DNA of 64,000 nucleotides from Morchella semilibera (Eukaryota; Ascomycota; Pezizomycetes; Pezizales; Morchellaceae). The notes beneath the pieces were generated by a model. The model was not told the DNA's origin, made no database searches, and saw nothing but the letters and a program-made list of their open reading frames with translations. The stretch spans positions 1,386,001-1,450,000 of the forward strand of contig WBVU01000004.1 in NCBI GenBank assembly GCA_009192285.1, in the 5' to 3' direction. Below, one piece after another: positions 1 to 64,000 of the stretch; the first letter of the stretch is position 1; each line of letters begins with the position of its first letter. The position numbers were made by a program, and so were the translations under genes.

Positions 1-198
1 TTTTTTGAGCGACGAGTCGTATGTCATCTTGTCGGGCAAGAGACGAGTACAGGCCTGCGGCGCGGTTGCGGCGGGCGGGATGGGTATGGCGTTGATTGGT
101 GCTTGGGTAAGTTACTACTGCTGCTACTGTTTGTGTACTTCACGGTGGTGGTGGGGGGGAAACATGACTGACTCTGTGCTTCTGTGGTGTAGGCTTAG
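1..198 (+). CDS. 3' end of an unidentified gene (partial)
   Basis: Only the last 36 codons are inside the window. The reading frame is open from base 2 to 106, a GTAAGT donor lies at 107, a CATGACTGAC-like branch region and TGTAG acceptor end the intron at 192, and the final exon is just GCT TAG (193-198). The visible tail contains a basic stretch (SGKRRVQ) followed by a small hydrophobic, Gly/Ala-rich segment (ACGAVAAGGMGMALIGAWA) running to the C-terminus. It could be a C-terminal membrane anchor or the last transmembrane helix of a longer membrane protein. I do not recognise the family. The frame and splice are well supported; function is unknown. Confidence 0.5.
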
Positions 199-1032
199 AT
201 AATTTTTGTTACAAGATGGGGGGGGGGGGTAAATAGATGATAATAGAGGTGGGATTGTGAGGGGGGGGGATTTTCATGTTATTCCACGTTTATATTTATT
301 ATTGTATTGTATTGTATTGTTTTATCTTTTTGGTATCAATGTTCAAATCCCTTTGGTTAAGCCCCAGCACGGGAGCATTAAGACCTAGGCTGAGGTGAGG
401 GAATACCTCAACCCCTTGATCGGTGAAGAGTATCTCGCCTTGATAGCTGTAATAGATGTGCAGAGTATATATCTTTGAGTAAATGCACTTTCCCCGTTTA
501 CTCGGACACCACGCCAAGGCCCCCATCACGAGTGACAGTCCGTGACCAACCAACCGACGAGAGAACCCAATTAACATCCTCATCCTCTCTGCCCATGCAT
601 TGCATATTATCCACAATCTACTCCACCTGCCTGCATAATAAACAGAATAGAAGACTGTGAACCGCATCTCCGCACGCCCAATCACTCGCGCCTGGGCCGC
701 GCGCGCGCGCACGTGAAATCCCTGCCGATCGGTGCATGCTGTTTTGTTTCATCTCTGAAACAGCAGGACCGAAGCTCATAGCTTTTTAATTTACTTTACT
801 CCCCCCTTAGATAGGTAGCTAGGAGGAAGAGAGAAGCTCCGGAATGAACGCCCATCTCATTTACTCTATATTACATTACTCTTGACCGACACTGTTTACG
901 TTGAGTTGCCCTATAGCTAAGTACTGAGCTATAGGCCAGGGGCACTCTCTCACTTCACTCCCACATCTCCCACTCCACCACCGATCCCAAAAACTAGAGA
1001 CCACACAACACAACACGAAACGAAACGAAACG
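199..1032. other. Intergenic region, 834 bp
   Basis: No convincing gene. It contains a 12-nt G run (218-229), a second shorter G run near 260-269, a short ATTGT pentanucleotide repeat (about 300-320), a CG dinucleotide run near 698-709, and a purine-rich stretch before the next start. Open frames here are short, lack codon structure and resemble nothing I know. Confidence 0.6.
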
Positions 1033-1893
1033 ATGGAGCGCCGGCGAGCCAAAGCCCGCGCGCCCAAGAACCTGGGCTCCTCCGGCGGCGGCGGGAACGA
1101 GGCGGCGAAGGTGGGACGGAAGCGCCCCTCGCTGGCCGCACACGAGAGCGGCGGCGGGGGAAGCGGCGGAGGGTTCCTGATCCTGAGGTAGATCTAGAGG
1201 AAGAAGAAGAAGACGACGCAGAGGAAGAGGAAGAGGAAGAAGAGACACAGACACAGACGCCCCGCCGAAAGCCAAAGCCAAAGCCAAAGCCAGAGACGCA
1301 CAAACCCTCCACCAGCACCAGCACACGGAAGCAAAAGCGCAAACCCTCGCCGCCGCCCAGTGCCTCTCCCCGGAAGCGCCGTCCCCCGACTACTTCTACT
1401 GCTACTGCTACTGCTACGACGGCTGAGGTGCCAACGTCCGGCACGGTGCGCATCCACATCGTGCACTCGTTCGGGCGCGTGACGAGCCACGAGGTCCCGC
1501 GCGGCGCGCGGCTGGAGGAGCTGTTCCGCATGCACCACGAGGCGGGCGGGCGGGCGCCGGCGCGCGGCGTGGTGATGCGGCAGGTGGGCGGGGAGGTGGC
1601 GGTGGGCGGTGGGCGGTACTGGGTTCGTGTTGGGGAGGGGGAGGGGGGCAGGCGGTCGAGTGGGAGTGGGGGAGGGTGGGCGGGGTGAAGGTGGAGGGGG
1701 CTGGGTGGGGGTTTGTGGATGGGGTGGCGTGGGTGGCGTGTGTGAGGAGGAGGGAGGAGGGGAGGAGGGGGAGGAGGAGGAGGGGGAGGAGGAGGAGGAG
1801 GGGACTGGCGAAGATGTAGAGGAGCAGGAGGATGTTGAGGGGGAGGTCGAGTCGGAGAGTGAAGAGCTCGACGACGACGATGACGACGAGTAG
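1033..1893 (+). CDS. Unknown protein: basic N-terminus, small folded core, acidic C-terminal tail; frame broken three times
   Basis: The start is ATG 1033 (context AAACGATGG) and the stop is TAG 1891-1893, followed by AATAAATAAA. Coding character continues throughout but moves through three frames: frame of 1033 to about 1170, then a second frame to about 1685, then a third to about 1745, then back to the first. Each step needs one extra base, as if a base were missing in G-rich runs; no intron of normal size fits. Read through, the product would be about 287 residues. It has a Gly/Ser-rich basic start (MERRRAKARAPKN), a Glu-rich block, KPKP repeats and a Lys/Arg-Ser-Pro region. A compact segment follows (TVRIHIVHSFGRVTSHEV, then RYWVRVGEG and WGFVDGVAWVACV), and the last ~45 residues are almost all Glu/Asp. 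The pattern suggests a nuclear protein, but I do not recognise the family. The ATG and 3' end are plausible; the exact protein is uncertain until the frameshifts are resolved. Confidence 0.5.
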
Positions 1894-1918
1894 GCCGTAG
1901 TTTTAAAACTCGGCCATG

Positions 1919-1928
1919 AATAAATAAA
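1919..1928 (+). terminator. Tandem polyadenylation signal AATAAATAAA
   Basis: Two overlapping AATAAA motifs lie 26 bp after the TAG at 1891-1893, followed by a T-rich stretch (about 1936-1974). This supports the plus-strand orientation of the preceding gene. The rest of the 592-bp convergent gap to 2485 holds nothing else I can identify. Confidence 0.5.
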
Positions 1929-2485
1929 ACCTCTTCTTTCCTCCCTTCTTTTCTTTTCTTTCCTTTTTTTTTTTAAAGCCGTTATGATAGCTGTCTGCAT
2001 TGTATATAGAGTAGAGTAGATACCCCCAGACCCAATGATATCCAGAAACAAAGTAGTTTGCTCGTTGGGTGGTTGTGAATTCTCTCATATGTGGGTGGGG
2101 TAAATGATAGACGGTGCTTGTTTTTCTCCCTTCCCCTGGATCACGGGTCATCACTCGTGCATGTTTTTGATTGATAACTCATGATTTGTGCTTTACTGTC
2201 TATAGGATCTTATATTCACACTCTTACCGCCCCCAAGAACAGAGCAGGCAAGTGAAGACATCCCTTTTAATTAACTACCTACTAACTATCCAACAGGAGT
2301 CGAGCCACCGCCATCAGGAGTGTACATATTCCCCGGCGCCCCCGGCGCATACCCCGCCCTCCAATTACACCTAAACGTCTCCGCGCCGATTCCCTGCGCC
2401 ACGACGCCCGCACACCTATCCGGCACCTTCCACTCACTGCACACACCAATTAGCCCCCCACCCACAACAAGCAGACACCGAAAAC

Positions 2486-3312
2486 CTACTGATCCAGCGT
2501 GACCGTCTCCGCCGCCGTCTCCAAGCGGAGGGAGACATACTCGGCCGGCTGCTCGCACCCCTTAACATGCTGCACCCACGTCGCCGTCGCCGCGCCCCCG
2601 CGGCAATCCATGTCGGCCCAGTCCAGCCCGTGCGAGCGCAGCATGGCCAGATACTTGCGCCGCCCGGCGTCGTAGCGCACATACATATCGAAGTTAGCAA
2701 CCTCCGCGCAGTGGCGATGGCGGTTGACCGGCCCCGGCGCGCCCACCGTGCGGCGCGCAAACACCAGCCACGACCCGGTCCGCAGCGCAAACGCGCTATC
2801 GTCAATACTCAGCACCGGCGTGTCCACGGCCAGCGTGGTCTCAGCGGCGGCGGCGGACGGGGCCGCAGTGACGGTAGCGGTGGTGACGGCGGCGCGCGGC
2901 CTACGCTGCGAGAGGTAGACCACTGGGGTGACTGTGGCGACCAGGACGCAGGCCACGGCGATGGGGACGGCGATGAGGAACACTTTTCGCATGCGCCATT
3001 TTGCGGCCTCTTTTTCGGCGGCGGCGGCGGTGGGCGGCGGGCGGTGGCGGGTGGTGGGGGGTGGCGGCGGGAGGCGCCGCCCCGCGCGCTCGCCCGCGGT
3101 CAGCGGGTGCTTGGTGTAGTTGCGGAGGTCGAGCGGGGGGACTATGATTGTGTCGTCTTCGTGGGGGCGGGGGTGGAGGAGGCGGTGGAGGAGGAGGGGA
3201 CGGTGGTGAGGAGGCGCTGCTGCGAGTCGGCGTCGGTGGAGTAGTCGGAGGTTGAGCCGGAGTCGGTGAGGGATGGGAGGGTCGCCCCGGGGTCTATAGT
3301 GAGATTGGCCAT
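2486..3312 (-). CDS. Single-pass type II membrane protein, unknown function (one frameshift)
   Basis: On the minus strand the best start is ATG 3312 (MANLTIDPGATLPSLTDSGS), followed by a Ser/Thr-rich cytosolic segment. That frame stops shortly after a poly-C run (plus-strand G5 at 3163-3167). Adding one C there joins it to the long downstream frame beginning PHEDDTIIVPPLDLRNY and running to TAG at 2486. The joined product would be about 275 residues. A hydrophobic helix (KVFLIAVPIAVACVLVATV) flanked by Arg/Lys forms a signal anchor. The C-terminal ~120 residues would lie outside the cytosol and contain three Cys (HCAEV, DMDCRG, KGCEQP), suggesting disulfides, plus many Trp/Tyr. The architecture resembles small fungal extracellular-domain proteins, but no family is recognised. 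It converges with the unknown gene at 1033-1893. Confidence 0.55.
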
Positions 3313-5090
3313 TTCGGGGAGGAGTGGGGTGGTGTTTGTGAATGGTGGGAGGAGATGTATGTAGGAAGAGAGGTGCGTGCAGGTCGAGTGATGGGCTGTG
3401 TCTAAGGCCCGATGTATATAGCAGAGTAGAGTAGAGCAGGTGCACCAACAGTCTCAGTCTCTATCCATAGCCCAGCACACATCCCATGACAAAAGCCCGC
3501 ACGTGAAAACAGAAACTCGCTCTACTTAGATCTTTAATTGTGTGTGTAGACGACCAGGGGCTCAGTGTTTGCAGTCACAGATTATCACTCGCCTGGCCAG
3601 CTCCAGTTCTCTGTATTGCAGCAATCCCCAGAGACGTTGTATGAACAGTTCACCCATCTCTACCAGATCTACGAGCACGCACACCACCACCGCCGCCATA
3701 AAGATAACCATCCCATCCACAACCAAAGCCGGCCACAACGGAGCAGATCCAAACCGCCAAACCACCAAGAACCTACAGCCCATACGGTGTGGTGGTGGTT
3801 AGGTCTGTATTGAACCATACAACAAAAACAATACCGCTGGACTACCAAGAGCCTCCATCAAGCGGTGGCAGCGTCCATCTGCACGGGCAAAAAACATTTC
3901 GTGTCTTGGCAGCGCGCGAGTGACACCCCATGACGCGCCTGGAAGACCCGGGCAGGCCGTGTCTGCACCGCCGCACCACCCACCACCAGAGTAAGTACAT
4001 CAACAGGACCACCACAACTTACACAACATAGCCCACCCCCATGATACCGACGTGTGCGTACATACAAAGGTTTTCTATCCACCGCGGTGTATCACGGCGA
4101 CATAGGGCCGCTATTGTGCCTAAGGACCCCAAGGTTGCCGGCTCTACCCACAGGGTAAGAGGGGGCCGGCCGGTAGGTAGACAGATACCTCTATCTACAG
4201 ATAGCCCAAGTTACAAACGCCGTCCAGCAACCCCCACCAGTTAGAACAACCTTGCGTGAAAAAAAAAACATTACAAAGCCAGCCCCTCCCTCCCCCACAA
4301 GAGCATCTAACAAATGCGCCCCCCACATCTCTCTCCCAAAAAAGGAGGGGAGAAAAAAAAGTTAGTCCACCAGGGGCAGGAATCGAACCCACCCCCATGC
4401 GCGGCTGGGGTACCCTCTCCTCCACGACCACCCCGTTTCCATCCCACACCACAACCACAGCCCACAGCCTCTCAACGCATGCCGGCAGCCACCATCTTTG
4501 CCTTTTTAAGCCCCCAGCCCCCACAGAAACCACCCAGGACGTCAGCCATTTATCACATCAATCAATCAATCAACCAATCGTTTACTTATCACAGGTGCCA
4601 TTATACACTCACATGCATACAAGAGGAAAAAAAGGTTTGACATGATGTTCACGATTGAGTTGCACCCACAGCCCTTGCTAAAATAATTATCTTACGAGGC
4701 AAACGAACTGTTCACCACCCCCCCATTTTTTTACTCCCCTAAACCTCCTCCAGCCCGACCATGGACATCTCGATCTCGTCATGTATCTGAACAATGCACC
4801 GTACTAGCTGGGGATCTTTTGGGACGGGTTGGTATTTGCACTGGTTGGAACGCCCCACCGAGTGATTGGTCGTGAAGATCATGTCACAAAGAAAAAAATA
4901 TTCACCTCTTTCCAAAGCGGGCCTTTCCTTATTAAGTCTCATCTCCAAATGTCTACAAGATCAATCAGATACCAACAAGGCGGGGGGGGGTACATCGCAA
5001 TAAAGACATAAAACACAAAAACATCGCGCCATTACTAGTATACGTAACTATAACAACAGAGAAAAGGAGGAAAAAAAGATATGGTAATAA
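3313..5090. other. Intergenic region, about 1.8 kb
   Basis: No gene I can support. Minus-strand open frames at 3562-3783 and 3858-4082 have some protein-like composition but no recognisable motif, no confident splice partners and no conserved context. A tRNA-like fold on the minus strand at 4369-4437 is discussed as a finding. A short ATCA repeat lies near 4557-4575. Confidence 0.5.
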
Positions 5091-5110
5091 AATAATAATA
5101 ATAATAATAA
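5091..5110. repeat. (AAT)n microsatellite
   Basis: Twenty bases of uninterrupted AAT repeat lie immediately 3' of the ERG26 stop codon (minus-strand transcript reads ATT repeats), probably in the 3' UTR. Confidence 0.8.
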
Positions 5111-5111
5111 A

Positions 5112-6364
5112 TTACTGTCCCTTTTTCTCCGCCTGCTTCTGCTCCTCCTCCACAAACCACGCCACGCCATCCAACACTCCCTGCGACAACGACACCAACG
5201 GCTGATATCCCAACAGCGTCTTCGCCTTGCTGATGTTAAAGTACCTCTGGCAGGTACTCAACTTGACCTTTTGTCTCGTCAAGTTTGGCTCCCTGCCCGT
5301 CAGCCATCCCACCAGCTCGCTGGCCGCGCCAGCAAACGAGGAAACCGACTTGGGGATCACGATCGTGTATGGCGCCACGTGGCCCTTTGCGGCCCAGACG
5401 GCGCGGACAAAGTCCCAGAAGGGGACGGGCTCGCCGTTGGTGATGAAGAAGGCTTCGCCGTCGACGGTGTGGACAGTCTTTTCCTGATCGACGGGCATGG
5501 CGAGGAGCTTCTCGGCCGCAAGGATGTGCGCGTAGGCGGCGTTGACGATATAGGTAAAGTCAGCCATGTTGGTGTTGTCGCCGAGTTGGAACTTGGTCTG
5601 GCCGCGCTCAAGGGCGGTGAACATTCCGGGGAGGGCTTGTCTGTCACCAGGGCTATAGTATTGTTTGTTAGAAAAGTAATATATATATAAACAAGTTTAG
5701 TGGGGGCTAGAAAAAGAGAGCTTACCCGAAAAGGCCGGATAATCTGAGCGAGATTGTCAGCATTCCCCTCTTTCGGTTGGCATCAATGACCATTTTCTCG
5801 CCAATGGCCTATGGGGGGACACATATACGATTAGTTTTTCCGGCCAAAAATTACTATTAATGCAAAGATGCAAAGAAAGAAAAGAAGGGAACAAACCTTA
5901 GTCTCATTATACGCATCCATGGGGACCTTTGGTATCGGCGCCGACTCGTTCACATTCCTCATGTCATGTATACCATCAAACACCACACTCGCAGAGCTCG
6001 TATACACAAACGCCCTCACGCCCTTATCCGTCGACGCCTCGAGCAGCGTCCTTGTGCCGTCGACATTGACCTTGAAGTAGATGTCTTTCCCGAGACCAAA
6101 GATAGGGGACACGGTGTCGATTACAACCTCCGGCTTACTGCGGGCGAGGATGTCGTCTACCTGGGCGCGCGAGGTGATATCACCGGCGTAGTAAGTGACT
6201 TTGGGGAAGTTGTTGGACTTTGTGTGCAAGTCGAGCACAGAGACGTTGCATTCGGGGTGCTGCTCGAGGAGGAGCTTGACGACGTGGTGGCCGAGAAAAC
6301 CACAACCACCGACGACGAGGACATTGTGGAGGGGTTGCTTTTTAACGGAGGGGACGGCGGACAT
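5112..6364 (-). CDS. ERG26: Sterol-4-alpha-carboxylate 3-dehydrogenase (decarboxylating), 363 aa
   Basis: Three exons on the minus strand: 6364-5897, 5808-5726 and 5652-5112. Phases agree exactly and give 363 residues, close to the usual fungal length of about 350-370. The N-terminus has the Rossmann NAD(P)-binding loop GGCGFLG (residues 19-25) in an extended SDR fold, and the catalytic YNETK (Tyr152, Lys156) falls right at the first splice site. Later conserved segments include RLSGLFGPGDRQALPGMF across the second junction, GDNTNMADFTYIVNAAYAHI, and VSSFAGAASELVGWLTGREP. This pattern is specific to the ERG26/NSDHL 3-beta-HSD group. The enzyme oxidises and decarboxylates the C-4 carboxyl intermediate in ergosterol synthesis at the ER, with Erg25, Erg27 and Erg28. 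The start at 6364 is chosen because MSAVPSVKK directly precedes the conserved fold; the upstream open frame is Ser/Leu-rich and unconserved. The gene looks intact. Confidence 0.93.
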
Positions 6365-7006
6365 TATGAATATTTTTCTTTCTTTTTTTTTAGAGGAGTG
6401 ATTGGGGGAAGGCAATTGAGAATGTTGTTGTTGTTGGTGGTGATGAAGATGATGGGATATGAAGAGGGAGGAAGAAGAAGAAGGGAGCTTAACGTTTCTC
6501 GGGGGTGCGACGTGGGCTTTCCGACGATACGAGAAAAGATTAGCCGACAGGGAACTGAGAGAACCCCTGAGCTGCTGCTGCTGCGTACTTTGTAAGCCAC
6601 AGACAGGTTTGTTGGTTGGTAGGTGCTGTGGCGCTAAAGTTAGAGGGAGAGACAAAGTACGAGTGAGAGGGCGAGAGGTGCTCCATGAGCTGCATGTTTC
6701 AGTCAGCTCTCTCGGTCTTGCCCTAGAAAGGTGCATAAATGATCTATCTACATGTGCATATATATGGGGTGGAGTATATGTGATTTCGTCAAACCGCATA
6801 TACTTGATACTTACCCGCACAAAGACATTAACCTACAGCGACGATGGATGACAGAATCGGACCCTGAGTAATAACAGTATCGCATTTTAATGAGGAGCTG
6901 GGGTAAACTTTCACTGGAATTGAGATTATAAAATACAGGCGGTACCCCATCCATCCATCTACTTTAGAGCTACAGACAGACAGACAGATATTCGAACCCC
7001 GCCCCT
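6365..7006. other. Intergenic/promoter region between ERG26 and COA4
   Basis: 642 bp separating two minus-strand genes, so it should hold the ERG26 promoter and the COA4 3' end. Open frames here are shadows. It contains a TATATAT stretch near 6758-6765 and a short CAGA repeat near 6972-6988. No binding site can be assigned. Confidence 0.45.
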
Positions 7007-7447
7007 TCACTTGTCGCGAGATCCAGTCCTGGTGGTATTCCCTTTCGCTTTCCAGCAGGCCTTGAAGGCCTCCATCTATTATAGAGATATATTCGGGTAT
7101 CAATTAGACTCGATCAATCACATCTTCTTTCGATTCACACTCAATTGGACACAAACCTCGTCTTTGCATAGCCGCCAGTCCTTCTTCTCAAAGTAGCAGT
7201 CGTTGAGTCTAGCGTTTTGCGCTATCATTATAATTAACAATCGGCCCCCTCTATATATTAATATCATTGAGAAAAGAAGAATCAGATACCTGAACAGCCA
7301 GTGTCATTAATTCTCTGGTCCCTATATATATGTGAATACATATAGTGTATCAGTAGATATCGATCAGATCACTCACCAGGCATCTGGCTCATCATCATCG
7401 TCCTGCTGTACTTGCGCCGGTGTCTTTTCTGGGGTCTTGCTCGCCAT
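7007..7447 (-). CDS. COA4: Cytochrome c oxidase assembly factor 4 (twin CX9C protein), 78 aa in four exons
   Basis: Reconstructed from splice sites: exons 7447-7377, 7321-7290, 7221-7157 and 7075-7007 (71+32+65+69 nt = 78 codons plus stop, all phases consistent). The product starts MASKTPEKTPAQVQQDDDDE, continues DAWDQRINDTGC, and has two CX9C motifs: C-(9)-C ending in LNDC, then the second ending in DEMEAFKAC after KKDWRLC. It closes with WKAKGNTTRTGSRDK. The acidic leader, the W-D-x-R-I-x-x-T-G-C entry, the DWR-x-C motif and the basic tail match yeast Coa4/Cmc3 and human COA4. Such CHCH proteins are imported and oxidised by Mia40 in the mitochondrial intermembrane space and assist complex IV assembly. 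Each donor is GTGAGT, GTATCT or GTTTGT and each acceptor TAG. No single open frame reveals this gene, so it is easily missed. The reconstruction is strong; the exact boundary of exon 3 was set by the CX9C spacing. Confidence 0.88.
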
Positions 7448-7635
7448 TGCTAATAATTATTCGCTGTTACTCTCGACCGGCCTGTCTGTTGTTTAATATT
7501 TGGAGGAGAAGTGTCTATATCAAAGGAGGCAGAGGCAGAAGCAGAAGAACAGACTCGTCTCACGTCTCCCCCGTTGCACCTCTTCATTCACGGCCTCCTC
7601 CTCCTCCTCCTCCGCCCCACATCACCCCACTAACC
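7448..7635. promoter_or_regulatory. Divergent promoter between COA4 and BPL1 (188 bp)
   Basis: The start codons of COA4 (minus, 7447) and BPL1 (plus, 7636) are only 188 bp apart in opposite directions, so the segment must carry both promoters or a shared one. It includes a purine-rich AGGCAGAGGCAGAAGCAGAAG stretch near 7525-7545 and a CTC/CCT repeat near 7597-7612. No specific factor site is recognised. Confidence 0.55.
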
Positions 7636-9815
7636 ATGCCGCGCATCAACGTCCTCGTCTATACCGGTACCATATTCCTCCCCCCCCCTCCCTACTACTG
7701 CTAACCTCCCCTCAGGCACCGGAACCACCGTCGAATCCGTCCGTCACACAATATACACCCTTCGCCGTCTCCTCTCCCCCCACTTCGCCGTCAACCCCAT
7801 TACCGCACACACTCTCCTCACCGAACCCTGGTCGCCCACCTGCGCACTCCTCGTCCTCCCCGGCGGTGCCGACCTCGGCTACTGCCGTGCCTCAACGGCG
7901 ACGGAAACCGCCTCATCAGCCAGTACGTCTGGGGCGGCGGTGCCTACCTCGGCTTCTGCGCCGGTGGGTACTACGGCTGCAACTGTGTAGAGTTCGAAGC
8001 TGGCGATTCGGCGCTAGAGGTCGTGGGGCCCCGCGAGCTCGCCTTCTTCGAGGGCGTGTGTAGGGGCGCGGCGTTCGGCGGGTTCGAGTATGGCAGTGAG
8101 AGGGGGGCGAGGGCACCAGAATTGCGGGTGGAGGGGAGCGGCGTGCTGGGGGAGGCACTGCAGGGCTTCCGGTGCTACTATAATGGCGGGGGGTGTTTGT
8201 GGATGCGGATAAGGTCGAGGGCGTGCAGGTCCTTGCCAGGTATAGCGAGAAGCTGAATGTGGAGGGAGGCGACGCTGCGGTCGTCTACTGTAAGGTTGGG
8301 AAGGGGGCGCGGTGCTCACGGGGCCGCATCCGGAGTATGTAGTCTGATCATTGACCCTATGAGTGAGTGAGTGAGTGCTGGTGATGCTGACTGACTGGTG
8401 GTGGTAGGTTTGCTGCGGTCAATCTGGATAGGAATGCGGGTCCTGAGGGGTATAGCGAGCTTGTGGATGCACTCTTGGAGGACGATACGAAGAGGGTTGC
8501 TTTCTTGAGGGCTTGCCTGGTCAAGCTGGGGCTTAATATCACGGGGGACGGCAAAGAGGTACCGCTGCTGTCTGATATACACCTGAGCTCTATAAATCCG
8601 GCCAATGTGGGCTACCTTGTGGAGCGCCTCAAGGACATTACTACTACTACAGAAGACGGCATTCGGAAAATCATTGGCGAGAATGATACTTTCACCATCT
8701 CAAGCTACAAAGAGGACGCCCTATCATTGACCGCCCTCTCCCGCTCCTCACCCGCCCCAAAACCCCCCACCGAGACCGGAATCCTCGACCACAACGCCCT
8801 CGAAAAGCACATCAAAACGCACCTTCACGCCCCCCCACCCCCGTCCGAAACCCCCCACTTCTCGCACAAATTCTTCTACAGCGCCCTCGCCCAGCGGCGC
8901 GCACAGTCCTTCGCCCCCGTCCTCCACCGCCCCTCCCACTTCGGCTCGTACCTCCTCTACGCAAACGTCACGACAAGCACAAACACAATCCTCGACAAGA
9001 ACTTTACGCTCCTCCAGCGCCTGCCCACGGGCCTCACCGCCGTCGCCACAATCCAGGTATCCGGCCGCGGCCGCGGCTCAAACAGCTGGGTCACGCCCCT
9101 CGGCGCCCTCGTCTGGTCGACCGTCATCCGCCACGCCGCACACCTAGGCACCACAGCCCCAGTGGTATTCATCCAGTACCTCGTCGCGCTCGCCGTCGTC
9201 GAGGCCATCAAGTCCTACGGCGACTACAACGGCAACGGCGAAGCCGAAGACGAAGGCTACGCCGCCATGCCCGTACGCCTAAAGTGGCCGAACGACATCT
9301 ACGCCGCCGACCCGGCCCCCGCCTCCGCCTCCGTCGTCAAGATCGGCGGCATCCTCGTCAACTGCAGCTACGCCGACGGGCAATTCCTCCTCGTCGTCGG
9401 CGTAGGCCTAAACACGACCAACGCCGCGCCCACAACCTCCCTGAACCACCTTCTCGCCGCGGTGAACGTGCAGCGGGCGCAGCAGGGGCGGGCGGGGCTC
9501 GCGCCGTACGAGGCCGAGCCGCTGCTGGCGCACATCCTGGCGCACTTCGAGGAGATGTATGCGCTCTTCTGCGAGCGCGGGTTCGCGCCCTTCATGGCGC
9601 CGTACTACGAGCACTGGCTGCACAGCGGGCAGGTGGTGACGCTCGAGATGGAGGGCGGCGCAAGGGCGAGGGTCAGGGGCATCACGAGCGATTTTGGGCT
9701 GCTGGTCGTGGACGAGGTGGATGCAGAGGGGAGGGGCACCGGTAGGACGTGGACCCTGCAGAGTGATGGGAATAGTTTTGATTTTTTTAGGGGTCTGCTG
9801 AGGAAGAAGACTTAG
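7636..9815 (+). CDS. BPL1: Biotin-protein ligase (holocarboxylase synthetase), three apparent one-base losses
   Basis: Exons 7636-7666, 7716-8334 and 8408-9815 (introns GTACCA...CTCAG and GTATGT...GGTAG). The N-terminal half is the amidotransferase-like BPL_N domain: INVLVYTGTGTTVESVRHT, LLVLPGGADLGYCR, and YLGFCAGGYYG with its nucleophile-like Cys. The C-terminal half is the catalytic domain, with GRGRGSNSW (ATP/biotin loop), LKWPNDIYA with the catalytic Lys, and IGGILVNCSY, then the C-terminal SH3-like cap ending GNSFDFFRGLLRKKT. The enzyme makes biotinyl-5'-AMP and biotinylates acetyl-CoA and pyruvate carboxylases. Exon 2 changes frame three times: at 7888-7891 (needs GCC CTC for the conserved RALNG), in the G6 run 8188-8193 (NGGGVFVD), and in the G5 run 8303-8307 (GKGGAVLTGPHPEF). 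Each needs one additional base. With them the product would be about 686 residues, normal for fungi. BPL1 is generally essential, so sequence error is more likely than loss. COA4 is its divergent neighbour. Confidence 0.9.
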
Positions 9816-10573
9816 GGGGTGGTTTGGTTTGTGGGACCTTTTTTCTTTTCTGGCTTTTTTTCTTTCTTTTGTGTTCTGGGATTGCGGGATGGGGTTTAGA
9901 TAGATTTTAGAGTAGCTCAATACATGGGAATATAGGCATCACGGTTATGCATTTGAGCTGGTTATTAATTGATCTGCCTGATATACATGTATCCTCTCTA
10001 CAAGTGAATCCTACCTAACTCTTAGGAACCAGACCCATAGGAAATCTCAGTCGAGCTATGTACATATTAGCTAGGCCTGTAATACCCCAGGGAGTTATAG
10101 TACACATAATCATCCCTACTACGATCATGCAGTCTAGTCTTTTTTTCTTCAAAAAAACAGGAAGTGCGCGGTAATGGATCTGGATATGTGTGCGATCTAC
10201 ATGTAGGTTCTATCTACAGACGAGTAATGCGGATGGTGGCGCATGGCCGCTCCTGTTCATGATCACTACCAGTTCGTTACCTGCTCGTGATCATTACCAT
10301 TTCACTACCTGTCCATTCCGGCTACCAGCTCTTTGCCTGTTCGTTCTGTTCAAACTGTTCAGTGTTTGATCTGTCCGCTCTCGCGCCTTGCTCTTTTCAG
10401 ACTTTCCGTATTGTTCCAGGTTACGATGCAATGGTGAAGGTCAACAACAAGGCCTAGCGGATCGTGCAGCGAATAGATCCCAGGGTGTATGTACAAGAGA
10501 TTATGTTTCTCCACCTTATCCAAAGCTTTGATTCCTATGAGGCTAAGATAAAAAAACCTGGATAGATTTCAAG
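9816..10573. other. Intergenic region after BPL1, 758 bp
   Basis: A T-rich 3' region follows the BPL1 stop (9830-9870). AT-rich DNA with two TACATGTA palindromes (9984-9991 and 10198-10205) comes next. Nothing coding is seen. Confidence 0.5.
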
Positions 10574-11470
10574 ATGTCGGATAATGACTCCAAGCGTTTG
10601 ACCCGTTTCAGTGCAGGCGATGTAGTAACTGTACGTGAGATACATCCATCGCCCACATGTTAGTTTGACTATATATATATCAATACTTATCATTTTTGAT
10701 AGATATCATCGCTCTTTAATTCAATTGCCCGAGAGAATTGTGATACCGAGTTGTGCCCCGCTCACCAGAGAAGGGGCATTCTTTCTACTCTGTACTGCTC
10801 GTTTAGCTTAGCCTAGCAGGCTCAAGACTACATATGGAGACTATGTTCAGTTACCATTGCACTTCTATATCTCAAATAGTCAACTGGGCCTTGAAGCACA
10901 TCAACGGTATGTGGTCATTCTCATCAAATGACTTTTCTTCGGATCATTTACCTACTATGCGCCCCGTATATTTCCCCCGAAAGATCCACCAGAAAGGCGC
11001 GCCTCTTACTATGTACTTGCTGGGGCTCCATCGATTGCATGATACGTCAAATACAATCTTTACGGTCCATATGAAGGTAGAAGGAATGATAATGCATTAT
11101 TCAAAAGAGAAAGTGGTTTGATACTAGAGCGTTGCCGGAAATTCGCTCTGGCTTCTGCATATTTGACGGCCCAGTATATTCTTTAGATCCGGCCCTTGTT
11201 TCACCTTATTCACATTTGACTTATGCTCTTACAGGCGATCAGAAATGGTTTAATAGGAATATGTCAGCGCCTTGTCGCGAGGTAGTGAGGTGGGGTTTCA
11301 CGGATGTGTTATATAAGACTTTGGATATTTCTAGATTTTAAAGCTGGTCAAAAGATATTTGGTTCATCTATTGGTACCAAATATAAAGCAGCTATCTTGT
11401 TGACGAATATACTACACACCTGTATACATGGCCCGGAAAGTTCTTTTTATTTTGATATGGGCTCAGGCTT
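10574..11470 (+). mobile_element. Decayed PIF/Harbinger-like DDE transposase (DDE_Tnp_4 type)
   Basis: Conserved pieces of a fungal DDE_Tnp_4-type transposase occur in the correct order in different plus-strand frames. They are MSDNDSKRLTRFSAGDV (from 10574), LPERIVIPS (about 10723), CTSISQIVNWALKHINGMW (about 10860), NDFSSDHLP (about 10930), RKIHQKGAPL (about 10980), then PALVSPYSHLTYALTGDQKW, FNRNMSAPCREVVRWGFTDV and, in a shifted frame, FLDFKAGQKIF, AAILLTNILHTCIHGPESS and YFDMG. The REVVRWGF motif and the FKAGQK...LLTNxHTC tail are typical of this family. Stop codons and frame changes break it, and the central part expected to hold the second catalytic Asp is missing or deleted. It is therefore an inactive relic. 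I could not identify terminal inverted repeats. The family call is from remembered motifs, not a search. Confidence 0.75.
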
Positions 11471-11759
11471 GTGATGAGCGAAGGGGCGGTGGAGACTTCG
11501 CTAAAGCCTAGTAACGCCCGGCGTGGGAACACTTGTCTTTTGTCCAACTAGGGATGCGCCAGCGTCTATATGATCGTAGACAAAAGCTGGCACATGGCAC
11601 ATTGACACTGTAATCGATAAGCCCGAGTATTTAGATTTAAAATCTTATACTCTATTGAATGAGGGGATGCATCACCGGCTCGCCCAGCTACATGGGAAAA
11701 TAGAAAGACGATCTTGATGGGTGTTCAACATATGGAATATAACACAAAAGATCAATTTA
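11471..11759. other. Sequence downstream of the transposase relic
   Basis: About 290 bp with no recognisable gene or repeat. The 3' terminus of the transposon may lie here but no inverted repeat partner was found by eye. Confidence 0.35.
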
Positions 11760-12002
11760 TCATATCACATCATTAGCTGGATTAAATATTTCACCCAGGA
11801 TAAACGTGTAGGGTTTTGTCACCCATTGTTGTAGATGAACGTCCAGTTCATTGAGTGTTGAGAAATTCTGTATGGAAATGTTCCCATTCGATTTATTTAC
11901 ATGGCTCCCAACGAAATGAACCAAAAGGTCCCCTTCCACCACTGGTTTATGCGGGTAATGTGCTTCTTGATGTATTGGCTTCCGTGATAACTTCAATTCC
12001 AA
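11760..12002 (-). pseudogene. Isolated 80-codon open frame, possibly a glycosyltransferase-34-like fragment
   Basis: A minus-strand frame of 80 codons ends at 11760 and contains PVVEGDLLVHFVGSHV. This resembles the GDxxVHFAG signature near the C-terminus of GMA12/MNN10-type (GT34) glycosyltransferases. The rest of such a domain is not seen upstream, where a 13-nt C run (12045-12057) interrupts. The composition is protein-like, but it may be chance. I keep it as a possible gene fragment only. Confidence 0.22.
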
Positions 12003-12351
12003 CTCTATCTATACATATTGACTCCAGCCTGTCAATCAGTGCATCCCCCCCCCCCCCAAGATGAAGCTCTCTAAAAGTACAGGGGTGGCGATACCACGGT
12101 TGTTGTGCCTGTGTCGTTGCCCATATCCCCAGGGGTCACAACGCATCACTCGCACACTCCCCCGCCGGCCACAGCCAACAAATTCCAAGCGCCAACATTC
12201 ATCCCGTCCGCCCCCAGAATTTCCCCGCCAAAAACCTACATACAAATCCACCAAGCCCCAGGCGAGCGAGGGGGCTTGGTAACACGCACTGTCGGCGAAT
12301 ATTTAAGACTTAAATTTTTGGTATCGATCTTGGCAATATCTACCCTCTTGC

Positions 12352-12359
12352 TATATAAA
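12352..12359 (+). promoter_or_regulatory. TATA-box-like element TATATAAA before a CT-rich tract
   Basis: TATATAAA is followed within 10-30 bp by a strongly pyrimidine-rich stretch (CCCCTCCTTTCCCCCCTCTC). TATA plus a CT-rich initiator region is typical of strongly expressed fungal genes. No convincing coding sequence follows, only the pyrimidine tract and hairpin array, so this may be a promoter for a non-coding transcript, a remnant, or chance. Confidence 0.35.
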
Positions 12360-12511
12360 CCCCTCCTTTCCCCCCTCTCTCTGACTTTTTTTCCTTCCCC
12401 AACGAACTCGACACTCTTGCCCAAGGCGGAGGGTAGAGCGGGTGCTTGGTCTTCTGTGGCCAGGCACCCAAATGCTCCTCTCCAACTTCTGGCCTTGCCC
12501 CACTGCGGCTT

Positions 12512-12872
12512 GCTTCCCCCCCTCCTCCCCTCCCCTCTCTCTCCCTCTTGCTTCCCTTCCCTCTCCCTCCCTCTCCCTCCCTCTCCCTCCCTCTCCCTCC
12601 CTCTTGCTTGCCTTCCCTCTCCCTCCCTCTCTCCCCCTCTTGCTTGCCTTCCCTCTCTCTCTCTCCCTCTTGCTTGCCTTCCCTCCTCTCTCTCTCCCTC
12701 TTGCTTGCCTTCCCTCTCTCTCCCTCTCTCTCCTCTCTCTCCTCTCTCCCTCCCTCTCCTCTCTCCCTCCCTCTCCCTCCCTCACTCTCCCTCACTCTCC
12801 CTCACTCTCCCTCACTCTCCCTCACTCTCCCTCTCCCTCCCTCACTCACTCTCCCTCTCTCCCTCTCTCTCC
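12512..12872. repeat. Pyrimidine (CTCCCT/CTCT) low-complexity tract, about 360 bp
   Basis: The plus strand is nearly all C and T, built from CTCCCT, CTCT and CTCACT units, interrupted by a recurring CTTGCTTGCCTTCCCT motif about five times between 12540 and 12720. The long Leu/Ser/Pro frames on the plus strand and Arg/Glu/Gly frames on the minus strand are by-products. Such homopurine-homopyrimidine mirror-like tracts can form triplex (H-DNA) structures. Confidence 0.85.
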
Positions 12873-12916
12873 TGGGTTTTTTGGCCCCCTTAGGGGGGTC
12901 TTTTTTTCCCTCGCTG

Positions 12917-13205
12917 GCCCTCTCCCTCCCAATAAATTGGGAGGGAGGGGGCTTTTTTGCGTTAGGTGCATCTTTGCCCTCTCCCTCCCAATTTATTGGG
13001 TGGGAGGGGGCTTTTTTGCGTTAGGTGCATCTTTGCCCTCTCCCTCCCAATTTATTGGGTGGGAGAGGGCTTTTTTGCGTTAGGACTACTTGCCCTCTCC
13101 CTCCCAATTTATTGGGTGGGAGAGGGCTTTTTTGCGTTAGGACTACTTGCCCTCTCCCTCCCAATTTATTGGGGGGGAGGGGGCTTTTTTGCGTTAGGAC
13201 TACTT
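12917..13205. repeat. Five tandem 57-59 bp units, each a strong hairpin followed by T6
   Basis: Units begin with GCCCTCTCCCTCCCAAT at 12917, 12976, 13035, 13092 and 13149. In each, GCCCTCTCCC-TCCCAAT pairs with ATTGGG-TGGGAGAGGGC (minor variants) across a very short loop, and the hairpin is followed directly by CTTTTTTGCGTTAGG and a spacer (TGCATCTTT or ACTACTT). Periods are 59, 59, 57 and 57 bp. A degenerate relative (GGCCCCCTTAGGGGGGTC followed by T7) precedes the array at about 12883-12908. The layout looks like repeated intrinsic terminators, although this is fungal DNA. Confidence 0.9.
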
Positions 13206-16180
13206 GCCTCTCTCTCCAAAGGGGGGGGGCAGGGTACGGTGTCTCTATCAGTCTCTGGGCGCTGTCCGAGGGACTGGAAGAGATCGCACCAGTTCCTCAC
13301 GTCTCTAGTTGTTTGTGTTTGTGCCTCCTCCTCCTTCTCCTCCTCCTCATGGCGAGGGTGAAGGTCTCGGCATCTCGCCTGAGATTTTGTGCTTCCTCTG
13401 TATTAGTAGTAAGTCTTCTTTCCCCTCCGTTTTCTTTTCTACTCCCTGGGCCGGTAAGAATCCAATTGATTATTGGGATTGACGGATCGAGTCCCCTCCC
13501 CCTTTCCATATACTTAAGCTTCCTCGTAGTAGCTCCTTCCACTCGAGCTCCAAGCCCCTAGCCTGAGTATATCCCGCCCCTGTAGTCATTAGCTTAGATG
13601 AGAAAGCAAAGCAGTAACAAACAAGTAACGAATTATATTGAGTATGTAGAAGCCCGCTCCCAAAGCCCCCTAAACTACGCTCGCAACCCTCCATATCCGC
13701 GCCTTGTAACAGATAGTCACAATGTACAAACCGGGTTATCAGGCATGACGAACACCTCCCAAGGTATCTATATACTTATCTATGCCTCTCCACGAGTCAC
13801 TAGCTTGCTATCATTAGCTAGGTAGACATAGGCTCAATCCCATATGTCAATGATCGAAATGCAAGAAATCTTGCGGTGTGGATATGTTACGGGCTCGACC
13901 CCATTCCTAATGATACAATCGCACAGAAATAGATACGTTCTCGCAGAGTATCATAACTCTTTTCCCTTATGCGGGCCAAGGTGTGTGAGCGATGGAGGTG
14001 GGTTTGTGCGGGCCTATTTGAGGGTATAAACGTAGGTACGTCTACCCCTTGTAGTTGCAGGAGACAAGACAACGTCAAGCCAAAAACATCGTAGCATAGT
14101 ACTACTACCATGAGATGGACCTTTCCCTATTACTAGCGCCCAGGGGGAAGGGCCTTCGCCGAATCCATGACCATAACTCATGAACACCTTCTCGCTACGG
14201 GGGAACGTCCGCAACAACCCCGAGTTTGACTCGGGCTGTTGGTGCTGACCTATGCTATGCTCACGATCAATTGGCCTATATATGACCGTACTATGCTTAA
14301 TTCTCCTATGGGAGCTCGTACGGGGCTTAAGGGTAGCTGTGATATGACATTCCTCCGACTCCAAAGCTTCTTCCCCATGATCATGATATTTCCGGATCCA
14401 GTCACATCCCCAGAACCAAACCCTCAGACCGTCCTAGTCATCGCCAGAACGTTCACCGGCCCCGTCTAAGTCATCGCCATCTATCAAGTGACATCCTTTA
14501 GATGGCTCGATATCACCTCTTAGACGAGGAACCCGAAGGGGCTACGAAGACCCGGACCATATATGAACCGCATGCACCAGCTAGCAATGATGGAATGAAC
14601 ATCTCACAACCCGACATTGCCCCTCCAGGTGACCAAGACGTACGCGGTAACAGCCAGGAGCCCTCCGGGACTTCCAGGCACCAGCTAACATGCTACATAG
14701 CCTTACACTCGGCCCGAGATCTTGATCAGGTCGACACCACCCCCCCCCCCCCCAGGGTGGTATTTGTCATTCAACGTACGTACCTGGGCTGGGTTTATCT
14801 CGTCAACCCCAGTTAGTCCCGAGACACCTGCACTGCCAGCCCAGGCTGTGGGTGAGGCCTCATGCATCGCCGGGGCGAAAGCTACGCCTCTATCATCCTA
14901 GCCACAATTTCTTTTGGTCCACATGGGTGTATAGACGGAAAGGGACCGCTTCAATGTAATATATAGCAGCTTACTACCTATGTAGCCCTAGCCGCATAAG
15001 CACAGGGCTAGGAGTCTCGCTCATGAGAGCTGCATGGAGGTGCTCATCATGATAGTGGGTATGAAGTACTGTCGAACAAGTAGACTATATGCGATTCTCT
15101 TCATGATACTGCATAATACACATGACTCTCTATCTGACAGGAAAGTACGGCCCAGATATATAACATGGGCCTACGTTCTAGCGATTAGTCTCAAGCACGG
15201 GGGAACAGATCAACAAACATATACCCATTTACCCAAGTTTATATGTATAGTGATTTGTATACATGTGCGACTTATCAAGTTAGCACTTACTCACACAAAA
15301 CTACACACAAGCTGGCAGAAGAACCACGCAACATTCATCTCGGCTCCCTAAAAACCTGAGCTCATGACTCCTCCTCTTATAACTCAGCTAGATAACCAGT
15401 CCCTTCGTCTTCCTCCAGGTTCCAGGATCACTTATAAGTAATGTCAACTAAACCAGTCCAAAAATAGCATATTTACTAATTAAACTTTCCGATTAGAGCA
15501 CGAGACTACAGCTAGCATGCACGCTACAGCTTGGTTCACAGTGCTATTAATTAAATATTAGTATTTCACAAATGGATACCTAGAGGAGTAGGTCAACCGA
15601 CTATCAGAATCGAAGTCTCGACGATTAGTACTTACTTTGTGGTATGGATGGATGTATACGCATCTGACCACAAGAGACAAGACGTGTGGAATGACGCAAT
15701 ATCGGATAGATACACACTCCTAGATACATGTACCTACATCTAATCATTGGTGGGGCTATGCTCAGATAAGGACCCACAAAGCTTTGTTTTCACCGGTGAA
15801 GCGGATGTCGATAAACCGGTAGAAGCACAATCACAACACTTTACTGCAGCACATTACCTGTAACTCCCCCCTCCGTCAAAGTCAAAAGAAATCCCGGGAT
15901 TCAAGGGGGGCCTTAACCTCGTGGTATCAATGTCACCCAAATCTACGCTTACTGAGCACTTCTCATCATCCATCGCATGATTGCAATCTAATCTAATCAA
16001 AAACTCAAAGCGGAAAACCCAAAATCAATCAACAGTTTATCGGTATTGTATTCATTCGCCGTGCCCATCACCCTTAAAATCAAAGTGCATAAAATTCCCA
16101 TCCCTAATAAAAGAAAACGAAACCCTCACTGAACGGGGAAAATTCCCCAAAAGAAAAAAGAAACAAAAGGCCCATCTCAT
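13206..16180. other. Gene-free region, about 3 kb
   Basis: No gene or recognisable element. Open frames up to about 115 codons occur but have no motif or splice support. A 14-nt C run lies at 14740-14753 and a TACATGTA palindrome at 15725-15732. Confidence 0.5.
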
Positions 16181-16587
16181 TTACTGGGTTGTAACTACAC
16201 TATCCTGCTCGATGTTCTCGACATGGGGCGAGCTCTCCAAGGCCCTGATGCCCGGCCCATCCGGGATGCATGCGCTAAGGTATGTTAGATAAAATACAAT
16301 GGCCAATAGATCGATGATGAAGTTACACACCTGAATCCCCTGATGAGGGTGTATTCATGTTCAATGGAGCCACCCTTCGCTATGATATCATCCTTTGCCT
16401 TTTGTATCTCGGAATCGGTGGTTTCGGGCTTGAAAGTGACCTGCAGTGCACATCGACGACATCGGTTAGCTAGTTGTACCACAACTGTGAGGAGCATCGC
16501 AACAAAAAAAAAGAAGGGGGGGGGGGGGTTGTTGTCGCTGCTGCGGGGTAGCTAGTAGCTGCGTCAACTTACAATGTAGGTCTTCAT
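16181..16587 (-). CDS. PBI2: Proteinase B inhibitor Pbi2/I9-type, 72 aa
   Basis: Three exons: 16587-16573 (only five codons, MKTYI), 16440-16331 and 16274-16181, with GTAAGT and GTGTGT donors and CAG and TAG acceptors. They give 72 residues, the usual size of fungal proteinase B inhibitor 2. The chain reads VTFKPETTDSEIQKAKDDI, then IAKGGSIEHEYTLIRGFSAC, then LESSPHVENIEQDSVVTTQ. This is the inhibitor I9 (subtilisin propeptide-like) fold: a beta strand, the E-I-Q-K helix, the GG-x-I-x-H-E-Y turn and the C-terminal VENIEQDSVV strand that blocks the protease active site. In yeast Pbi2 acts on vacuolar proteinase B and aids vacuole fusion. No signal peptide is present, as expected for a cytosolic protein. 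The first intron carries a 13-nt G run (16516-16528). Confidence 0.88.
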
Positions 16588-19045
16588 TTTGAGTTTGGTT
16601 TTTGGTTCGAGGTTAACTTGCGATGGTGGTGATATTGCTTGATTGATTCCGTCGATTTATGGCTGATGGAGAAGGAAGGAGAGAGGCAGCGTAGATATGG
16701 GGGGACCAGTGGGTTTATATCTGTTGTTGTTGTTGCTAGCTCACTCTATCTGGTCTGAGGCTTTGGCGGGGTAGTGAAGCTCCGTGCGCGCAGCGAGGGC
16801 GCTGGTGACGTAGATATCAATCCAATCGGGCCGGGTCCACCACGCCTTGGAAAGGAACTGTGGTGCAATGCATGTCCCCCCACCCCTCCCTCCCCCCCCC
16901 CCTCCCACCACAGCCCCGCCCCATGACTTGCTGCAAGGGCCTACGCAGCTAATATTGGTGATAGATATGGCTTTGAAGATATCTAATCTAGCTACTTTAC
17001 AGGGAAATGGATTAGATGTGCACTCCGAGTGTAACCGCACATCAAATGGGTTTCAGCTCTGCTTGGTCAGGATTCTGGACGATTTTAAGCGCTTGTGGAA
17101 TCACGACTCAGTCTCGGCGAGACACCACGCATTGGAATCAGGGCGTATGCGTGGGAATTCGGATTCGGATTCGGGGAGATTATTGTGGTGGATGCCAGTG
17201 AGTTGAAATGGTCATGTGCTATCACTCGGGCACTGCTAGATCAATGAGAGCGAGTCTCTACTATTACATATCTTGGCTCTTTATTTTGGGTGGTCACGAT
17301 ACGGAGAGCAAACCACTCATACTAGATCCCGATTTCGACAAACCTAACCCTAAAGGCAGCTCGATGAGGGCATTCGATATCCCTGCTTACCAAGATCTCT
17401 AGCAGATTTTCGAAGGTCCGCATTGGTGGATCTGCAATGGCAAAGTCAGTTAGGCACCGAACATTTGGGGCACTGTGCGTACATGTATGTATGTAGGTAC
17501 AAGCCCATCCTAGCCGGAAAGAACTGCAGACATTATGCTTTGCAAACTTGTTTGCGGCAGTTCTGGCCAGCTCCCCAACCCTCAAGGGCAGACAGTGCTT
17601 CTGGACCCCGAGACATCTAGGCACACATTTTTAGCCATGGAAGAGAATGGACAGCAGGTATAAGCAAATGGCAGAGAGAGGGAGCTCTCACCACCCTTCG
17701 GCATTCAGGACGAACCTGAGGAATACAAGTGAAGGTGACTCGTACTACCTGTTCCGTTCTTCCCTTAATAGCTGGGCAGGGAGGGAATGTGATGTGGGTG
17801 ATAGAGTCAGAGGGTTTCTGACTTTTATCCCCTGAATGCACATGCAGCTTGTATGTACAAAAAGTGCTACCACGGATACAGCCATCCGAAATACCACCCC
17901 ACTCGATCCTAGGCTACATGTAGCATCTACTAATGCTCAATCGCTTGAAACCGATACTCAATGGGTACATAACCCTAACCATGCCCCCCCCCCCCCCCCC
18001 AAAGCAGTGGATTTATATAGAGGGCAATACATAACATTTGGTACACCATGCCATTGATTCTCTGCAGTCAGAAGCCAGTCCAGTAGTCTAGAAGCCACTT
18101 TTTACCACCATAGATGTATTCCCCGTGAAGCCCCAGTAAAGCGACCTCTTGCCATAAGAAACTCAAAAATCATACCTAGTCTCCCATCATAAGCTGTTCT
18201 CCCATTTCATACAACGACCTTGACTCCGGGAGATAGACGCATTCGTATCCGTTCCGGTGATTGGGAAGTCACCATTTGGGTTAACTTGCCTCAGTTGATA
18301 ACCCTTTGCTCCGATTGTGCACACTACGTCCAGTAGATGAAGCGGTACATAGAGCTGAGACCAAAAGCCCCCAAGGCCTACCCACCACCACCCCCATGAG
18401 AGAAGGGCCAGCAGCCCCCTCTCCCCGTGCACCGTCCACCAAGCCCAACATCCGCTCACCCCACGATATGCAGTCCGACGCATGCACCGATGCATGGCCG
18501 GTGGTGTGCATACGACGATCATTAACGCACCCACCAGCAGACCCTGCATGTATGCATACCAATACCACGCTGGGACGGGCCTGTGCCTGGTTTCTAGAAC
18601 TGTAGGGAAAACTATCATTGACCCCAATCCCCAACCAGCTGTTGGGATGCTCCATCATGTTAACCTCCAGCAACGCAACACCCTCTTATGTGGAATTAGT
18701 AAAGAAACATCATCCAGCAATTGCTATTGAGCCCACTCCCAGACCAGGGCCGAAGTATAGTGGGGCCCTCTATACACAGGCACCTCTAGGGGAAGCGTTA
18801 ATCTTACACTGGAGCACAAGAGCATGCGTTCACAAAACGCACACACACCAAGCACCACAATTTACTTCAGTTAACTCCGTGCCATAAAAAAGATCATTAG
18901 CTATACACTACGATACCTAACTCAGCTCAAACAAACCAAACCATTAACACCCCAGTCCGGCCCGGTTCCAGTCCCACCACGAGCCAGGGAACCAGCGCTC
19001 CAAACGCCAAAAACCCAATCCTCACCCACCCAACCCATTCCATCA
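16588..19045. other. Intergenic region, about 2.5 kb
   Basis: The first few hundred bp should contain the PBI2 promoter. A mixed C-rich tract (about 16877-16912) and a 17-nt C run (17984-18000) are present, with a TACATGTA at 17925-17932. Open frames are short and unrecognised. Confidence 0.5.
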
Positions 19046-20439
19046 TCAGACATCGTCATGATGCGGGCTCAACCCTTCCATGCCCGGCCCCCCGAAATCG
19101 CCGATTCCGACACCCTTGAGCTTCAGGTACACATCCGTGCCCCACCCGAACGCACTCTGCACCTTCAAGCTCCCACCAAAATACTCCGCATACGCCCTAC
19201 TCAGCGGGAGACCATATCCCAGCCCTGCAATACTGCTCCCCTCAGCCGATCCCACAACCTCATTGAACCTCCCAAGCGCATCCTCACGAGACGGGTCCCT
19301 CGAGCCGCCGCCACCAGCGACACTCCGCTCCTGATTAAACGTCGAGAACGAATAGCTCCATATCTGACCGATATCTCCGGTGCGATCCCGCCGCCCTGGT
19401 CGCGGATGCGGATAGTGATGCCCGCTGACTCTGGCGCCGCTGCAATTGTAACCACAATTGGCACCGTGGACCCGGCCTCTACTGTCGCGCGGAACGAGTT
19501 CTTGAGGAGCTCCGTGATGATGTACTCCAGATGCACGGGTATATACGGGAAGCGGACCTCCGGGTCGCCATCGATCCGGAGCTGCGGCCGCACGCCGTAC
19601 CGCAGCTCACAAATGTCGCCGACGAAGGCCGCGCAGCTCTCGATTATGTTTGCGGGTTGGAGGGCGGTGTCGATCGTACCGATGTATGTATCGCTTGAGC
19701 CGTCATAATCGATCGGGGAGTTATTCGTGATACTACTCGTCGTCGATGCCAGGTGTAGTGCAATATGCTGTTCAGCCATGAGCCGTGTGCCGATACGGGC
19801 ACGAAGGTGGTGGTCCAGAAATTTTGTGGCCTCCTCGGAAGATATGTAGCGTCTGCACTCCAGGAAACCACGGGCGAGGGTAGGGATTGTGTTTGCGTGG
19901 ACCTTGACAATGTCGATGAGCATCTCCGTGAAGGCGACCTCCTCGGCGAGCGTGTTTGGATGCGAGATGGGGAAGGACTGCACTGTGCGGAGCGACTGCT
20001 GGTAGTTTTCGTAGATGCTGGACACATGAGGGTTCGAGACGATGATGAAGGGGAGATTGCGTAGGGCCACGATACGTCGGCAGAGGCGTATGGGCAAGAA
20101 TTCGCGGGTGAATCTGGCGGAGGCTAGGAGTGCCTGGGGGGAGAGAGGTGGGCGGCCGAAGCTAACAAGGGGTTAGAATAGGGTCTTTCCCAAGGTATAG
20201 AGAAAGAATACATACCGGACGAGATCCCGCAGCGTCAATGGCTTCAACGGGTTCGTGGCCAGTCTGGCAATCTCATCATTGGAGGCAGTGTATCCATCTG
20301 GAGCAGCGACCTGAGTCGCTGACAGCAGCCGTCGGGACGACGACGGCGACAATGACGACAACGACGACCAAGATGATGGAGAGAGATATGGAAGGGAACG
20401 ATGACGAAGTAACAGCAGTCTTGATCTCGCCAGATTCAT
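19046..20439 (-). CDS. Mitochondrial pyruvate/branched-chain dehydrogenase kinase family protein (one frameshift)
   Basis: Exon 1 (20439-20216) starts [20 protein letters not shown], an Arg/Leu/Ser-rich mitochondrial presequence, and reaches [11 protein letters not shown] 54-nt intron (GTATGT...GTTAG) is followed by exon 2 from 20161, [18 protein letters not shown]. Family motifs appear in order: [16 protein letters not shown], the N-box [14 protein letters not shown], the G1 box DQGGGI, then [20 protein letters not shown], and the G2 lid [20 protein letters not shown], ending at TGA 19046. The frame breaks once between GGGIAPE and IGQIWSYSF (about 19375-19376): one missing base would restore the conserved DIGQIWSY. 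Length would be about 446 residues. These GHKL-fold kinases inactivate PDH or BCKDH E1-alpha by serine phosphorylation in the matrix. I cannot separate Pkp1-like from Pkp2-like by eye. Confidence 0.87.
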
Positions 20440-21318
20440 GTCCAGACGGTGTGGAAAGAGGGGGGGTGGTGGTGAGGGGGAGGGGGTGGTGGGGTGGGGT
20501 GGTTAATTAGAGAGTGTAGGTGGGTGATAGAGAGGTCGTGGTGGTGATGGTGGAGTGGAGGTGGAGGTGGCCGTGGAGGTGTTGAAGTTTCCATCAATTA
20601 TGGGTGAATTCCCCGACGACCCGAGGTAACTTTTATTTGACTTTTGCATGTATGACGGGGTAGGCAGGGTTCATGGTGCCGATCACAGTCTGGCACTCGC
20701 CAACTTTCGAATAAAGATATCTTGAAGCGGTACCGCCAATTGATACTGATACTGCTCGATGCAGGGTATAAAGCATTCAGTAAATAACCACAATATACAT
20801 GCAGTACCCTATTAATTGCAGTAAAGGAAAGGATAGCAGCATACATGTACTACTACTGCTACTACATGTATATACCAATCATTGGCACTACACCAAACGA
20901 CATCCCATCCCATCCCGAGTTTACCGCTGCAGTGCATGTAGCTTCATTAATATCTCTTAGTATCATAGTAATGTACATGTACAAAGTATCTACCCGGTAC
21001 TAATAATTGTATTTAAAATCCATAAATCATAAACCCTACATGCCCCCATATGACACCAACCTCAATTTAACTATAAACACCCATGACACCCGCCCCCGTA
21101 CAAGTACATACAATACCCCATCATCAACCCCCTCTTCTTTCTCCCAGCCAGACAAACCTAGTTTCGTAAATGCTTCTTTACGCAGTCACGCGTTCTCAAA
21201 AAAAACTCCGCATCAAATTAACCACCCCTCGACAGGCTCACACCTACAATGCTGGTAGGGTCGAGGATCAAAAGCCCGCAAAGGACTTGGAAGAGGTAAT
21301 AAGAGAGAAAGGGTAAAA

Positions 21319-21349
<31 letters not shown>

Positions 21350-21734
21350 GAAAAAAAAAAAAGAAGTAAAAGGAACCCCTAAACTCAACAAAGAAAGAAA
21401 AAGGAAAAGAAGAAAAAAAATATAAAAACGCTACAGTACAGTTAGAATAATATATGTAGTTATCATCCTTAATCTAACTCTCCCCCTACTACTACAATAG
21501 CGACCACCCCAGCCTACCACCACCACCACCGCCACAACACAAGAATGCTCAAGTGTAAAATACATTCTACACCTGTCTGCTCACATTTCCCCCTTATAAA
21601 AATGACTAGTTATGTAAGGAGCTAATGCGACTAAATAATGATATCCCTTTTATCCCCCTTGGCCCTCAAACCACCGCAATTATGTTATAAATTTTTTTTT
21701 TTCCCTTCATGTCCATCCTCTTTTCCCATGTGCC
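20440..21734. other. Intergenic region, about 1.3 kb
   Basis: This holds the promoter of the kinase gene (rich in GTGG repeats, 20460-20580) and the 3' flank of the RBM26/27-type gene. It contains three TACATGTA palindromes (20842-20849, 20863-20870, 20974-20981). No gene seen. Confidence 0.5.
21315..21374. repeat. A-rich low-complexity tract
   Basis: About 60 bp almost entirely A on the plus strand, broken by single G or GT. It lies about 360 bp past the stop of the minus-strand RBM26/27-type gene. Confidence 0.75.
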
Positions 21735-24514
21735 TTATTCTGGCAACCACCTGCCTTCGTCATCTTCTGCAAGGTCGTAAGAATCATCGTCCATTCTATG
21801 GTCTCCGGCCCCTGTGGTAGGGTGGTGGGGGTGGTGGTGGTTCTCCTCGGCAATTTCCATCTTGACGTCCATCCCCTCGTCGGTAGGCTTGAAGGTTGGA
21901 GTGGGATTGGTGCTGCCGCCGGAGGGTGCGTACCATGAAAGCGATACTGTGCCTACGTTTGGTATTTCACTTCCAGTAAAGACAAACTGGAGCTGTTAGC
22001 AAAACGCATGGGTAGTGGGGGCATGACAACACAAACCTGTTCGGCGGATCTTCTGTCCTTAAAGGTGATTATTTGAGTGTCGTCCTTCTCAGGATGCGGC
22101 TCAATTCCCTCGACCTCAAGACCCGTGTTCTACTTCTAGTCAGCCTCCCGAACCTGTAGTAAAATCTTGACAGATGTATACATACCATCAGATAATGTCT
22201 AAACTCCTCGTCTTTCTCGCCCTTAAGATCTGGCGCACTGATGGCAACCCTCTTAGGCCGATTGTCCAGCTTCAGTGTACCGCCTCTCCCTCTTGCAGCT
22301 TGGAAGCCCCCGGGTTGAAATCCCCCACGGCCTCGGTATGGCCCGTAAGGACTGTACGGTACGCCCCTGCCTTTAGGTATATAACCACCCCTCCCTCTTG
22401 TTGCAAAGCGCCCTCTACCTCTGCCCCGTCCACGAAATCCTTCGAGGTCAAATTCCTCCCCGGTATTCCCCTCGATTCCCAAAGCCCTCGCCTCTGCTTC
22501 CAACGCCTCTAGCTGTGCCTTTAACACAGCCGTAGAAGAGGCGTTCTTCGGAGCCGCAGCCCTTCCATTGCTTGCCGGCGCGGGGCTTGCACTCTTTGCT
22601 GCCTCTCCCGTCTTGGGCGGAGGGGATGCGGAGGGTGCCGCCGAACCCTGACCAATCTTCTTGTTCAGCTTTTCCATGAGCTTCCGCTTCTCTTCCATCT
22701 GCAGCTTCAGTAGCTCCTCTTTCCGTTTCTCAAGCTCCTTAGCCGCTTCCTCATTCGCCTTCTTCTTTGCCAATTTGGCTTCATATGCTTTTTGCGCTTC
22801 CTCCTGTCGCTGCTTGAATTCCTCCATATCAATTTCCTCGTCATCATTGAGGTGACTCCGGGTCTCCATAGGCTCAGCGGATCCGTGATGTGTGCCAGAA
22901 CCATTCGGATTGACAGGAACCCCAGGCTCAGGCTTGTACCAGAACACTTTGACAAAACGATTATCAAAAATTGGCGCAGGGGAATCATAGGCCTTCTTTG
23001 CCATCGACCAACGCTCGAACGATACAGTTGCGAGGTGCTTATGGGGCTGAATGTCAACACTGGTCACAGTTCCGAAGGTCGAGAAGAAATCGCGGACCGA
23101 CAATTCTGTTAGCTTCTCATCAGGAATATGTTCGACTACTAGTGTCATATTTGAGCGGTCATATGAAGGGCCCATTCCGGATATTTCAGAGCGGCCACCA
23201 CGAGTACCACGAGTACCACCTCGTCCACGCTGGGGCCGATCTTGGCGGGAAGGTCGGTCGGAGGGAGCTTTAGTATAAAGTTGTGAGTTATTTGGGTCAT
23301 ATTCTAAATTGTCTCGTGGTTAGCTACAACTTATTCTACACATATTTTTTCTATGAATTGAATGGGGGTACCTTCTGCAGCGTCCTCTCCCGGGACTACG
23401 ATGTGGTCTGTGCCATGTTCATAGGGACACATATCACCCTTCATACAGAAACCTTTTTCGTCGTAGTCCTTACATCGCTCCCCAATCTTTTTCACAATCT
23501 TTTTCTCTTCGCCTGGCTTCACTCCCGGCATCGCACCCATTACAGGCGGGAAGCCCCATGCCGCCGCCGCCTGAGCAGCCAAGAACGCTGCCATCGGGTC
23601 ACCTGCATTCGGTCCTGGCCACGGGAACCCCGGTGGTGGTGGCATCCCCGGTATCCCGAATGGCATCGCTGTCGGTGGCCCAGGTGGAGGGACAAAATGA
23701 TTCTCTGGCTGTGGGAGTACTGGCTGTTGATGCTGCTGCGCTGGTGAATGTGGACCCTGATACCCACCTCTGCCAGGTGCCCCGGCAAGATCACCTCTTG
23801 TCCATCTCCCCGGCCCCGAGGCCCCCGCGCGACGCGGTGCCTTGAATCCCCGACTATTATTACTACTATTCTGACCGTAGTGACCGTCTATCCCTCTTCC
23901 GCCGTCCCGATCACGATCGAAATAGCCTCGCTTTTGTCCACGTAACTCACGGTCATCTCGCTCTCTCCTGTAATCTGAGCTTTGAGAGGATTCTCTTTCT
24001 AGCGGCGCGGGTGGTGATGGCGGGAGAATGGACACGCCAGCCGAGCCAGCGAGGGTGGAATTTACGGAGATAAAACTCTTTGTTTTCAGCGTGAGAAAAA
24101 CGTCATTGACGAATTGTTCCGTATCTAAAATGTTTGCCTCCAATTAGTCCTCGAACAAAATACAAGGCAAAGGATGTAAAAGAGAAGAAGGGGAGGGGCC
24201 AAGTACGTTCGCGGAGAAAATCATCAAGCTGCTCGATACATAGCTTCTTGACCTCATCGTCGACTTGGTCATGCCGTAAGAGTGCCAATACGTAGTCCGC
24301 AAGTACGTCCGAGTCCGCGTCAGAGCTATGGCCACTTCCAGTCAGCTTTTTGACTCGCGCTGTTTCATCTAATTGAAGCATCGCATCACCCCCGACAACA
24401 GCTAAGAATATCGATAACACAATGGAGGGGGGATCTGAGAACATACATATCCTCTAGTCGCTTCACAATCCACTTCTTGAGCAAGGCTGCATCCCCGTCG
24501 TCGAACAACATCAT
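21735..24514 (-). CDS. RBM26/27 (S. pombe Rmn1)-type RNA-binding protein, about 802 aa
   Basis: Six exons: 24514-24447, 24325-24207, 24124-23372, 23303-22186, 22129-22037 and 21992-21735. All phases agree, giving 802 residues. The N-terminus (LLKKWIVKRLEDISDADSDV, then LADYVLALLRHD and QFVNDVFLTLKTKSF) is a PWI-like helical domain. A Pro/Gly/Arg-rich linker follows, then a CCCH zinc finger at about 280-298 with spacing C-X8-C-X5-C-X3-H (CKDYDEKGFC...CPYEH). An RGG patch comes next, then an RRM at about 365-440 (MTLVVEHIPDEKL ... FFSTFGTVTSVDI ... VFWYKP). After it come a charged coiled coil rich in Glu/Lys (about 490-540), a GRGRGRGR/RGG region, a second small alpha-beta segment (GIEPHPEKDDTQIITFKDRR) and an acidic tail ending DEGRWLPE. 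PWI-CCCH-RRM is the layout of RBM26/27 and Rmn1, linked to nuclear RNA surveillance with the exosome (PAXT/MTREC). Nuclear localisation is expected. Confidence 0.88.
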
Positions 24515-26762
24515 GGCGCACTCTCGCAGATAGACGGCAGGCAGTCGAGAGGCAAAGAGTTAAGGTCTGAACCAGGGGAAAGATGAGAGGGGGACGGAGA
24601 TCGAGATGATCGATGGAAACAGCAGACGAGATGATACCAGATGGATGAGCGCGTGTTTGTTGTATCGAACGTTTAGACTTTCTTAGGAATCCCTGGGAAT
24701 AGAGAGAGGTGTAAGTAGATGTTTGGGAGGGTTTGACAGTCTGAGTAGTGGCTGGCAGGCACTGGCTGGAGGCTTGGGACGTAAAGCCGTTCTTTTTTTT
24801 TTCCCGAGAAAGTCAAAGGTGCCAAGACAGACCCCCGTAGTTTCAATCGCGTCCCCGAGTTGTCAACACCTTCTACCAATTAAGAGAGGGCTAAGTATTT
24901 TTTATTTTTAAAAAGAATCCCCTTGATGGTAAAATTTTCCAGTTTTTCCAGTACCAACAACAAACAAAAAAAGAAGCGACAGAAGCCTAAGTAAGCAGCC
25001 GTGAGGGAAACACAGACTGAGTTCTCCTCCTCCGATTATGACGTAGTTTCCAATTGTCGTGATAATAATGGCAGGTCATGTACCCACTCCTGTTACTTTA
25101 ATTTCTTATCACTGAGTGACCGACAACACAAAAGAGCAGGGTGTCCCCCATCCTGACCAATAACGTGCACCATTGTAGTACGCCACGTGGTTGACATACT
25201 TTACTGGGAAGGAACAAACAAACATTTGACATGCCTCAATGCTCGTTCCTTTGTATCGACACTGGATAAGCCTAGGAACGACTCAATGCATAATTAGGTG
25301 TCCGCATAATAATATTTAGGCGAAGCGTTGTGATGTTGGCATATCATCGCTAGTCCTGGAAGTCCAATGGAAACGAAGCGTAGGATCTCAATGTTGTTCT
25401 GCCACCAATATCGATGTAGCTTATGCCTACTCTCACCCTCTACCCTCCCCCGAAAACAAAATACCTTACGCAGTTATGCGCTCTGGAAATCTCTACTCAA
25501 CTTGTTGTCTCCATAGCAACCGCCTCAAGTCCCATCAGACCTTATTATGGTCCTAATCCTACATAGATGTCATCGCACTTACGTCAAAGTTACATGTTTA
25601 CCTCGTAGATATAAGCGAGCATGAGCCCTTTTTGTTCGGCCGCATTCTTTCGGTTCAGATCCATGCTTCTCATGATCAATTGACTCTGTCAGTCCTTCAA
25701 ACACTTTGTTTATCTGTTTGTTTGCAAACAGACGCGACATGCAGGAGTCAATCTTGAAACAGTAATTACGAATGTGAAAATAATCAATAAATAAACAAAT
25801 GGTATCCACTTTAAAATAATTTGTAGTGAATGTACCTACCCGCACTACTTATACTACATACATGTACTTACATGTATCTACCTCGGTTTAAGCACCGTGC
25901 ATAATGCAATCACAATCGATCACTCGGCCACCTATAACAGCACTACAAGTGAATCAACCAAAATAAGACCCTCACTATAATTTTAAAGTAATAACCCTCT
26001 GTTATTATTCACCCTCTAGCCAACTTTCACTCAGCCTATTTGCGTCATGGATAGTCACTCGAGCTTGGCAACCGCCCCCTCCACATGCCACGGAAAGCCA
26101 CATCGCATATATAAGACCAGTTATATAGCAATAATCTTTAGTATCCCAATCCCTGTATATTAAGAATATCTAATCCACAATGTGAGTATGTACAAGACAA
26201 TTGTCATTAACTATCAGTTGTTCTGCGCGAAAATTCCATTTCATCGGTCATTCACCTTCCTGCTATGTAGGATCAACCATCCAAAGAAATCGGAAAAAAA
26301 AAAGCAAATGGAAAAAGTAGCAAAAAAGAATCCCAGTCCCATAATGCAAGCGCGGGTATTTGAAAGAAATAGAATGACAGAACGAGACAATGATATACGA
26401 CTAGACACATAAAAGAAAGAAAAGGAGTAGAAGAGAAAAATAGAGACCCCTAAAGCGCGCCTACAACCGTGGAAAAAACATAGATAAATGTTAGAAGTAA
26501 AATACCGGACGACGAACTCGTATCCTGCCGTTAAACTCCCAATTTCCAGCACAAGTCCCACCCGAAATTCCCGAGAGAAAAGGAAAGAAAAAGAAAAAAA
26601 AGAGATGAAGGGTTAGATTAAAAGCCCGTAGAACTCACGCCCACCCTCGACACTAAGGGCTTCCCTAGTGTCGTATTCATGAAAGGTTCAAAATAAACAA
26701 TGAATGGTTAAAAGGACAAAAAGAGATGGGAATAGTGCACCGCCAACACAACAGCAGTCAGA
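24515..26762. other. Intergenic region, about 2.2 kb
   Basis: This holds the 5' flank of the RBM26/27-type gene and the 3' flank of the Whi5-like gene. AT-rich, with two TACATGTA palindromes close together (25859-25866, 25869-25876). No gene is supported. Confidence 0.5.
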
Positions 26763-28605
26763 TCAATAACCTCCCATTCCGGCTACTCCTCGGGCCCCGG
26801 GTGATGGCGCAGCGGCACCCCCTCCAATGCTCCCCATTCTACTACCCCTTCCATGGGTCGGTTTGGATAACCCGCCGTCGTTTTCGCCTCTCTGGCGGCC
26901 ATTACGATCCGTGGAACTGACATCGTATCTGGACTGTCCCTCGCGGCCTCTACCCCCTGCCCTAGCGTTCACAGAATCTGGACCAGTTTCTTCGTCCGTT
27001 GCATCATCTTCCTCCGCGACCCCAGGCCCTATAGCCACGCCAATCCCGTCTAGTCCTAGCCTGGCCTGCTTATGACGCGGTCTGTCGCGTGGCCACGTGG
27101 TCGCATTTCTCGCATAGTTGTGCCTTGAACGCGATGTGTTATGGGATGAAGGCGAAGGATGAAATGTCGCTACTGGGGGCTGCGAACGTTGTGAGTGCTG
27201 TGAACCCTGCGAATTTTGAGAATTCTGTGAATTATGCACAGAAATAGCTTGTTGGGACGAAGGACGGGAATTGCCTGGTGATGATAAAAACATCAGGCTC
27301 TCTACCGCGTCTTGTTCCATAGTCCGTTGTGCAGCAGCACCTGCTGGTGGGGGTGTATTTGCTACCATTGACACTGATGAAGCTGTGGAATAATTACTAT
27401 ATGTGCTGAGATTACTTCCGCTAGGGGTCAATGTTGGAGGGTGTCTGGGAGGATTGTAATAAGAACGTCGGTCACGGTCTGGGATAATCTGTGCCGGAGG
27501 TTGAAGTCCTCCCCTATGAATTGTATGAGACATTGGAGCCACTGAATGAGGGGTATTGGTATTGGTAGAGGTTCCTAACGCTTGAGATGCAGCCTTTGCT
27601 TGAAGTATTTTGGCGCGTATGGGATTTGCCTGATGGTCCCTCCAAAAAGATTCATACGTTCTACTACCTGTACCGGAAAGTGGGTGCGCGGTATTTGGTT
27701 CACTACTGGTCCGTGTGTGACGTCGGATCGAGTCGAACGCGCCTGCATGCTCATCCCCCGCACTAGGTTCACGTTTTATATGCACGCGTGGGGAAGGCGA
27801 GTTAGGGTGCTGCCCTTGGGATATTCGCGCCTCAACTTGGTCTAGAGACTCTGTAGTCCAGTTGTTCTCGAGTTTAAGTAAGGCGTACGTCAAGCGTGTT
27901 CGAAGTTGGGTAGAAATCTAAAGCGATCACAAAAAACACATTGTGTAAGGAAAAAGGCCCTCCCCACAAAAACCGCAAACAAAAAAAGCAAAGAACAGAA
28001 AACCCATATGAAAAAAGACTGGGGATCTTCAAGATTGGCGTATTAGACACACACACCTGTGAAACGTTCTTCGGACTAGCATCAATTCCCGTGTGCATCC
28101 TCGCGAACCTTGGTGTTACCGGTGTAGCAGGCGAATTGGGAACGGATGACGCGCTGCTGGAGAACGTGTTCTTGACGGTGCCTGACGCCGTCCGTTTCGA
28201 ACCTGCAGAGGACGCGGCAATAGATGGGCTTGCTGGGAACGGGTTATACTGGGGATTCGCGCCTGACGGGTGCATGATAGGCGTAGCCGTTGCTGACATT
28301 ATCATCGATGGTGGGGGAGAATCGCGAGAAGAGTAGGGCGAAGAAGGTCGCTCATCTATTTCGGGAGAGTCGCGGATGGAAAACGCGGCTGTCGAGGCCT
28401 GCGAAAGAGTACTCGAGTGGCTTAATAACGGAGGTGGGTGGGCGGTCAGGTGAGTAGTAGTAGACATTTGGGAATTCGGTGTTAAAGGATGGTGAATATG
28501 GTGATGTCGCTGTGGAGTTTCGTAGTAGTCCATGGAGGAGAAGGATGACGGTGGGATCTGAGAGGATGGGGGAATAGAGGAGGACTCGGTGCTGCTCTGG
28601 GACAT
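26763..28605 (-). CDS. Whi5/Nrm1-like cell-cycle transcriptional repressor candidate, 567 aa
   Basis: Two exons, 28605-28057 and 27917-26763, flank a 139-nt intron (GTGTGT...CTTTAG) in phase 0. The protein is mostly disordered and Ser/Pro/Thr-rich with many S/T-P sites (RPSSPYSSRDSPPPS, VPNSPATPVTPRF). The splice junction falls within the only compact, conserved-looking segment, MHTGIDASPKNVSQ followed by ISTQLRTRLTYALLKLENNW and SLDQVEARI (about 170-215). A short amphipathic RL-x-YA-x-x-K-x-x-x-x-W helix in a CDK-site-rich protein is how fungal Whi5/Nrm1 repressors look. They bind SBF/MBF and hold back G1/S transcription until phosphorylated by Cdk-cyclin. The C-terminus carries SQ/NSQ repeats, an acidic patch (AEEDDATDEETGPD) and a Gly-rich tail. 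The family call rests on this short motif, so other SP-rich regulators are possible. Confidence 0.6.
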
Positions 28606-31600
28606 GATGGGGGGGTCAATCAGCGGGGATGAAGAGGGGGAGGGGGGGGCACGGGAAGACGAGGGGTAGTGGTGGTGTGTAGGATGTAACTGTCTGGGGG
28701 TGGTGGTAGTGGAGTATAATGTGTGTGGGAGCAGCGAGCCTAGCGTGCTTTGGGAGAAGATGTATGGTAGGTAGGAGGTGAGTTGCAGTAGTTGTATTAC
28801 AGAAATAGTCGTCAGGGTGGTGTTGACGCGGATGGGGAGTGTAACTTATATTTAATACGTCGTCCTGGCGACAGAAACACGAAAGTACTGCCGATCGCGA
28901 TCAGATATGGCGTCTACAAGATGTCCGTTTTATTTCTAACGCGGGTTAATATATTTTCAACTTGTTTTCCCACTTTTGTTTCCCATCCACTCTGCTTTAT
29001 TCACGTGTTTATTGGTTTTGCCCACCATTCCACACATGTAAGCTTTCGCCATGTCAAGGACGCGAGAAAATGTCTCCCTCCCCAAAGGAGCAAAATCAAC
29101 TAAAAATCATCCCTTCACACCTCCTCAATTGGGTACGGCCGCAAGCACGGAAGCAAGCGGGTAGAAAGATGTGCTAAGAAGTTCGTGTCCGGCGCGAGCA
29201 GCCAACCGACAAGAAGCGAGATCCCGATGTCTGGGGTCCGATATTCGGGGCGGGGGAAAACAAAAAATACCTCTGACGATCCCCGCCGTTCAAGAAAAAA
29301 AGACGCTGCGTAGGGCATGCAGTGGTGCAGGCAGTCAAAATCCCACTAGCATGTAGCAGATGTGCATCCCCTCTAGGCCCCTCAACCTGACAGGCAAGTT
29401 GGATGGGATGTATGTATGTACCCCCGCTCTTTCCCCTCTGTGGGAGAACGGTAGAATATCGCTCTACTCCCCGCTTGAAATGAGGAAAGCCCATATCTGA
29501 TAGTGGGGGGAGAGGGGGGCATGCGGCTCGTTGAAAAAAAAAAAAAAGGAAAAAAACCTCTACTTCTAAATCCCTTCATCTGCCACGAAGCGTAACGCTT
29601 TTTGCCCACGCTGTCACGAGACCTCCTTTATGTGTGCGTGGCCGAAACAGACAAGAACGATCCACAGGGTATAAAAAAAAAACTTCCTTGACCCATCGTC
29701 GTGTAAATAAAGTTGATATCGTGCTTTGTGCGACGATCTTCTTCACAGAATCTGTGTTTATGTGCAACTGACACGGTTTTCCGTACGCGCCGTGCTTTAG
29801 ACCATTAACGCGTTGTGAGCCAGTGATATGGCGTCTTCCTGTAAGCAATCTGTGCACGGTAATTCCCGTATTAGATCTACCAGTTAACTTTCCTGTTAAA
29901 CACCCCCTCCCAGTGACACGTGATTTAAGCCAAGCCTTAACTTGCAGGTTAACAGGAGACAAGCATCCTTGCTGCTGACTGCACTTACGGGAGGTTCGCC
30001 AACAGAACGGCTTAGGGCTGCGCTGGTTGACCTAAATCTGCTTCCCTTTGGTGCGTTTCCGAAAAAGAAATATTTTTAGGTAGGACAGTAATATGTAGTG
30101 CTGCCAAGCACCAATTCGCAAATCGGCAAGCTTCCTTTGGGTGCGTAGAAAATATTAACAGCACAGTAAGAATGATTCGTGGAAAACCCCTAAAGTAGAC
30201 AGGAACATGACTGGGATCTGACTACATGTAGCCAATAGGTGGGCCTGATACCCCGAGTGACTACCTGTGATGCACATTGATGTATTAAAGTTTTAAGGTC
30301 TGGCCAAGGTCTCTAGCGTGTGTACATAACCCGCTTTGGCGATATCTGAACCGAGCGAGGAAGAATCGAGCCAACAAATCAAAACCATTGCTATATGCTT
30401 AACCATGGCGGTAGGGAGGGCTAAGGCCTAATTATTCCAGGTAAAATTCAATTAGTAGAGTTTAAATTGCAAAATGAGCCCTACTTAACTTATGGCCATA
30501 ATTCGGCTGTCTTTGTTGTAGTGCTTGGGGGTTTCCGGAATATTGTGAGATTTTGCATGAAGAATATAATCTCGTCCTTAGATGGTAGTAGACTCACGGT
30601 CAATTGATGCAGTTGGTAAAAATGGTGTGACGATGGCAATGAAAAGGTTTGGATGATAAACATGCGGGGTAAATCGTGCTGGAGGTCTCCCATACTACTC
30701 AATGACACTTGTCATCTCAACAATCGGCCGACACCAAACGACCACGGCTGCTAGCTTTCGTGGCAATATGTAAAACACTATTCCCGATCGCCTATAGGTC
30801 TTAATACATGTAGTCGTTCAGCGTTCATGGGCCAATCCGTCGCGCTAGTTCAGTCTAGCCCACGAAACTGCCCGACGTAGACGAGAAATTTGGTACCATC
30901 CGTTCTTGCCCACCCACCGTCTTTCCCAGCTCCTTATACGCGTGTTGGATTTCTATTTCCTCTACCCTTTAATTTCTCATAGTCACATATCACAGCATAG
31001 TATGCCTACCATCGTTTCCTCTCTACGGCCGAGATCATTCTAGTCTTCATTCCTGTTTTAAGCTGAGACACTTCGCTATGGGCCTAGTTAGATTCTAAAA
31101 TGTAATATCTTAGCTTGCTGTTGTTCATAGATGCATTAATCACCGATAACCCTGATATGGGTACATAATAACTCGCCTAGGGGCATACGGCGGCCTCATA
31201 CAGAGGGTAGGATCAGAGATTCGGGGAGGCACGTAGGTCTATTAATTTAAATACAGTGCAGCATGTAATTAGATTCATTGGGAGGGGCAAAGCAATGCCA
31301 CAGTTAAGCATACGAGCCGGCTTGTGGTCATTATTCCAGGGGTGGTTCAATCATAAGAACCATCCATCCCTTAGTCTGTCAGTAAAATGCTAACCCCCCC
31401 CCCCCCGAAGAAGCAGATTTTGTTTGCTTTTTCTGACAGGTCCCGTCTTCCCTTATCAAATAGTAGATCTTCCGTACATATTTAGGGCCCATCTGAGAAC
31501 CTTCCGAAACGGAGTTATTAAGGCTTGAAACCTCGTTTTAGTGAGAGCCCTGTCCTAAGATGACAACTACTCGTGATTTCATAACGCCGGGCTCAGCTGC

Positions 31601-32403
31601 TATTGCATACACAGGAGAAACCCGCCAAAGCTACCTTTTCATATAGCATGCAATAGTAGCCGTGTTCAGAAACGTCATAAATTTACGAGTAGTGTTTGGC
31701 GATCCATTTTGTGGGTCTAGAAAACAATATTAACCCCATAAAAACCAAGTTTTTGAAAAAATAGCTCAGACTTGTCCTTATCACGGCTGTGACAACCTTA
31801 TATTATCACCATCGTCTCCCAAACAGTACCATATCACTATTAAAAATCCGTTTTGTAATTTCTCCGTTCCCACCCCACCAACGGAGTTAACTCCTCTACA
31901 ACAGAGGGTCAGCATTGACAGACTAAGGGACCTTGAAACTACGAAACTAGGTCATAATTATCTGAGCTTAAAGGGTTAAAATAGTGCAGATCCTCTCATC
32001 TAGTTCATATTTTTTGTTGCAGATAATGGATACCAATGGGACAGACAGATCATAAAGCTCCACAATAAACTTTTTAAGAGGAATGGGATAGTATGCACGA
32101 TTATTTCGACACTTAAATTCTTTATTGAAAAATTCTAGCGTGCTTAGGACTAGGAATGAATCCGTCTCCTACTGTATCAAAAAAGATTCAAGCGGAAAGT
32201 AGAAAAAAAGTGCACAGATCCAAAGAGAAGGAAAACCAAGAAAGGAAAATGACAACACCAAAGAGAAAAATAAAAGCCCCGCCAATCATATCATCATTGC
32301 AACCCTCATGAACCCCTTTCCCATTTTGACATTTTTAAAACAACAAGAGCTCAATCAGATGAGGGACAAATTACACGTTTTTTATTTTTTCCTAGGGAAT
32401 CAT
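28606..32403. other. Gene-free region, about 3.8 kb
   Basis: The first few hundred bp are the Whi5-like promoter, with GT-rich repeats. Beyond that I see no gene: between 30.7 and 32.3 kb no open frame of even 60 codons occurs. It contains TACATGTA at 30223-30230 and 30805-30812, a 13-nt C run (31394-31406), and an imperfect foldback at 31567-31692. Confidence 0.55.
31567..31692. repeat. Imperfect inverted repeat (foldback), 126 bp
   Basis: The left arm begins CTACTCGTGATTTCATAACG and continues to GCTGCTATTGCATA. The right arm is its reverse complement with mismatches (reading CTACTCGTAAATTTATGACG ... GGCTACTATTGCATG from the other strand). Arms span roughly 48 bp each. The outermost matched bases include TA on both sides (31568-31569 and 31690-31691), compatible with a decayed TA-target miniature element. 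Confidence 0.5.
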
Positions 32404-35134
32404 TTAAAGTTTGTCGTAGTAGTTCTCAACACCTGGAACCTCGACCTTGATACCCTTACGCTTCCTCATTTCCTGGACAATCTGACCGGGCTTGGATGTG
32501 CCGTCAAGGACGGAACCACCTGGAAGGACGGTCCAGTGGTCAAAGACAGACTGAGGGAAAGCCTGTCCACCAGTGTGGGAACGGAGATCGGCGGTGAAAC
32601 CGAAAGACTCGTTGACGGGCAAGTAGGCCTTAACGTTGAATAGAGGAGTACCAGGACGCTGCTCCTCAGAGAAGACGTGACCTCTTCTCCTAGTCAAGAC
32701 ACCGTAAATACCACCCATAGCCTGTTCAGGAACCTGGATCTCGACAAGATAGATTGGCTCCAAGAGACCGGGGTTGGCAAGGAGGGTAGCGGCGTAGAGG
32801 ACACGGCGGGCAGTGGGGATAATCTGTCCACCACCACGGTGAATGGCATCAGCGTGGAGGGTGACATCCAAGATGTTGAAACGAATGCTGCGCATGGGCT
32901 CCTCAGCGATGGGTCCCTCACGAGTGGCCCACTGGAAACCGGAAACGACGGAATCCTTGATTTCGTTCAAGTACTGGACAGCCTTGGTCTGATCAACCAA
33001 CAGGTTGGCACTGTACACAAATGTTAGTAACAAATAAAAAATAGGGACGAGTTTATGATAACATACCCAGAGGTGTCAGGGCCGAAACACCAAATCTTAC
33101 GGGCGTCTGTGACATCCCAACCGTGCTCATCGGCAAGGATACGGGCACGAGCCTTAAAATCGTCACGGGGACCAATCTTTCCGGACTCGATGTCCTTAGC
33201 AACATCCTCATCAAGAGGGGTGGCAGTGACGTAGAGACGGTTGTGCTTGTTGGGAGACTTGGACAAGGCAGTCATGCTAGAATCCCCCGCAACAGTCTCA
33301 CGGTAAGAGACGACAGGAGGAGAAATCTTCAAGGGGATACCGGCATGGTCCTCCTCAAGATCCTTCAAGCAAATCTCCAAGTGCAACTCACCAGCACCGG
33401 CAACAATGTGCTCACCAGACTCTGAAATGTATGTCAAGACACAAGGGTCAGACTTGGAAAGACGCTTAAGACCTTCAACCAACTTAGGCAAGTCGTTGGC
33501 GTTCTTAACCTCGACGGCGACCTGGACGACGGGAGAGACAGAGAATTTCATGACCTTCAAGTTGTGGGCAGTCTCGGAGGTAGTGAGGGTACCAGATTTG
33601 AGCAAGAACTGATCAACACCGACCAAACCACAAATGTTACCAGCTGGGACATCCTCAATAGGCTCGATGTAACGCCCCATCATAAGAATAGTACGCTGGA
33701 TAGCCTTGACGAACAGGTCCTCCTTCTTTCCAGGGGTGTAGTTAGGTCCCTGAATGCGGACCTTAAGACCAGACTTGACGGTACCAGCAAAGACACGTCC
33801 GAAGGCGTAGAAACGACCCTTATCAGAAGTCGGCACCATCTTGGAGACGTACAACATGAGGGGGGCCTTGGGGTCACAGTCACGGATACCAATGCAGACA
33901 TCATCATCAGCAGGTCCCTCGTACAGGGTCTCGGCACGGTACTTCTGGGCAGTGATGGGGGAAGGAAGGTGCATGACAATCATCTCCATAAGAGCGTCGG
34001 CAGCGGGCAAGAATTTCCTCATGACAATCTTGAGAAGAGCCTTTCCTTCAAGGTCCTTCTCATCGGCCTTGAGAGTGATCTCAAGCTTGGAGAGCAAAAC
34101 TGCGATCTCATCCTTCTTGAAGTTCATCACAGCGGAGAAAATCTTGAAAATGGGGTCCAAAATGAACTGGTTGAAAGCACGCTCCAAAGGCTTGCCCTCG
34201 AATTGCTCAACCTTGGTCCACCTCTTGGTATTGGGGTTGAAGAAGTTGTCGCCCTAGTATATTTATTAGCATAAACTCGATCATATGAGGCGCTCCAGTG
34301 TTAACACATACCCAGAGACGCTCCATCATCTTTTGCTTGTCAACACCGAACTTCTTGGCGTAACGTCCAGCAAACTGGCGGACAGTGAAGGCCCATCCGT
34401 GAAGACCGGAACCGAAAGCAACAGTACCCTTGTATGGGTAGACCTGGACATCACCAAGGGTTTTGTCGAAGTAGGTGGCAATGATAACGTTGACGGACTC
34501 GACTGTACGGGAGAAGGACTGGTACAGGTCCTCCTTTGAGACCTGCAATTCTAGCAGGGCACGGTCGACCTTGTTGATGATACAGACAGGTTTGATACGC
34601 TCAGAAAGAGCCTGACGCAAGACAGTCTCGGTCTGGACACAGACACCCTCAACACAGTCGACGACGACAAGGGCACCATCAGTGACACGAAGAGCAGCGG
34701 TAACTTCAGAGGAGAAATCGACGTGACCGGGTGAATCGATCAAGTTGATCAAGAAGTTGGTTCCATCGGTCTTCTGGGTGATGTCCTTGCAGTCCTCCTC
34801 ACTGAGCTCAGCGTAAAGGGAAATAGCTGTAGACTTGATGGTAATGCAACGATCCTGCTCGTCCTGACGAGTATCTGTGAAACGCTGCTCACCGGCTTTG
34901 GCGGCGGAAATAATACCAGCTCGTTGAACGAGGGAGTCGGTCAAAGTTGACTTTCCGTGATCGACGTGAGCAATGACAGACATGTTACGAACGTTCGTAA
35001 CCTTGTCCATCAACCCACGGATTTGATCCACAGTGAAGCTAAAACCCAGTAAGCCTTTACATTTCTAACAAAGCATCCCTCCCAGCATTCGCTGTATTCA
35101 ACGGGATGGAAAAAAAAATAACCTACTTGACCAT
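32404..35134 (-). CDS. EFT1: Translation elongation factor 2 (eEF2), 842 aa
   Basis: Four exons: 35134-35127 (only eight bases, ATGGTCAA), 35038-34312, 34253-33067 and 33010-32404. The total is exactly 842 residues, the length of yeast eEF2. The GTPase P-loop AHVDHGKS is at residues 26-33, followed by the switch region [18 protein letters not shown], then DSPGHVDF and NKVDR. The diphthamide loop [14 protein letters not shown] has its modifiable His near residue 698, and the chain ends VENYYDKL. It catalyses GTP-driven translocation of peptidyl-tRNA and mRNA on the ribosome in the cytosol. All introns have GTATGT or GTAGGT donors. Codon use is strongly biased to C-ending preferred codons, consistent with very high expression. 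No frame break is present. The gene symbol follows yeast usage; in filamentous fungi it is often called eft2 or ef2. Confidence 0.98.
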
Positions 35135-35300
35135 CTTGATGGATTTTTTCTAAGAACCCTTTTTTAAAAAAAAATATTTGTTGGATGGAAAACGAAGACT
35201 CTCGTCACTAGGCTCCTGTTAGCGATAGAGCGAAAAAGTTCAATTGGGGGAAATATGCACAATTTACTGTGTCGTCCGATCGAGGGTGGAACAACAGCAG

Positions 35301-35368
35301 ATGGAGAAGAGAAGAAGAAAGGAGAGAGGGATGAGGGCAAGAAGGGAGGAGGGGAAAGTGAGGGGTTG
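35301..35368 (-). promoter_or_regulatory. CT-rich promoter tract of the eEF2 gene
   Basis: On the transcribed (minus) strand this is almost continuous pyrimidine (TTTCCCCTCCTCCCTTCTTG...), lying about 170-235 bp before the eEF2 start codon. Pyrimidine-rich blocks just upstream of the start site are a known feature of highly expressed fungal genes. The site of initiation itself cannot be seen. Confidence 0.5.
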
Positions 35369-36708
35369 TGGGTGTGAGGGGTTGGCTGAGTTTTGAATGT
35401 GGATAATAAACACCCTGATTGGCTGGAAATATAGATTACTAGGGTGGAACGATAGCTTACTGACAAATGCTCTTGTGGGCGAATTTTTTTCTCCCAGGTA
35501 GAGTGACTGCTCTTCGCGGGGTCGTGTCGTTTGTGCAGTCTGGGTAATCGCTCGCTTCCTTGCCGGACCGGGAAGGCCACAGTACCTACCTACATGTACA
35601 TGTAGTTGAGTCACCACTAAAAACTTTTGGTCCCCTCTTCCCCTCAGTGCGTCACATTGGAGGGGCAGCATTCAGATCAAAGAACTCGGAAACGCCTCCA
35701 AACTACATAACAATTCGACTCTGATTGTTTTTCTTCGACACCTATTACAACTGTCCTTGGGATCGCAGATGTCGATATTGGTTATGTGCCGGTACACATA
35801 TGTCCATACTCTCTAGGTACACCTCTCATCTCGAATACCAAACCCCACCTTTCGCACGGACCAGTTAACCGTTATCACCGATACCTTACATCATGCTTTG
35901 TGACGCGATGTCTCAGCCCACCCGCATATTATCAGTAACCGAGACGCTAATCATAACCGCAGCACTAAGTTTCCTAAGCAGCAATCACGAGGATTTAGTG
36001 GGAGAACTACTCAATTAATCATTCTCTTTTACGCGGCTTTTAAGCTCTCAGTAAACAAAATATTTTAAAATCATCAGCAAATCATATGTAGGTTAGTATG
36101 TAATTAATGAAGTAAACAAAAAAAAATATGTAGGTTAGCACTAAATCGTTCGCAAATCAAATCCTAAGCTCCGTCATAACACAGAGTATGCCCCGCAGAC
36201 CAGAGGGCTCCTGTCCAAGAGACTTCCTGAAAGCCTTGATGACTTAATACGGCAACCTCAATATTCAAAGCATTTTGGTAGCGTTTCCTGTGACTAAGAA
36301 GATAGGTATTATCCCCTTGAACTCCGGTTTTATGGAGCCATATGTAGCTTCTTGCATTTGCATCCTGCAGCGCTTTGACACATTTGTCATTGGGGCAAAG
36401 ATCCGATCTTGTCAGCCCTACAATTACCCCTGACTCCATAATACCCTTGATAATGTTGACGTATCTCTTTCACTGGTGATTAAATGCTGCCAACTTTTGA
36501 GGGGCCACCTCCGCCACCGTGACAACCATGAACCAGGAACCAGCTCTCAGAAGTACAGACGGCGTATTTCTGAGGGAACACCCCGGGTGCACGGTGCACT
36601 ATGCGGCCTCCTTAAATGTTGGCAGCTTCACCAGCAAAAGAGATACTTGGCTTTAGGAAGTATCACTCATGGGCTAGGCTTAGTTCTGGTAATATAGACT
36701 AGGAACTG

Positions 36709-36791
36709 TACTTGCCAAATTTTTAAATTTAGGACGAGATATAACCAAAAGTTGGGTGGCAACCGTCCTAAACTTGAAAATTTGGCAAGTA
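36709..36791. mobile_element. Miniature TA-flanked inverted-repeat element (about 79 bp)
   Basis: TA, then CTTGCCAAATTTTTAAATTT-AGGACG, a ~27-bp centre, then CGTCCTAAACTTGAAAATTTGGCAAG, then TA. The arms match at 25 of 27 positions; the two mismatches are transitions. A TA on each flank fits the TA target-site duplication of Tc1/mariner-type transposition. With no coding capacity it would be a very small MITE or solo foldback. Confidence 0.6.
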
Positions 36792-38133
36792 TATAAGCTT
36801 GGCTTTACCACAGTGCCACAGCTCATCAACTATAAACCAGAGCCAGAGTCTTTTAGGCAGGCCTTCTCGAGCTACATAAAAGATACAAGTCACAATTAAG
36901 TAGCTGATTTGACCAATGCTGGGGGGATATCAAGGACACAGATTTTTACTCGCCTCGAGCTGCTGGAGCCTCAGGAATAGCGGACACCAGACTGGGCGGT
37001 TTTCACGGGGAAGCGGTCAGTGCGAGAGGGTATGGATTTTCCTCACAAACATTGTCCTCTCGCCAACCCCCCCCCCCCGGGGGTGCGCTCTACCCATACT
37101 CCAGCTTAGCGGATTATGCACTGTTGGGGGTTATGGCGAAACAACATATAAAGTGAACCAAGTCACCATTAGGAAATGTCTCCGGTAATACTTTGATACT
37201 ATCCTCAACACTCAAAACTGCTAACTTCACAGAAATAAGATGGGTTTTAAGAAAAACCAGCCTAGCCATAACTGTGTTAATGCAAAAATAAACCTATTCA
37301 CTTTGAGTCAGCGTAAGGCTGGCGCAGAGTGACAAACATATCCAGTCACTAATAATTAATGACTCACCTGGGTTCAACGAGTGGCGGATCTGGATCGAGG
37401 AGACTCATTGCTTGAGTCATCGTGTATTACGAGCATATATTGCAGACATTTCCGTGCCAGCCAACCATAGAGGCCTCAGAAGCAAAGGGGTATGTGCGCT
37501 TTTTGGCTGCTTCTGTTGGTTTTAACGAACCCTATTCGCCACCAAACCCGGCTTGCCATTAACCTAAAAATGACTGTACTATATTACAATTATAATATTA
37601 ATGTTGATCTTATAACTTGTTGTAAATATATTTGCGGTATTAGGGATCTGCAAGAATTATTTGCTCTTTTAGCATTTGTTTAGAATGTTACATCTCTTCC
37701 TAACACAATCTCTATCTTAATCATAATGATTTCGAGTTTGTCCACCTGCTACAGCTACCACCGTAACACAAGCACCCCATTAACTTACAATATATTATGA
37801 GCTAAATGGTCACCGCGGAAAGACAGTCTCAATTTTTGACAGCAATTAATTTCTCAAAAGAAATATTTCCAGACAGTATTTCACTTAACAAGTCCTACTA
37901 ATATTAGTATTTGGCGCCCTATGCCAGCAGTACTGGAATTCGTACGCATTACTAACACCTGGCGTGTCTACGAAGGGGGATAATTACGTGTAGTCGTCCC
38001 CTAACTCTGGCTATTGCCCCCACCTATCCCTCCTACTCCGGGACCTCCGATCTCCGAGCCAAGGCAGTAGACAGAAATTTCCCCCGTAGATCCAGTGAGT
38101 AGGGGTATAATGGGGTTTGACCAACCCCTCTGA

Positions 38134-38361
38134 TACAGCCGCATATATCCGCAAAGTTTTGGCACCCCTGTCTCGGAACTCATGAGTTCAAATCGTGATA
38201 TAAACAACCAGATAAGAGTGACTGCAAAGACAATTTATAGTTACATAGTGCCGTCTATCACAACCCTTCGCAACCTTGCCTTTCGAGGAAAGGACCGAAA
38301 TATTTTGTTGTAATCGCAGGATCTTTTTACAGGGTGCCAAAACTTTGCGGACGCGGCTGTA
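38134..38361. mobile_element. Tc1/mariner-type MITE, about 228 bp with 33-38 bp terminal inverted repeats
   Basis: The left end (38134-38171) reads TACAGCCGCATATATCCGCA then AAGTTTTGGCACCCCTGT. The right end (38329-38361), read from the other strand, gives TACAGCCGC-GTCCGCAAAG then TTTTGGCACCCTGT. The core CCGCAAAGTTTTGGCACCC is identical in both. Both termini have TA followed by CAG, as in Tc1/mariner elements that duplicate TA on insertion. The 157-bp interior has no coding capacity, so it is a non-autonomous derivative. Confidence 0.75.
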
Positions 38362-39007
38362 CACAAAGTCTCCCCACCCTAATTGCAGTGTTAACTCCGC
38401 CTATAAGTATACAGTGATAGAAGATACCTGCGGTATTTTTCAGGGTGGTCTTTTCAGCCCCTCCTTTTCCCAGAAACTGAGCAGTGTCCAGTCCTTTAGA
38501 CCCTATTGTTACTGTCTCTGACTTTAAAAAGGGGGGGGGGGGGTGTGAGGTCTTTTCTAATTTACTCCACAAGATGCATGGGTGCTTGGTTTACTTGATT
38601 GGTTTTTTCGGTGGGTGGGAATAGTCTTCCGGGTAATTTCCCACTGGCTTCTGAAGTAATAGGCCCGAAGCTATTTGACCGTCCCGGTTATAGTTTTGAG
38701 CGTAAAATCTATTGTGAGCTTCTTACCGGGCTTGTTTGCTCATTCATCGCCTCCCCCCGTTTTTAAAAAGGGAGTTTTTGTGAAAACAAAGGCCCGTGTC
38801 ATGCCTTGTGAAGCAGTCGTAACAAAAATCAAGAAAAGAAAAAAAAGGAAGTGAGTTCAATCCCTTTCCTTAGATTATCACAATCAATTTGGATTGGATC
38901 ATGTGTTATCACTCGAGTCTTGGCAACCTCAGAAGTGGTATGAGGATGTCTACTATGTACTAGATTACATCCTTTTGCGCCCCGCAACTTTATTGGTTGA
39001 GGGTGAC

Positions 39008-39099
39008 GGGGGGGCCGAAGGCCCCCATAGCTACATGTACGTACCGTAGAGAGAGGATTTGTCTATCACTGTTCCCTAAAATTTATACAACTCGCGGTC
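39008..39099 (+). repeat. Direct repeat copy 1 (about 90 bp)
   Basis: Shares its order of motifs with 39402-39490: GGGG-CCGAAGG-CCC at the start, CATA-CTA, a TACATGTA with flanking GTAC, a TAGAGAGAGGAT/TAGAGGAT block, and a closing ACAACTCGCGGTC. Divergence is substantial but the order and spacing are kept. Confidence 0.6.
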
Positions 39100-39184
39100 A
39101 AAAAAGCCGGCAACAAAAGACTTATTTATGTGAATGAGTGTCATCCCTCAAGAGCGTCGCTACCATGTTGGGCATTCTCATCAC

Positions 39185-39257
39185 TGCTCCCACCAGGGTT
39201 TGAACCTGTCGTGGTCATATGACGAAGCCCAGTGTATTACCACTAGGCCACGCCACG
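39185..39257 (-). other. Degenerate tRNA-derived sequence with intact A and B boxes
   Basis: On the minus strand TGGCCTAGTGG (plus 39240-39250) fits the Pol III A box and GGTTCAAACCC (plus 39196-39206) fits the B box, at normal tRNA spacing. With canonical numbering the T stem pairs 4 of 5, but the acceptor, D and anticodon stems do not pair, and position 34-36 would read CGT. It is therefore not a functional tRNA. It lies between two direct repeats (39008-39099 and 39402-39490), suggesting a SINE-like or otherwise mobile origin. Confidence 0.5.
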
Positions 39258-39401
39258 ATGCTTTGTTTGTGTCATTGTAGTTTATGAGCCCCCCATTTGT
39301 GGAAAGATCTCCTTGGCAACGCATCAAAACCTGTGAACTGAATCGCATCACAGGGCAATGAAATGTCAAACTGGCGGGAATTGGGGGGGGATCCGGAGAG
39401 G

Positions 39402-39490
39402 GGGGGGCGCCGAAGGTCCCGGCCCATAACTAGAGTACGTACATGTATATGTACCTGCTAGAGGATTAAAACTTACACAACTCGCGGTCG
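39402..39490 (+). repeat. Direct repeat copy 2 (about 90 bp)
   Basis: Partner of the repeat at 39008-39099, about 394 bp further on, ending in the same CAACTCGCGGTC. Together they flank a ~300-bp interior that includes the tRNA-derived sequence. Confidence 0.6.
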
Positions 39491-40423
39491 CGAGGTGGTA
39501 ACCCCTAGTTATAAGTACTGGAGGGGACAAAAATTGGGAGCCATCGACTGCAATGTTTGTCTTAAGTATCGCTATATAGTTGACAAGTATAAATTATATA
39601 CTGCATTGCTGCACACCTACTTAGGCAAATTTATAGATTACGTTTATTGTAGGCGGAGTATCCTCACCACGTTACACCAACTCAAAACACCCCCCCTCCA
39701 CCGGGTACGTACTCTAGATCTAGATCTACTTACATGTATTCACAGCCCCACCTCTGCCCAGCCAGCAGCCAAATCAGCCCCATACCAAACACGCCGTCTA
39801 GTCTCTCTCATGCTAGTTATAATATTAGATGTAGTCAAAAAAAATTGGTTTTGAAGCAAGATGAGTTTCCCCCTTAACCCTTTGGGGGAAAGAGCCAGCA
39901 CGGTTGGAGCATTCTTTGGTGGGTTAGGGTTATCTATAGGGTCTCCTTCCGAATGTGTCCTAGATGTTATAAATACCAAACAATCTTTTCCTAGACTGCA
40001 CCCCCGAAATCAATACATAAATTGTTCTTTATAAGTCAATACCATTAACACTAACACACAAACCACTAGGAAGCTATCGGATAATCTCGAGTGGGGTCAA
40101 TGATCGAAACGACATGATATTTTCCAAATTCATTTTGTGAACGGGTGATTATGGGTAACTAACACATAATGAAATGATTTTGGGGGGCTAAGGCGGCGAT
40201 TTGTCACCTCCCTTTAGATCAATTGGGCGTGATTGCAAGGAGGGGTCGTCTAGAAGTAGAAGGTTCTCGTTCTTATACCAGCCCTAGAGGTGTGTAGACC
40301 CTGCTACCGTTGCATTTTTCTATCCCATGGATGATGCTCTTTATTTATTTATTTTAACTACCTATTAGTCGTTAAAGAGCAACGGGATTTACATCCCTAT
40401 CTACAACCCCGTAGACCAAGCAC

Positions 40424-41251
40424 CTACCCAGAAAAGTCCAACCTCATCAGCGGGCCCCTCCCCGCCATCCTCCAGAAATCCACACAGTCCAACCTCCTCC
40501 AATTCTCCCCACTCCTCGGCAGCGACCCCACCCCGCCCTCCTCCATCATCTCCAACACCCACTCCATCTGCTCCTCCTTCCTCTCCCCCTGCGCCCCGCC
40601 AGACCCCCACCCGCTCGCCAGGTCCCACCAATCATACACCCTCATATCACTCACGATCCAGCGCTCTCCGGGCGTAAACCTCCTCATCAGGCTCACCACC
40701 GCCCACGCCACATCGACACCATGCAACACATGCAGGCTCCCCTTCCCCCTTAGCGCCTCCTTCGTCGCTGCAACCCTCCCCACCCAGTTTCTAGGGTCGC
40801 GCTCGCCGCCCCACAGCCCCGCCAGGTTCAGCACCGCGCCGCCCAGCGCCAGCAGGGCGTCCTCGGCGACGGCGCGGGCATTGGCGGTGTCGTATGGGCT
40901 GTGACGGGTTATATGTCCGGGCACCGTCCAGATGCCTGTCGAGCCGAGCTGGATGAAGTTTGGCGTGGGGGTGGTGGGGTGCGTCTGGCTGTAGAGGGAG
41001 ACGAGGGTCTTGGTGGCTTCGGCGCTGCGCAGAGGGAAGATGATGAGGATGGTGGTGGCGGGGGGGAGGACGGTGAAGGGCGTGGGGTCTGTCGAGGTGG
41101 GGTCGAAGGTGAAGGGGATTGTGGAGGGACTGCTACTGCGGGAGGTGAGGGCGTGGGTGATTGAGAGCTGGGTGAGGAGGGGGACAAGGAAGGTGCTGGT
41201 CCAGCCGGAGCCGAGGAGGAGGATATCGACGTGGGGTGGGTCGGTGGTCAT
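40424..41251 (-). CDS. Rossmann-fold NAD(P)-binding protein (YeeZ-like SDR), 275 aa
   Basis: A single uninterrupted exon from ATG 41251 to TAG 40424. The N-terminus VDILLLGSGWTSTFLVPLL contains the nucleotide-binding turn LGSGWTSTFL after a first beta strand. Further on, ATTILIIFPLRS (beta strand), FIQLGSTGIWTVPG with the SDR-like G-S-T-G-I-W motif, SPYDTANARAVAEDALLALG, LAGLWGGERDPRNWVGRV and LHVLHGVDVAWAVV match the YeeZ/YbjT-like atypical epimerase proteins of bacteria and fungi. Their substrate is unknown. The C-terminal ~80 residues carry a Trp-rich region (YDWWDLASGWGSGG). It is possible that the TAG lies inside a missed terminal intron, since GTAGGT overlaps the stop. Otherwise it looks complete. 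Confidence 0.72.
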   Translation of the reverse strand: MTTDPPHVDILLLGSGWTSTFLVPLLTQLSITHALTSRSSSPSTIPFTFDPTSTDPTPFTVLPPATTILIIFPLRSAEATKTLVSLYSQTHPTTPTPNFIQLGSTGIWTVPGHITRHSPYDTANARAVAEDALLALGGAVLNLAGLWGGERDPRNWVGRVAATKEALRGKGSLHVLHGVDVAWAVVSLMRRFTPGERWIVSDMRVYDWWDLASGWGSGGAQGERKEEQMEWVLEMMEEGGVGSLPRSGENWRRLDCVDFWRMAGRGPLMRLDFSG

Positions 41252-43160
41252 TTTAGAATTGAGGTTTTTAAGATTAGATATAACTCGTTGTGGACGGAGG
41301 TGGGGAGTTTATATTGATGGTTTCTAGGTTCTTGTCTATATAGTAGTCGTGATTGGATATATATACGATGATTGGCGAATCCGAGTTATCGGTGATGTCA
41401 ATGATTAAGGGGGGGGTCAATGATCACAATGCGTGGGATGCGTGGGATGCTTGGCCGGGCACGGGCGTTTGAGCGCGGGGAAACTTGTTACCCGGCAGGG
41501 ATGGATGGATGGGGGTCAAGGCACGTGAGTTCGCGTTCAGAGGCTCTCGGACGTGTTATATATTACGGTTCCGTTGGTGTAGAGGGTTTCAGGGGACTCA
41601 ATTGCTTGCTTTGAGCGCTGCTGATGTTTCACAGATACGGGAAGAAGAAGCACATCATCATCAATACGGAACAACGAATCAGTTTGACAGCTACATAGCA
41701 TTATATTGGGTAATGTAGTTTCTATTGCGTAAATTCAACAACCTGACGGGGAACTACAGCCCTACCACATCCGTTGTAGATACCAGATGCTGTGGATCCG
41801 ATGCAGAGGGAGTCCCTGGAAGCTACAATTTATATGTATGTCATAAACCTAAGCGAGCAAAAAAGTCAGCGCCCCGTCCACGACTCATTTAACTGGCCGC
41901 CCAAAAACACCCCAAAAGTAGGTACAACATCAGATCAAGTGTAGTGTTTTTAAATCCGCATGTCGCGACCCGCCAATGTCCCTCCCACCACACAGATGGG
42001 ACACCCGCCGAGACGGGGCCCTTCTAGGAGGGGAAGGCTCAGCTTGGTCACGAGTAGGTATTGCAGAACTCATATATTCATCACTTGGGCCCTACTTTTG
42101 TGTGGCAGAGCAAAGAGCAAAGAGAGGTGGACAACTTACTATTAGCAATATTCTTCTGGCTGTGTAGCCGTTGGTGTTTGATGGTGTATGATCCGGGGAG
42201 ACGAGGTGAAAAAAATCCGTGGGGCTTTAAGGGTGGGCTAGTGGCTTGGCAACAGAGGGCCGGGTAAGTGGGAGATTGTTTCACTGATTCTCACTCGAGA
42301 ACCGAACCTTCGACTATGAGGCGTGGTTAGGGCAGTATCACTTTGTTGGGGGCTGGGGGTTAGTATGTACGATCTCGTATTCACTGCGGTTCCTCCGGAG
42401 ATATCATCGGTATTACGCCCGTAACAACATTTTGATAGCAACAGCTAACATCATTTACGCGGTAGCAATTAAGGTACTTTAGCTCTCGAAGGGAAATTAG
42501 GTCCTAGATCCTCTAGATATGTACTTACATGTATAGTTTGTGAATTTTGATATACTAATCATATTATTCTTATTGTTATTATTACGAGGTCTCACAGACG
42601 TTCGGCCACCCCGCTAGCTAAGCTTGTGAGTCAGGGTAATCCCCACTTATTCCAACGACGTCGGCACATCAACAAACATCTACTTCGCGCAATCTTGCTT
42701 GACTCACCACCATATATCACCACTCTCACCACCACATGCCGGCTCACGATCTGAGGGTTGGGTTGGGTTGTGAGTTTTGCGCGCCCCCGGGGAGGGAGTG
42801 GGGGAGCCTAAACAGGGATGGTGTGGTTTTGAGCCTCACTTTAAAATTAGTTTGACGGGTCTATCACGTGCATAATGTATGTCCAATAGAACTAATCAGT
42901 AAAAACACCCAAAAGAGTGAGTGTGCTAGGTATTCTATTATCCTATTTAAGTATTTATGTACTGAGGGGGAGGGATTTACGGGAGAGAGGGAGAGAGCTT
43001 CAGCTCCTCTATGGCCAGTTATGAGTGTCGGTGCGGTACTAAAATTAAAACGGCGGGCCAAGCTCTGCGCATATATTCATGAGTGAGTGCCTGAGTGGGG
43101 TCAGGACGACGTTGGCTGGTGTCGTGGTATATGCCAATGGCTATATAAAAAAATAAAATA
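41252..43160. other. Intergenic region at the strand-polarity switch
   Basis: All genes from 16 to 41.3 kb are on the minus strand and all from 43.6 kb onward on the plus strand, so this is a divergent promoter region. No gene is recognised. It contains TACATGTA at 42526-42533. Confidence 0.5.
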
Positions 43161-43190
43161 CAATACAATACAATACAATACAATACATAC
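43161..43190. repeat. (CAATA)6 microsatellite
   Basis: Six perfect CAATA units. The same pentanucleotide, in the other orientation, occurs at about 300-320. Confidence 0.9.
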
Positions 43191-43364
43191 TTGTACACGC
43201 ACGTACTCACCAATGAATACAATCAGGGCTCGTGATATTAATTACTTAGAAAGTGCCCCGCAAAGTTACGGTGCTCTGTCCCGTCAGCCCTGTAGCAGCA
43301 GCAGCTTTCTTATACCACACACACACCACACGCACACACACGCACGCACACCACACAACCTTTT

Positions 43365-43398
43365 CTCCTCCTCCTCCTCCTCCTCCTCCTCCTCCTCC
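43365..43398. repeat. (CTC)n microsatellite in the phosphatase 5' region
   Basis: Eleven consecutive CTC/TCC units within a long CT-rich leader (about 43350-43560) upstream of the start codon at 43628. A CAC trinucleotide run follows near 43590-43612. These probably belong to the promoter or 5' UTR. Confidence 0.8.
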
Positions 43399-43627
43399 CC
43401 CTCCTCCTCTCCTCTCCACTCCCCCCCTCACTCTCACTCTCTTCCTATATTATAAGCATCAATCAATCAGTTCTATCTATCAGAGATACCCCCCTCTCCA
43501 ATCTTCATCTCCATCTATTACCCCCCCCCCTCCCTCTCTCTTTTCTGGTACTACTCCCATCACGCGCTGTCATTCGTTTCCCCCCCATATCACCACCACC
43601 ACCACCACCACCATCATAACTACGGCA

Positions 43628-44599
43628 ATGGCTAATACTATGTCACTCCAAACACCTACCTCTCACCAGCCCAACAACGTCTACACCGCTGGCCTCCCTG
43701 CCCCACCTCGTATCCTAATCCCACCACCCACGCTCAACCCCGAAGCCCGCCAATTCGAGGGCTCCGATGCCCACTCCTCACTCGAACACATGATTGTCTC
43801 CCCCAACAGCAGTGTCCTCCCCACCTCGCTCCAAGACTGGAAATACGAATCCCGCCGTGAAGCTCAGCAGATCCTCACACACCTATGGCTCGGCCCTCTC
43901 AGCGCCGCAAAGTCCGTTGATTTCATCAAGCGCGAGAACATCACGCTTCTGCTTGCCGTCCGCAGTGCCATGACCGCCCGTGCCAATCTGCTCGCAACCC
44001 AGCTCCCCGGAGTCCGCTTCGAGAGCATCGATGTCTCCGGGAACCAGCAGCTCATTGCGCAGTTCCAGCGCGCGACGGACCTCATTGACGAGCACTACCT
44101 CGCCGGCCTAGGCGCGGACCGCCCCGCCGAGGTCTGCGCGCCCATCGATGGCCGTGCGCTGTATACGTACCAGCGGGCGTACTTTCAGGAGCATCGGGCG
44201 CTACCCCCGGGCGGGAAGACGCTGTTATTCTGCGAGAGCGGGAATGAGAGGAGTGCTGCGGTGGCCGCGGCGTATATCATGCAGCATTTGGGCGGCTCGG
44301 CGGTGCAGGCGATCCAGCATGTGCAGTCGAGGCGTTTCTGTGTGTGTTTTGATGATGGGATGAAGTGGCTACTGCAGAGCTACGAGCCTATATGGATGGC
44401 GAGGAGACAGGCGTTCTTGGGGTCTAGGGGTAATGGGGGTGGCCAGCCGGGGAGTAAGGGTGTAAGCCCATATAGGGGCGAGAAGAAGAGGACCCTAGAA
44501 GAGTACGATGATGAGGGAGATAGTCCCGTGCAAATTGGGAGCAGGGTGAGTGCGCCCTTTGCGGACCATGGTGTCGAGGCGGATATGGAAATGTCGTAG
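43628..44599 (+). CDS. Atypical dual-specificity/tyrosine phosphatase, 323 aa
   Basis: Start ATG 43628 (context GGCAATGGC) is chosen over an upstream in-frame ATG at 43253 because the intervening frame is only repeat-encoded Pro/His/Thr. The fold begins near residue 75 with REAQQILTHLWLGPLSAAKS and the typical first DSP strand (ITLLLAVRSA). The P-loop is FCESGNERSAAVAAAYIMQH: Cys202 and Arg208 form CX5R, followed by Ser. The usual His before the catalytic Cys is Phe. The candidate general-acid region FESIDVSGN (about 131-139) is separated from the P-loop by about 65 residues, longer than in most DSPs, with an Ala/Arg/Tyr-rich insertion (VCAPIDGRALYTYQRAYFQ). STYX-type pseudophosphatases lose the Cys, which is not the case here. 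The C-terminus is disordered and acidic. Single exon, intact. Confidence 0.75.
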   Translation: MANTMSLQTPTSHQPNNVYTAGLPAPPRILIPPPTLNPEARQFEGSDAHSSLEHMIVSPNSSVLPTSLQDWKYESRREAQQILTHLWLGPLSAAKSVDFIKRENITLLLAVRSAMTARANLLATQLPGVRFESIDVSGNQQLIAQFQRATDLIDEHYLAGLGADRPAEVCAPIDGRALYTYQRAYFQEHRALPPGGKTLLFCESGNERSAAVAAAYIMQHLGGSAVQAIQHVQSRRFCVCFDDGMKWLLQSYEPIWMARRQAFLGSRGNGGGQPGSKGVSPYRGEKKRTLEEYDDEGDSPVQIGSRVSAPFADHGVEADMEMS

Positions 44600-46507
44600 G
44601 CCCCCGCCCCCCCAATTTTTCTTTCTTACTTATTAAGATATTGTCATTTTTATTCATGAGAGTATTGACAAATTATCTGTGTTAATACTTATTTACGGGC
44701 TCGTTCACTCCTGTAGTGGACTATTTTTCTTTTTTTTATATTCTCACTCTCTCTTCGTGATTACGTAAAATACCACTCTTTTCTTTACGTATTCGCATTT
44801 GTCGTTCCCGTAGGTAGCCAATCAGTAACCTTACCCTTTCCTTACCTTTTCTTTCCTTTCCTTCTCTTTTTTTTTATATGGTGACCTCTTCTTCTTCCTC
44901 TCTACTTCTTATCTTACTATTTTACTACTGGGAGGTTGTTCAACTGTGTTTCGGAGTCAAGCGTTGTCGTTGTCATTTTTTCTGTTATGTAGACTATTCA
45001 TGCATGTGCTTTTCTGTTTTTTGTTTCTTTCCTGGGGTTAGAGGGCGGAAGGGAAAGGGAATGAATGATATGGTGCTCTTTAGAGGATTTGTGCTCTCGT
45101 GCGCGAAGCCACTGCTAGTATAGTGCGAATTGAAGTGCGAAGTGAGGTTGGGGTGGTTGCGGTAATGATCGGGAATGCTACATAGTAAGGGGAGGGGGGG
45201 GTGGTGGTGACAATCGTGCTATAGATTATGGGAGATCTGACCTGATCTGATCTGATCTGATTATATGGCAACGGGTGGGCACCCTGGTGGGTTTTGCCGG
45301 TTCGAGTGGGTTAAGCTAGACTGCCCGCCAGAATAGAATTGAGTCGATCGATACACACCAGGCAGGACTGCCCCGGACCCGATCCGGCAATGCTTACATG
45401 TATGCTACCGCACCTAATTACATAATATTGCTTTGTAGATATACTGACTTCATGTAGCTACATGTGGTACTCTACAGGACTATAGCGTGACGCCAGGTCG
45501 TCACGTAGGGACCCTTCTATGGGGAGTTTCTATACAAGGTGGGAACTACAGGTATCCCCCGGTAAAAGCTACATCGAAGGAGCTATGATATGGTGCATTG
45601 CCCTGGTGTTAGTGGTGGTAGGGTATAAATGCGTGCTTCCTTCGATTGCCCTGAATGAGGTGAAGGGGTATATATGGGGGGCACGAGATTATCTCTCGCT
45701 TTATAGGAGCAACAACCCTAACCCCGAGATAAAGTCCATTGACCTGCAACTTACTTGACCAAACAATCATGGAATCAACAAATATACAGAGTATCTATCA
45801 AGCATGGAGAAGTCGAGAGTCACGCCAGAAACGCAAGCTTTGGGATGTAAGCTAGGAGGTGCTGGAGGTCGATGTCCTGGCCAGAGTATGAAGTAACAAC
45901 TCGTTCAGGGCATGTGCATGCATACGGCTACCCCACACACATAAGTAGAGGTTTGGGGCCATCGGTTGGCGTAAGTGTCGGTGTTGCGATGCGTCAAGAC
46001 CTGAGGGTAAAGCGGTGCAGCCCGACATCCTTAAACCCTAAGGCTGGTAGAGAACCTACTACATGTAGTTATATGGGGCTCATTCTACAGGGGCCCTCGT
46101 ATATCTCGGGGATTAATCGCCCACGGGGTTTTATTATCCGTAATTGCAATCGACGTCATTCACAGAATAATACTTGGGCCACGTACTTACGTATTGAAAA
46201 CAAGCATTTGCTTAGAAATGGCTGAGATTTATAATCCAATTAAGTGCGGTGTGTGGGGGGGTTCGGACACCGATGACCGGGGTCTTGTACCACCACGCAA
46301 TTAGTTAACAGGGTATGCGGTCATGGCCAGTCACTCGGCCTGGTGATTTGAAATCATGAACTTTACGGCGAATTTTGTTTTATATATAAATCCCTTCGTC
46401 TTCTACAAAGCTGGTGCTGTTCCTATACCATCAGTATCACTCCAGTCAGTATTTCAGCCCAAGACCTCAAGACATTTTGCACCCATTTCCATACTTATCA
46501 ACCCAAC
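44600..46507. other. Intergenic region, about 1.9 kb
   Basis: T-rich 3' flank of the phosphatase gene, a short GATCT repeat (about 45236-45261), and TACATGTA at 45395-45402 and 46060-46067. A TATATATAAA element (46381-46390) about 120 bp before the next start is a likely TATA box for the oxidoreductase gene. No other gene is seen. Confidence 0.5.
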
Positions 46508-47516
46508 ATGTCCATCACCGTAACCGGCGCTACTGGCGGTCTCGGCCGCGCAACTCTCGAGTTCCTTTCCGAATTCACCCCCAGCACAGGCCACTCCATA
46601 GTAGGGACAACGCGCTCGCTCTCCCGTGCGCCGCAGATCCCAAACGTGGCCTTCCGCGTCGGTGATTTCGACACCCCGGGTACACTGGACGCTGCATTCG
46701 CCGGCGCGGCAAAGGTCCTGATTGTGTCTACGGACTCCTTCGACAACGCAAAGCGCTTAGTCCAGCACAAGAACGCCCTTGACGCTTGTGTGCGCGCTGG
46801 GGTGGGGAGGGTGTACTATACCTCTCTTGCCATCAATGGCAGTAGGGAAAGTAGCATCAGCGAGCTGCAGCATACGCACCTGGAGACCGAGAGGATGATT
46901 AAGGAGTAAGCACACATATTTAGAGCTCAGTTACTTAGCTGCAAGATACGGAATAGTAACTAACGAGACCGATAGGTCTGGGTTGCCATACACAATCATC
47001 CGCGAGGGTGTCTACACAGAAGCATTCCCGCTCTTCCTCGGCTGGACGCCCGAAACAAAGTCCATCCTCCTCCCATACGACGGACCCATCGCCTTTGCGT
47101 CGCGCACAGAGCTCGCGGAGGGGACGGCACGGCTGCTGCTGTCGGACGACGAGAAATATATCAACTCGACCGTGGTCCTGACGGGGCCCGAGGCGCTGAG
47201 TTTGACGCAGGTTGCGGAGGTCATCCGCGCTGAGCTGGGGGGCGAGTTGGTCGTTGAGAGGCTGGGCTTGGAGGATTATGTGAAGGGGCTCGTGGAGCGG
47301 GGGGAGAGGCCGGAGGGGTTCGCAAGGAGCTGGGCAACAACGCTGAAGGCGTTTGAGGAAGGGGAGGCGGGGGATGTTCATGGTGCTTTGGAGGAGCTGT
47401 TGGGGAGACGGCCGAGGGGCGCGCGGGAGGTGGTGAGGGGATTGGTAAGGGAGGGAATGGAGAATGGGGGGTATAAGTGGCACCAGAACGAGAGGGTGAG
47501 AAATGAGGGGAAATAG
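46508..47516 (+). CDS. NmrA-family NAD(P)H:quinone oxidoreductase (QorB/YtfG-like), 312 aa
   Basis: Exons 46508-46905 and 46976-47516; the intron is GTAAGC...GTAACTAACG...GATAG with a textbook branch site. The protein starts MSITVTGATGGLGRATLEFL, containing TGATGGLG (residues 6-13), the NmrA/atypical SDR nucleotide loop. It continues VGTTRSLSR, VRVGDFDTPGTLDAAFAGAA-type strand-helix, and VLIVSTDSF. Further conserved segments are GVGRVYYTSLAINGSRES, HLETERMIKESGLPYTIIRE, the SRTELAEGTARLL segment and VVLTGPEALSLTQVAEVIRA. The order and content match E. coli QorB/YtfG, which reduces quinones with NADPH. Cytosolic, no targeting signal. It is likely a detoxification or redox enzyme; regulator-type NmrA function is an alternative. 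Confidence 0.85.
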
Positions 47517-50500
47517 TTGGCTGTTGGATATTGAGTGTTGTGTTAGGTTTTCTTCTAGGGAGTGATAATTCATGACCCATGGTTATTTAGATCTTGTGTA
47601 GAGCATCATAGCAGCCTAATCCTCTTCACCCGGACTATCATATCGAGAAGTCAAATGAGATTCTCGGGGTGTTTCTATATGTCCATATTTCACATCAGCA
47701 GCATTTAATATATGTAGTCAATCGAGCCTAGAGCTGTTAGTATCAAGAATTACGATACTCCTTATATTATATTCTAAGCCCAAGTATTCGTTTTTGAATG
47801 GTTAAGTATATGGCTAGTGATTAGTCGGTTGAGGGGCTTGTTATCCCTAATTTTAGAAGGGAAGGGGTGGTATTGCGGGGGGGGGGGGTAAGGCCGGTAG
47901 TTGGGCTTGCGGTATGTAGATACGCCAGGAGATACTTTAAGGGCAAAATGTGCATATGCCCTAACGGAGATGCCTGTGGCTGGTACAGATGGTCCAAGCG
48001 CGCTCCCCACACACACACGCCCTGTACGCTCCTCCTTCTTCTTCCCCACATCCACACATCCAGACCTGCCACCACACAGCGGGTCCTACCCATCATGGAT
48101 ATCTAATATATCGACGGTGATGATCTGACCTCACCTGTCTCTCGCTCTCTCTCCCCCCCCCCGCCTCTTATTGCGTCTATTTCTCTGATAGATGTTCTAG
48201 CTACCGCTTTAGTTTGGCTGGATTTCATCGCTAAGGCCTACCCCACTCCTGTGCTACGGAGACCGCTACTATGGGGATAAAATTGTAAACTTGCAAGTCC
48301 GATACGGAGCTACCATAGTACGACAGAAAGTATTTTGGCGAATACGAGAAAGTTAACTCCCCCTCCCCCCAAAATGATACCATGTCCTGGGTTGTACATG
48401 CCAGTCACCAGACAGGCGCACATACAAGTACATAAGTATGTATAATCTTTCTTCTTAGGTGAGTATTCAATGCAACCGGGCCTCCTCGCCATCTGGCGTA
48501 TGCAAAGCGGTTTATGGGATACACAATCGAGTGATTACCCATGACCCAACCGCCCGAAATCCGAAACCATAGCTCATCAGCGCAACTCTCTACCACATGA
48601 TTCACTATCCTGGCACCACCATCTATTCTGACGGTAAGCGGTCTACACGACCTTTCAAGTTCAGGCCCATTCTCGCGGAACACAATGCGAAGACTAACTT
48701 TCTCCCGTTTATCCTTTAACAATTCCACACCTACACACATAGCCTGCATCCCCCTCCAAGTCTCCCCGACAGCATATCAATACCTGCCGCGTGCAGTGGC
48801 GCCATTTCACATGTCCGCTATGGGTCTTCACCGGGTATGATGTTTCAAGTCCAGGGAGATGGCCCTGGACATAAACAACAGGAGATGCGTAGCCAGATTG
48901 GTACGGGTATGTTACATTATACGTCACCTATCAGAAGCACGTTGTTGTGAAACCGGAAATTGCACTTGGGCTAGGTGGATGTAGTATGCGGGGCAGCTAC
49001 ATCATCATGTTGTGGCCCACTTGATACCGCCAGTGATCGAAGCAGCAGGTTAGGACCGATTCCCCCCCATTGGCCAAGGTATACACTTCACGGCGCTCAC
49101 ACTGCCATTCCAGAGCCGCATTCGGGGCGTGGCGTGTGAACTACAAGAAAGAGGCAGCGAGATTAAGAGATCAACTAAGAAAGTGCCTCGGAGGGGAGGA
49201 TTTAGATCTGAGCAGCCTCCAAGCCGTTGCTCTTTCCCCTGGTAACGAGAGTATCAGCTCTCTATTCTACTATAGTGTCTACTCTCCACACGTACTCGCT
49301 CCTTCCTTCGAATCAAACCTAAGTGACTGTGCCCTAGCTTAAAAGAGGTAAATGTACCTGCCGATCGGAAAAGAACGAAACCATTAATTTGGTGCTGGTG
49401 AGATTTGATCCGGTGAAAGTTAAAGCATAAACTACATGGCCGTCATCAATTACCCAAATCTTTCCATCCGTTTCATTTGCATGACATTGCATATCTTAGG
49501 GGAAAGAAGAAAAAAAAAACCCCTACTCTCGTTGATGAATGTGTTCAGGTTACAAAGGGGACGAATTCACATCAATTAAACGAGTACATGTATGACTTGT
49601 AGTTGTCTAGAGACTACTACTAAGTAAGTATTTCCTCGAAAGCTGATAGGTGGGTTCGGCCTTGGCAAAAAAATTCATGTTCCACAAATAGCAACCGGTA
49701 AGGTTTTGCCAAGAAACGCAGGTCCCTAAAACCACACCGGTGTCAAAACAACGACAACTCATTACTCACCGGTAAGTAAATGGCAATGAAGTGGGATATG
49801 GCGACGGAGGCGCGGGGGTTTGAGAAAAGATCGTGAAATTAGTATACTGCCTGTGGCAGAGGCTAGAATGAAACGGCGGACACTTTCAAAGGCGGGGGGG
49901 GGGATCCAGCAATGTTCACGGACCAGCAACTGGCGCAGGAACCGATGTTTGACTATTCAAGTTAATGGTTATTATGAGTGTATGGCCTTAAAAGTTTTTT
50001 TTGATCTCAATATCTGTCGATAGTAGCTTGGAACCGTCTAAGTACCAAGCGGGCCCATCGTTTGAGGTCTAAAAACCTACAGTGCCCGGGGGGGTCGAAA
50101 GGTTGATATATGGAAATTCGAATGAATTGGGGGAAGATATGTCTACACTTGAGTATTTATTTATTGTTCTAAATTACAGTTTTTGTCGGCGAAATATCAC
50201 ACTCGCCACCGTCTATGGCTATTTTTCGCATGCAACCCCGGGATGACCGCTGTGCCGCTTAAACCTACCGATGATCTTGCATCTTGGTCCATAGTAGTGA
50301 TGAGACTGGTATATAGGTCCTTTCGCCCACCATAAGCTGTTCTAGTCCCTTTCTCGAGCCTTTCTCGCAGGTATTTTCTGCATCTTCGGTGACCCGGTTT
50401 AGTCACGTTCTTTCTTTTTTCTTTGATTATTCTTTTCCCTACATTCTTGACTCTCTTTAACAAAAAAAAGGCGGGACCTTCCGTTTTAATACTCACTTTA

Positions 50501-50531
50501 TAAGATATTTTAACGTATCGGCGGGCCGAAG
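47517..50531. other. Intergenic region, about 3 kb
   Basis: No gene is supported. It contains G runs (47877-47888; 49894-49903), TACATGTA at 49585-49592, and a short inverted repeat CTTGGCAAAA/TTTTGCCAAG near 49662-49713. The open frame 49070-49342 (90 codons) is Ser/Leu-rich and unrecognised. Confidence 0.5.
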
Positions 50532-52438
50532 ATGTACCGCGCGAGCAGCACCGGCAGGCCAATGACTAGCAAAGAAAAACTTCTCGAAGCCATAAAGCCA
50601 TGGGTTTGCTGTATCAAGCCTCGCCATAACAACAAGAAATACCATGATTTAGAGAAGTCTGGTGATTCCGCTGGTACGCACCCGGTAGAAACGCTTCCAT
50701 ATATACGAAATGAAGACTAACAAGTATCTACCTATCTGATAGCATTCAATATCTCAGGCCCTATCGCCATCGAAGTAAATGGGAAGCCAGCAGGTGATTT
50801 TGGAGGGTCTGGCGTGGTGAGTGTTTATGAAATACCATCTAGCCAGACGCCTAAACGACTTGATGGAAGCTTTGACCCAAAGTTCCCGCCGGCAACACTG
50901 GGCTCTTATGCTCCTGATAATGAGAAGCGGAGGACATTCGACTTTTTCCAGTATACCCCGACGGCACCGAACCGGATCACGCAGATAATCGATTCGTATG
51001 GCGATTATGGGGGTAGTCCAACTGGAAAGAAACCTCCAGTCCCCCCAGTTCCCTCAGTGCCATTGAAGTTAGACGACGACTATCTCCGTAGTGAGATTGA
51101 GTTTATTCGTGCGGCAGCAAGAAAGTATCCCGATAATGCAGACCTTTCAGCAGCTGCAGAAGCAACATATCTTGTTGACGAGAATGGAGAGCCTCGGCCG
51201 GAAATGATCATGGCGATAGATAGGGTGTTGGGGGGCTCAGCGAGAGAAAGACAACATATGTCAAGGTCGACGATATCAGATTACTCGAACTCGCTGAATT
51301 TGATACAGCCATTGCATCCAAAGCCAGCACGTTGCAGAGATAGTGATCAGCCAAGGCAATTGCTGAGATCAATGGATGAAAGGAAGCAGCTGGAGCAGAG
51401 ATTATTGAATATCCAAAGATCTCTCTCGCAACGTAGGAAAGATAAGTCGGATTCTCTTTTGGTCCCACCCTCGACCCATGGGCCTCAAGGACCACAGTCA
51501 TTACAGCATAGTACGTCAACTCTCCTTATCTGCGTTATTTCCTGAAGAAATCATGAACATTGACCTTTTCGGTAACAGGAGAGATGATTGATGAACTCAT
51601 CGACGATTTCTATGACGACGACTGCCCTCAAGTCACTCAAGAGAGCCTACCCAAGCCGCCTCCACCATCGGCCCAACCCCGCCGTGCGCCAACCCTATCC
51701 GCCTTGAACCCCCGCAAAAATACGTTTAGGAATAGTAATCCTCTCGACGACTCCAGATTATCGCTTAATTACAGCGAATACATCTACGAGGAATATGGCA
51801 GGCCCTCTCCAACTGAAGTCATGTTTCCCACCGCCGAGGATGACCCTGGTTTAATGAGATCTGTATCTCAGCGTCCTGCAGAGCCACCTCTGCGCCGCAC
51901 CCGTTCGTCCGAAACCATTGTTCCACAAAGAACGCTGATGCTGTCTCGCAACGACTCTGTGGTATCGGCGCCAGGAAATCGCATCGATAGATGGCTGTCC
52001 AAACAGAACGAGATATATGGTGCCGAGGATTCGGGGCCAGGGCCTATCGCAAATCTACCCCGCCTCCCCAAAGCATCTAGACTGTCCAAGAGGCCGGAAT
52101 CACTGCTTAGAAGAAATTCAATTGGCACTGCAGAAGACTATTGGCCTTCAGCACGCGACATTATACCAAGTCCCGGGTTCCCTCCCCCTGCTAACTCCTG
52201 TGTGGGGATACCCTACTCTGCCATGCTGAGGAAGGATCCAGCACCTGTTAGCGTTGTTAGCGCAAACACTTATCACAGCGCCTCCCCTATTCCGCCTCCA
52301 CCAGCATCAGAAGTATTAGCGCAACAGTACATATCTGAAATAGAGGACATCTCTAATGGAACTAGAAGGCATTCGGTGGAAGACCTACCGTCTCATGGCC
52401 ACCGCCCGACTGGCCTCGAGGCTGGCAAGATGATTTGA
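50532..52438 (+). CDS. Hypothetical, largely disordered 584-residue protein
   Basis: Three exons, 50532-50673, 50758-51510 and 51579-52438, with GTACGC/GTACGT donors, a GACTAAC branch and CAG acceptors; phases agree over 584 codons. The N-terminus has SKEKLLEAIKPWVCCIKPRH, where the Cys pair beside basic residues resembles a palmitoylation site. Next comes a conserved-looking segment IAIEVNGKPAGDFGGSGVVS. A Pro-rich stretch (KKPPVPPVPSVPLK) could bind SH3 domains. A short helical region (RSEIEFIRAAARKYPDNADL) and an acidic MIDELIDDFYDDDCPQ motif follow. The remaining ~290 residues are Ser/Pro/Arg-rich with many potential phosphosites (RRTRSSET, RRHSVEDL). It may be a membrane-associated scaffold or signalling protein. 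An alternative first-intron donor (GTGATT at 50661) is possible. I do not recognise the family. Confidence 0.65.
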
Positions 52439-55400
52439 GATAGATCTTGGCCCTAAGCCTTTCTTCCCCGCATTTTTTGATCTTCCCTCGGCCCGGGTCG
52501 GGAGGTATCAGTTGCCTGTGAATCTGTGAATGTGGGGTGCGTGGTTAGTTTGACCGTTGATATCTAAAGTATTCTTCCATGCACAGACATCCTTACCACC
52601 TACCCCACAATTTGAGGCGGATCATGCCATCCGTGTAACTTTACATCTATCAATATCAATGGTTATTTCTTTTTTTCACTCTGTTCTCTTTTGTGGCTTC
52701 TTTTCCTTTTCCTTTATCTCTTTCCCTTTGTATTGTTCTACTGTTCAGGCGTTTGATAGTTTAGTTTGGGATAAATGATGAAACGTATGGATGAATAATT
52801 ACCCGCAAATTAAATTTCTTTTTCAAGAATATATTCCCAACGATGTGTGATCCCTCGTGAACGCAGATCAGGGTAAAGCAGGCAGAAATGGGGGGTAGAT
52901 GCTGCATAACGTCTGTCGAAGCGTTGCATGGGGGCGCATATGGTGCTATGCAGATAGGAGGAGTGGCAAAAATTGAAGAGTCGGTTCTGGCTGAACCAAA
53001 TCCTCCTAGGTAGGGTGTTTAGTTTTACCTGTATAATATAGACACAAGTGTTGTGGCCTAAACCTTTAAGATTAGATTAGATTGTTGGCGCTCAGGGGGT
53101 TATCATTTCAGATGGTACTATCGAGTACATGTAAAGTGCGTACTTATATATTTTTTTAAGTGCTCCCCAAACTGCTCTGGTAAATTTGGCCGATTTCATA
53201 GAAATGAAGGCCAGTAGTAGGATCATTGAGACTACATGTAATACATGTAGTCCTAAATGTAGGGTCGGTCCTAGCAGTGTCGAGGCCGAGGCCTAGGCCA
53301 TGCCATAAGATCCGTCAATACTTAGGCGTTCAGTAAAAGGTCGTCCCATTGCAACAGACCTTTTACTAAACGCCCAAGTATATTTCTACAAAAAGTAGCC
53401 TTGACTACAAAAAATTACAAGTTGATTTAGTTCTGGACCCAAAATCGTGAAGGGGCGCGGGTAGAAATCCCCCAGATTCTAGCAATTCGGAAAGAGCCGA
53501 TGCCCTAGAGCACACTCCTCGGGGAGTGCGAGATTAGAAATCCGCTTAGGCAAGCCACCGAGATTCGTGACGGCAGTTAGGTGTACTTGGCCTTGCAAAT
53601 TCCTAAAGCCATGTTCACCTGAGGATAGCACATCGCAAGAAAGGATTGGTACGTTGAGCCGGCCCGGACCCCATCCCTAATCTATCCATTTAGGAACAAT
53701 TAGTGATTCACTGAAACGAAACTACTGTACCCCATACTTGGCTGCCCCCTTGCTAGAGGAGTGCAATAACGTATGATAAATACTAATCCAATACTCAGCA
53801 GATAGCCGAGACGAGCCTCCTCCCCCCCGGTAAAAAAACTTAAATTCACTTTATGGGTCTTTCTGCCTAAGGGTTTATGAAAAGAGAAACGATAGGGGGG
53901 GATAGAATGCCTTCTACAAGAGACAGGAGGAAGTGTGGGCTTATGTATATACGTTGGGAACCAATTTGAAGGGCAATAGAGTGGTTCGCGTAGATTGTTC
54001 TGCATCTTGTCTCGGTTGAAGTCGTGAAATTAAGCATGAAATTAAGCCCCCCCCCCCCCCCAACCACCAATTCATTAACCTAAACTCCGATCCGGACGTA
54101 ATCTTGGGTCCAAGTAAAAAATAGACAGTTTTGATCAACAGCATGGGAATCCTTGGTTTCTTGCCTTGTGGGATTAATGCTCTACTGAATTTAACCTATG
54201 TATGCGCGTGCATGTGAGCAACTTGCTAGGGAGAAAGGGAAAAAAAAATCCTGGTAGATCCGCCCTGGTGGTTCCATCATTTAGACTAACTCTTCGTATG
54301 TGGTTTACAGCCGCTTACTCTACATACATCTCTGCGCATGCTGAATGCATTCCCTTCGCCGCAAGCAGGGTTTCTCCACTTTAAAAGCAGTCATCAAGGA
54401 AGCAGAGTAAGATATGTATATGTCCCCTGTAGCTTATATATCATAGGTTAATTTTAGTAGGGAGCGATAGCTACTACTCTAATCGTTTGTTTCTGGGGAA
54501 TCGACCTTGCGGCGGAAAATAAACCCCACACCACACTACTTGACAATCGCCCCTATAGGTGCATACAGTATAGTACATGTAGTTTCCACTTTATTCTAAC
54601 TTGACACACTTGACACGTACATGTCCTAACAGCGTATTTAGGAGGTAGCTGTTGAATAGAGCGCCTAAAGCGGAGTAGGTATCTACAATGCTTTTGGCAA
54701 CAAGGATTTTTGGCCGCCACAGAGAACTTTCTTTCCTTATCGCGGATGGTTGAGATTATAATAATAATGTTTTCCAGTTAAGGCTGGGTTACGTGTCGGG
54801 AGGTCGGCCATGGTAGGTACATGTACATACCTCAACTCTACACACATGTAGTTGGATAGGGTACCTATCATGTATGAACAGTAGGAGTAGGCAGATAGGT
54901 CATCTACTCTGGAGTACTCTCTACCTATTCCCATATACTTACAACATACATACTATAGGAGAAACCCCACGTACCCGGAACTTCCCAGGTACGCAGAAAT
55001 GCTTGTTGGTAGTCTCGGTTTCAGTCTTAGACTCTCAGTCCAGGTCAGCCTCAGTCTCGTGCTCTTTTTTTCCCTCGTGGTATGTGCACGAAGGGGATTA
55101 CCCAGGGAAGAGGATATGTCGTAGTAATTAGGTAAGTAGGGGGGACCTAAGACACGACACTCGGTGCTGAAAGCCTAAAATAGCACCTTCAGATGATTGA
55201 AAAGATTTCAGATCGCCTGCTCTTACATGAATGGGTGAAAAGGTGGTTGGGTGTGTGTGTGCGCGTGTGTTGTATCGGTTCCAGGTCTACTGTTATTGTT
55301 GCTAGTAAAATATCCCCTTTCGAAGGACGGGCTGATCATAATTGTAGGTTAGCTAGGGGTGGCACAACTGCTGCAGCAAAGGTTAATTTGTCGGTGATCT

Positions 55401-57349
55401 TACTAGTTGGGAACCCATTTCAGGACGGTAGCCCGAGCGGGCCTGGATTGAGTTGAACTTGTCGGTCACCGCGGTGGATTTCCAGCCTAGAATGCGCTTG
55501 TACCTGTCAACTTTGCGAGCACCGGCTGGCTGGCCGTATGTAAAACCAATCGACAATCGACAACCAATTCGCAACCCGCACTTGCCCCCCCCCCCCCCCC
55601 AAACGCCACAGAGGGAACTCGCTCGATTGCTGCTACGTAGGTAGGAGGAGCACACAGCATTGTTTTCGTGGGAGGAGAAGGAGGACTCGAGGACGGGGAA
55701 AAACGCTTTGAAAGGCGCTATCAGATCCACCAGATCTAGCCAACCAGCCACCAGCTGCAAACCATCCGTCCATCCGCACGTTCGCAAAAGGGCGTCATTT
55801 ATTTTCATTCGACCTAGAAAGTCGATTGCAAATGCTTCAAGCTGACGAATAAGATTATCGCAAATATGGTTTAGATATCGTTTCTTGTTCTTGTGGTAAG
55901 AAAAAAATAGAAGAAAAAGAAAACGAAGAAAAAGAAGCCGCTGCTCCAATAATTACAGTGAGTTCCGTTTCAGGAAGTTCTCCCCGTCAATCTCTAATCC
56001 CTGGATGGAAGGAGGAGAATGGATCCCTGAAGGTGCAGTTGAGCAGTGGACCTTGCTGGTAGTCGTTGTTGAGACGTAAGCTTAGGTGCTCAGGGAGATC
56101 TGTTACTGCACCTACTCCGACACCACCCCCCGCGTTATCGAATCTCACACTACTGCACGCACAGCTCGGGTAGAGACTGTAGAGTACCAGATAGGCCATT
56201 TTATTTGCATGGCTGCTACTCTACTCTATTTCCAAGCGAAGCATCTAATATCATAAGCGGTCTAGTTGAGAAGGTTAACAACACCCCTGGACCCCCATGC
56301 AACCTCAGGTTCATCTTTAACATCGAAAGAAAAGAAATATATTTATCCATTGCAATGGAACTCTTGGCCACAACTGGAGATTTGCGCCGGATAAAGGCCC
56401 ATTCTGGTGGACGGGAAGCAATGATACGCAACACAGCAGCCATCTCACAAACAAAAGGCAAAGAAAAAGAAAAAGGAAAGAACCGAGACACAGATGCTGA
56501 AGCAAGCTTTATCGTGACGGAAGGCTGCTTACAGTACGTCGGCAAGTTAATATAGGGTGTGTATGAGTTACATATACCTACATGTAGATGGGGTACTCAA
56601 TAACGCCCCAACCAAATTGTAGAAGTACAGTAACCCACTCATTCTCCGTGTACCGGTAAATGAAGTGTTTTATATTTCGATTCTTGGGCTTCCAAGTATT
56701 TTGATGACTCCCTTGTGGTTTCCTGTTAAGTGGTATCATGCATATCTGACATTGATCTCTCATTCATCTGGACATAACAAGAAAAGAATGCAGGGAAAGA
56801 GACACGACATCTCTTTGACATAATGATAAGGGGCATGCGTGATTGGCTTGCCTCACACTAAAGTGCTTTGGAATTAGGTATTCACGCATGGAGGGAATTC
56901 AAAAATCCACTCAACCAAAGGCCGCTGATGGAAGTTCCCACCCACACTTGATCTTCGTCTTGGTCCTTTCCTCGTATCTTCCATATGTCTTGGTAGCAGC
57001 AACAGCTCAATATGCCCAGCTCTCTGACAACCTTCTAGCCCAAACCTTCCTAAGATGCTAAACTGCTTGTCCCTGTCGACCGAGTTCGTCACACCCTCCT
57101 TATCCAAGACCTTATTTTTTCCTTTTTCTTTCTGAGCTAGGGTTGGTGCCAAGTACGTGTTTTGCGTCCGTTGGGTGGGCTGCACTAATACTCGGGCTGG
57201 AAGTCCCCAGCCAGAGATATGCCTCGAAATATATAAGCAACCCAACTCCCCCAACTTGTATTCACTCAACCAGCAGTTCCCGAATACCTGGATCAAAAAT
57301 CCTCTATCAGCTATTTCGTATAGGCTGTCCTCTCTCTCCTACCAGTATA
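52439..57349. other. Gene-free region, about 4.9 kb
   Basis: Contains poly-C runs (54047-54061; 55585-55600), a small inverted-repeat element (53319-53380), and TACATGTA at 53126-53133, 53233-53240, 53242-53249, 54574-54581, 54818-54825 and 56579-56586. The 188-codon minus-strand frame 55383-55949 and the 117-codon plus-strand frame 56205-56555 have no recognised motif. The last ~300 bp should be the transporter promoter (TATAAGC-like at about 57232). Confidence 0.55.
53319..53380. mobile_element. Miniature TA-flanked inverted-repeat element (about 58 bp)
   Basis: TA, CTTAGGCGTTCAGTAAAAGG-TC, a 14-nt centre, GACCTTTTACTAAACGCCCA-AG, TA. Arms agree at 23 of 25 positions counting the flanking bases, with two transition mismatches. 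It has the same plan as the element at 36709-36791 (TA-CTT...AAG-TA) but unrelated arm sequence. Confidence 0.55.
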
Positions 57350-59059
57350 ATGTCGTCAGACACATTCGCAACATCAACGCCAGAATTGGCGGAATTGCCT
57401 GAGAAGACGATGAAGGCCCAACTCGCCGATGGATCGACAACTCCATCAACAATGGAGGCAGCAGAAGGTCCCTTATTTGATGCTGCTAGAACTAAGAAGT
57501 TGTTGAGGAAGATGGATTGGCATCTTGTACCTTTTTTGGCACTCCTTTATTTGTCAGTATATTCATCCTCATAGCATAGTTGAGTAGTAATCTAATACCT
57601 TGTATTGCTCAGGCTTTCTTTCCTTGATCGTACGAATGTTGGAAATGCGCGTCTAGCCGGCCTCGAGAAAGACTTAGGAATGACCGGACTGGACTACAAT
57701 GTAAGAAAAAAAATCTTCAATTCAAACATTAAGTACCCTTCGATACTAATAACACCAGGTTGCACTCGCCGTTTTCTTCCCCTGGTACGTGCTCGCTGAG
57801 GTGCCATCCAACATCATGATGAAGAGGACCCGGCCTTCACTCTGGCTTACAATCATTATGTTGGCTTGGGGTATCGTGATGACTCTTATGGGTACCGTTA
57901 CAACTTATGGTGGTCTTCTCGCTGCTCGTATGGCCCTTGGTGTTGCTGAAGGTGGTCTTTTCCCCGGTGTAACTTTCTACATTACTATGTGGTACCAGCG
58001 TCACGAGTGTGGTCTTCGAATGGCCGTCTTTTTCTCTGCTGCTACTCTCGCTGGAGCTTTTGGTGGTCTGCTCGCGAGAGGAATTTCAGAGATGCGCGGG
58101 ATTGGAGGAAAGCCTGGTTGGGCATGGATCTTCATCCTGGAGGGTTTGATAACCGTCATAGTCGCATTTATTGCTTACTGGGCTATCAACGATTATCCCG
58201 AGACGTGAGTAATCCCTTTGTATTAGAGTCTCATAGTTTAACTTTTGGAAACTGACTGGATAAAAACGATAGTGCCAAATTCCTCACCCCCGAAGAGAAA
58301 GTAGAGGTCACCCGCCGCCTCAAGGTGGATCGCACTTCGCTTGCCGATGAGTACGACATCAAGTACTTCTTCCATGCTATCAAGGACTGGAAGATTTACG
58401 TTCACATGCTTATCACCATTGGAATCTACACCCCCTTGTACTCGTTTTCTCTCTTCCTCCCTACCATCGTAAAGGTAATGGGCTACACCAACGAGCAGTC
58501 GCAGCTCATGACCGTCCCTCCCTACGTCGTCGCTTGTGCTGCCACTATCGCTGGAGGCTACCTCGCCGATAAGAAGGGGCAGCGTGGAGTCTTCATGATC
58601 TTCTTCTGTATTCTCTCGATTATCGGCTTCACCATGTTGATCTCCACTCACAACCCCCACGTTCAGTACCTTGGCACCTTCTTGGCTGCGGCCGGAATTT
58701 ATCCAAACGTTCCTATGGGTGTCGCATGGAACGGGAACAACATTGGCGGTTCTACTAAACGTGGTGTCGGCATTGCTATGCACGTAGGTTTCGGAAACTT
58801 GGGAGGTGCCATTGCGGCATTTGCTTACAGGTCTACTGATGGGCCGAGATACTACTCTGGCCACGGACTCCTTATTGGCACTACAACCATGAGCGCTTTC
58901 CTCTGTGTATTCATGACCTTGTACCTCAGGAAGGAGAACGCGAGGAGAGATGCTCTTATGAGGGAGAAGGGCTACACCCTTGATTCCTACACCGATGAGA
59001 TGAAGGAATCAGAGAGGGAGGCCGGCGATAACGCTACTTTCTTCAGATACACTATTTAG
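57350..59059 (+). CDS. MFS transporter, allantoate permease (Dal5) family, 507 aa
   Basis: Exons 57350-57552, 57613-57700, 57759-58204 and 58273-59059, in consistent phase, 507 residues. After a ~55-residue cytosolic N-terminus, helix 1 ends YLLSFLDRTNVGNARLAGL, the hallmark of the anion:cation symporter/Dal5 family. FFPWYVLAEVPSNIMMKRTR (helix 2 and loop), LAARMALGVAEGGLFPGV (helix 4), FFSAATLAGAFGGLLARGIS and GWAWIFILEGLITVIVAFIA follow. The central loop (KFLTPEEKVEVTRRLKVDR) leads into the second six-helix bundle (YSFSLFLPTIVKVMGYT, GGYLADKKGQRG, ending FLCVFMTLYLRKENARR). These plasma-membrane proton symporters import small carboxylates, ureidoglycolates, vitamins or peptides; the substrate cannot be told from sequence. 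The first donor is GTCAGT, slightly unusual. No breaks. Confidence 0.92.
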
Positions 59060-59898
59060 TTTTATAGGCGCCGTATTTATCGTGTGTTAATGTTATGACC
59101 TTTCATGTCCATTCTCTTTCATTAAGACGGGGAGAGATGGGGGGGTGCTTAAGGGGTTTTTTTTTACTTTTTATTTCTTGCATTTAGTGCGATTTATCTT
59201 TTTTATTACCATGGATATCTTAATGTGATCGGGGGACAAAGCAAGGGAGCCCCTTGGAAGCCTAGAATTTTTAGATTTCTGGTCCAAATAAATTTCTCTT
59301 GCATTATCATGGCCCCCAAGTACAGTCAGAAATTGGTTGACTATTAAACGGGATGAAACTCTTGCTGTCTGGAAAATCTTGCCTGTAGTTTGGTAATAGC
59401 ATTGCATGTAATGCTTGATCAAACGAGTGACTGAGCATGCCTGGGGCTAGGTATATAGGGGGTAGTAATAAATTTCAGATCACCAATAAGTAGTCTTTGA
59501 TCCCCCATCTTAAAATGCCCTTTTAGAAGTGCAATTGTTGGACGGGATCCCATAGGACAAGCTCAGCCAACTATTTTAGTCCAAAAAAGAAAACCTTGGC
59601 GCCTTATTAAGGTACATACATGTAAAGGGGGCATCATATTCTCTGCCTAGATCAGCTCCTGAAATGTGGAATGCGGAAAAAGCAAAATGACCCAGATATA
59701 TCTCCTGCTGCCAGAAAGTTGACGAAATCTTGTGCAATGCTGCCACGAGGCCGTCAGTCGTAGTGGTCCACGGGCATTTGGAGCCTTTCGGCGGACAGGG
59801 GGTGGGCTCAAGACCAATAATGGATCACCACCACCATTCGATAGGGAAGTCCGGTGCCGGTTCTTTTTTCTGTTCGCCATAATTACTACCCCCATACC

Positions 59899-59940
59899 TA
59901 CATGTAAGTACATGTACCTACATGTAAGTACCTACATGTA
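59899..59940. repeat. Cluster of four TACATGTA palindromes
   Basis: TACATGTA occurs at 59899, 59909, 59919 and 59933, separated by AG, CC and AGTACC. It is the densest of the intergenic copies in this window. Confidence 0.9.
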
Positions 59941-60671
59941 AGTTATTAAACCCTAGGCTTGAGCAATTTGGGGGCTGGCCTTCCGAATCTCTTCGATTGC
60001 TTGAGACAGAACATGCAAGCAGCCGCGTAGCGGACTGAGGGTGAAATCCTGGTTCATATTAGCGACTCAGGTATTATTATGCAGGTCTCGATTAGCCCCG
60101 TGCGTGCGCCGCCGATCTCTTCAGCCCAAATAGATTTTATCTTGTTAGGGCCGCAACCACTTCACCTTGATGATGATGAATCTCCTTTCCCCCCATATGG
60201 ATAATCAAAACAATACGAGGGATGTTCGGATTTAAAGCCGACCACACTGCATGCTGACGAAACACAATTAAAAAAATATGATCGGGCGGTTAGCTATCAA
60301 GTTTCTTTTCTAATGTTTGCCCACATCAGACCAATGGGATTGATTTTTTTTCTTCAATAGTTCCAATAGAGGGGTTCGGGAGTGAGGTAGGTGCACGATG
60401 GTCAAACGATTGCGGTAAAAACATGGTGTTGGGAGCACATGTTGGATGGAAGTTGGGAACACCCAGATCTGCAAGAGACCTTGTTGTTATGTCGAATGAG
60501 TGAATATAATATGAAACATCCCACGATATCTGCTGAGGAAACGGAAGAGTTTCAAGATCGGGGCTGCTGTCAGAACGGATAAGCCTTGTATAAATTGCAC
60601 CTTTAAAAAGAAGTCTAAATAAGGTTTCCGATCTCCAAAATTCTTTAGATGAGGCCTGCTACCGCGATGCG

Positions 60672-60715
60672 TGGTTGTGGTGGTTGTGGTGGTGGTGGTG
60701 GTGGTGGTGGTGGTG
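60672..60715. repeat. (GGT)n microsatellite
   Basis: About 44 bp of GGT/GTG repeat with two TGT interruptions near the left end. The minus strand reads poly-Thr only by chance. Confidence 0.85.
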
Positions 60716-62906
60716 TAGCAATGAGTTTGGGCACGAGACTGACATGTGTTGGATATATTAAGTTGCTCAATCAAGTATCCGGACAGCGGAGAGGAAGCGA
60801 TGCGGTTTCGGAGAGCAGCAAATTATAGAGGTGATGTCGGCATGATGGCTAAAGGCGTCAATCAAAATAATAATAATGACAGTGATTGATGATGGTGATG
60901 GTAATATGGCTGGCAGCTTTGACGAGAGCCGAAATTATCGTGGGAGTGACAGTGATGGTAGCACATGTCACTATGGTCACGGCAGGTAATAGAATTGTCG
61001 AGGGCTATCACCCAGAACCAGAACACCCAAAGGAGTCGAAAGATACATGTAGTGAGAAGGGTATTTGATAGCGAGGATAATAATATATATTGTAGAGAGG
61101 TTAGAAATCTGTTTATCCTTATGTTAGTCACGGTGTAGGGCTAGGTGTTTATGATTGATGTCAATAGACCCACTTCTTAAGACCGTACAAAGTAAACAAT
61201 TAGAAGTACTTACTAGGGCAGTATGTTCAAATGTTAGAGCTCTTAGCATCACCTTGGAGCCCATGAAGGCCTTGAGAAGTTTCACCCGATTAGTACCTGC
61301 CATTAACTAATGCCAAGCATAGATGATGATTGTAGGAAAAAGGGGCTCATGGATGATCACTCGACGAGAATTTGTACAAAAGAGGAGTAGTGCCAACATA
61401 TCCGTCTCTCTTTATTTCCTGACTCAACAAGGCGGGGTGAAGCAAAAGTACCTTGGTTTAAGAACATTTTCTCTCGTATTCTGTTAACCCACCTTGTTGT
61501 TGAAATGCCATTTTCCTGCGTTACGAATCATTTCCTCCAAGCCCTGTAGTGTCTTAACTGCACATAATGTAATGTAACGACCGAAGCTGACAAGCCACAA
61601 CAACAACGCGTGCCAAACACGCTATAGAAACAGGTAAACATATTTTGGGGGCGCGCACTACCCCCCCCCCCCCACTTGAACAGCCATCCATCTCTCATTT
61701 TTAAACCGAACCGCCAGCTATGTCCAATCTATATAGCCCAACACCTCGGCTCAGCATCATCATCCACCAGCACTGGACGGTTATGAATTTGTTGATACCG
61801 AAGCTGTTGGTAGAGGCATCAAAAATTTGTTGACATTTCATCGCATTCTTTCAGGTCCCCGGATCTGCAAAGTAGGCAGATATGTGCTGGCATAGCTCCG
61901 GTGTGGGCAACAACAGGGTTTTGGCACGGTAGATGTAGAGTTACCGTCTGAATGATGGAATAAGGCTGGCATGGTGTTCGCAATTGTAGAAGATGAGTTA
62001 GAGGTTGATATAAGGTTTTTCAAGGGTCCCATTTATAACTTCCATCTGTCCGTGATCGAGAGCCGAGGGTGAAATTAGGTGTGTGGTTACCAGAACCAGA
62101 ATGTGGCCCAAACTTTGCACTCTTCCCCGGTTTACGAGCAGAGTATGTAGGCTTCATGGTTATGGTTTATTCTATAAAATCTGGGTTTACGGTACTCGGG
62201 ATGTGGGGGGGGGGGGATCTGGGTCGACATCTTGCCGGATATCCGGATGTCGGGTCATGTTTTCTAATCAACTCTGTAGGTACTTTATAACAGGGTGGGT
62301 TATCAGGTCATGGTTCTGACGATCATCTCATCTCTATAATGGCGGAGATGAATGCCTATTATGGTTTTTAACCCCGCTGTTGTTTTCAGTCTGTTATTTG
62401 ATTCGTTCATGAGAAGTCACTCGCTATGTGGTACTAATAAGGAGTCGAAAACCATTGGCTAGTTGACCAATCGCGTCTAGTGAAGTCTCGGCGTTGCAAC
62501 GTCGTCCGAGTTGGGTTAGAACTGGTTAATATTAGTGAATGAAGGCTAGTGATTTACAACTCTTGTAGCATTAGACTGGGCATGTCTTTTAAGTGTAGTG
62601 AATTGTGTTTACGGGTGTACGAACCCTTGGTGCGTGCAAATATCCAGCTAGGCTATCTTGGGCAGAGGGGAAAACAATTATCCGGATTCCTTCCCCTTCG
62701 AAACAAAAAAAAACTTCCAACATCATGATAGCGCTCGAAGTGTTAAGCTTAATTTCAACGGCTTAAACTCGGTGAATTCTGTTTATCCGGAACACCTCTC
62801 CTCCGCTCCGAGCGGAAAATCTGATGTATATAACCTGGAATGAAATTCACTTGCCATAGTAATAGCAATATATTTTTTTTCTTTCTAGGATCATGTCGTC
62901 GTCGTC

Positions 62907-62913
62907 GGCTAAA
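62907..62913 (+). promoter_or_regulatory. XlnR-type site GGCTAAA upstream of the beta-galactosidase gene
   Basis: GGCTAAA matches the GGCTAA/R consensus of the fungal xylanolytic activator XlnR, about 510 bp before the start codon at 63420. GGCTAGG at about 63145 is a weaker relative. In Aspergillus some beta-galactosidase genes are XlnR/AraR targets, so the site is plausible, but a 6-7 base match is expected by chance. Confidence 0.25.
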
Positions 62914-63419
62914 AACCGGGTCCTGATAAAAGTAAAACCCACTTTACCACAAATTACTGGTCAACCCCGCGTCGTGTACCTGGATTGCCTGCCTAATATG
63001 TCTTACTTTACCCCACAAATAATAAAATAGTAATTTTTTCATGATGTAAGGAGTCGAATACGGTGCCAAGTTCACACATCAACTGCCTAGCCGTTCGTCC
63101 GTCAAAAGGTTTCTTGTGTATAAACACCGAATCTAACCCCCGTCGGCTAGGACCAAGCCTCAATGGGGTACTTAAATATATGAAAATTTGGCCTAAGTAG
63201 CCGTGATGTCGGCCTCAAAAGTGCAAGGTACGTATTTGCCTAGGCAGCCGAAGAACCGGTCACCGACGACGAGCCTTTGTTATGGCATGATCGGGCTTAT
63301 GTCTGTAAATGCTCAAGCTCGTCGGGGAAAACTAACCCGAAGACAAGAATTTGGTTTCTATATAATTGATGCCGAGTACGGGTTGAAAAACAGCAACCTT
63401 GGCGACTGGCTCCATAGAG

Positions 63420-64000
63420 ATGAAGTTGTTTTGGTCGATACTCGCATTTGCGGTGGCCGCGGCCGCCCAAACGGAATGGCCTATTAGCAGTACCAACTAT
63501 ACGGACGCAATACAGTGGGACCACTACAGTCTAATTGTGAAAGGACAGAGACTAGTCGTCTGGTCCGGAGAATTTGTACGTGCCATATGTCACTCGAATC
63601 AATGCCGATATGGTTCCCACAATTGCTAACGCTAAACCAAACAGCACTATTGGAGAATTCCAGTTCCTCATCTCTGGCGCGATGTCCTCGAGAAAATGAA
63701 AGCTCATGGCTTCAACACCTTTTCAATTTACGGCAATTGGGGCTACCACTCAGCAGCAGAAGGGGCCCTTGATTTTGAAAACACAGCCCACAACCCACGC
63801 CCTCTGCTGGAACTGGCGGAGGAGCTGGGCATGTATGTGATATTTAGGCCGGGACCATATGTGAATGCAGAATCACATAGTGGTGGTCATGCCCAATGGG
63901 TTACCACCGGTGCCTACGGAACGCTGAGGAACAACGACACACGTTTCGTGGAGGCGTACACGCCGTATATGGACACATATGAGAAGTTGCTTGAGCCGTA
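63420..64000 (+). CDS. lacA: Secreted GH35 beta-galactosidase, N-terminal part (cut by window end)
   Basis: Exon 1 is 63420-63575 and exon 2 starts at 63645 (intron GTACGT...GCTAAC...AACAG, phase 0) and runs off the window, so about 170 of an expected ~1000 residues are visible. [20 protein letters not shown] is a signal peptide with likely cleavage after AAA. The catalytic TIM-barrel begins with [20 protein letters not shown] then [50 protein letters not shown], and [20 protein letters not shown] followed by NAE, where Glu128 (63870-63872) is the expected acid/base residue of GH35. The following [12 protein letters not shown] is also typical of fungal LacA. It hydrolyses terminal beta-galactosides outside the cell. 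A TATA-like AATATATG lies at about 63175. Confidence 0.92.

Follow-up and report, generated by a model that had tools for sequence, protein, structure and literature searches.

Two described systems come closest to genes whose reading frame changes abruptly without splice sites. The first one is technical: in long-read and hybrid assemblies, genes are fragmented by indels that are alike to those considered here, in a sense that they are single-base, mostly concern homopolymer length and break the reading frame, and, according to the available text of two papers (PMC12007338, PMC8812927), such errors often persist in repeats, which short reads do not polish reliably. The genomes treated there are small or bacterial, whereas the present case is a fungal PacBio RSII/Illumina hybrid in which near-identical scaffolds of one assembly can be compared with each other. 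The second one is programmed -1 ribosomal frameshifting, which shares with the present case the direction of the frame change and the position of some of the sites at runs. Unlike it, the locus described here offers no slippery heptamer at any of its five solid breaks and would require several events in one gene.

The assembly in question, WBVU00000000, is that of Morchella crassipes M10M26, a single-spore strain of an edible morel, for which Table 1 of its description (PMC7014384) gives 56,756,124 bases in 23 scaffolds, with an N50 of 2,999,225, a longest scaffold of 7,341,407 and a shortest of 544,727. The genome searched comprises 56,756,124 bases in 23 contigs, and the window (i.e., the whole stretch of 64,000 nucleotides that was analysed) is C20:1386001-1450000. 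Reads came from two SMRT cells of PacBio RSII P6-C4 together with Illumina libraries, and were assembled with ALLPATHS-LG, DBG2OLC, FALCON, Quickmerge, SSPACE and GAPCLOSER (PMC7014384). In the available text of that paper the words Pilon and polish have zero occurrences and the details are referred to an earlier one; the same group's earlier pipeline, applied to M. importuna, names Pilon and quiver (PMC6164635), so the present assembly may likewise have been polished.

Within the window, five frame breaks are solid: one in a membrane protein, three in the biotin-protein ligase BPL1 and one in a PDK-family kinase. In all five, the shift goes to the frame one base earlier, which corresponds to one missing base (or, less simply, to two surplus ones). 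These breaks very probably reflect errors in the consensus of the published assembly, from which single bases were dropped. This is an ordinary artefact with no new biology, and recognising it removes a false lead, namely recoding or the decay of an essential enzyme.

Detection of frame breaks

The breaks were called with a codon-usage model that reads both strands, admits GT-AG introns, penalises a missing and a surplus base equally, and was trained on the window and the sampled stretches themselves. A first version with cheap introns, applied to the first 20.5 kb only, produced chains of introns and called zero breaks. The revised version has a higher intron cost and includes branch-site and length terms, and its break calls depend on that setting. 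Its branch-site and length terms were built on the fungal consensus. The median intron of 63 bp given for this genome (PMC7014384) fits the revised intron terms.

When errors were planted at 120 places, 98/120 missing bases and 94/120 surplus bases were recovered, and none was called in the wrong direction. Besides the window, 20 other 10-kb stretches (200 kb, L-numbered) were analysed, a sample that is partly redundant, L010/L011 and L013/L014 being twins. The real data, 264 kb altogether, yielded 20 calls (15 ‘missing’ and 5 ‘surplus’), 12 of them outside the window, where five (L005:9554 and those in L011, L013, L014 and L021) have a gain below 5. Codon shuffles of the 264 kb in five replicates gave 12 new calls (2.4 per replicate), 11 ‘missing’ and 1 ‘surplus’, and no more than 10-11 of the original 20 were still made after shuffling. 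Since the false calls themselves lean towards ‘missing’, the 15:5 ratio of the model is no evidence of direction, and the weaker calls are not to be relied on.

All eight calls in the window lie within its first 20.5 kb (7 ‘missing’ and 1 ‘surplus’, a count that includes a discarded call and undecided ones). The discarded one, at 12892 (gain 3.6), sits beside a C/T-rich low-complexity stretch. For none of the five solid breaks does an intron score better in the codon model. The breaks in BPL1 and in the kinase are also backed by Pfam and PDB matches that are independent of it, and for those in the membrane protein and in the gene at 1033-1893 the codon model is the one line of support. Coordinates are collected in Table 1.

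Table 1. Frame breaks, profile matches and related features of the window (gain, score gain of the codon model; longest run, in bases, within the interval)
Feature	Position	Strand	Longest run	Remarks
GC-rich gene	1033..1893	+		plausible break 1153-1190; second frame change at about 1604-1800
Membrane protein break	3148..3183	-	5	gene 2286-3312; two G5 runs in the interval; gain 19.3
BPL1, biotin-protein ligase	7636..9815	+		three breaks, all within the initial 0.7 kb, no call in 8408-9815; gain 13.5 (three breaks jointly)
BPL_N piece	7712-7897	+		HMM 7-68, frame 2
BPL1 break 1	7888..7897	+	3	BPL_N pieces HMM 7-68 and 66-171 overlap, frames differ
BPL_N piece	7888-8199	+		HMM 66-171, frame 1
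BPL1 break 2	8183..8200	+	6	BPL_N pieces HMM 66-171 and 169-211 overlap at 8190-8199; G6 run 8188-8193
BPL_N piece	8190-8309	+		HMM 169-211, frame 0
BPL1 break 3	8293..8312	+	5	upstream of GT-AG intron 8335-8407; G5 run 8303-8307
BPL_N piece	8409-8591	+		HMM 221-283
PDK/BCKDK-family kinase break	19344..19392	-	3	gene 19046-20439; adjoins the ATPase-domain stretch GGGIA; gain 12.5
Three GC-rich genes without call	40424..47516			counter-examples to the idea that GC-rich genes are broken
Uncalled GC-rich gene	40424-41251			GC 0.653
Uncalled GC-rich gene	43640-44599			GC 0.605
Uncalled GC-rich gene	46508-47516			GC 0.609

Frame breaks in genes with and without family matches

The clearest case is BPL1. 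A genome-wide search with the BPL_N profile (PF09825) gave four matches, left unjoined, all of them at this locus, where they follow one another along the profile in three reading frames, contain no internal stop and together cover most of the domain. Both overlaps involve a step to the frame lying one base earlier; one added base per break would reconnect the conserved protein, as had been proposed from the letters. For the first break, the model gives a wider interval (7882-7925), without any run longer than 3. The third break is called because the phase of the downstream GT-AG intron demands a frame change; the stretch between them is short and has no separate family match. All three lie inside one conserved domain, and the C-terminal ligase part is a single open frame and the only such match found genome-wide.

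Could these genes be decaying pseudogenes under relaxed selection, the breaks being real? Biotin-protein ligase is essential in fungi, and a genome-wide search found no second copy of BPL1, so that decay of this gene is unlikely. On the other hand, decay would be easier to accept for the membrane protein, without a family match over any Pfam cut-off, and for the gene at 1033-1893, without a helpful one; in the case of the kinase, further PDK-family genes are present (PF10436 matches on C2 and C6). Nonetheless, both sides of the BPL1 and kinase breaks match their family, with the exception of the short stretch between the third BPL1 break and its intron, and the stop-free BPL_N pieces jointly span most of their domain, all of which leaves decay a very small probability.

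The kinase gene gives two matches, in different frames, to 1gjv_A, a branched-chain alpha-ketoacid dehydrogenase kinase in the PDB: one piece corresponds to its residues 56-292 and the other to 309-373. They meet near the interval of the break, where one added base would join these two BCKDK-like pieces, in agreement with the first reading of the sequence. The membrane protein carries the largest gain of the codon model.

The gene at 1033-1893 is less clear. A break in 1153-1190 is plausible according to the model, which gains 11.7 for two changes together, one missing and one surplus base, and turns to an intron if surplus bases are forbidden. Two losses at 1630-1685 and 1742-1800 amount, in net frame, to one gain, so three losses in this gene are not established. 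The sequence-only reading had counted eight one-base losses in the region, none of them needing the removal of a base. Five of the eight are well supported and one is plausible, whereas the other two, both in this gene, would equally fit one surplus base, which the model prefers near 1604; the shared direction holds for the five solid breaks, but not necessarily for the gene at 1033-1893.

The frame changes might also be unrecognised introns. The zero breaks called by the first model, with its cheap introns, speak in that direction, as does the fact that, with frame shifts forbidden, the revised model adds GT-AG introns to the gene at 1033-1893, to BPL1 and to the kinase. However, these intron paths score lower (164.5 vs 178.0 for BPL1 and 85.6 vs 98.1 for the kinase), and those in BPL1 would excise residues that belong to a single in-frame BPL_N match (7888-8199). 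Introns are therefore a barely credible explanation.

The direction shared by the five solid breaks is the one that -1 ribosomal slippage would produce, and a G5 or G6 run is present in three of their intervals. Both facts would suit a correct genome in which either slippage or RNA editing at G/C runs restores the frames. The earlier statement that most breaks sit in short C or G runs fits those three intervals, but the first BPL1 break and the kinase break have none longer than 3. Against slippage, the upstream frame lacks an X XXY YYZ heptamer in all five intervals, even including 15 bases on each side; BPL1 alone would require three events in about 420 bp; and 56 of the 69 G/C runs of at least 5 in called coding sequence fall in none of the break intervals. 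Programmed slippage is highly improbable, and the chance that genuine genomic sequence is corrected at such runs by either process is minimal.

Near-identical scaffolds as an internal control

Consensus error is further favoured by the assembly itself, which contains near-identical scaffold pairs: C9/C10, C12/C13 and part of C21/C22. They were spotted when protein kinases were searched for, with 123 out of 350 candidates scored, and matches recurred at nearly equal coordinates. Among the kinase matches listed, 9/9 on C9 are paired with one on C10 (0.11-1.77 Mb), 3/3 on C12 with one on C13, and 4/8 on C21 with one on C22, these four all in the first 0.6 Mb; one C21 match inside that same 0.6 Mb (146269) has no partner among those listed.

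Five pairs of 10-kb stretches (all those fetched) were compared, comprising 49,932 aligned columns on scaffolds other than that of the window. They differ by 0 substitutions and 35 indels, of which 33 are single-base. Three of the five pairs are identical, one has 5 indels and one has 30, the latter all inside one 2.8-kb patch. Of the 35 indels, 32 fall in runs of at least 2, which make up 46.4% of the bases (p about 2e-8), and 21 in runs of at least 3, which make up 19% (p about 1e-7). Run lengths of 1, 2, 3-4 and at least 5 account for 3, 11, 12 and 9 indels, respectively, the corresponding background, taken from two of the loci, being 53.6, 27.4, 15.4 and 3.6% of bases. Local GC at the indels is 0.39-0.55, and A is the base most often affected (16/35).

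Across the ten paired loci, seven frame breaks were called. The calls at L010:7151 and L013:3058 do not recur in the twins L011 and L014, which carry one extra base, 12 and 5 bp away respectively; the gain is 9.8 for the two L010 calls jointly and only 1.3 for the L013 call. A third call made in one copy, L014:1643 (gain 0.2), is without such a simple counterpart, and the remaining ones are called alike in both copies (L010:7754 and L011:7793; position 5102 in both L032 and L033). Several pair indels within stretches taken as coding by the model give no call, and some lie in stretches that it takes as non-coding.

Since the scaffolds of a single-spore strain never differ by substitution here, consensus error is the best explanation of their differences. 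The copies differ by indels only, the indels are enriched in homopolymers and the read technology, PacBio RSII in a hybrid assembly, is error-prone; together they support what had been offered as the simplest reading, i.e., bases missing in the assembly, and we infer the same cause for the breaks of the window. That these errors are systematic, as also proposed, is not borne out by the pairs, where they are patchy. As for the mechanism, single bases, often in short homopolymers, would have been dropped from a PacBio RSII consensus merged with Illumina contigs and left uncorrected, and they may have escaped correction at places with few or ambiguous Illumina reads, such as GC-rich spots and duplicated scaffolds.

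The alternative is that M. crassipes truly lacks these bases and relies on repeated -1 recoding or base-inserting RNA editing at G/C-rich sites. Like differences are found between otherwise identical scaffolds, non-coding stretches (according to the model) included, and such a reliance deserves next to no credence. The single-copy gene, the absence of a shared motif and these non-coding counterparts all speak against slippage, editing and decay. The comparison of the pairs shows that the published M. crassipes assembly has patches of indels in addition to near-identical scaffold pairs, either of which can bias the gene models, gene counts and gene-family comparisons drawn from this genome.

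A twin of the window's own region was not found when its first 8 kb were searched (40 of 115 candidates scored), and the remaining listed candidates match only a short repeat. Likewise, the scaffold pairs did not come up in a partial check of the literature on WBVU or on M. crassipes duplication; in the available text of PMC10868677, the sole occurrence of ‘duplicated’ is a figure legend about the BUSCO genes of another morel.

Base composition and the extent of the breaks

The breaks had been described as confined to GC-rich coding regions. This is true of the window, where coding sequence with a local GC of at least 0.55 has 8 calls in 9,487 bp and the rest has 0 in 10,456 bp, and the AT-richer genes for eEF2, MFS and RBM26/27 are, as previously noted, free of any call. 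It does not extend to the 20 other stretches, with 3 calls in 16.1 kb at or above 0.55 and 9 in 53.2 kb below it, an about equal rate in counts that include several weak calls and two stretch pairs that are twins. Moreover, three GC-rich genes of the window are unbroken (Table 1), two of them containing G6 or G7 runs, and the GC-rich second half of BPL1 and a 3-beta-HSD-like gene (5112-6364) are also uncalled. The window breaks all lie in GC-rich coding sequence, and the pair indels at the intermediate GC given above; the two error populations thus differ, which speaks against a shared cause.

Wholesale homopolymer compression is ruled out by the G runs of up to 13 and C runs of up to 17 present in the window, and an extension of the error patch upstream is unsupported, since the only call in the 20 kb that immediately precede the window is a weak one, for a surplus base (gain 4.8). 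Rfam and tRNA scans over the window were empty, and a search with MFS (9 of 213 candidates scored) gave nothing informative. Chaperonin genes (PF00118) show mostly intron-sized gaps and, on C23, a 20-bp gap with a frame change.

Candidate frame breaks and scaffold pairs

The kinase locus on scaffolds C21 and C22 of the published Morchella crassipes M10M26 assembly carries the same domain match on both, in an open frame of 259 aa on C21 versus 375 aa on C22, and is a candidate for a further reading-frame break, present in one copy only. In the chaperonin gene on C23, the Pfam pieces lie 20 bp apart, less than the usual intron length, and in different frames.

Within this assembly, C9/C10 (2.07 Mb each), C12/C13 (1.58 Mb each) and part of C21/C22 are near-identical pairs. 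Among the protein-kinase matches listed, 9 of 9 on C9/C10 and 3 of 3 on C12/C13 are paired, and those on C21/C22 place the near-identity in part of the first 0.6 Mb. The 10-kb stretches compared (L010/L011, L013/L014, L028-L033) hold no substitution in 49,932 columns. Such pairs may inflate gene counts and genome size.

Other features of the window

The dispersed repeat has at least 39 more matches across the genome (81-94% identity among the matches listed); it is perhaps a SINE, and part of it resembles a tRNA-type B box. The gene with the Whi5-like motif possibly encodes a cell-cycle Start repressor.

Coordinates of the features discussed
Feature	Location	Strand	Evidence
Kinase domain	C21:591221-591817; C22:592314-592910		Protein-kinase search
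Chaperonin gene, gap between Pfam pieces	C23:548295-548316		Pfam search
Dispersed repeat, up to about 175 bp	Window 4338-4516		
Gene with Whi5-like motif	Window 26763-27917	-	PF08528, E 5.6e-7
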